Shown: piece after piece, positions 1 to 41,286 of the stretch
Numbering within the stretch: the first letter of the stretch is position 1
How the letters are laid out: each line of letters begins with the position of its first letter
DNA from: Gammaproteobacteria bacterium
GTDB lineage: Bacteria > Pseudomonadota > Gammaproteobacteria > Poriferisulfidales > Poriferisulfidaceae
Assembly (NCBI GenBank): GCA_026713705.1
Contig: JAPONY010000017.1
Location: 1 to 41,286 of the forward strand
Length of the DNA: 41,286 nt
Direction: 5' to 3'
The notes under the pieces: model-generated
Database searches by the model: none
The model's input: only the letters and a program-made list of their open reading frames with translations
Told to the model about the DNA's origin: nothing
Program-made: the position numbers and the translations under genes

Positions 1-207
1 ATCGGGTCGGCAGATTCCATCAGGGCCAGCGGGCGATGCTTCGGCGGGACCCGCATCAACAGGTCGAATATAAAACTGCAATCTGGCCGCCCCAGAACTG
101 TCTGGAGAGTGACTTGCGTTACAGACGGCCTTCATATAAAGAGTCTGAGTCTGTCTGGACATGATTGATCGCCCGAAGTTGCGCTCATGCTGTCGCAAAC
201 CGGTGCA

Positions 208-1380
208 TCAGCGATCCAATGGCGTGGCGCGGCGTACCGCGAGCCAACCGATCAGCATGCCGACCACGGCGATGGCAGCGGCAGCATGGAATGTCGTCGT
301 CGAACCCAGATCGTCCCAGACCATTCCGCTCAACAGGCATCCGAGCGCCGCGCCTACACCAAAATTGAGCGACGAATACAGTGCCTGGCCCCGGCTCTGG
401 AGCCGGCCGGGAAACAGTTGATGGATAAGCCGCACCGACACCGCATGGTAAAGGCCGTAGGTCGCTGCATGCAGAAGCTGAGCCGCCAGAATCACTCCCC
501 AAAACTGCGGGAAACTCCCCAGCATTGTCCAGCGAATGGCTGCGAGCAGAAAAGCCAGTGCAAATAGATAATATGCCCGATGGTGCGCAAGATAGCGGGA
601 AAAGAACAGGAACACCAGAATCTCCCCGAACACGCCTACCGACCACAGCACGGCCAGGCCCTGGATCGGATAGCCGTGGCCTTCCAAATAGATCGAGAAA
701 AACGTATAGAACGGCCCGTGGCTGAGTTGCATCAGGACGAATGCTGCCAAGAGCCCCAGTACGGCCGGGTGGCGCAATAAACTGGCCAAGGTGATGTGTG
801 CCGGATGCTCCCGCATCTGCGGCCGGCTCGTCAGCATCAAGGTGGTCACCCACAGCCCGAAATGACAGAAAAGCAGGCTCAATGGCACCAACCACCAGAT
901 GTCGCCATCCACGCTGAACAGCACGGTCGACAGGGTCAGGCAGGCCGCCACGAAACCCATGGAGCCCCATAATCGAACCCGCGTATAGGAATAGCGTTTT
1001 TCGGTGTGATGCTCCAGATGAGTCAGCGTAATGCCTTCAACCAGTGGCAGAGAGGCATACCAGAAGAAACTGAACATCAGCAGCAACGGGATCATCCCGT
1101 AAAAGCTGGTCACCCATTGCAGGCCCAGAGTGCCTGCCGCTCCTCCCAGTGCGGCCAATTGCACCAGCAGAATGCGTCGTTCGGTGTGATCCGCGAGCCA
1201 GGCCCACACATTCGGCGCCACGATCCCCGCCGCCATCACAACCGCCACCAACTGCCCGATCTCGACCGCATTGAAGCCGAGAGACTTCAAGTACAGCGGC
1301 CAGAATGGCAGGAAAACGCCTAGCGAAGCGAAATAGAAAAAATAAAAGCCGGAGAACCGGGCGAATAGGGAAGGAGTCAC
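208..1380 (-). CDS. MFS transporter (MFS_1-like / HcaT-like permease)
   Basis: 390-aa ORF, GTG start, many hydrophobic helices, N-terminus FYFFYFASLGVFLPFWPLYLKSLGF typical of MFS_1-like permeases; lies just downstream of aroC on the same strand. Confidence 0.85.
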   Translation of the reverse strand: MTPSLFARFSGFYFFYFASLGVFLPFWPLYLKSLGFNAVEIGQLVAVVMAAGIVAPNVWAWLADHTERRILLVQLAALGGAAGTLGLQWVTSFYGMIPLLLMFSFFWYASLPLVEGITLTHLEHHTEKRYSYTRVRLWGSMGFVAACLTLSTVLFSVDGDIWWLVPLSLLFCHFGLWVTTLMLTSRPQMREHPAHITLASLLRHPAVLGLLAAFVLMQLSHGPFYTFFSIYLEGHGYPIQGLAVLWSVGVFGEILVFLFFSRYLAHHRAYYLFALAFLLAAIRWTMLGSFPQFWGVILAAQLLHAATYGLYHAVSVRLIHQLFPGRLQSRGQALYSSLNFGVGAALGCLLSGMVWDDLGSTTTFHAAAAIAVVGMLIGWLAVRRATPLDR

Positions 1381-1391
1381 ACGCCGCAGTC

Positions 1392-2471
1392 CTAGTCTGT
1401 CTCAGCCTCCACGTCTCCGCACTGGGCACGATGGCGCAGGGCCTGATCCATCAGCGTCAGGGCCAACATGGCCTCGGCAATCGGCACGGCGCGCAGACCC
1501 ACGCAAGGATCGTGGCGCCCCTTGGTTACAACTTCAGTCGCTTCCCCCTGCCGGTTGACCGTCCGGCCAGGAATCCGGATGCTCGAGGTCGGCTTGAAGG
1601 CCACGGCGACACGTAAATCCTGTCCGGAACTCAATCCTCCCAGGGTCCCGCCTGCATGGTTGGACAAAAAGCCCTCAGGCGTGATTTCATCCCGATGCTC
1701 GCTGCCATGCTGCCCGACTACGGCAAAACCGTCGCCGATTCCCACGGCCTTGACCGCGTTGATGCTCATCATCGCCTGGGCGACCATGGCATCCAGCCGC
1801 TCAAAAACAGGCTCGCCCCAGCCGACCGGCAAACCAGTCGCCTCCACTTCCACCTGTGCACCAATCGAGTCTCCCTCCTTGCGCAGGTCGTCCATGAACT
1901 GCTCCAATTCGGCAAGCTTCCCGGGCTCCGGGAAGAAGAATGGATTCGCTTCAACCGCCTCCCAATCCGTAGTCTCGGCGCGAACCGGGCCAACCTGCCG
2001 GACGCACCCGCGGATCGTCACGCCATAGCGCTCGTGCAGCCATTTCCGGGCTACCGCTCCGGCCGCCACCCGTGTCGCCGTTTCCCGAGCAGAGGCCCGT
2101 CCGCCGCCACAGTAATCGCGGATGCCGTATTTACGCTGGTAGGTGTAGTCTGCGTGCCCCGGCCGGAACAGTTCACGCAACTCCGAATAATCCTTGGATC
2201 GGGCATCCTGGTTTTCGATCAGCAGCGCGATGGGGGTACCGGTCGTCTTCCCATCGAAGACTCCGGACAGGATCTTCACCTGATCCGGCTCTCGGCGCTG
2301 GCTGGTGTGTCGAGTCTTGCCTGGACGACGACGGTCCAGGTCGTGCTGCAGATCCGATTCTTCCAGTGCCAGATGCGGCGGACAACCGTCGATGATGCAA
2401 CCGATGGCAGGGCCATGGCTTTCACCAAATGAAGTGACGGCAAACAAAGTGCCGAAAGTGTTGCCAGCCAT
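1392..2471 (-). CDS. aroC: chorismate synthase
   Basis: [34 protein letters not shown] plus [29 protein letters not shown] signatures. Start trimmed from the 2507 ORF start to the MAGNTFG Met. Confidence 0.97.
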
Positions 2472-2575
2472 AATGAAACCCGATTTTACACCGCCCGGCC
2501 TCCCCACAACCCATCCTCCTTTCCATATTAATCACTTCAGCCAAAACCTGCTCTACAATTTGTTGCGGTTATAGG

Positions 2576-4300
2576 TTGAAACTAGGATCATCACCTGTGA
2601 AAGGGTTACTCGAAAGATTGAAAGCAATTTCTCAATTGCCTGATTCCGATAAGTCATCGTGGCTGGAAAATGCAACAGATAGCGTTTCATTTCTGAAAGA
2701 CAACTATGATCGTGAGTCGGAAATTATTCTGTACGCGAACGCCTCTCACGCTTTTGTTCAAACGGTGTTAGCACCAACTCAAAACATCACCCCCCCGGAC
2801 AAAGAAGATTTACTCGGAATGGATATCCTTCCTAGTAGTTCTTGGTGCATCCAAAGAAGCTATGGAGGCGGTGAGGAACACCGAGTGTATTTGGAGCCTC
2901 CACTAGCTTATTGTGGATGTAATTCATTAACTGATGGAGAGAAACTGGTTTTCATCCGGCCTTTTGAAGGCGTAGAGTCTGAAAAAACTCAAATCGAAAT
3001 AAGCCAGAAACTTGTGCATTCCCTTAGTCTACATTTTGTGGAAGAGCGGCAAGCATATTGCCGCCTCGACAATAAGGGGGATATTCAAACCGTTATCAAG
3101 GTATACCACGATGAGGGCAATGATTCATGGTCGGATACTCGATTAGTGAGTATCTTGGCGAAAGATTTAGCGACATACATGGCGCTGACCTCTACATCCC
3201 TAGTAGTCAAGTTTGATTTCAATCGATTTATCCCTAGTGGTTTTGACGATTGGAGCGGTGCTCCACAAGAATACTATGATGCTAATGATTTGTTTTATCG
3301 TTTTAGAACCATTCCCAATCATGCCAGTTATGCCTGTGGCTGCTTTATCCTACGTACCCAAATAACCGAAGCCGACCTGATCAAGGAGTGGAAGGCTGAA
3401 GAAGATAGTACATGCAAACAGTATGAAACGTTCAAAGCTTACGACCGAAAAAATGGCCAGTGTGTAGAAGTGTCCTGTAGCCCCGATCACACTGCTAATT
3501 ACTTCATTGAATCTGACCTCCCTTGGGAAATTTCACCTGTTTTTTTCAGAGCAGAAGTGCTCGTTCGTTACAAAAATGACCCTGAGAAATACAGGCTCAC
3601 GGACAGGAGCATATCTTGCCGAAATTCATGGTATCTAGACACATATGACATCAATGAAGAAGGCCAAGTTCACACTTACCTTAGGTATTTAGCAAAACTA
3701 CCATACGAGGAACAATTATATTGGAAGTCATTTAACGAATGGCCAAAAACAGGTATTTCGAAAAGGGCATATGAAACTGACATTTTGGGTGAATTCTCGT
3801 CAGAAGATGAGCCTCTAGAAAATCTTAGGGTAATGGTTTCTCGCTTGGACGAATCACAGCCACCATGGTGGAAGTATAGAGGTCAAGAAATGATTGATGC
3901 TCTTCACTATCCAGCAACAGATTCTCCTAGTGAATGGGGTGACGAACTTTTGTCGCTTGACCAGCTTCTAGTCGAAGGATTTTTAGTAACATCCCTACGA
4001 ACAATCGCAGACGAAAATGATGCTAAATATGAAAAAGATTGGGGCTCTTTAATGCTATTGGAAATTGTCTTAACCGCTAGAGGAAAAGAAAATGATCATG
4101 CAAAAAAAATTGTTGCGCCTCTCAAAGAATTGCACAACTTAAGAATTTCAATGAAAGCGCATGGAGACCTAGAGGGGCGGTCTACAGCGACTAAAAAAGC
4201 GAGGAGAGATTTTGAGACTCTCAGGCATCAGTATAAAGATTTGATCTCAAGGCTTCACGAAAGTATGAAATTAATCATAGGCACACTTCTTGAGGAATAA
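2576..4300 (+). CDS. hypothetical protein, possible C-terminal HEPN-like domain
   Basis: 574-aa AT-rich ORF, TTG at 2576 or GTG at 2597 as start. C-terminal LHNLRISMKAHGD contains R-x5-H, compatible with the HEPN RX4-6H motif. No other family recognised. Confidence 0.75.
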   Translation: MKLGSSPVKGLLERLKAISQLPDSDKSSWLENATDSVSFLKDNYDRESEIILYANASHAFVQTVLAPTQNITPPDKEDLLGMDILPSSSWCIQRSYGGGEEHRVYLEPPLAYCGCNSLTDGEKLVFIRPFEGVESEKTQIEISQKLVHSLSLHFVEERQAYCRLDNKGDIQTVIKVYHDEGNDSWSDTRLVSILAKDLATYMALTSTSLVVKFDFNRFIPSGFDDWSGAPQEYYDANDLFYRFRTIPNHASYACGCFILRTQITEADLIKEWKAEEDSTCKQYETFKAYDRKNGQCVEVSCSPDHTANYFIESDLPWEISPVFFRAEVLVRYKNDPEKYRLTDRSISCRNSWYLDTYDINEEGQVHTYLRYLAKLPYEEQLYWKSFNEWPKTGISKRAYETDILGEFSSEDEPLENLRVMVSRLDESQPPWWKYRGQEMIDALHYPATDSPSEWGDELLSLDQLLVEGFLVTSLRTIADENDAKYEKDWGSLMLLEIVLTARGKENDHAKKIVAPLKELHNLRISMKAHGDLEGRSTATKKARRDFETLRHQYKDLISRLHESMKLIIGTLLEE

Positions 4301-4413
4301 ATTCCTTCCCCGCCCATTCCCTTGTCATACGTGTGTTACAAAACTTGGATTTAATCCGCCAGACCAAGGGGTGTTCCCCACCAATCAACTTGAATTCATA
4401 GAGGATTTAACGA

Positions 4414-5439
4414 ATGAAATTGCGCATTTCCGCAGTCGTCCTGCTCGCGCTCGCCACTTCGGCAGCCCAAGCCCGCGACCAGATCAACATAGTCGGTTCT
4501 TCTACCGTCTATCCTTTCGCCACCGTGGTAGCCGAAAAATTCGGCAAGTCCACAGCCTTCAAGACCCCGAAAATTGAATCCACGGGTTCCGGCGGTGGCT
4601 TGAAACTGTTCTGTGCCGGCGTCGGCGTCAGCACTCCGGACATCACCAACTCTTCGCGCAAGATCAAGAGTAGGGAGGTCGAGACCTGCGGCAAGAACGG
4701 GGTCGGCGACGTCACCGAGGCCAAGATCGGCTACGACGGCATCGTCCTCGCCAACTCCAAGGCGGTCGCCCCGATGGAACTGACCCGACGCGAGATTTTC
4801 CTGGCCCTAGCCCGCGAAGTGCCGAACCCGAGTGGCACAGAGTCTTTTGTCGCCAATCCCTACACCACCTGGAAGGATGTCAACCCGGCCCTGCCCGACA
4901 CCAAGATCGAGGTACTCGGCCCTCCCCCGACCTCCGGGACCCGGGATGCCTTCGCTGAACTCGCCCTGGAAGGCGGATGCAAGACCTTCCCCTGGATCAA
5001 GGCGATGAAGAAGAAAGACAAGAAGATGTACAAGTCCTACTGCCACTCCGTGCGCGAGGATGGCCATTACATCGAGGCGGGTGAGAACGACAACCTGATC
5101 GTTCAGAAGCTGACTGCCAACCCAAGCGCCCTGGGTGTGTTCGGATTCAGCTTCCTGGATCAGAACTCCGACAAGGTTCAGGGCTCCATCATCGACGGCG
5201 TCGAGCCGACGTTTGAGGCCATTTCTGACGGCAGTTATCCGGTCTCTCGGCCGCTGTATTTCTACATCAAGAACGCCCATCTGGATGCCATTCCGGGTAT
5301 TCGGGAATTCGTTGCCGAGTTCATGAGCGACAAGGCAAGCGGTGCCGATGGCTACCTGAGCGAAAAGGGCATGATCCCGATGTCCGCCGAAGAGCGCGGA
5401 GATCTGGTGCCCCAGGTCACCTTGTTCACCCCGCTTTGA
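4414..5439 (+). CDS. phosphate ABC transporter substrate-binding protein (PstS family)
   Basis: Signal peptide MKLRISAVVLLALATSAAQA, then NIVGSSTVYPFATVVAEKFGK, ESTGSGGG, GPPPTSGTRDAF, matching the PstS family. GAGG ribosome-binding site upstream. Confidence 0.9.
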   Translation: MKLRISAVVLLALATSAAQARDQINIVGSSTVYPFATVVAEKFGKSTAFKTPKIESTGSGGGLKLFCAGVGVSTPDITNSSRKIKSREVETCGKNGVGDVTEAKIGYDGIVLANSKAVAPMELTRREIFLALAREVPNPSGTESFVANPYTTWKDVNPALPDTKIEVLGPPPTSGTRDAFAELALEGGCKTFPWIKAMKKKDKKMYKSYCHSVREDGHYIEAGENDNLIVQKLTANPSALGVFGFSFLDQNSDKVQGSIIDGVEPTFEAISDGSYPVSRPLYFYIKNAHLDAIPGIREFVAEFMSDKASGADGYLSEKGMIPMSAEERGDLVPQVTLFTPL

Positions 5440-5461
5440 GCAAAGACTTCCAGAGTCTTCG

Positions 5462-5491
5462 AGAGGGCCGCGCATGCGGCCCTCTTTTTTT
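5462..5491 (+). terminator. Rho-independent terminator downstream of the pstS-like gene
   Basis: Perfect 10-bp stem AGAGGGCCGC-gcat-GCGGCCCTCT followed by a T run. Confidence 0.9.
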
Positions 5492-5766
5492 GCGCAAGTG
5501 ACTTATCTCACGTAGGCTACAATTCGGATTTAGGCAGGCTCAATTTATCTGAACCGAGCCCAATAATGCGATTGTTTCTTCCATTAGTATCAGTGACTCA
5601 TTCGATAGAAAAAGCATGTTCAGAATAATGCTAAAGGACACCTAAGTTCTTGCATGGCAGAAGCAATAGTCAGAAATTTAACGCACATGAATTTTTAAGT
5701 GAAAACTGAAGTGAATTCAAAAACAGAGTGCTCGTTCATGACTGTGTTCAGAATTCACTCATTTCT

Positions 5767-6900
5767 ATGCGACCCGGTGGGATGATGGCGCCAATCCACT
5801 ACCATGTGGGCCAATTTCCGCCCGATGGACGCATTGATTGGCCGAGGCTGATTCCCCTAATTGGTCCAGCCGCCGCCGCAATTGCACGATACGACGGAAT
5901 GCTGGCAGCAATCCCAGACCCTAACGTCCTCCTTGCCCCTCTTACCACGCGCGAAGCGGTTCTTTCCTCTCGCATTGAAGGCACGCAAGCCACTATAGGA
6001 GAAGTATTGGAATTCGAAGCCGGGCAAATGCCGGACTCTCCTACACGCCATGACGACATTTACGAAATTTTAAATTATCGTGCCGCCATAAGGGAGGCAG
6101 AAAAAATGTTAGTGCAACTGCCCCTATCTCAACGAGTGATTCGAAAAGCACACTCAATCTTACTGTCTGGAGTACGTGGTGCAGGTAAATCACCCGGAGA
6201 ATACCGAAAAATTCCTAATTGGATTGGACCTCCCGGTTGCTCCATTAAGCAGGCCAAATTCGTGCCTATTGAGGCAAATCAACTTCCAAGTGCGATAAGT
6301 GCTTGGGAGAATTACATCCATCGAGACAGTCCCGACCGACTGATCCAACTCGCTGTCCTACACGCTGAATTCGAAGCGTTGCATCCATTCCTCGACGGCA
6401 ATGGCCGCTTGGGACGCATGATGGTGCCTTTGTTCCTCTGGCAGCACAACCTCATCAGGGCGCCCATGTTTTATATCAGCGCTTACTTTGAGGCCCGCCG
6501 TAATGAATATTATGAATCTCTGCTGGCTGTTTCACGTGATGACAATTGGACTGGATGGTGCGAATTTTTCTTGGAAGCAGTCAAAACACAAGCCGAAGAA
6601 AATCTTGTCAAAACCCAAGGCATCATTGACCTCTACAGTGACATGAAAACTCGCATGGCAGACCTAACCCGCTCTCGCTATGCAATTCATGCCCTAGACT
6701 GGATTTTTGAGCACCCCATCTTCAAAAGCACTGATTTCATAGCTACAGCTGGTATTCCAACCCAAACGGCAAAACGAATTTTGAGAATCTTGCTGGACGG
6801 AGAGATTCTAAAAAATTTGATCAAGAACCAAGGTCGCCGAGCCAGAGTACTTTCATTTCCTCAACTCTTGAATATTGCAGAGGGCGACGAAGTATTTTGA
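5767..6900 (+). CDS. Fic family protein (AMP-transferase type) with C-terminal winged-helix-like region
   Basis: HPFLDGNGRLGR matches HxFxDGNGRxxR; N-terminal inhibitory motif SSRIEG matches (S/T)xxxE(G/N); C-terminal DFIATAGIPTQTAKRILRILLDGEIL resembles wHTH. ORF opens at GTG 5728; ATG 5767 or 5782/5785 is more likely. Confidence 0.92.
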   Translation: MRPGGMMAPIHYHVGQFPPDGRIDWPRLIPLIGPAAAAIARYDGMLAAIPDPNVLLAPLTTREAVLSSRIEGTQATIGEVLEFEAGQMPDSPTRHDDIYEILNYRAAIREAEKMLVQLPLSQRVIRKAHSILLSGVRGAGKSPGEYRKIPNWIGPPGCSIKQAKFVPIEANQLPSAISAWENYIHRDSPDRLIQLAVLHAEFEALHPFLDGNGRLGRMMVPLFLWQHNLIRAPMFYISAYFEARRNEYYESLLAVSRDDNWTGWCEFFLEAVKTQAEENLVKTQGIIDLYSDMKTRMADLTRSRYAIHALDWIFEHPIFKSTDFIATAGIPTQTAKRILRILLDGEILKNLIKNQGRRARVLSFPQLLNIAEGDEVF

Positions 6901-6933
6901 TGATTGCCAATATGATACCGTTAGATGCCTTGG

Positions 6934-6984
6934 CGATCACTTATGATCCACAAAACATTTTGTGGGTCACTTTTCGATAAAAAT
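6934..6984. repeat. 51-bp direct repeat, copy 1
   Basis: cgatcacttatgatccacaaaacattttgtgggtcacttttcgataaaaat, identical to 7005-7055; contains near-palindrome GATCCACAAAA-ca-TTTTGTGGGTC. Confidence 0.95.
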
Positions 6985-7004
6985 GATCTATTTAGTTAGA
7001 TTGA

Positions 7005-7055
7005 CGATCACTTATGATCCACAAAACATTTTGTGGGTCACTTTTCGATAAAAAT
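7005..7055. repeat. 51-bp direct repeat, copy 2
   Basis: Identical to 6934-6984, 71-bp period, 20-bp spacer. Confidence 0.95.
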
Positions 7056-7070
7056 AGTCTCCTAGGCCAT

Positions 7071-9902
7071 ATGAAGCCCGCTCCTATTCCCAGCATCTTG
7101 AAAGAGGAGGCGGAGTCGGCCTTGGAGGATATCCAGCCTGCTCTTGACGGCGAACTCCTGAACACGAATCGGTCGGCCCTTCTCAACCTGTTTGCCGCCA
7201 GCCCCTTTGCGGCCCGTCTTGCGCGAACCCAACCGGACTTGCTGGAGTCCGCCCTGCGCGACCCAGTCGCCAAGGATCTGGAACCCCCAGACCCCGAAAC
7301 CGCGGAAGACGCAGACTTTGCGCGTTCTTTACGCCGAGCTCGGACGCGGGAGATGCTCCGCATCATGTTTCGGGACATCAACGGGCTCGCGGAACTGCCG
7401 GAAACCCTGCACGATCTGAGCACTTTTGCGGACCGCGCCGTGATGGGCGCCGCTGATTGGCACCGCTCCCGGATGAAGGAGCCCAGCCCAACCGACGAGA
7501 ACGGTGAGCCGGTCCCGTTCGTAGTCCTCGGCATGGGCAAGCTCGGCGGGGCGGAACTCAACTTCTCTTCCGACATTGATCTGATCTTCGCTTACCCGGA
7601 CCCGGCTTCGGACCGTGAGCAGGCGCAATCCTATTTCATCCGGCTGGGACAGAAAATGATCAAGGCATTGGACGAAGTCACCGCCGATGGATTCGTGTTC
7701 CGCGTGGACATGAGGCTGCGCCCGTTCGGCTCCACCGGCAGTCTGGCGCTGCCATTCTCTTCCATGGAGGCCTATTACCAGAACCACGGGCGCGAGTGGG
7801 AGCGCTACGCGCTGATCAAGGCGCGGCCGCTGGGCGAGCCCACCGCCGCTGGTGCGGAACTGACTGACCTGCTCCGACCTTTCATCTTTCGGCGTTCCCT
7901 CGATTTCCGGGTATTGGAAGAGTTGCGGACCATGAAGGCAAAGATGGAACGCCATGCACGCAAGGAAACTCTGGAGGACGATCTCAAGCACGGTCCCGGG
8001 GGAATTCGCGAGGCTGAATTCATTGTGCAAAGTGCACAGTTGATTTTCGGCGGGAGGGAGTCGGTCCTTCAGCAAACTTCGTGGATGCGCGCATTGGACG
8101 CGATGAACCAGTGCGGCAAGCTCACCGACGGCGACGTACAGCTGCTACTCGACGCTTATTCCACCCTGCGCACCATCGAGAACCGCCTGCAGATGATCGA
8201 GGACCAGCAGACGCACACCCTGCCGCAAGATGAACTGGCGAGAGCGCGGATCCAGTTCGCGATGGGTTGCCCGGACTGGTCGGAATTTGCGGATGCACTC
8301 ACCATGCAGCGGGTCAGCCTGCAATTGGAGTTCACCTGCCTGATGCGGGTGGAATTGGAACCAGAACAGGAACACCCTGAAGAACTAAAGACCCTATTGC
8401 ACATGATCGAGACCATCGGGCAGCAGGATGGCGACTTGGTCGGGCTAGAGGAAGTCTTGGGGAAAATGGGACTGGAAGACGGTGCGGAAGAGCCAGCGCG
8501 ACGACTGCACTCCACCATCTCTTCTTCAGCATGGCGCATCCAAAACGCCAGTGGGCGCCACTACGCGTTGGCACTGATTCCGAAAATGATCGAAATCGCC
8601 TGTCGGCAGGCTGATTCAGCCCACGTGCTGAATCTCCTGTTCGATGTGCTGGAAGCCCTTCTGTATCGGCCCAATTGCATGGCCCTGCTGGCCGAGAACC
8701 CCCAAGCGCTGAATCTGCTGGCCGAGCTGGTCCGCCTCAGCCCGTGGGTACAGACCCAAATTTTGCGATCGCCCCACCTCATCGACGAACTGCTGGCACC
8801 AGACACACTGTTTGGAGAACGAACCCCGGAAATCCTGCAAAGAGTCTTGCAACTCGCCCTGCCCGACGACGAGGACGACCTGGAACAGCAGATGAAAGTC
8901 CTTCGCCAATTCCGTCAGTCCCAAACACTGCAAGTCGCCGCTTGCAATCTGATTCACTCAAAATCCCTCTCGGACGTGAGCGACGAATTGACTTGGATTG
9001 CCGAAACCGTCACGACCTGTGCCTGGGACTTGTCGATGCGCCAGCAACTCCAGCGTCACGGCCAACCCTGCTGCGTCGTGGACGGGCAGCGCCGTCCGGC
9101 TCATTGCGCCATTCTGGCCTACGGCAAGTTCGGAGGCCTCGAGATGGGGTTCAATTCCGATCTGGATCTGGTATTCGTCCACGACAGTGATGGCGAAGAA
9201 CAGATGACTGACGGGGAGAAGCCGGTATACAACGAATACTTCTTCACCCGCGTGGTGCAGCGATTCATACATATCATGGAAACCATGACCCCCGACGGCA
9301 CTCTGTACGAGATCGACCCCCGGTTGCGACCCGGTGGGCAATCCGGGCAAACGGTCTGCAGCCTGCATTACTACGAAAAATACCTGGAAGAAAAAGCCTG
9401 GACCTGGGAGCGTCAGGCCCTCGCGCGAGCACGGGCGGTGGCGGGCGATGATGGGGTGCGAGAGGCCTTCGAGGAAGTCCGCGCACGGACTCTGTGCGTA
9501 CCTCGCGAACCCGTTGAACTGCAAAAAGAGTTTGTGGACATGCGCCAGCGAATGCTGGAGGCTCATGTGCCCCAAACCGAGCACTTCCATCTCAAGAATG
9601 ACCCCGGCGGAATCACCGATCTGGAGTTCATGGTGCACTATAATGTGTTGCTTCACGCTGAAAGCCATCCGGAAATCATTGAGCCGACTGCCACAGTGAT
9701 GATTCTGGACCGTCTGGCGCAATGCGGCCTGCTGGACACCGAAACCACTGAATTCCTGCGCGCCTGCTACTTCACCTACCGCGACCGGATACACGTACTC
9801 AGCCTACAGGAGTTGCCACCGCACTCTACACCGGACGAGTTCGCAGACGAACGCATGAAAATTCGGGAACTTTGGGACAAGACCTTCAATCTGGCGACAT
9901 GA
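7071..9902 (+). CDS. glnE: bifunctional glutamine synthetase adenylyltransferase/deadenylyltransferase
   Basis: Two nucleotidyltransferase modules (GMGKLGGAELNFSSDIDLIF and AYGKFGGLEMGFNSDLDLVF). Start MKPAPIPSILKEEAES at 7071 preferred over 7014, which lies inside the repeat. Confidence 0.96.
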   Translation: MKPAPIPSILKEEAESALEDIQPALDGELLNTNRSALLNLFAASPFAARLARTQPDLLESALRDPVAKDLEPPDPETAEDADFARSLRRARTREMLRIMFRDINGLAELPETLHDLSTFADRAVMGAADWHRSRMKEPSPTDENGEPVPFVVLGMGKLGGAELNFSSDIDLIFAYPDPASDREQAQSYFIRLGQKMIKALDEVTADGFVFRVDMRLRPFGSTGSLALPFSSMEAYYQNHGREWERYALIKARPLGEPTAAGAELTDLLRPFIFRRSLDFRVLEELRTMKAKMERHARKETLEDDLKHGPGGIREAEFIVQSAQLIFGGRESVLQQTSWMRALDAMNQCGKLTDGDVQLLLDAYSTLRTIENRLQMIEDQQTHTLPQDELARARIQFAMGCPDWSEFADALTMQRVSLQLEFTCLMRVELEPEQEHPEELKTLLHMIETIGQQDGDLVGLEEVLGKMGLEDGAEEPARRLHSTISSSAWRIQNASGRHYALALIPKMIEIACRQADSAHVLNLLFDVLEALLYRPNCMALLAENPQALNLLAELVRLSPWVQTQILRSPHLIDELLAPDTLFGERTPEILQRVLQLALPDDEDDLEQQMKVLRQFRQSQTLQVAACNLIHSKSLSDVSDELTWIAETVTTCAWDLSMRQQLQRHGQPCCVVDGQRRPAHCAILAYGKFGGLEMGFNSDLDLVFVHDSDGEEQMTDGEKPVYNEYFFTRVVQRFIHIMETMTPDGTLYEIDPRLRPGGQSGQTVCSLHYYEKYLEEKAWTWERQALARARAVAGDDGVREAFEEVRARTLCVPREPVELQKEFVDMRQRMLEAHVPQTEHFHLKNDPGGITDLEFMVHYNVLLHAESHPEIIEPTATVMILDRLAQCGLLDTETTEFLRACYFTYRDRIHVLSLQELPPHSTPDEFADERMKIRELWDKTFNLAT

Positions 9903-10828
9903 GCACACTGGCCCCGCATCCGGATGCCGTAATCTGGCTGGACAACCGCATGGTCCCTTGGGCCGAGGCGACCACGCACGTGCTGACTCACAGCCTGCAT
10001 TACGGCAGCGGCGTATTCGAGGGATTGCGGGCATTCGCCACTGAGCAAGGCCCGGCCATTTTCCGTCTGCAGGAACATACCGACCGTTTATTTGCCTCAG
10101 CCGACTGCGTCGGCATGACCATCCCATACTCCAAAGAGGAGATCAATCAGGCTTGTATCGACTCTGTCCAAAAAAACCAACTGGAGACGGCGTACGTCCG
10201 CCCCATTTGCTTTTACGGTGCAGAGGGGCTGGGCCTGCATGCGAAGGGCCTGCAAGTGCACGCGGCCGTGGCCGCCTGGGAATGGGGCGTCTATTTGGGT
10301 GCGGAAGGCCTGGAACAAGGAATTCGGGTATATACCTCCTCCATCATCCGTGATCGCGTCAATGCCCCGTTGACCAGTTCCAAGATCTGTGGCAACTACG
10401 TCTATTCCGCCGTGGCAACAGCACAAGCGAAACAGGCCGGATATGACGAGGCGCTACTGCTGGAAGCAGACGGGCGAATCTCGGAAGGCAGCGGCGAAAA
10501 CCTGTTCGTCGTGCGCGACGGTGTCCTGGAAACCCCGGCGCTGGGTTCAGCTCTTGACGGGATTACCCGCCGTACCATCATTGAGCTTGCACGCGAAACC
10601 AATCTCGAAGTGCGGGAAAACCGGTTGGTTCGGGACGACCTGCTCCATTGCGAGGAGGCATTTTTTACTGGAACCGCCGCTGAAGTCACCCCGATCCGGG
10701 AACTGGACGGCGAGGCCATCGGCAACGGCCGGCGCGGACCCATCACCACCCAGTTACAGCAACAATACCAGGATATCGTCAGTGGCCGTTCTGAGCGTCA
10801 TCTTCACTGGCTGACATTCGTGCACTGA
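9899..10828 (+). CDS. ilvE: branched-chain amino acid aminotransferase
   Basis: IWLDNRMVPWAEATTHVLTHSLHYGSGVFEGLRAF and EGSGENLFVVRDG; ATGA overlap with the glnE stop. Confidence 0.93.
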   Translation: MSTLAPHPDAVIWLDNRMVPWAEATTHVLTHSLHYGSGVFEGLRAFATEQGPAIFRLQEHTDRLFASADCVGMTIPYSKEEINQACIDSVQKNQLETAYVRPICFYGAEGLGLHAKGLQVHAAVAAWEWGVYLGAEGLEQGIRVYTSSIIRDRVNAPLTSSKICGNYVYSAVATAQAKQAGYDEALLLEADGRISEGSGENLFVVRDGVLETPALGSALDGITRRTIIELARETNLEVRENRLVRDDLLHCEEAFFTGTAAEVTPIRELDGEAIGNGRRGPITTQLQQQYQDIVSGRSERHLHWLTFVH

Positions 10829-10830
10829 CC

Positions 10831-11058
10831 ATGCCCAGCCCTCGCACCGCCAAGCACCCGAGCGCCTTTGAGACGCCCAATAAGGCGCCCAGGCAAAATG
10901 TCCGTCCCAAACAGCTTCCCCTCCACTGCCCGCTGCCGGGCACCAGTCTGTGGAACTCCCACCCCCGGGTGTTTCTGCCGATCGAAGATGCGCCGGATCA
11001 CAAGATTCGATGCCCCTATTGCGGCACCCTGTACACGCTGGTGAACGCAGACGGTTGA
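10831..11058 (+). CDS. small zinc-finger domain protein (zf-CHCC type)
   Basis: 75 aa with LHCPLPGTSLWNSHPRVFLPI and KIRCPYCGTLYTL; lies between ilvE and hldE. Confidence 0.85.
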   Translation: MPSPRTAKHPSAFETPNKAPRQNVRPKQLPLHCPLPGTSLWNSHPRVFLPIEDAPDHKIRCPYCGTLYTLVNADG

Positions 11059-11065
11059 TATTCCG

Positions 11066-12490
11066 GTGCACCTGAGCCTGCCCGATTTCTCCAAGATCCA
11101 GGCCCTGGTGGTCGGCGATGTGATGCTGGACCGCTATTGGAGCGGGAAAGCCGAGCGCATTTCTCCAGAAGCCCCGGTACCCGTTGTGGCGGTCGAGGAT
11201 GAACAATTGCGCGTTGGGGGTGCCGGCAATGTGGCCGTCAACATCGCTGCCCTGGGCGCTCGCGTCGCCCTTCTGGCCCCGATCGGGCCGGACCAGCCCG
11301 GCCGCACCTTCACCCGTCTGATCCGCCAGCATGGGATCGAAAACCGTCTCATGGTTCAAAGCGGCATGACCACCCCGCTCAAGTTGCGGGTCGTCAGCCA
11401 ACACCAGCAATTGATTCGGCTGGATTTCGAAAAGCGCGCCAATTTCAACAAGACTTTGTTCCAAAAACGGTTCCGCTCCGCCCTGAACCATTGCGATGTG
11501 GTGATCCTGTCGGATTACGGAAAGGGTGCGTTGGAGGATCCCCAACCGCTGATCAATCTATGCCGCCGCATGGGCAAGCCGGTTTTCGTAGATCCCAAGC
11601 AAGCCAACTTCTCCGCCTACGCCGGCGCCACCGCCATCACCCCGAACCGGCAGGAACTGGAGGCTGTGGTCGGTTCGACTCGTACTCTCAAAGCGATCTC
11701 CGAGCACGCCGAAAAACTCTGCCGCCGACACCGCCTGAAGGCAATGCTGGTCACTCTGGGCGAACAGGGCATGTTGTTGCAAAAAAGACGCGAGAGCCTT
11801 CATCTTGCGGTGACCGCGCGTGACGTGTTCGACGTCACCGGTGCCGGGGATACCGTCATTGCCATGTTCGCATGCGCTCACGCCGCAGGATTGTCGCTGG
11901 AAGAAGCGATGCGATTGGCGAACCTGGCCGCGGGCCAGGTGGTCGGAAAATTTGGAACCGCTTCTGTGACACCGGATGAACTGCAACGGGCCATTCGCCT
12001 TGAGCGGAAAATGGAGACCGGCGTCGTTCCCTACAACACCCTTCGCCGGCTGGTTCGGGAAACCCGGGAACTGGGCGAAACGGTGGTGCTCACGAACGGT
12101 TGCTTCGACCTCCTTCATGCCGGCCATGTCGCGTTGCTTGAACAAGCCGCAGAGCTGGGGGATCGATTAATCGTGGCCGTCAACAGCGATGCGTCGGTCC
12201 GGCGCAACAAGGGATCGGGCCGCCCGATTCAACCACTGAAGTACCGACAGAAAGTGCTGGCCGGACTGGAATGCGTGGATTGGGTCGTGTCGTTTTCCCA
12301 GAACACCCCGGAGCAATTGATTCGCGAGATCAAACCGGACGTACTGGTCAAGGGCGCCGACTACAAGCCCTCCCAAATCGTCGGCAAGAAAGAAGTCGAA
12401 AAGGCGGGCGGAAAAGTCGTAGTCCTGCCGCTGGTGGAAGGCTATTCGACCACGAACCTGATCCAGCGCATTCGCGAGAACGAGGAATAA
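11066..12490 (+). CDS. hldE: bifunctional D-glycero-beta-D-manno-heptose-7-phosphate kinase / heptose-1-phosphate adenylyltransferase
   Basis: PfkB-type kinase domain (VVGDVMLDRYW, DVTGAGDTVIA) followed by nucleotidyltransferase domain (LTNGCFDLLHAGHV); GTG start. Confidence 0.96.
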   Translation: MHLSLPDFSKIQALVVGDVMLDRYWSGKAERISPEAPVPVVAVEDEQLRVGGAGNVAVNIAALGARVALLAPIGPDQPGRTFTRLIRQHGIENRLMVQSGMTTPLKLRVVSQHQQLIRLDFEKRANFNKTLFQKRFRSALNHCDVVILSDYGKGALEDPQPLINLCRRMGKPVFVDPKQANFSAYAGATAITPNRQELEAVVGSTRTLKAISEHAEKLCRRHRLKAMLVTLGEQGMLLQKRRESLHLAVTARDVFDVTGAGDTVIAMFACAHAAGLSLEEAMRLANLAAGQVVGKFGTASVTPDELQRAIRLERKMETGVVPYNTLRRLVRETRELGETVVLTNGCFDLLHAGHVALLEQAAELGDRLIVAVNSDASVRRNKGSGRPIQPLKYRQKVLAGLECVDWVVSFSQNTPEQLIREIKPDVLVKGADYKPSQIVGKKEVEKAGGKVVVLPLVEGYSTTNLIQRIRENEE

Positions 12491-12493
12491 CCC

Positions 12494-13519
12494 ATGACGG
12501 ACCAGGACTCGCGGATCCTGGTTGTCGCACAAGCCTGGATCGGCGATGTCGTGCTCAGCCAGATCCTGTACGCCTTGCTCAAGCGACAGCAGCCTGACGC
12601 CTCTATTGATGTCGTCGCGCCCAACTGGGCGGGAGCCTTGCTTGAACGGATGCCTCAGGTTTCCCGCCACATTCCTCTTGACGTCCGGCACGGCCAACTG
12701 GGTTTATGGCGACGGTGGGCCACGGCCCGTCGCTTGAATGCGGAATACCAGCAGGCGATCGTCATTCCCCGTTCCATGAAGGCCGCGTTGTTGCCATGGG
12801 CCGCTGGCATCAGGAAGAGAATCGGGTTCGATACCGGGATTCGCAATACGCTTATAAACGATTCACGTCCTCGGCCGCCGGACATCATGACCCGCATGGC
12901 ACGATTGGCTTCGCCGGATCCCGTAGACCCAAATTCCATCCCCCGGCCAAGACTGGAAGTAGACCCGGAAAAAACCGCCGACGCCCTCCGGCAATGGGAG
13001 ATAGACCCCAGCGAGCCAGTGGTCGGATTAATGCCGGGTGCCGCCTATGGCCGCGCCAAGGAATGGGGCGTGGAATCTTTTGCCCAGCTAGCCGCCATGC
13101 TCTCGAAACATGGCAGCCGCATCTGCGTGGTGGGAACCTCGAAAGACCGTCCCATAGGCGACACCATTGCCCGTGTCGCGCCGGAACAGGTCGTGAACCT
13201 GTGCGGGGAGACCAGCCTGAATCAAGCCATTCATCTGATTTCAGGATTCGCGGCCGCCGTTTGCAATGACTCCGGACTCATGCATATCGCCGCGGCCGTG
13301 GACACTCCCGTCATCGGTATCTACGGCCCGACCAGCCCCGACACGCACCCGCCCCTGGCTGATGCTCGGAAAATTTTCTCAGTACGAACCTTATGCAGCC
13401 CCTGCCATCGGCGCACCTGTCCATACGGACATCATGCCTGCATGACCCGCATCACCCCTAAGCAGGTCTGTGAAGCCACACTCTCGTTGCTTGGCAAGCG
13501 ATCTACGTTGCTACAATAA
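12494..13519 (+). CDS. waaF: lipopolysaccharide heptosyltransferase II
   Basis: ILVVAQAWIGDVVLSQ, GLMPGAAYGRAKEWG, CNDSGLMHIAAAVDTPVIGIYGPTSP. Confidence 0.93.
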   Translation: MTDQDSRILVVAQAWIGDVVLSQILYALLKRQQPDASIDVVAPNWAGALLERMPQVSRHIPLDVRHGQLGLWRRWATARRLNAEYQQAIVIPRSMKAALLPWAAGIRKRIGFDTGIRNTLINDSRPRPPDIMTRMARLASPDPVDPNSIPRPRLEVDPEKTADALRQWEIDPSEPVVGLMPGAAYGRAKEWGVESFAQLAAMLSKHGSRICVVGTSKDRPIGDTIARVAPEQVVNLCGETSLNQAIHLISGFAAAVCNDSGLMHIAAAVDTPVIGIYGPTSPDTHPPLADARKIFSVRTLCSPCHRRTCPYGHHACMTRITPKQVCEATLSLLGKRSTLLQ

Positions 13520-13567
13520 TTTGCCGCCCTGCCCCCAAAGGAAGAGCGGAGTGTCTGGAGCCTGAAG

Positions 13568-13655
13568 GCCGAGATGGCGGAATTGGTAGACGCGCCGGAC
13601 TCAAAATCCGGTGGGGTAGTCCCCCGTGTGGGTTCGAGTCCCACTCTCGGTACCA
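13568..13655 (+). tRNA. tRNA-Leu (anticodon CAA)
   Basis: Acceptor GCCGAGA pairs with TCTCGGT, anticodon stem-loop ccgga-CTCAAAA-tccgg, long variable arm, GGTTCGAGTCC T-loop, encoded CCA. Confidence 0.96.
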
Positions 13656-13707
13656 GCGGCCATAACGGTATCATAGGCGGAATCTGGCACTCCCCTGAGC
13701 CTCTCCG

Positions 13708-14013
13708 ATGCCGTACTACAAGCACCACGTTTTCTTCTGCGTCAACCAGCGGGAAGACGAAGCCTGCTGTCAGGATCATGACGCTCGCGCAATGCGGGAC
13801 TACGCCAAGAAACGATGCCAGGAACTCGGGATTCATGGGGCTGGGCAGATCCGAATCAATCAGTCGGGATGCCTTGACCGATGTGCCGAAGGCCCGATTA
13901 TTGTTGTCTACCCGGACGGCGTCTGGTACCGCTACCAGAGCCGCGCCGACGTTGATCGGATCATCGATCAGCACCTGATTCACGGACAACCCGTCAAGGA
14001 ACTGGAGATCTGA
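13708..14013 (+). CDS. (2Fe-2S) ferredoxin domain-containing protein (thioredoxin-like fold)
   Basis: HHVFFCVNQREDEACCQDH and INQSGCLDRCAEGPIIVVYPDGVWY. Confidence 0.9.
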   Translation: MPYYKHHVFFCVNQREDEACCQDHDARAMRDYAKKRCQELGIHGAGQIRINQSGCLDRCAEGPIIVVYPDGVWYRYQSRADVDRIIDQHLIHGQPVKELEI

Positions 14014-14015
14014 CG

Positions 14016-15053
14016 ATGGAACTCCGCCCGCTTGGCGACACGGGCCTGGACGTCAGTGCCATTTGTTTGGGCACCATGACGTTCGGCGAACAGAATACCG
14101 AGGCCGAAGCCCATCAGCAATTGGACTGTGCGTTCGACTTCGGGGTCAATTTCATTGACACCGCCGAGATGTATGCCTTTCCGACCTGTGCGCGCACCCA
14201 AGGGCTCACCGAGCAATATATCGGCACTTGGTTGGCTTCCTCCCGCGTCCCGAGGGATCGGGTGGTGGTGGCAACCAAGGTGACGGGGCCCAGCGAATCC
14301 ATGGATTACCTGCGCGGCGGACCGCGCCTGAACGCAAAACAGATCAATCAAGCGATCGACGACAGTCTCCGTCGCCTGCAGACGGATTACATCGATCTCT
14401 ATCAGGTCCATTGGCCCGAACGCAATACCAACTACTTCGGGCAGTTGGGATATACGGGCGAAGACGACCAGGATGCCATCCCCATCGAGGAGACCTACGA
14501 AACACTATGCCGGCTGGTCGAATCCGGCAAGGCGCGGGCCATTGGGGTGTCTAACGAGACCCCGTGGGGAGTCTCGGAATATCTGAGGCTTTCGCGGGAG
14601 AGCTCCGGACCCCGCATTGCCACCATCCAGAACCCCTACAGTCTGCTGAACCGGACTTTCGAGGTGGGCCTCGCGGAAATCGCCATGCGGGAGCACTGCG
14701 GACTTCTAGCTTATTCTCCACTCGGATTCGGCGTCTTGACTGGAAAATATCAGCGGGGTCGCCCGCGGGGTTCCCGGCTGCAGCGCTGGAACTACTTCAC
14801 CCGTCACACCAACCCGCAGGCGCAAGCCGCCACCGCCAAATACCTTGCCCTATCCCGCCAATACGACCTGACGCCCGCGCAGATGGCCTTGAGTTTTATC
14901 CAGCAGCAACCTTTCGTCACCAGTGTCATTATTGGTGCCACCACAATCGAACAACTCAAGGAAAATCTGGAAAGCGCTCATCTGGAGCTGCCCCGCCAGT
15001 TGCTGCGCGAAATCGATTCCGTTCACGAGTCTCAGCCCAACCCCGCGCCCTGA
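14016..15053 (+). CDS. aldo/keto reductase (Tas-like)
   Basis: MELRPLGDTGLDVSAICLGTMTFGEQNTEAEAHQQLDCAFDFGVNFIDTAEMYAFP; TSVIIGATTIEQLKENL. Confidence 0.93.
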   Translation: MELRPLGDTGLDVSAICLGTMTFGEQNTEAEAHQQLDCAFDFGVNFIDTAEMYAFPTCARTQGLTEQYIGTWLASSRVPRDRVVVATKVTGPSESMDYLRGGPRLNAKQINQAIDDSLRRLQTDYIDLYQVHWPERNTNYFGQLGYTGEDDQDAIPIEETYETLCRLVESGKARAIGVSNETPWGVSEYLRLSRESSGPRIATIQNPYSLLNRTFEVGLAEIAMREHCGLLAYSPLGFGVLTGKYQRGRPRGSRLQRWNYFTRHTNPQAQAATAKYLALSRQYDLTPAQMALSFIQQQPFVTSVIIGATTIEQLKENLESAHLELPRQLLREIDSVHESQPNPAP

Positions 15054-15055
15054 AG

Positions 15056-15769
15056 TCACATCGGCGGCGACAACTGTGCCCCCGCCGTCTCGATCCATTT
15101 CCTAACCTGCTCGTTCAACTGCGCAGGCTGCAATCCTTCCGTTGAGATCGGCGGCCCAATCCGAACTGTGACCTTTCCGGGCTTTTTGAGAAATCCACGT
15201 GGCCAAAAATGTCCGGCATTGTGCGCCATCGGGAGAACCGAAATCTGGCTCTGCGTTGCGATATGTGCTCCGCCGGCCTGATAGGAACGGTGTTCTCCCA
15301 CCGGAACGCGGGTCCCCTCCGGAAAAATAACCACCACGTCACCACGTGCGAACCGTTCACGCGCCTGTCGCAGCAAACGCTTCAGGCTGCGGACCGGCGA
15401 ACTTCGGTCAATGACGATCGGGCGGGTCAATGCCAGTCCCCAGCCAATGACCGGGATCCACAGCAAGGACTGTTTGAGCACGAATGCCGGTTGCGGCAAT
15501 AAAACCACCAGTAAAACCGTTTCGAATGCCGACTGGTGATTTGCCATGAGCATGTAAGGCCCGGATTCCGGGATATTCTCACGTCCGCGAACCTCGTAGG
15601 TGATTCCGCAAAACACCTTCGCGCTCCAAAGGACGCATACGTTCCAGAAACTCAACAACCGATAGCACGGACGCCGGGGCAGGCAAGCTGCGATCGGCAC
15701 AACACCCACCGCGATTAAGGTGGCGACAAGCACACCTAAATAAAAAAAAGTAGAGCGGATGGCGGACAT
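15056..15769 (-). CDS. plsC: 1-acyl-sn-glycerol-3-phosphate acyltransferase
   Basis: ANHQSAFETVLL (HX4D-like variant region), VIFPEGTRVPVGEH. Start trimmed to MSAIRSTFFYLG. Confidence 0.88.
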   Translation of the reverse strand: MSAIRSTFFYLGVLVATLIAVGVVPIAACLPRRPCYRLLSFWNVCVLWSAKVFCGITYEVRGRENIPESGPYMLMANHQSAFETVLLVVLLPQPAFVLKQSLLWIPVIGWGLALTRPIVIDRSSPVRSLKRLLRQARERFARGDVVVIFPEGTRVPVGEHRSYQAGGAHIATQSQISVLPMAHNAGHFWPRGFLKKPGKVTVRIGPPISTEGLQPAQLNEQVRKWIETAGAQLSPPM

Positions 15770-15779
15770 CCGGCTGCGC

Positions 15780-16322
15780 TCAGGATGATGAAGCCAGCAG
15801 TTTGTCCACGTATGAGTACAGGTCGTCGTATATCGGAATGCCGGCCGGAAGATCCTTGTCCTTTTCTGTCTGCTTACCGTATCCGGTACGCACCAGAACC
15901 GGACGTGCGCCTGCCGCAATGGCCGCCTGGATATCCGATAGTTTGTCCCCCACTGCCGGCACATGGGCCAAATCAGTCCCGCAGCGATTCGCGATATCTT
16001 CGAACATACCGGGGTTGGGTTTACGACAATGACTGCCCGCGTCCGGGGCATCCGGACAGAAGAAGATGGCATCCACCCAACCGCCGAAGCGGCCCAGCGA
16101 GTTGTGCATTTTCTGATGAATCGTGTTCAGAGTGTCCATATCGATGAGGCCACGACCGATTCCTGACTGGTTGGTCGCAAGTACCACCCGGTAGCCTGCT
16201 TCGTTCAGGCGGGACACCGCCTGCATGCTGCTGTCGATCGGCACCCATTCTTCCGGCGTTTTGATGAAGTCTTCCCGTTCCTGGTTCAGGACTCCGTCTC
16301 GATCCAAAATAATCAATTTCAT
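15780..16322 (-). CDS. gmhB: D-glycero-beta-D-manno-heptose 1,7-bisphosphate 7-phosphatase
   Basis: MKLIILDRDGVLNQE, NQSGIGRGL, CRKPNPGMFEDIA; glyQ-glyS-gmhB-plsC order. Confidence 0.94.
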   Translation of the reverse strand: MKLIILDRDGVLNQEREDFIKTPEEWVPIDSSMQAVSRLNEAGYRVVLATNQSGIGRGLIDMDTLNTIHQKMHNSLGRFGGWVDAIFFCPDAPDAGSHCRKPNPGMFEDIANRCGTDLAHVPAVGDKLSDIQAAIAAGARPVLVRTGYGKQTEKDKDLPAGIPIYDDLYSYVDKLLASSS

Positions 16323-16336
16323 GGCCAAAATGTCGT

Positions 16337-18430
16337 TCAGTCTTGCAAGCGCGAAAAATCCGCGATTCCCAAAAATAAATCCTGCAGACCCCGCAGAAGG
16401 CGCAAACGATTATGACGTATTTTTTGATCTTCCGCCATTACCAGCACCGTATCGAAGAAAGCTGAAACCGGTTCGGCCAGCCCGGCAAGCGTATCCAGCG
16501 CTCCTTCATGGCGGCGGGCCGCGCAGTTTTTCAACACTTCATCGCGCACTACGTCGAGTTGATCCGCCAGCATGCGTTCCGCTGGCTCCACCAATAGCTC
16601 AGGGTCGACATCTCCATCGCTTTCGTCCGCTTCGCGCAGGATGTTCCGAATCCGCTTGTGCGTTGCGACCAGAACCTGTGCCTGCGGCCGACTCCGGAAA
16701 TCTTCCACCGCCTGCACCCGCCTGAAGGCATCCAGCGGACGCGTCGGCCCAACCGCCAGAACCGCTTCAATGGCATCCTTGGATTGGCCTCGTTCAACCC
16801 CATATCCGCGCATCCGGTCGGCCAGGTAGTCCAGCACCGCCTGAGGAATGCCGTCGGCGCGAAAAGACTTTGGATATCCTTCGATCGCCTGCACCAAGCA
16901 ATCTTCTAAGTCCAAGTCCAATTCGCACTCCACCGTCAAACGCAAGACACCATAGGCGGCACGCCGTACTCCCAGCGGATCCCGAGTCCCAGTGGGTACC
17001 TCGCCTATAGCGAACACACCAGCCAACATGTCCAACCGGTCGGCGAGCGCCAACACCTGGCCCGGTAAAGTTTCCGGAAGAACATCATCCGCATACCGCG
17101 GCCGGTAATGATCCGAAATCGCTTGGCAGACTGCGTCCTGTTCCTTCTCAATGCGGGCGTAATGCGCACCCATGACTCCCTGAAGCTTTGGAAACGACTG
17201 TACGATGTCCGTACCCAAATCCGCTTTGCACAGGCGCGCTGCACGACACACGGCTTCTACATCCGCATCTGCGCTCCGGGCCACGTGTCCGGCCAATTTT
17301 TCAATCCGCTGGACACGCTCAAGCAAAGTACCCAGTTTGTGATGAAAAACCACCCGGCCCAGGTCTTCGACGCGAGATTCGAACGGCCTCAATTGATCCC
17401 GTTCGAGGTAAAAAGCGGCGTCCTGAAGCCGGGAATGGACCACTCGCTCGCATCCCACCCTGATTTCCCCATTGACGTCCGGAAGGTTGGTAACTGCAAG
17501 AAAATGCCGAGATAGAGTGCCGTCTGGCGAGCGGGTGGCGAAATACTGCTGTTGATCCTCCAGCACCGCGCGGACCACTTCTTCCGGTAGACTCAAAAAT
17601 TCCCCATCAAAGCAACCTGCAACCGTCACCGGGAACTCCGCACTGGCGCAAACCTCCTCGAGCAGTACTTCTGACCGAATTGTTGACACTTTGAATTCGG
17701 CCTCGAATTTCTCGATCTGCTGCAGCACTTCCTGCCTGCGTATTGTCGCCTCCACCAAGACGTGGCCTCGCTCCCTCAAGGCGTCCTCATAGGAATCGGC
17801 ATCCGTCAGCTCGATCTGTTTTTCTCCGAGAAAACGGTGCCCCTGCGTAACTGCGCCACATGCCAGATCCATGACTTCTCCCGCAACCGGCTCGCGACCG
17901 TACAGCAACACCACCCACCGGACAGGACGCAGGAAACTTGTCTCCCGCGTGCCCCAACGCATGCGTTTCGCCAGCGGCAATCCTGCCAGGACGCGATTGA
18001 AAATCTCCGGCAACAGTTCTCGGCAATCGCGAGGTTCGATCACTTGTTCGAACGTGAGCCATTCCCCTTTTTCCGACTTCAGGCGATCCTTTCCGTCTTT
18101 CCAACGCTGCATCTGCTTTGCATCGGCCTGACACCCCTTGGCGAAGCCGAGCAATGCGCGAGTCGGCTCGCCCTCCGAATCCAAGGCCGCTGCTACCGAA
18201 GGTCCTTTGCGTGTTTCGGTGGATCCGTCCGTCTGTGCCGCCACTTTTTGAATCTGCAACGCCAAGCGCCTTGATGACGCATGCGCCGTCACGGCCCGGT
18301 CGAACGGAAGAGCCGCGTTTTCCAGTTCTGCGACAACCCCGGCCACCAAGGATTCCTTGAGGGTTTCCAAAGAGCGGGGCGGGAGTTCTTCCGTGCCGAG
18401 TTCAAACAGCACGGTCCGGGTTTCAGTCAT
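16337..18430 (-). CDS. glyS: glycine--tRNA ligase subunit beta
   Basis: [49 protein letters not shown]. Confidence 0.97.
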
Positions 18431-19308
18431 TCCGTGCCCAAGGGGAAATTCAGGGCCTCGCGCGAGGCGTAATAGGCTTCCGCGATCTTCTGTGCCCGGC
18501 TACGGATCCGCAGAATGTACTTCTGGCGTTCGGTGGCGGAAATTGCGTGCCGCGCATCCAGGAGATTGAAGAGATGCGAGCACCCCACCAACTGCTCGTA
18601 CGCCGGCAACGGGAGATCCTGATCGACCAGCCGATCGCATTCCTGTTCCATTTCGTCGAACTGGCGGGATAATTTTTCCGTGTCGGCCTGTTCGAAGTTG
18701 TAAGCCGACTGTTCGACTTCGTTCTGGTGGAACAACTGCCCATAGGTGATCGGGGCCGCCCCCCCATCGTGCCAAATCAAGTCAAAAACACTGTCTTTCC
18801 CTTGCAGGAACATTGCGATCCGTTCGACACCGTAGGTCAACTCGCCGAGCGTCGGACGACATTCCAGTCCTCCCGCCTGCTGGAAATACGTGAATTGGCT
18901 GATTTCCATGCCGTTCAGCTGCACCTCCCAGCCCAGACCCCAAGCTCCCAACGTCGGGGATTCCCAGTCATCCTCCACAAAGCGGACATCGTTTTCGCCA
19001 AGTGCAATACCCAGCTCCTCTAGGGACTTTAAGTACAAATCCTGGATATCATCCGGCGAAGGCTTGAGGGCCACCTGGAATTGATAATAGCGCTGCAGAC
19101 GGTTCGGATTCTCTCCATAGCGTCCATCCGTCGGTCGCCGGCACGGCTGTGCGAACGCACACCGCCATGGCTCCGGGCCGATTGCCCGCAGGAAAGTTTC
19201 CGGATGGAAGGTTGCCGCTCCGATCGGCAGGTCGTGCGCAGGCAAAATCGCGCAACCCTGCGTCGCCCAGTATTCTTCCAGTCGGCGGATGAGGTGCTGA
19301 AGTGTCAT
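18427..19308 (-). CDS. glyQ: glycine--tRNA ligase subunit alpha
   Basis: [79 protein letters not shown]. Confidence 0.98.
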
Positions 19309-22300
19309 GTGCCTGATGGCTCTGTTTCGGAAAATCGGCTGTGGATGTATTTCCGGGTGTCCGTCGGTGAAAGTTTAACAGTCGTCGGCCCATTCCGCAC
19401 AAAAAAATCTCCACTCTCCACAGTTTCAGTTCCTTTCCAGACAAGAAAGACCGGGTTTGGGCTCCTACGGCAACTCACCATGCAGACACTTTTGCCGTCA
19501 ATGGCCTGTATCCGAGAGTCGATGCAGGTTCCAGCAGGTGCGCCGAGGCTGTCCCGAACCACCTGAGAAAGATGACGCATGAATTTATCGTCATTCTCCA
19601 ACTGATCTTTCTCGATGCCCACAATAGAGCCATTATCTGCCACGCCAATGAGGAGGTCGCCGCCTTCGGTATTCAGGAAGGCTGCTATCGTCTTCAGTGC
19701 GGCATGGGTTACCCTTTTATCATCCTTGCGGTCCTCCTTGAGGTTCCAGCGCAATGTGGACTTGAATTCCAAGGTGCCGGTTTCTCCCTGCTCAATCAGT
19801 TCCTCCACGCTGCGTCGACTGCGAAGGTACTGATCGAATAAATAGTTCTTTACCGCTTCCCCGAAACCCTGATCATCGGTAATGCGCTTGTACAGGTCGA
19901 AGTTGGAATCCACGATGTCCTGGATGGCTTCGTCGACCTTGTGGTTAAAGGCTAGGCGCACGTTTTCTCGCGTACTCACGCGCGCAGAAGCATCCAAGGC
20001 TTCATCCCCTTCCAGCCTTTCCATCATCTGCCCAAGAGTGGCGCAATGCTCGGCACCCAGTTCCGTGCCAAAGCGCTCGTTCAACTCGGAAATGATTCTC
20101 GACAATGTTTCCATCTCCTCGGGCAAAAGGTCATACGACTCCTCGTCGAGGATGGGATCCAGGCTCCCCGGCCCTCGTTCCAATTCGATGGCGGCGCTTC
20201 TCGTCTCCCGAATCCGGTACGATTCCATGTCGATGTACTGCTGTATTTCAAGGGGCAGCTCATCTCGATCAATGGGCAACAATGGACGCAGGTGCCGAGC
20301 GAAAACGTAAAGTTTCTCTAGGTCGGGGTCGGCAAAGGTCAACACCTGCGCAAGGAATGCGTAGAACCGTATGTAACGGGTCAGTTCCTTCCGGAATTTG
20401 TCTTGGTCATCCTGTGTAAGATCGCGGAAGCGCTCCACTGAAGGCGCCAATGCGGCGTAAAGTTGGTCCTGGGCGGGGCTCGGCCCAAAGTAAATCCCCG
20501 CATAACTGTCAACATCAGCTGGGGCATAGACCGGATAGTTGCCAAGCCGAGTTTGCACCTGGTACAGCAGGTTGGGGTCGGTTTCTTCCGACAGCAGCGT
20601 TGTTTCGTAGTAGGGATCAAAGGCGGCCTTGATTTCGTCGGTCTTGTTGGCGAAATCGAGCACCAGAGTTTCCTCCTTTTCGGGGTAAACACGGTTTAGC
20701 CTCGAAAGCGTCTGCACGGCATTTACACCGCCGAGCTTCTTGTCGACGTACATCGTATGCAGGAGCGGTTGATCAAACCCGGTCTGGAATTTGTTCGCGA
20801 CAATCAGGAAACGATACTCCGGCGTGTCGAATGTCCCCGCAGTCTGCGTTTCCGACTGTCCGTTCATGCCGGACTCCGTATAGGACTGGCCCCCATCTTC
20901 GACCGTGCCCGAAAAGGCGACCAGGGCTTTGAAGGGATAGCCTTGTTCGGCGAGATGACGGTCTATGGCCAGTTTGTAGCGGACCGCATGCAGGCGTGAA
21001 CGGGTGACGATCATCGCCTTTGCCTGATTTCCGATCTTGTCCTGCACTTGGCTCGTGAAGTGCTCGACCATGATACGTACCTTCATGTTAATCGTATTCG
21101 GATGGCGATCGACATAGGATTTCAGGAGGTGGGCGGCTTTCTTCTTGTCATAGCGCGGGTCGCTCTCGACCGTTTTCCAAAGCTTCCAATAAGCTTCGCA
21201 AGTCGTGTAGCTTGACAAGACATCCAGAATGAAGCCTTCCTCAATGGCTTGACGCATGGTGTAGTCGTGAAACGGCTTGAATGTGCCATCCTCGCTCTTT
21301 GCCCCGAACAGCTCCAGTGTTTTGTTCTTGGGAGTCGCCGTGAAAGCAAAAATCGAAAGGTTGGGTTGCCGGCCACGACTTCGTATTTCGGCCAGAATGG
21401 CGTTTTCCAATTCCTCTTCCGGGGTTTCCGCCTGAGCTTCTTCTTTTTCGGCCTCTTCCAGAGAGGTTGACGAAAGCGTGGCCTTGAGGCTTTTGCTCGA
21501 TTCCCCCGACTGCGAGGAATGGGCTTCGTCGATAATCAGGGCGAAGCGTTTCCCCGGAAGGTCACCGATTTCGGCAGAAATGAACGGGAATTTCTGAAGT
21601 GTGGTGACGATGATCGTCTTGCCGGATTCAAGTGCTTCTTTGAGTTGGCGCGAAGTGGCGTTGATATTTTCCACCACCCCCAGTGTCTGCTCGAACTGCC
21701 GTATGTTTTCCTGAAGTTGGCGATCCAATACACGGCGGTCAGTAATCACGATGATGGAATCAAAGATGCGTCGATCTTCGGAACCATGCAGCGAGGAAAG
21801 TTGGTGGGCCAGCCAGGCGATAGTGAAACTTTTGCCGCTGCCGGCCGAATGCTGGATCAGATAATGTTGCCCGGCTCCCTTTTCACAAGCATCGGATACG
21901 AGACGGCGTACGCAGTCGAGTTGTTGGTAGCGAGGAAAAATCAGGAATGGCTTGCCAGTTGTTCCTTCTTTTCCTTTTTCCTTTTTGATCTGGTGAATGA
22001 ATCGCCGGATCAAGTCCAGCACGCTATCGCGTGCCCAAGTCTCTTGCCAGAGATAGGCAGTGGCGTAACCGGTTTGGGTTGGAGGCACGGGGGGATTCCC
22101 CGCCCCACCGTATTTTCCTTGATTAAAAGGCAGGAAGCGTGTCCTGTTCTTGTGCAAGCGAGTTGTGACAAAGACTAAGTTTGGGTCGACCGCGAAATGC
22201 GCGAGGCATCGGTCACTGGCGAACAGAGGCTCTCGCGGATCACGATCTTTTTTGTATTGCCGAATCGCATCTTTGACAGTCTGGCCAGTCAGCGGATTCT

Positions 22301-22793
22301 TGAGCTCGGCAGTGAAGATTGGAATACCGTTCAAAAACAGCACTAGGTCCAAGCTGTTTTCATTCTTGACACTATATCGCAATTGGCGTACAACCGAGAA
22401 TAGGTTTGCTTTGTAGAGGCGTCGAGTCTCTTTGTTGAGCCCACTTGCCGGGCGAAAATAGGCCAACCGAAACTGGCATCCCATATCCTTTACGCCATGC
22501 CGCAAGACATCAAGCGTGCCACGCCTCTTGATCTCTGTCGCCAAACGTTCCAGAAACCGATCTTCAACCTCCGTGCCATAACGTTGCGAGAGCTTCTCCC
22601 ATTCTTTCGGTTGGGTCGCCTGCAGGAAACCCAAGACATCACCATGCAGGAGGCATGACTCCCGGTCGTAATCCTCCGACCGTCGCTTGTGATAACCGCC
22701 GGGTTGCATCTCCAGGTCATCGCCAGAGTCACCTTGCAGCAAGACGGCCTCAATCGCGTCTTCGAAAGCACGCTCGGAAACAACGGTACTCAT
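19305..22793 (-). CDS. hsdR: type I restriction endonuclease subunit R with C-terminal AlbA_2-like domain
   Basis: Nuclease region ([20 protein letters not shown]), Walker [23 protein letters not shown] box [13 protein letters not shown], motif VI region [22 protein letters not shown]-terminal [17 protein letters not shown]...[23 protein letters not shown] matches the AlbA_2 pattern. Confidence 0.95.
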
Positions 22794-22823
22794 GGTGTTA
22801 TACGGAAAAACCTGCGCCAGTCA

Positions 22824-24224
22824 CTAAGCGTCTTGCGCAGTAGAAGCAGAAGCTTGTCGAACATCTATTTTACCGGTCACGGCCGCAGAGATAAGCGCGG
22901 AACGAAATTCTTTCTTCAGTTTTATAGCTTGGTAAACTTTGGAAATCAGCGTGTCGATTTTTGCTGTCTCACGGTCGAGAAAAGTGGCTATAGAGCATTG
23001 TTCCGTATGGGAAGGCACTGGCACAGACATCTCGTTAAATTTCTCTTTGGTGAAGTGCGCAATCGTAGCTTTGCTATTGGTCGCGTCAAACCATTTTGCT
23101 GATGAAACCGCACTAATGACATATTGAAGGTATTCGACCATGCTTCCCCCATTGGGGGCTTCCCGCACTCTATGCAGAGCGTTTTGAATGATGCAATTAT
23201 TAGGCGCTTTTTTCACTAGCCCACAACGTCCGCCTTCGCCGCCCTCGCATACAACAAGGTCCCCCTCCTGAACACAATATTTTCCGGATTCTCTTTCGCT
23301 AATCCACATAGTGGGCAAAGACGAGGCATCAACCAAAAACCATTGGACATGTCGTGCTTTAAGGTAAGGGACTTCTATATCATCTCTACTGGTTGGGTTT
23401 CTTTGCAACATTTTTCCCAACTGGATCGAAAATTGTTTTTTGGACGCCGTGACCTCCCAATGCGCCGGAATCTCACCCAGCCATTCAATACCGGGATCTT
23501 TCATAGGAACACTGGAGTCGAGGCCCTTGGTGACGGTATGGCTTATGAGAGTAATTCGTTTTTCTTGTAGTAGCTCAATCAACCGCTCTTGTTTTTCAAT
23601 CAGTGTATCGATTTTCGTCGTCTCGCGGTCAAGAAATGCAGCGATGCCATATTGTTCATCCAGATTGGGCAACAGAATTGGAAGTGTCTCGATCTCCGAT
23701 TCATTTACTGCCGGATAACTAACTCCTAATGACCGAGAGACTATCTCTCCGACAAGACTAGCTTCGCGCAGTACATACGATATGAAATCAGGGGAGATTT
23801 CACGTGGCCTAATTGTTGCAAAACCGGTAGAAACGATAGTGTTAGGATCTGGGTTTCGAATAGGCGCGATTGCCCCCAAGTATGTGCGGACAGTCGAGAT
23901 AATCGTATCGCCATCGCGAACAACACGACGAGCCCGGCTTGGGGCGTCTTCAAACGTCATTTCTGTTGATGACACAATACCCCGATACGAATCAACGCCG
24001 CTTATGTCTATGTACGACATAACAAAACTTGGGTCTGTCGTCTCTACCAAAGTTTCGTCATTAATAGTCGCAGAATACTTCAGCCTTTTCACCTCCCAAT
24101 GCGTTGGAATCTCACCCAGCCACTCTACACCGGAATCCTTGTAGGCCGAGTACGGAGCATAGCCCATCCCGCCCGAAAGAGGCTCAATCCCTCTCATTGC
24201 CGCATCAGAAGATTGGTGTACCAT
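22824..24224 (-). CDS. hsdS: type I restriction system specificity subunit S
   Basis: Two half-subunits: KDSGVEWLGEIPTHWEV / KDPGIEWLGEIPAHWEV and FLDRETTKIDTLIEKQERLI / FLDRETAKIDTLISKVYQAI. Confidence 0.95.
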   Translation of the reverse strand: MVHQSSDAAMRGIEPLSGGMGYAPYSAYKDSGVEWLGEIPTHWEVKRLKYSATINDETLVETTDPSFVMSYIDISGVDSYRGIVSSTEMTFEDAPSRARRVVRDGDTIISTVRTYLGAIAPIRNPDPNTIVSTGFATIRPREISPDFISYVLREASLVGEIVSRSLGVSYPAVNESEIETLPILLPNLDEQYGIAAFLDRETTKIDTLIEKQERLIELLQEKRITLISHTVTKGLDSSVPMKDPGIEWLGEIPAHWEVTASKKQFSIQLGKMLQRNPTSRDDIEVPYLKARHVQWFLVDASSLPTMWISERESGKYCVQEGDLVVCEGGEGGRCGLVKKAPNNCIIQNALHRVREAPNGGSMVEYLQYVISAVSSAKWFDATNSKATIAHFTKEKFNEMSVPVPSHTEQCSIATFLDRETAKIDTLISKVYQAIKLKKEFRSALISAAVTGKIDVRQASASTAQDA

Positions 24225-24269
24225 TCAATTTCCCCGACTTAAGGCTACCTGTTTTCCTAAATGCGCCAC

Positions 24270-25193
24270 TCAGTGCAACCAAGGCCCGCCTTCAGGCCAA
24301 CTTCCAGAAAAGTTTCCGCTCCGAGCCAACGCATTCCACGGTTCCGCGAGAAACGACAGAAGAGACTCCCCCACGCCCCCGAAATCTGAAAAAGTGTCTG
24401 ACAACCGGTTCTTGCCGAGGTAATTGCGCCACAGTTCGACGCGGGAAGGTGATGAATAGAATCCAGGAGTTAGGACAAGCGGCAGGTTTTCGGAAATTAT
24501 TGTGCCACGTTGCCCGAAACTTGCCACAATAGCACGCGAGAGAGACTCGCCTTCGAAAGGGAAGTGCTGCGCCAATAGATGAAGATCGTAGAAGTCCTTG
24601 TAGCGGCTGACGGACGCGCCATGCGAGATCATGGCATGAAGTTTCTCGGCCACGACCGATTCCCGAGGATACGTCAGAATTCTTGGGCAGGGGAAATCAA
24701 GCAGCGTGGGATAGTCGGCGTCAACCGGTGCCGGATAGATTACATCTCCAAAGCCGATATCTATGCGTACCAGAATACGTGCACCAGAAATCGCAGCCTG
24801 GAAGCATACCCGGTAACCATCGTATTTGTCGTCCGGTCGAATGATGGAGATGTCGACCTTTTCAGTGTCAAAAGCAATACCGTCGTCGAGGCCCTGGTAC
24901 GAGCAGATCTCGCGGATAATGGAACGCACACCATTTTCCGAGGCACTACCATAGCTGGTAAAGTCAAGATCGCGTGTCGGGCGGCTGACCTCCTCCCCCC
25001 AAAGGACGAGCAGCATGCCCCCTTTCAAAACAAAATGCTCGCGATAATCCAATTCTCCGAGACGATACAGAAATCGCTCCACCGCATATCGCTCCAGAAG
25101 GAGTTGGAAATCCTCTCCGGTTTTCCGTTTCCTGTTCAGCAGCCTTGCGCGCACCGAAGCCGAAACGTTTTGAATCGGCCTGTCTTTCACCAT
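24270..25193 (-). CDS. nucleotidyltransferase AbiEii/AbiGii family toxin
   Basis: LKGGMLLVLWGEEVSRPTRDLDFTSYG (GG...R.T.DLDF signature of AbiEii nucleotidyltransferases); start overlaps the abiEi stop by 7 bp. Confidence 0.93.
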   Translation of the reverse strand: MVKDRPIQNVSASVRARLLNRKRKTGEDFQLLLERYAVERFLYRLGELDYREHFVLKGGMLLVLWGEEVSRPTRDLDFTSYGSASENGVRSIIREICSYQGLDDGIAFDTEKVDISIIRPDDKYDGYRVCFQAAISGARILVRIDIGFGDVIYPAPVDADYPTLLDFPCPRILTYPRESVVAEKLHAMISHGASVSRYKDFYDLHLLAQHFPFEGESLSRAIVASFGQRGTIISENLPLVLTPGFYSSPSRVELWRNYLGKNRLSDTFSDFGGVGESLLSFLAEPWNALARSGNFSGSWPEGGPWLH

Positions 25194-25816
25194 GACAAGG
25201 CATCAAGGTAGGGAGAAACAACTGTTCGCGCTCGACAGATTTCGGCAGCGCGCGCAATCTCATCTATTGTTGCGATCTGACTCCGCATGACGTCGCGAAG
25301 GGCTTCCAGTGCAACATCAAGAGTTCCATGTTTTTTCCGATACCGGAAACAATCAACAACCGTCCGGGCTGGCGAAGTGATGCGAAAGGGCACACCAAGC
25401 GCAGAGCGCTGTTCGACCCCATATGTCGCCATCGCGCCAGAGAAACGGACGACGCGAATTCGGGAAGGCGGGTGTGTCGGCTGGCGAGCCTTATGACCCA
25501 GCGCCAGCCAAACCTCTGAAGGGGATTGAGTACCAATTTCGTGGATGCGCAGCGCCGTATACAGGCAGATAACCGCTCCTGGAACAGCGGCAGAAACCAT
25601 TGCGATGGTTTCAAGTTCTGTAGGTTCGACCTCGTCATCGGAAAACCGATACAGACCATTCCCGAAATTCATTATGATCCCTGCGGACGCCCAGTCTGCA
25701 AGTCTGCGGTGGGCAATGCCGAGCGCCTCGATATCCCTGGCGCGAAAAAAAGCACCCAGGCCCGCGCCCCGCAACGTTGAAAGATCAGCCATGCTAGACA
25801 TGGCCTCATTATACAT
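25187..25816 (-). CDS. type IV toxin-antitoxin AbiEi family antitoxin
   Basis: Winged-helix N-terminus (FFRARDIEALGIAHRRLADWASAGIIMNFGNGLYRF) plus AbiEi C-terminal region (GVPFRITSPARTVVDCFRYRKKHGTLDVALEALRD). True start may be 25801 or 25792. Confidence 0.9.
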   Translation of the reverse strand: MYNEAMSSMADLSTLRGAGLGAFFRARDIEALGIAHRRLADWASAGIIMNFGNGLYRFSDDEVEPTELETIAMVSAAVPGAVICLYTALRIHEIGTQSPSEVWLALGHKARQPTHPPSRIRVVRFSGAMATYGVEQRSALGVPFRITSPARTVVDCFRYRKKHGTLDVALEALRDVMRSQIATIDEIARAAEICRARTVVSPYLDALSW

Positions 25817-25824
25817 TGTTATAG

Positions 25825-25856
25825 AATGTAGGCATCTACATATAAATGCCTACATT
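25825..25856. promoter_or_regulatory. inverted repeat upstream of abiEi, candidate AbiEi operator
   Basis: Perfect 11-bp arms AATGTAGGCAT (25825-25835) and ATGCCTACATT (25846-25856) with 10-nt loop, between hsdM stop and abiEi start. Confidence 0.65.
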
Positions 25857-25861
25857 TACTA

Positions 25862-28015
25862 TCAAATTTCAGAATCCAGCGTTGCCAGCATCTCCATAAT
25901 CTCCCGCTCTGTAGCCCTGATATCACCCTGAATCTCAGCAAGAGACCGAGGCAGGGAAGGGCAGTAAAAATATCGGTTGAAATTGATCTCGTAGCCGACC
26001 ACGCCCACCTTGCCGTCCTTCGAATCACGCTTCGACAAATCAATCCAGGCATCAGGGACATGGGGCACCACTTCGCGGGCAATAAAACTTTCCACACTTG
26101 CCGGAATCCCGTATTCGTCCACAGGATCTTCTCCATCAGGAAGCGGGACACGCTCGGTATCACGCAGATTCGGGTCGGGTTCCGGCTTTCCTTCTGCATT
26201 GCGACATATTTCGGCTGTATCGTCGCGCTCAGAAAGCGCTGAAAGAATCGCTTTTTTCACGGTCGCCGTCAATTTCTGGCCAGTCTCCCCAGTCTTGGCG
26301 TCCAGCACCTCCAGAAACGCTGCGCGATCCTTGTACACCGGTCCGCCCAGCGACTTGAGCAGACCCAGGATATCCTGTTGCCGCTCACGCCCCCGGGCTT
26401 CCTCCTCCTCTTTGGCCTTGCCACGTCTTTTCGATTTCGCCAGATTCTGAAATCCCTTCTGCTCCTCCAGACGGGCAATGCGCTCCGGGCTCGCCTCGAA
26501 ATTGAGCCGCAACGGACGCTCCACCGTAACCTTCCGATAGCCAAATTCCGTGAGCGGGAAGACGCGGCTGACGACCCGCTCCTCGGTCTTTCCGTCAACC
26601 TCGATTTCGCACGTCTCACCATCTCGGAATCTCTTGACTCGACCCAGCACATCCCGCGCCCTTTCGTAAGGGATTTCTCGCCGTTTTTCACCCAGACTCT
26701 TCGGCATCGGTGACCAGAAAGCGGTGGCATCGACAAAAAGCGCCTTGCCCTTGCGTTTTGGCTTCTTACGATTGGTCAACAACCAGATGTAGGTTGCAAT
26801 GCCCGTGTTATAGAAAAGCTGCTCCGGCAGTGCGATCAGCGCTTCCAGCAAGTCGTTCTCCATTACGAACCGGCGAATTTCGCTTTCACCGCTGCCCGCA
26901 TCCCCCGTGAACAGTGGTGAGCCATTCATGATAATCGCAATGCGTGCACCTCCCTCGCTCGGTGCACGAGCCCGCTTGAGCATGTGCAGGAGAAACAGGG
27001 TCTGTCCGTCGCTGATACGAGGCAGGCCCGGACCAAAGCGGCCAGCCTCTCCTCGGTCATGTTCGCTCCGCACTGCATCCTCATCGCTTTTCCACTTCTT
27101 TCCGTAAGGAGGATTGGCGATCAGGTAATCGAAAGTCTTGTCAGCATGGCGGTCATGGGAAAGCGTGCTCCCAAAAGCGACATTGTCGGCATCACGCCCG
27201 CTCGGATCCTTCATGAAAAAATCCGATTTCGAGACCGCCCAAGTCTCCGGATTCACTTCCTGTCCAAACAGATGAATGTCGGCACCGGAGTTGAGTGGCG
27301 GCTTCCCGCCTTTCCGACCGTTTTTTCGCACGCCTTCCGTGATGTGTTCCTTGGCGATCATCAGCAAACCACCGGAACCGCAGCATGGGTCATAGATGGT
27401 GTGAATAGCGCCTTTTCGGGCAATTTCCTTCTCATCCCCAGCCAGCATGAGATCAACCATCAGATGGACGACATCTCGTGGCGTGAAGTGTTCTCCTGGA
27501 TTTTCATCCAGCGCCTCGTTAAACCGGCGAATCAGTTCTTCGAAAATCGTCCCCATAGTCGGATTGTCCACCCGGTCGGGGTGCAACTCGACTTTCCCAA
27601 ACTGTTCCAATACCTGGAACAGTAGTCCCGCCTCATCCAGCTTGCTGATCGTGTTGTCGAAGTCGAAACGCTCGATGACCTCGCGCATATTCGCGCTGAA
27701 GCCCGCAATATAGTTTCGGAGGTTCGCGGCAACTTGCTGCGCATCGCCCAGCATCAAATCAAAATCGTATTGGGAGGTGTTGTAGAACGCGAAGCCGGAG
27801 GCCCTGCGCAACTGTTTATCCGGATTCCGAAGCCCTTTCTGCCTCAACTCCGCATTCCGCTTCAAGACTTTTCTCTTGGTCGGAGCTAGGACACAGTCGA
27901 GCCGACGCAGGACGGTCAGCGGCAGGATGACATCCTGGTATTTCCCGCGCTTGAAACTGTCACGGATGAGGTCGGCCACACCCCAGAGAAAATTGACAAT
28001 CTCGCTATGGTTCAT
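25862..28015 (-). CDS. hsdM: type I restriction-modification system DNA methyltransferase (N-6 adenine) subunit M
   Basis: SAM motif IYDPCCGSGGLLM, catalytic motif NPPYGKKW, N-terminal HsdM_N (IVNFLWGVADLIRDSFKRGKYQDVILPLTVLRRLDCVL). Confidence 0.96.
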   Translation of the reverse strand: MNHSEIVNFLWGVADLIRDSFKRGKYQDVILPLTVLRRLDCVLAPTKRKVLKRNAELRQKGLRNPDKQLRRASGFAFYNTSQYDFDLMLGDAQQVAANLRNYIAGFSANMREVIERFDFDNTISKLDEAGLLFQVLEQFGKVELHPDRVDNPTMGTIFEELIRRFNEALDENPGEHFTPRDVVHLMVDLMLAGDEKEIARKGAIHTIYDPCCGSGGLLMIAKEHITEGVRKNGRKGGKPPLNSGADIHLFGQEVNPETWAVSKSDFFMKDPSGRDADNVAFGSTLSHDRHADKTFDYLIANPPYGKKWKSDEDAVRSEHDRGEAGRFGPGLPRISDGQTLFLLHMLKRARAPSEGGARIAIIMNGSPLFTGDAGSGESEIRRFVMENDLLEALIALPEQLFYNTGIATYIWLLTNRKKPKRKGKALFVDATAFWSPMPKSLGEKRREIPYERARDVLGRVKRFRDGETCEIEVDGKTEERVVSRVFPLTEFGYRKVTVERPLRLNFEASPERIARLEEQKGFQNLAKSKRRGKAKEEEEARGRERQQDILGLLKSLGGPVYKDRAAFLEVLDAKTGETGQKLTATVKKAILSALSERDDTAEICRNAEGKPEPDPNLRDTERVPLPDGEDPVDEYGIPASVESFIAREVVPHVPDAWIDLSKRDSKDGKVGVVGYEINFNRYFYCPSLPRSLAEIQGDIRATEREIMEMLATLDSEI

Positions 28016-28106
28016 AGCATTTTATAAAGATGGATGTTAGTGTGTCGGCAAATAAGCACCGTACATGGCGACGTAGATTCACACATCTAAAGGTGCGAAA
28101 AAGATC

Positions 28107-28640
28107 TCAAAGGGGCACATTCCCGCGCGGGTGGAGTTTCATCATTTCTTTACAGGCTTTCGTAAGATTGCTCCAAAAAAGACTCTCTATGAACGCTATT
28201 GCTGTACTAGAAGAATCAAAACTGGATTGGGCTGGCACACAATTTTGTACTATCTCATCTTCTAGACTATCAAGCGTATCTCTGATGTTCTCATAAGTTT
28301 CATCTTTGAAGATTGTTAGTAACAAGAAACGCCCTAGAACAAGATTTTTGTCTCTACCAAATTCCCTTGCAAGATTAATCATTCTTTCTAAGGTTCGATT
28401 CAATGGGGCTCCTCGGTCCATTTGGTGTAGATGATCAACATACTTATTAATCAAGTCAGCCAGTGGTGACCAGCAGATAGGCATAATGACTGTTCTATAC
28501 CAAAACATGTCCACAATCGACTGTTGCCGGTCCATGCGCCTTTGATACAAATCCCACAAAAATTTTATGAAATTCAATCCTACCCCTAAAACTGCTGCCC
28601 ATAACAGGAAATCTGGCGGCCGAGGGATATGAAAATCCAT
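28107..28640 (-). CDS. hypothetical membrane-anchored protein (177 aa)
   Basis: Single predicted N-terminal TM helix FLLWAAVLGVGLNFIKFLW followed by a charged soluble domain; begins 10 nt after the STAS-like gene stop. Confidence 0.75.
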   Translation of the reverse strand: MDFHIPRPPDFLLWAAVLGVGLNFIKFLWDLYQRRMDRQQSIVDMFWYRTVIMPICWSPLADLINKYVDHLHQMDRGAPLNRTLERMINLAREFGRDKNLVLGRFLLLTIFKDETYENIRDTLDSLEDEIVQNCVPAQSSFDSSSTAIAFIESLFWSNLTKACKEMMKLHPRGNVPL

Positions 28641-28650
28641 AATGAAGTCT

Positions 28651-28992
28651 TTATTTCTTGTGGTTACTGATTAACGCGCGGTGTTCCTGCAATGCACGAG
28701 CAATGCAGGTCTCAAAAGTATCTAAGAACACTTTAGGAACCTGAAAATCATATCTGTTAAGAAAAGCCTCGCGACTACCAGCTTGGAGGATACTTTTGCC
28801 AAATAATGCTAGGTAAAATGAACTTGTCACAGAATATGTAGACTCCGGGATGCGCACTATGACTTTGGCTTGCGCTTTATCAACTTTATCCAACTTAAAT
28901 TCTTTGCGCGCAAGAGCACCCTTGGAGCGCCCAGAATAAACAGGCCCGCCCAATTTTTTGAAATCGACTACTACCTCGGAACTAGCGCTCAT
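28651..28992 (-). CDS. STAS-like (DUF4325-like) domain protein
   Basis: 113 aa; SGRSKGALARKEF and TYSVTSSFYLALFGKSI resemble DUF4325 STAS-like proteins. Overlaps the upstream GHKL ATPase gene by 11 bp. Confidence 0.65.
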   Translation of the reverse strand: MSASSEVVVDFKKLGGPVYSGRSKGALARKEFKLDKVDKAQAKVIVRIPESTYSVTSSFYLALFGKSILQAGSREAFLNRYDFQVPKVFLDTFETCIARALQEHRALISNHKK

Positions 28993-30307
28993 CTCTCCTG
29001 CCTACGCCCTCGGTAGCTCCTCGTGGAAGTGGAAATCTAATGGAAACAATAGTGCCGGGAAATTCTACCCCGTCGAGGCATTTTACATAAGTCTGGTCAG
29101 GAGGAAGCTCAAGTGTATTTTCAGAGTTAAAGGCAATTATCTGGCGGTCATTCGAATCAGGCAACATCTCATACCGACCATCAAACAGTATGTATGTCTT
29201 TCCGGAAATTATCACCATCTTTGCACGCCGTCCGTCTTGGGGTCGCTTTTCTCCGTAAACTTCTTGAAAGAATTGAATTAGGTCAACAGTTCCACTGCCA
29301 CGATTATCGCTTTGGTTTTCATTCTTTGAACTAATACACTCCTGTAACGCGGCAACTGTATACAAATTATCGCGCTCCCAACCCTGTCGAAAAAAGCCTT
29401 TCTTCTGATGAATCTCTATGAAGGGATCCACAACTCGTCGCGTAAAATGATCCTCAGGAAGTTCAGAGAATGTATCAGCGTAACTTTTCCCAAAATTAAA
29501 TATGGATATCTCGCATACTCGTTCAGGCGTACTAAGATCTAAGTATCCTGCAAGAACCCAATCTTGGGTCTCGCTGTGTTCTATCGCATTGTCGAGCACC
29601 TCACCTGCATATTCGCCCAATTTTTGGCGTCCATATTCGGTCAATTGGCGACCACTTGTTTCAAGGCATTCATTAAAATAATCAATAAGTCGTTGCGCCG
29701 CGCGCTCGATAGGACTTACTTCCGACGCGCGAAGTAGAGCCCTATAACTCAAACATCGTAGAATTTTTAGGCTCTTCTCTTCTTCATGACGCAAGTAAAA
29801 TGGAGTTAATTCTAGGTTCTTAATGATGCCTACTGCCCTAATAAAGCGGTTTGCCAAAATACTGGCAGGAAATTTTCCGCTTAGTTGGAGCCCACCCTTT
29901 GCCCATCGACGTATTCGCTGAAAATCAAGTGCCACAATGTCAAGAATTTCTTCTGCTGCCAGGTCAAAATTGACCAAATCAGAATGATCAAAGTAAATTT
30001 CTCTAGGCGGTCGCCGACGGCTTGAAAACGCCACAAGTTGGTAGATTGTTCTCAGAGCATTTTCCGTATTGTCGACAATTGAGAAAGTACTTGGAATCTT
30101 TATTGTTTCTGATTTTTCCTTGCCTGGATGCACACCTTTAGGGATATGTCTTTGAAGAATTTTAAGCGTTTGTGGAAGATAAAGTAGCAATCCGTCCCTG
30201 TGTTTTGCTAACGCTTTGCGCCGCATTCGTTCAACAGCAATATTTTTTAGGCGACGTTTCTCACGCTTTTCAGAAAGAAATTTCTGGGTTTCTAGCCGAT
30301 TTTTCAT
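28982..30307 (-). CDS. GHKL-type ATP-binding protein (HATPase_c-like)
   Basis: 441 aa; N-box GEYAGEVLDNAIEHS and lid/G2-like SDNRGSGTVDLIQF. No kinase DHp or receiver domain recognised. Confidence 0.75.
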   Translation of the reverse strand: MKNRLETQKFLSEKREKRRLKNIAVERMRRKALAKHRDGLLLYLPQTLKILQRHIPKGVHPGKEKSETIKIPSTFSIVDNTENALRTIYQLVAFSSRRRPPREIYFDHSDLVNFDLAAEEILDIVALDFQRIRRWAKGGLQLSGKFPASILANRFIRAVGIIKNLELTPFYLRHEEEKSLKILRCLSYRALLRASEVSPIERAAQRLIDYFNECLETSGRQLTEYGRQKLGEYAGEVLDNAIEHSETQDWVLAGYLDLSTPERVCEISIFNFGKSYADTFSELPEDHFTRRVVDPFIEIHQKKGFFRQGWERDNLYTVAALQECISSKNENQSDNRGSGTVDLIQFFQEVYGEKRPQDGRRAKMVIISGKTYILFDGRYEMLPDSNDRQIIAFNSENTLELPPDQTYVKCLDGVEFPGTIVSIRFPLPRGATEGVGRRDER

Positions 30308-30345
30308 CTAGGACACAAAATCACTAATTGATAGTTATTTACGGC

Positions 30346-30351
30346 ATTATA
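30346..30351 (-). promoter_or_regulatory. candidate -10 box for the GHKL operon
   Basis: Exact TATAAT on the minus strand about 39 bp upstream of the ATG at 30307; the -35 is not convincing. Confidence 0.45.
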
Positions 30352-30487
30352 TCTTTTCCACGAGAGGTAGGCTGCGTATGGAAAAATCGATCAAACCTAG
30401 ACAAAACCAGCTTTTCAAAATTGCATATAAACTCGTGACCAGTGCTATAGTTCAAAGCACAAAATATCTCCGTTTTTTACATAAAGA

Positions 30488-31174
30488 GTGGAATCAGCAT
30501 CTATTTTCACGGGGTATGTCTCGTGGTTTCTCGGCGTGTGCGTATCTACGCTTCTTGCTTTAGTTGGAAAGTATTGGATTGATCTTCTATTAGACAGAAA
30601 AGCACGTCGAATCGATTGCATGTACTACGGAATTAATGATGGGTTCCATTTATCAGTCACATTGTGTAACACTTCGAACAAACCTATAAGGATAAGTGCT
30701 CCTGGCCTTGTTCATAGAAAAGAACATGGTTTGGACCGATGGATGACCTTATGGGCAGTGGGAGAAGTAGGGCGCATAGGCATGTTCGCGGTTAGTTGTG
30801 ACTCTGACCAAATAGACCGAAAAATCACATTAGATGGTACGCCTAAGACCGAGGAACAAGTATGTGGCCAGGAAATCAAGGTGGATAGTCTTGTTTCATG
30901 GAATATCCGTTTCAAAACCGTACAGGCTACAGAACTATTTATGAAGGATTGCGATAGCCTTGGGTTTATAGATAGACGGGGGGCTTTTTACAGCGTGAGA
31001 ACAAAGCCCATCATGAAAGAAATTAAATATCTCTTGGAAAACCCGCTTTTGCCTAAATCACCTGGCAGCCATAGCCCCCAAAAAACCGTATCCCTTTCCT
31101 TTTCTCAGATCGGAAAAATAATAGCAACAATAGAACGACTACCGAATAAAAGGCCCCCAAGAGAGAAGAAATAA
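30488..31174 (+). CDS. hypothetical membrane-anchored protein (228 aa)
   Basis: GTG start; N-terminal hydrophobic helix YVSWFLGVCVSTLLALVGKYWIDLLL followed by a soluble domain; divergent from the GHKL gene. Confidence 0.65.
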   Translation: MESASIFTGYVSWFLGVCVSTLLALVGKYWIDLLLDRKARRIDCMYYGINDGFHLSVTLCNTSNKPIRISAPGLVHRKEHGLDRWMTLWAVGEVGRIGMFAVSCDSDQIDRKITLDGTPKTEEQVCGQEIKVDSLVSWNIRFKTVQATELFMKDCDSLGFIDRRGAFYSVRTKPIMKEIKYLLENPLLPKSPGSHSPQKTVSLSFSQIGKIIATIERLPNKRPPREKK

Positions 31175-31362
31175 AAAATAAATAAATCGAGGGCAGGAAA
31201 ATGACAAGAAGCACTACAGACTGAAAGATATACAGGTTTTTAGCAGCCTGTACGTGCCCGACTGTTCATCAGAGAAATTGGTAATTGTCCTTTGGTCAGA
31301 GTGGGACCGATTTTGAAAGAATTCCCCATACATCCAAACCATACTTTTATGTCATCAAAATT

Positions 31363-32553
31363 CTAGTTTCTCGCCACATCAAAAATCTTGCGGTGTTCCG
31401 CAAGAATGTGCCGGTCGCTCAAGCTTGCAATGTAATCGGCGATCACCCGGGCCTGTCCTGCCTCGCTACGGACCGCCTTTTTCTCATGGGCCCGTTGGTG
31501 CAATTCCGTCGGCAACAACTGCGGGCGGTCCATGAACACGCGGAACAACTCCCGAATCACACGGACAGCCTGACCGGTTGCCTGTGCCAACTGGTGGTGA
31601 TGGTAGTACTTCTCCTGCAGCAATCGGGTCACCGACGAAAGTTCGGCACGCAATTCAGCACTGAATCCAGCCAGTCGCTCGGTACAGGCACGGACGGCCT
31701 GTGGCGAGTCCGGCTGCACCTGTTCGATCCGCTTTTCAGTAGCAAGGATCAGATCCTCCATCATGGCTGTAATCATGCGCCGGTTGGCCTCATGCAGCAA
31801 TGCATGCCGCGACAACTTCGGCGAGGCTTTTTCCGCCTCGTCATAGGCGCGGGAAAACAGCGCCAAGTTCCGCACTTCTTCAAGGTCCAGAAACCCCAGC
31901 CGCAGACCATCGTCCAGATCATGGTTGGTATAAGCAATCTGGTCGGCAAAGTCCACCAACTGCGCCTCCAGGGTCGGCGAGCCGCCTTTGAGGAAACGTT
32001 CCCCCAGCGGCCCCAGAGTTTTAGCAATTTCCTTCGGGCAGCGCTTCAGCACTCCCTCACGTGTCTCAAAGCTCAGGTTAAGACCGCGAAAATTGGCGTA
32101 TTTATGCTCCAGCTTGTCGATCACGCGCAATGATTGCAGGTTGTGTTCGAATCCACCGTACTCTTTCATGCAGTCGTCCAGCGCATCCTGTCCCGCATGC
32201 CCGAATGGCGTGTGACCCAGATCGTGAGCCAGCGCGATCGATTCGGACAGGTCTTCGTTGAGACGCAAGGCGCGCGACAGCGTGCGCGACAGCTTGGCCA
32301 CTTCGATGCTGTGCGTCAGTCGGGTGCGAAAAGATCCATCCGCATGATTCACCATGACCTGGGTCTTGTACTCCAAGCTTCGGAAAGCGGCGGCGTGAAT
32401 GATCCGGTCGCAATCACGCTGGTACAGCGTTCTGAATTTGTCCGGAGGCTCCGAATGCTGCCGCCCGAGGGAATTGAATTCGCTGGCCGCATAAGGGGCA
32501 AACCCGGCCCGATCCGGCCCACCACCCCGCGCTTCCAGCAAATCGACTGCCAC
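31363..32553 (-). CDS. dgt: deoxyguanosinetriphosphate triphosphohydrolase-like protein
   Basis: HD-domain motifs RTRLTHSIEVAKLSRTL and ALAHDLGHTPFGHAGQDAL; follows aroB directly. Confidence 0.94.
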   Translation of the reverse strand: MAVDLLEARGGGPDRAGFAPYAASEFNSLGRQHSEPPDKFRTLYQRDCDRIIHAAAFRSLEYKTQVMVNHADGSFRTRLTHSIEVAKLSRTLSRALRLNEDLSESIALAHDLGHTPFGHAGQDALDDCMKEYGGFEHNLQSLRVIDKLEHKYANFRGLNLSFETREGVLKRCPKEIAKTLGPLGERFLKGGSPTLEAQLVDFADQIAYTNHDLDDGLRLGFLDLEEVRNLALFSRAYDEAEKASPKLSRHALLHEANRRMITAMMEDLILATEKRIEQVQPDSPQAVRACTERLAGFSAELRAELSSVTRLLQEKYYHHHQLAQATGQAVRVIRELFRVFMDRPQLLPTELHQRAHEKKAVRSEAGQARVIADYIASLSDRHILAEHRKIFDVARN

Positions 32554-32557
32554 AGGC

Positions 32558-33634
32558 TCAACGCACTCCTGCCAACGTAGCCGACAACAGTCGTTCGTCC
32601 ACTTGGTCGGTCACTTCCGCCTGCCCAATTGCCCGCATCAAGATGAAACGTTGCCGTCCCCCGACATTCTTCTTGTCATGCCGCATATGGGCACGCAATT
32701 GCTCAACCCCCAGTTCTTCCGGCAGCCGGGTCGGCAACTCCGCGCGGCCGACCAGCGCCTGTATCCGCTCGGCTGCCTGAGCCTCAAGCCAGCCCATCCG
32801 GACCGACAGGTCGGCGGCAAGCACCAGGCCGCAGGCCACTGCTTCACCATGATTCCACTGTGCATAGCCCTGCTCGGTTTCGATCGCATGCGCAAAAGTA
32901 TGACCCAAGTTCAGCAACGCGCGGGTACCGGTGCGTTCCCGCTCGTCGGCAGCCACAATTCGCGCCTTGCTGGCGCAGGACGTCTTGATTGCGTACGTCA
33001 AGGCTTCCGTCTTCAGCGCCAAGACTTCCTCAAGGTGCTCTTCCAGCCACTCGAAGAATTCCGCATCGTCAATCAAGCCGTATTTAATGACCTCGGCCAC
33101 GCCCGCACGCATTTCACGTGCCGGCAGGCTGCGCAGCGTCGCCGAATCGATCAGCACCGCCTTCGGCTGCCAGAACGCACCAATCATGTTCTTGCCGAGC
33201 GGGTGGTTGACGCCGGTCTTGCCGCCAACCGAAGCGTCCACCTGTGCCAACAATGTTGTCGGGACCTGCACAAAATCGACGCCCCGCATATAGGTGGCAG
33301 CGGCAAATCCGGTCATGTCGCCGACCACGCCTCCCCCGACCGCGACGAAGGTTGCACCGCGCCCCAGTTCCTGTTCCAGAAGCCAGGTATAAAGTCCGTT
33401 CAGGTCTTCCAGCGTCTTGTGTTGCTCCCCGTCCGGCAGCACGTAGCATCCACGGCAAGCCGGCCCCAAGGCCTCCGCGAGAGGCCGGGCATACAGGTTT
33501 TCCACTCCCGGATGCGTCACCAGCACGACCTCGGACCCCACCAGAGGAGCCCAGCGTGCGGAATCTTCAAGCAGTCCTTCGCCGATCAGAATCGGGTATG
33601 AAGCGCCCTTGAGGGCAACGGTCAACTCATGCAC
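32558..33634 (-). CDS. aroB: 3-dehydroquinate synthase
   Basis: GGGVVGDMTGFAAATYMRGVDFVQVPTTLLAQVDASVGGKTGVNHPLGKNMIGAFWQP. Confidence 0.98.
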   Translation of the reverse strand: MHELTVALKGASYPILIGEGLLEDSARWAPLVGSEVVLVTHPGVENLYARPLAEALGPACRGCYVLPDGEQHKTLEDLNGLYTWLLEQELGRGATFVAVGGGVVGDMTGFAAATYMRGVDFVQVPTTLLAQVDASVGGKTGVNHPLGKNMIGAFWQPKAVLIDSATLRSLPAREMRAGVAEVIKYGLIDDAEFFEWLEEHLEEVLALKTEALTYAIKTSCASKARIVAADERERTGTRALLNLGHTFAHAIETEQGYAQWNHGEAVACGLVLAADLSVRMGWLEAQAAERIQALVGRAELPTRLPEELGVEQLRAHMRHDKKNVGGRQRFILMRAIGQAEVTDQVDERLLSATLAGVR

Positions 33635-33687
33635 AAGAAATTCTTCAATTTGGTCCCCTGCTTTGGCGAGATTGTATACTGCTTGAT

Positions 33688-33702
33688 CCCCCCCTCCCCC
33701 CC
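33688..33702. repeat. C-rich homopolymer tract (C7-T-C7)
   Basis: gatCCCCCCCtCCCCCCCtagg between aroB start and the cyclophilin-like gene start. Confidence 0.9.
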
Positions 33703-33716
33703 TAGGTCAACGTGCC

Positions 33717-34088
33717 ATGACAGAAACATTGCTTTTGACCGCTGGCCGCCACACCGCCACCATCACCTGCTACGACACGCCGACCGCGCGGGCGATCTGC
33801 GCAGCCCTGCCGATCCAGTCCGAAGTCCGAACCTGGGGGCAGGAAATCTATTTCGAGGCACCCGTCGAAACCGCTCTTGAAGCCGATGCCCGCGATGTGG
33901 TGGAGGCCGGCGAGATCGCGTTCTGGGTGGAAGGCCGGTGCATCGCGATCGGCTTCGGGCCCACCCCGGCTTCACGCGGCGACGAGATCCGGCTGGCCGC
34001 GGCGGTCAACATCTGGGGATATGCGGACGACGTCCACGGTTTCGCCGCCTGCCTCCCCGGCGACCCGGTCATGGTGCGCCGCGCATGA
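33717..34088 (+). CDS. cyclophilin-like fold protein (TM1367-like)
   Basis: CYDTPTARAICAALPIQSEVRTWGQEIYFEAPV, FWVEGRCIAIGFGPTPAS, NIWGYADD pattern of TM1367-like cyclophilin-fold proteins. Confidence 0.82.
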   Translation: MTETLLLTAGRHTATITCYDTPTARAICAALPIQSEVRTWGQEIYFEAPVETALEADARDVVEAGEIAFWVEGRCIAIGFGPTPASRGDEIRLAAAVNIWGYADDVHGFAACLPGDPVMVRRA

Positions 34089-34396
34089 ATCCGGTCCGCG
34101 GGAAATTCTCCGCTCCCTTCGAGCCCGAAAAGGTTGCCTCAGACTGGCGTCAGCGCGGTTTCTCCTGCGGAACATTCGAAGACCCTCCGGGACGGGCTTG
34201 GCGAGACTATACACACGACTGCAACGAACTGATTACGGTCGTGGAAGGCCGGTTGCAATTGACCCTGAAAGGCGTCGACATGATCCTGGAGCCCGGCGAC
34301 GAAGCCTTCATCCCACGACGTTGCCTGCACTCTGTCGTCAATCTCGCCCCGACCCGTACGGTCTGGCTGTACGGCTACGACAGCCCGGGCGTCTGA
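34085..34396 (+). CDS. cupin domain-containing protein
   Basis: HDCNELITVVEGRLQLTLKGVDMILEPGDEAFIPRRCLHSVVN; ATGA overlap with the upstream gene; 3' end overlaps the aroK 3' end by 22 bp. Confidence 0.88.
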   Translation: MNPVRGKFSAPFEPEKVASDWRQRGFSCGTFEDPPGRAWRDYTHDCNELITVVEGRLQLTLKGVDMILEPGDEAFIPRRCLHSVVNLAPTRTVWLYGYDSPGV

Positions 34397-34914
34397 TCAA
34401 GCCACTCGACAATGTTTTCGCAGGCTGTGCGCACCGTCAGGCCATCCATATTGACCTGGTAGTCACACAACTCTCGATATAAAGGCTCGCGCTCGCTGGA
34501 CAACCGCTTCAATATCTCCTCCGGGTCTCCATCCTGCAATAGCGGGCGGGTGCGATCCGCACGCAAGTGCCGCAATTGGGCATCCAGCGGCACACGGAGG
34601 TAGATCACCGTGCCGCGCGAGGCCAAGAGGCGACGATTGTCCGCATCCAGAACAGCACCTCCGCCAGTCGCCAGAACAATATTTTTTTGCTGCACCAGCT
34701 CCGCAATGACTTCACGCTCCCGGCGACGGAACCCTTGCTCTCCCTCGCGCTCGAAGATTTCTGAAACCGTTACTCCGGTCCGCTCTTGCAATACCGCGTC
34801 GCTATCGAAAAATTCCCGTCCCATCGCTTTCGCCAGCAGGGAGCCGACCGTTGTTTTTCCCGCACCCATTGGGCCGATCAAAAACACATTGGAAGGGTGA
34901 ACGGGTCCGGCCAT
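34375..34914 (-). CDS. aroK: shikimate kinase
   Basis: NVFLIGPMGAGKTTVGSLLAKAMGREFFDSDAVLQERTGVTVSEIFEREGEQGFRRRE, ATGGGAVL. Confidence 0.97.
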   Translation of the reverse strand: MAGPVHPSNVFLIGPMGAGKTTVGSLLAKAMGREFFDSDAVLQERTGVTVSEIFEREGEQGFRRREREVIAELVQQKNIVLATGGGAVLDADNRRLLASRGTVIYLRVPLDAQLRHLRADRTRPLLQDGDPEEILKRLSSEREPLYRELCDYQVNMDGLTVRTACENIVEWLDQTPGLS

Positions 34915-34975
34915 GAAACGCCCTGATAATCAAAGCCACACTATACTGTAGCCTTGGCCAAACGCCAGTTCGGAC

Positions 34976-37375
34976 ATGAACATCACCCGCCGCCTTCTGA
35001 GACTCATTGCCTTGGGGGTAATGCCGGTCCTGCTCGCCGTGCTCGGGGCCTATCTCTACATACAGCCCAGCATGCCGACAGTCCAGGAACTTCGGGATAT
35101 TCATCTGCAGACCCCGCTCCGCGTGTACTCCCAAGATGGTGCACTGCTTGCGGTCTACGGCACCAAGCGCCGCATTCCCGTCCGTCTGGACGAGATTCCG
35201 TTGCCAATGCGGCAGGCTTTCATCGCATCCGAAGACTCCCGCTTTGAGCAGCACTTCGGGGTAGACCTGCAGGCCTTGGTCCGGGCCGCCGTGGATCTTG
35301 CGCGCAGCGGGCGGATCCGCCAAGGCGGCAGTACCATCACCATGCAGTTGGCCCGTAATTTCTACCTGACCCGGCAACGCCACTTTATTCGCAAACTACG
35401 GGAGATTTTCCTCGCCCTGCGCATCGAACAGGAACTCAGCAAGGATGAAATCCTGGAACTCTACCTGAACAAGATTTTCCTTGGGCATCGAGCGTACGGC
35501 GTGGGCGCGGCGGCCGAGGTGTACTACGACGCCTCTCCCCGACATCTGACGCTGGCTCAGATGGCGACTATCGCCGGGCTGCCCAAGGCACCCTCAACCC
35601 TCAACCCGGTCACCAACCCTGACGCGTCCCACGCGCGGCGGCGCTACGTGCTGGATCGCATGTTGCAGGACGGGCATATCACGAGCGCGCAGCACCGAGA
35701 AGCTGTCGAAGCCCCGGTTACCGCACGGCTGGGCCATTACCGCGGCCAGTCTTCGGCCCCCTACGTGGGAGAAATGGTCCGGGCCGAAATGGTGGAGCGG
35801 TTCGGAACGGAGGCTTACACCGGAGGCTATACGGTTTACTTGACCATACGCGACGATTTGCAAACAGCGGCCCGCCAAGCCGTGCGAAGAGCATTGATTC
35901 GCTACGACTTGCGCCACGGCTGGCGTGGCGCGGAAAACCGCTTGGTCCCTCTCCCGGAAAGCAAACAGGAACTCGACCAAGTTCTAAGTAATACCCCGGC
36001 TCGGGGCGGTTTCAAAAACGGCATCGTGGTGCACGCCGGTTCCGAAGTCGCCCATGTGTATCTCGGTCATAGCCGTTGGGCGGAACTGACCCTCGAGGAG
36101 ATTCTCTGGGCACGACCGATGGAACATGTCGACCGGCGCGGGCCCGCGCCTCGGGCAACTTCGGACGTGCTGCATCCGGGTGATATCGTTCACTTGGTGT
36201 TCGAAGACAATGTCTGGCGATTGCGCCAGATTCCGGAGGCTTCCGGCGCACTGGTTGCGCTGGACCCGGTCGATGGTGCGATCCGGGCATTGACCGGCGG
36301 CTTCGACTTCGCCTTGAGCAAATTCAATCGCGCGACCCAGGCGCGCCGCCAGCCGGGTTCCAGTTTCAAGCCATTCCTGTATACCGCCGCTCTGGCCAAG
36401 GGGTACACCCCGGGCACGCTGATCAACGACGCGCCCGTCGTCTACCACGACCAAGGTATTGAGGGAGCCTGGCGTCCTGCCAACTACAGTGGGCGGTTTT
36501 ACGGACCGACCCGTCTTCGCGAGGCTCTGACTTATTCCCGGAATGTGGTTTCGATCCGAATGCTTGATGGCATCGGGAGCGATTATGCGCGTCACTACGT
36601 GGAACGGTTCGGTTTTGATGCCGAGGCCCTCCCCGACAACCTGACCTTGGCACTGGGTTCGGGTGAAGTGGCGCCACTGCAAATGGTGGCGGCATTCGCG
36701 ATCTTCGCCAACGGCGGCTACCAAATAGAGCCCTACCTGATCGATCGTATTGAAAATCGGGCGGGAAAACTAGTTTATGCGGCCAACCCTCGCAAGGTCT
36801 GCGACGATGCGTGCCAAAAGCAGGCTCTGTCGTCACTGTCGGCCCCTGATCAAGAAATATCCGCCTTAATGCCGGAGAACGCGGCCTCACGCGTGATCGA
36901 CAAACGGATTCACTATCAGATCGTCAGCATGTTGCAGGACGTGGTCCGATTCGGAACTGCGCGTGCCGCATTAGCACTGGAGCGTGAGGATCTGGCGGGG
37001 AAAACTGGCACCACGAACGATCAACGCGATGCTTGGTTCAGTGGATTCAATTCCGGCCTCGTGGCCACCACCTGGGTGGGGCGGGACGACTATGGAAAAC
37101 TCGGTCGCCGTGAAGTCGGCGGTACGGCGGCACTGCCCATGTGGGTCGACTTCATGAAAGTGGCTCTGGCCGACCTGCCGGAAAAGCCTCTTTCCATTCC
37201 CCCGGGCATTGTTCAGGTACGCATTGACCCCAAAAACGGCCTGCTCGCTCCGCCCGACAGCACGAACAGCATCGTAGAAACCTTCCGGGAGGAACACGTG
37301 CCCAATCGTTTGTCGAAAGAAACCAATCTGATGCCTGGGGATGGCCGGGCTGACATGCCGGAACAGTTGTTCTGA
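34976..37375 (+). CDS. mrcA: penicillin-binding protein 1A (transglycosylase/transpeptidase)
   Basis: GT51 motifs EDSRFEQHFGVD, GGSTITMQLARNFYL; transpeptidase motifs QPGSSFKPF, YSRN, GKTGTTNDQRDAWFSG. Confidence 0.96.
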   Translation: MNITRRLLRLIALGVMPVLLAVLGAYLYIQPSMPTVQELRDIHLQTPLRVYSQDGALLAVYGTKRRIPVRLDEIPLPMRQAFIASEDSRFEQHFGVDLQALVRAAVDLARSGRIRQGGSTITMQLARNFYLTRQRHFIRKLREIFLALRIEQELSKDEILELYLNKIFLGHRAYGVGAAAEVYYDASPRHLTLAQMATIAGLPKAPSTLNPVTNPDASHARRRYVLDRMLQDGHITSAQHREAVEAPVTARLGHYRGQSSAPYVGEMVRAEMVERFGTEAYTGGYTVYLTIRDDLQTAARQAVRRALIRYDLRHGWRGAENRLVPLPESKQELDQVLSNTPARGGFKNGIVVHAGSEVAHVYLGHSRWAELTLEEILWARPMEHVDRRGPAPRATSDVLHPGDIVHLVFEDNVWRLRQIPEASGALVALDPVDGAIRALTGGFDFALSKFNRATQARRQPGSSFKPFLYTAALAKGYTPGTLINDAPVVYHDQGIEGAWRPANYSGRFYGPTRLREALTYSRNVVSIRMLDGIGSDYARHYVERFGFDAEALPDNLTLALGSGEVAPLQMVAAFAIFANGGYQIEPYLIDRIENRAGKLVYAANPRKVCDDACQKQALSSLSAPDQEISALMPENAASRVIDKRIHYQIVSMLQDVVRFGTARAALALEREDLAGKTGTTNDQRDAWFSGFNSGLVATTWVGRDDYGKLGRREVGGTAALPMWVDFMKVALADLPEKPLSIPPGIVQVRIDPKNGLLAPPDSTNSIVETFREEHVPNRLSKETNLMPGDGRADMPEQLF

Positions 37376-37478
37376 TTGGCGAAAACGTTCATACTAGAGT
37401 TTGGTCCTCTCGTCCGTCCGCACACTTTATTGCTTGACTTCTTGGCGGGTTCCTTTTGTTTTTGCGAGGTTATCAAAA

Positions 37479-38006
37479 ATGAACCGAAATTTAATTCTTC
37501 TAATCGCCGCCGGCGCGCTCGGCATTATCCTTTTGTCCCTCGCCACGAAGCAGGGTTCTTTCCTTGGGATGACTCCACCCGCACCGGCTGACACCGAAAG
37601 CCATGCGGAAAGCCCCGATGCGGAGCAAGCCAAGGCGATGGTCGCCCAGGCTCTTGAATATACGGATCAACATGGCATTTCCGCCCTGATCGAAACGGTC
37701 AATGCGGCCGCTCCCGAATTTCACCAAGGTGAGTTCTATGTGTTCGTCTTGGACAACGCCGGGACGATCGTGGCTCACCCGATCGATCCCAGTTGGGTCG
37801 GAGTGGATGACCAGACCGGTACGGATGCCGACGGCAATGCATTCCTCGCGAGAATGGCTGCGGCGGCAGCCGGCAACCCGGACGGCAGTTGGTTCGACTA
37901 CCGCTGGCCGAATCCGGTCACGGGAGAAGTGGCTACCAAATCCAGCTGGATCGTGATGCGCGACGACCATGTCGTTGGTGTCGGCATCTACCTAGAGGAA
38001 GAGTAG
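37479..38006 (+). CDS. cache domain-containing protein (membrane-anchored or secreted)
   Basis: N-terminal hydrophobic segment, then FHQGEFYVFVLDNAGTIVAHPIDPSWVGVDDQTGTDADGNAF...GSWFDYRWPNPVTGEVATKSSWIVMRDDHVVGVGIY, a single-cache pattern. Confidence 0.82.
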   Translation: MNRNLILLIAAGALGIILLSLATKQGSFLGMTPPAPADTESHAESPDAEQAKAMVAQALEYTDQHGISALIETVNAAAPEFHQGEFYVFVLDNAGTIVAHPIDPSWVGVDDQTGTDADGNAFLARMAAAAAGNPDGSWFDYRWPNPVTGEVATKSSWIVMRDDHVVGVGIYLEEE

Positions 38007-38040
38007 AGAAATCGTACGAACGCCCCGGCCGGGCAGAGAT

Positions 38041-39087
38041 TCAGGCTGAAACGGCTCTGAATTTTTGAACCTCGTCGATCAGGCAGGCAAGCTGATCCGG
38101 ATCGATGTCCGGCGTGATGCCGTGCCCGAGGTTGAATATGTGGCCTGGGTAAGGCCCATAATCCTCCAATAGCGCACGCGCGGCGGCACGCAGGTCCTCC
38201 GCATCCGCACGCAGGATAGCGGGATCCAGGTTGCCCTGTAGGGCACAGGTTTGCCCGACCTCTTCGCGCGCAGCGCGAAGATTGACGGTTTCATCCAAGC
38301 CGATCGCTTCGCAACCGATCCTGCTGACTTCGGTCAATTGCTCGCCACCGCCACGGGCAAACATGATGCGTGGCACAACCGGCCCCAGTTTTTTCATGAC
38401 GCGCTCGACCGGCTGGAGCGAAAAGCGAACATAGTCCTCGCCATCCAGAATGCCTCCCCAACTATCAAAAATCATCACCACACTGGCGCCGGCCTCGATC
38501 TGCGCCTCCAGATAAAGCGCAACGGAATCTGCCAGTATCGAAAGTAAATGATCAAGCTGCTCCGGTTCGGACCGAAGAAATTCAGCTACATGCTCAAAGT
38601 CGCTTCGGCTTCGGCCCTCGATCATGTAGGTGGCCAGCGTCCATGGGCTGCCGGCAAAACCGATGACCGGGACCCGGTCTCCGATCTCTCGGGACAGCAG
38701 GGACACGGCTTCGCTGACATAGCGGAGCTCCTGGTGCGGATCCGGGACCCCCAACGCCTTGATGTCGGCTACACTGCGGACCGGGCGCTCAAAGTGTGGC
38801 CCCGTGCCTTCCGAAAACCCGAGCCCCAGCCCCATCGCGTCCGGGATGGTCAAAATGTCGGAGAATACGATCGCCGCATCCAACGGATATCGACGCATCG
38901 GCTGCAACGCTGCTTCGCAGGCATATTCCGGCGTGCGGCACAAATTAAGAAAGCTCCCGGCTTGCTCGCGCAACTCGCGATATTCCGGAAGGTAGCGCCC
39001 GGCTTGGCGCATAATCCATATGGGTGTGCGATCGGTCGGCTGCCGCCGTAGAGCGCGAAGAAACTGATCGTTTTCCGGGACCGCCAT
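38041..39087 (-). CDS. hemE: uroporphyrinogen decarboxylase
   Basis: RQPTDRTPIWIMRQAGRYLPEYRELRE; DAAIVFSDILTIPDAMGLGLGF. Confidence 0.98.
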   Translation of the reverse strand: MAVPENDQFLRALRRQPTDRTPIWIMRQAGRYLPEYRELREQAGSFLNLCRTPEYACEAALQPMRRYPLDAAIVFSDILTIPDAMGLGLGFSEGTGPHFERPVRSVADIKALGVPDPHQELRYVSEAVSLLSREIGDRVPVIGFAGSPWTLATYMIEGRSRSDFEHVAEFLRSEPEQLDHLLSILADSVALYLEAQIEAGASVVMIFDSWGGILDGEDYVRFSLQPVERVMKKLGPVVPRIMFARGGGEQLTEVSRIGCEAIGLDETVNLRAAREEVGQTCALQGNLDPAILRADAEDLRAAARALLEDYGPYPGHIFNLGHGITPDIDPDQLACLIDEVQKFRAVSA

Positions 39088-39094
39088 CGGGGCC

Positions 39095-40555
<1,461 letters not shown>

Positions 40556-40765
40556 TCAACGGTAACGCGGTCGCGATTGCTTGGACAGACGCTTGGCATT
40601 GCGCTTGATCGCCGCGGCAGCCTTGCGCTTGCGCACCTCGGTCGGTTTTTCGTAGTACTCGCGGCGACGAGCTTCCGAAAGCACTCCTGACCGCTCGCAC
40701 GCACGCCGAAAACGACGGATTGCAACGTCAAATGGCTCGTCTTCCTTGACTCGAATCCCAGGCAT
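40556..40765 (-). CDS. rpsU: 30S ribosomal protein bS21
   Basis: [55 protein letters not shown]. Confidence 0.96.
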
Positions 40766-41092
40766 ATAGATTTATCAAATGGCCGAAAATGGATTGCGTA
40801 TTGTAGGCGCTTCAGGATTTCATGCAAAACCGCTCCAGGCAGATGCCCGATAGTTCCACAATATCTCCCTTTGACGGATCACCGGCGGTCTCCGCTAGGT
40901 ATCCTCTACGGGACACCCCCACTTCGTTGTCCTTTCCCCGTCCTGTCACCGGAGCGCCTCCGGCCCGAATGAGTACCGTCCCCCATTCATGGACGGGCAC
41001 ACTATAGCACGAGGCTCTATTGGGCCCCCAGTGAGAGTGTGAGTGCACCGTTCTTTTCGGGTCGGATGGTTCGGGCTGAGTGTGCCGGGAGA

Positions 41093-41286
41093 CTAGAACT
41101 GGAAGCCGAGGTCGAAGGTGGCTGCATAATCCTCGCCGCCGGAGTCCAGTTCCTCGCGAGCCGACAGGCCGGCATGGACCGTCAGGCCGCCCCGCCGCCA
41201 GGTGCCGCCCACCCCGAGCAGGAGGCTGTCGGTCTCCGGCCGGGCCGTCAGCCGCTCGCCCGACACCCGCGCCACGGTCTGCACAT
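41093..41286 (-). CDS. autotransporter-like outer-membrane beta-barrel C-terminus (5' end outside window)
   Basis: LLLGVGGTWRRGGLTVHAGLSAREELDSGGEDYAATFDLGFQF: amphipathic strands and a terminal aromatic residue. Confidence 0.6.
   Translation of the reverse strand, partial: VQTVARVSGERLTARPETDSLLLGVGGTWRRGGLTVHAGLSAREELDSGGEDYAATFDLGFQF

Follow-up and report, generated by a model that had tools for sequence, protein, structure and literature searches.

A mobile three-gene cassette of a STAS-GHKL kinase-like protein, a STAS-like partner and a membrane protein: probably a membrane-output form of GHKL-kinase/STAS immune switches

Introduction

What might a GHKL ATPase, a small STAS-like protein and a membrane-anchored protein do when they are encoded side by side next to a type I restriction-modification (R-M) locus? 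The question is raised by three minus-strand genes, named here K, S and M, in a 41,286-nucleotide stretch of gammaproteobacterial DNA (contig JAPONY010000017.1, called the window below). They had been predicted to form an undescribed switch attached to the R-M locus. The word “undescribed” holds for the trio itself, which was found neither in PADLOC-DB 2.0.0 nor in the literature searched. It does not hold for the architecture, as a kinase, a STAS protein and an effector were published together in June 2026 under the name VapKSC (PMC13373217).

VapKSC consists of VapK (STAS-GHKL), the STAS antitoxin VapS, which carries phospho-Ser48, and the PIN toxin VapC. It protects E. coli against phage Bas42, and the exchange of S48 for E in VapS abolishes toxin inhibition (PMC13373217). 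The same study describes CapK (HTH-STAS-GHKL), which is activated by ssDNA, and CapS (STAS-wHTH); CapKS pairs adjoin R-M operons in 88 of 443 (Chambers et al., EMBO J, June 2026, PMC13373217). VapKSC operons were also recovered independently in the present work (loci L057, L069 and L083, the last on a Deinococcus plasmid), with VapS recognised through PDB 9z7o. In this analysis, K, S and M are a real, conserved and mobile three-gene system. By analogy with the published systems, they probably represent a new membrane-output form of GHKL-kinase/STAS immune switches.

Locus and gene calls

K (28,982–30,307, minus strand, 441 aa) is described as a STAS-GHKL protein kinase-like protein on the basis of the ORF call, invariant motifs, AlphaFold2, Foldseek and hhalign. 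S (28,651–28,992, minus strand, 113 aa) is a predicted single-domain STAS-like protein of the DUF4325 family, which was assigned through invariant residues and PF14213 matches in its homologues. M (28,107–28,640, minus strand, 177 aa) appears from hydropathy and AlphaFold2 to be a single-pass membrane protein and is the proposed effector. The K and S genes share an 11-bp overlap, and M starts 10 nt after the end of S; the positions and spacing of the three frames are all as originally predicted. The probability that a 441-codon open frame would arise by chance at the local base composition is about 2e-12, and homologues occur in the same order elsewhere. For these reasons, K, S and M are real genes. 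As single sequences, the three window proteins gave nothing above the cut-off against Pfam, PADLOC and NCBIfam, and their sequence profiles found nothing useful in the PDB.

The trio lies in a 3.35-kb insert (28,019–31,369) with a GC content of 0.42, compared with 0.58–0.60 for chromosomal genes and 0.47–0.55 for the R-M genes. Four same-genus genomes lack the insert at their hsdM-dgt or glyQ-dgt junction. This absence indicates recent horizontal acquisition, which had been suspected from the AT-richness and location of the trio. The insert also contains a divergent ORF (30,488–31,174, plus strand, 228 aa) with an N-terminal TM, which came in with the trio. This ORF belongs to no family and has no relatives in any fetched locus or plasmid. 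It was ruled out as a fourth member of the cassette because no relative stands beside the other trios. An AT-rich gap of 180 bp (30,308–30,487) separates it from K, and the promoter of the minus-strand trio must lie there; no convincing sigma-70 match was found on the minus strand of this gap.

Distribution of the cassette

A tblastn search of plasmids yielded seven positive records (Pantoea, Providencia, Vibrio, Salinivibrio, Spirosoma). Five distinct plasmid loci were opened, and in each a gene of ~110 aa and one of 186–280 aa come directly after the K homologue, all of them labelled “hypothetical”. The class-wide search was positive in 2 of 291 genomes and added one locus. A six-sequence profile, run once over 85,488 species genomes, contributed a further 36 loci, which belong to Bacteroidota, to Beta- and Gammaproteobacteria and, as single MAGs, to other groups.

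HMM searches of all ORFs placed S after K in 41/41 loci in which the contig continues. M follows S in 40 junctions, 36 of which were recognised by profile and four by position together with an N-terminal hydrophobic stretch. The junctions between the genes are mostly overlaps of 4–20 nt or gaps of less than 25 nt. The pairwise distances of the three proteins are correlated (K-S r 0.90, K-M r 0.83, S-M r 0.78), and each of these values was reached by 0 of 2000 permutations. No fourth conserved gene adjoins the trio in any locus. K, S and M form an obligate, co-diversifying cassette, the order of which is fixed from Proteobacteria to Bacteroidota; the expectation that the three genes travel together is borne out in all of the about 40 loci with a continuing contig.

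Some variants were seen in the course of this survey. The Kluyvera copy (L027, 11,515–12,100) combines a frameshifted M with open K and S frames, possibly a sign that K and S are tolerated without M. A GHKL + DUF4325 pair with phage-like neighbours and no evident third gene (L072, 1444–2681, minus strand) possibly represents another output or a stand-alone form. The genome of the window also has a stand-alone DUF4325 gene (L065, contig C50) near what appear by eye to be HEPN and nucleotidyltransferase toxin-antitoxin genes. A gene of the same type is present in the same-genus genome G191, there without the HEPN/nucleotidyltransferase pair.

Features of the three proteins

The AlphaFold2 model of K, with 35 homologues in the alignment, has a mean pLDDT of 87.5 and predicts a long basic N-terminal helix (residues 2–42), a STAS-like alpha/beta domain (residues about 66–187) and a GHKL domain (residues about 199–430). 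The net charge has a median of +12 over the first 45 aa, compared with about 0 per 45 aa elsewhere in the protein. Foldseek matched the model to SpoIIAB (1tid_A and 1l0o_A, prob 0.97, TMt 0.62–0.64) and to STAS domains (3mgl, 3oir and 4dgf, prob 0.92–0.98). These two expected halves were the only coherent high-probability matches, none of them with E < 0.001. The N-box residues E236, N240 and H244 are invariant in 37/37 homologues, and a test for the GHKL superfamily found the Bergerat fold with the N-box E/N present. Moreover, hhalign aligned K with VapK in register over the STAS domain and the N-box (E 2.1e-5), and an FPGT stretch near the C-terminus (F416-P-G418 in K) is common to both proteins. 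On the strength of the predicted structure, K is a STAS-GHKL protein of the SpoIIAB type. A GHKL ATPase paired with a STAS-like protein, with folds of the SpoIIAB/SpoIIAA type, was what had been proposed from the start. The model of K, its alignment with VapK and the DUF4325 matches of the S family all agree with that proposal.

In K, the stretch DNRGSGTVDL had been read as a GHKL motif; it does contain the glycine-rich lid box (R336-G-x-G-T340), but its D-N is not conserved. The Asp of the G1 box (DxGxG) is absent from the whole family, in which the motif reads N-x-G-x-S/T (N271-x-G273 in the window), with Asn in 34/37 and Ser in 3/37 homologues. Because of this replacement, catalysis by K is not assured. 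F75 is conserved in 35/37 homologues, and no residue equivalent to the ssDNA-contacting aromatic (F54 of VapK, W68 of CapK) could be placed in K.

R22, G25 and S58 of S are conserved without exception (41/41 homologues). PF14213 (DUF4325, “STAS-like”) matches 21/41 of these homologues, with a best value of 4e-7, and does not match window S alone at E up to 1. S is a member of the DUF4325/STAS-like family, an assignment drawn from sequence at the level of the family. S58 sits at the S-S-F position of the STAS helix, and the adjoining S57 is replaced by Pro in copies from Bacteroidota. The hhalign similarity between S and VapS is weak (E 0.015, prob 3%). In an F-anchored alignment, which builds on this weak profile similarity, the invariant S58 lies one residue after S48 of VapS, and S57 lies at the S48 position. 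By analogy with VapS, S58 (or S57 beside it) is proposed as the phospho-acceptor of S.

A single N-terminal TM helix had been predicted for M, and hydropathy now places it at about residues 11–29; such a helix is also predicted in 33/34 homologues. More basic residues are found C-terminal of the TM in nearly all homologues, a charge pattern from which the topology of M is probably N-out/C-in. The extracytoplasmic segment ranges from a few to about 130 residues among the homologues and is almost absent from window M, and the longer homologues also have a signal-like N-terminus. A conserved stretch, S-x-x-D-x-F-W-x-R-x-V-I-x-P, comes directly after the TM. In the AlphaFold2 model (mean pLDDT 88.5), the long TM helix continues into a helical bundle. 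No consistent Pfam family and no useful PDB sequence match were found for M, a Foldseek search of the model against the PDB returned chance helical matches only, and hhalign against VapC gave nothing. In Pfam, PDB sequence and fold comparisons, M was not similar to any known pore or effector, and its predicted cytosolic all-helical domain has no significant match that would give it a known relative.

Restriction-modification neighbours and mobile context

The glyQ-dgt junction of the window holds the R-M genes, the trio and the divergent 228-aa ORF. The same junction is empty in two same-genus genomes, G293 (94–96% identical DNA) and G191. Two others, G291 and G292, have a type I R-M locus at the junction without the trio, with hsdM adjoining dgt; hsdR and hsdM are present at the site in both, and G292 also has hsdS and abiE. 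Since the same-genus sites are either empty (two) or occupied by R-M genes only (two), the trio arrived separately, into an existing R-M site. Most homologous trios, furthermore, have no R-M neighbour. The original prediction had tied the trio to the type I R-M locus, and a functional tie of this kind fails on both counts: the R-M link is incidental, and the trio is not part of the R-M operon. The trio as a component of a type I R-M operon was ruled out by the R-M genes that G291 and G292 carry without it.

The junction (18,427–32,553) behaves as an integration hotspot of defence genes, being empty in two genomes, filled with R-M in two and with R-M and the trio here. Nested between hsdS and hsdM is an AbiEi/AbiEii pair of the type IV toxin-antitoxin family (24,270–25,816, minus strand), which is conserved in G292. 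The C-terminal part of HsdR (19,305–22,793, minus strand) has, as read by eye, an apparent AlbA_2/Schlafen-like extension (FKSTLRW...). Elsewhere in the window, positions 2500–4322 and 5493–7071, with a 574-aa protein and a Fic-like protein, are also absent from the close relative G293.

Matches to the trio were found in 32 of 5,426 E. coli genomes (about 0.6% of the complete genomes). The order of genes is portal (gpQ), K, S, M and replication endonuclease (gpA) in 4/4 of the loci opened, one of which also has a ParM-type partition module. In Enterobacter (L023) and Yersinia (L024), too, the trio is flanked by a Phage_portal and a Phage_GPA gene. The gpQ-gpA interval of P2 is a hotspot of anti-phage systems (Rousset et al. 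2022, PMC9122126). Other trios have defence-type neighbours, namely BREX BrxL/PglZ (L018), pAgo (L041), type I HsdR (L035) and PLD-helicase (L019). Such neighbours were counted without a control set, and a PADLOC tally of 143 neighbouring proteins serves as illustration. Some trios are next to integrases, others are on plasmids, and several adjoin housekeeping genes. A search of phage records and viral contigs gave no homologues, though the cassette is present in P2-like prophages. The cassette is carried by mobile elements, with the anti-phage hotspot of P2 prophages among its sites, and it is this published slot in E. coli, Enterobacter and Yersinia that gives substance to the defence context suspected earlier.

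Proposed mechanism and alternatives

We lean, with moderate confidence, towards reading K-S-M as a phospho-switch of the VapKSC type that is self-contained, moves horizontally and has a membrane protein as its output. In view of the partner pairing and the P2 anti-phage slot, the trio is likely to be a new relative, acting on the membrane, of the recently described suicide system triggered by DNA damage. Our best inference on its function is the phospho-release of a membrane effector, with M as the putative effector and the trio as a putative defence system. At rest, S would bind the cytosolic bundle of M and keep M harmless. The basic N-terminal helix, together with the STAS-GHKL groove, would then detect nucleic acid derived from the phage or from damage, and K would become active. 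Active K would phosphorylate S at the invariant serine, so that S would release M, and free M would damage or depolarise the inner membrane and halt the infected cell before phage release. The trigger, the phosphorylation of S, the binding of S to M and the action of M are all modelled on VapKSC. As a PP2C phosphatase is not encoded, the switch would run in one direction, as in VapKSC. The replacement of the G1 Asp by Asn in K and the off-by-one serine in S count against this model, as does the result that family, sequence and fold comparisons found no recognised toxic feature in M.

The leading alternative makes M a sensor or membrane anchor. M would respond to stress on the envelope or to an adsorbing phage and relay the signal via its cytosolic bundle to K and S, the target of which would lie elsewhere in the cell. 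In favour of this role, the extracytoplasmic segment of M is variable, as it often is in sensors, no toxic domain was recognised in M, and K could attach to the membrane through its basic helix. A cassette that moves between phyla would, however, need an output of its own, and no locus has a fourth conserved gene that could serve as one. The extracytoplasmic segment is moreover almost absent from window M, and the third gene of VapKSC is a toxin, which makes the sensor reading unlikely. It is quite improbable that K and S exert transcriptional control in the manner of CapKS, regulating their neighbours (the R-M operon or M) upon DNA damage. The trio lies directly upstream of hsdM, and the frequent position of CapKS pairs beside R-M operons (PMC13373217) would fit, but S, a single domain of 113 aa, lacks the wHTH, which is the DNA-binding part that defines CapS. 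There is also no conserved downstream operon, and two same-genus genomes have the R-M genes without the trio. Housekeeping partner switching, with K as an anti-sigma factor, S as its antagonist, M as a membrane input and the sigma factor encoded elsewhere, draws on SpoIIAB, to which the kinase domain is structurally closest. We regard it as highly improbable for a trio that is absent from four near-complete same-genus genomes, occurs in 2/291 genomes of the class, travels on plasmids and prophages across phyla and includes no PP2C phosphatase for reset.

The E. coli copies might also be a system already known under another name. 3HP (Rst_3HP) comprises three hypothetical genes without Pfam domains, lies in the P2 hotspot and protects against P1 (PMC9122126), and the E. 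coli trio shares the hotspot and the number of genes. PADLOC reports 3HP in an analysis that used PADLOC-DB v2.0.0 (PMC10855318), which points to its presence in that library. Searched against PADLOC-DB 2.0.0 at E up to 1, neither the E. coli trio nor four other K proteins produced a match beyond a single weak one of M to an unrelated candidate model, and no model matched the window trio. In addition, M has an obvious TM, which sits badly with the description of 3HP as lacking any clear domain. Since no model of the library matches the E. coli trio, identity with 3HP is improbable, the two being set apart through models and descriptions.

If the phospho-switch model is true, the immune-switch concept of a GHKL kinase and its STAS substrate, dating from June 2026, reaches membrane killing and gains an effector family without known relatives. 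It would also explain three “hypothetical protein” genes at a defence hotspot of E. coli P2 prophages. A bolder generalisation, which we hold only tentatively, is a class of immune phospho-switches in which a serine kinase with a nucleic-acid-sensing helix unlocks hitherto unknown single-pass helical-bundle effectors by phosphorylating a STAS “safety catch”. The GHKL/STAS module would then be a general chassis for different killing devices (RNase, repressor, membrane pore). The E. coli copies, for example the SE11 proteins WP_000717775, WP_000781372 and WP_012565106, make the trio directly testable in a standard laboratory host.

Comparison with known systems

The partner switches SpoIIAB/SpoIIAA and RsbW/RsbV resemble the trio in combining a GHKL kinase fold, with SpoIIAB as the top structural match, and a STAS-type partner. 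The trio differs from them in having neither a sigma factor nor a PP2C phosphatase, in the STAS domain that K itself contains, and in its sporadic, mobile distribution. 3HP is similar in its three genes of undefined domain content at the P2 gpQ-gpA hotspot, where it is protective against P1; it differs in that the trio is unmatched by the PADLOC-DB 2.0.0 models, a comparison made via models and descriptions.

CapKS is closer to the trio. Both have a STAS-GHKL kinase with a STAS partner and an association with defence loci, and both kinases have an extra N-terminal segment of a nucleic-acid-binding type, an HTH in CapK and a basic helix in K. CapS, in contrast to the 113-aa single domain of S, has a wHTH. 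The trio controls no downstream immune operon, and M is part of the cassette.

VapKSC is also a three-gene operon with the same order, in which a STAS-GHKL kinase comes first, a small STAS protein with a conserved Ser/Thr follows and the third gene is the output, the role proposed for M; its loci, too, are near defence genes. K differs from VapK in its basic N-terminal helix (+12, compared with -1 to -3 in VapK), in being about 150 aa longer and in having Asn for the G1 Asp. The similarity between S and VapS is remote, and the invariant Ser is shifted by one. VapC is a PIN nuclease, whereas M is a predicted single-pass TM protein with a helical domain. Because K aligns with VapK and M is unrelated to VapC, the trio appears to have the kinase-STAS chassis in common with VapKSC and to carry a different output.
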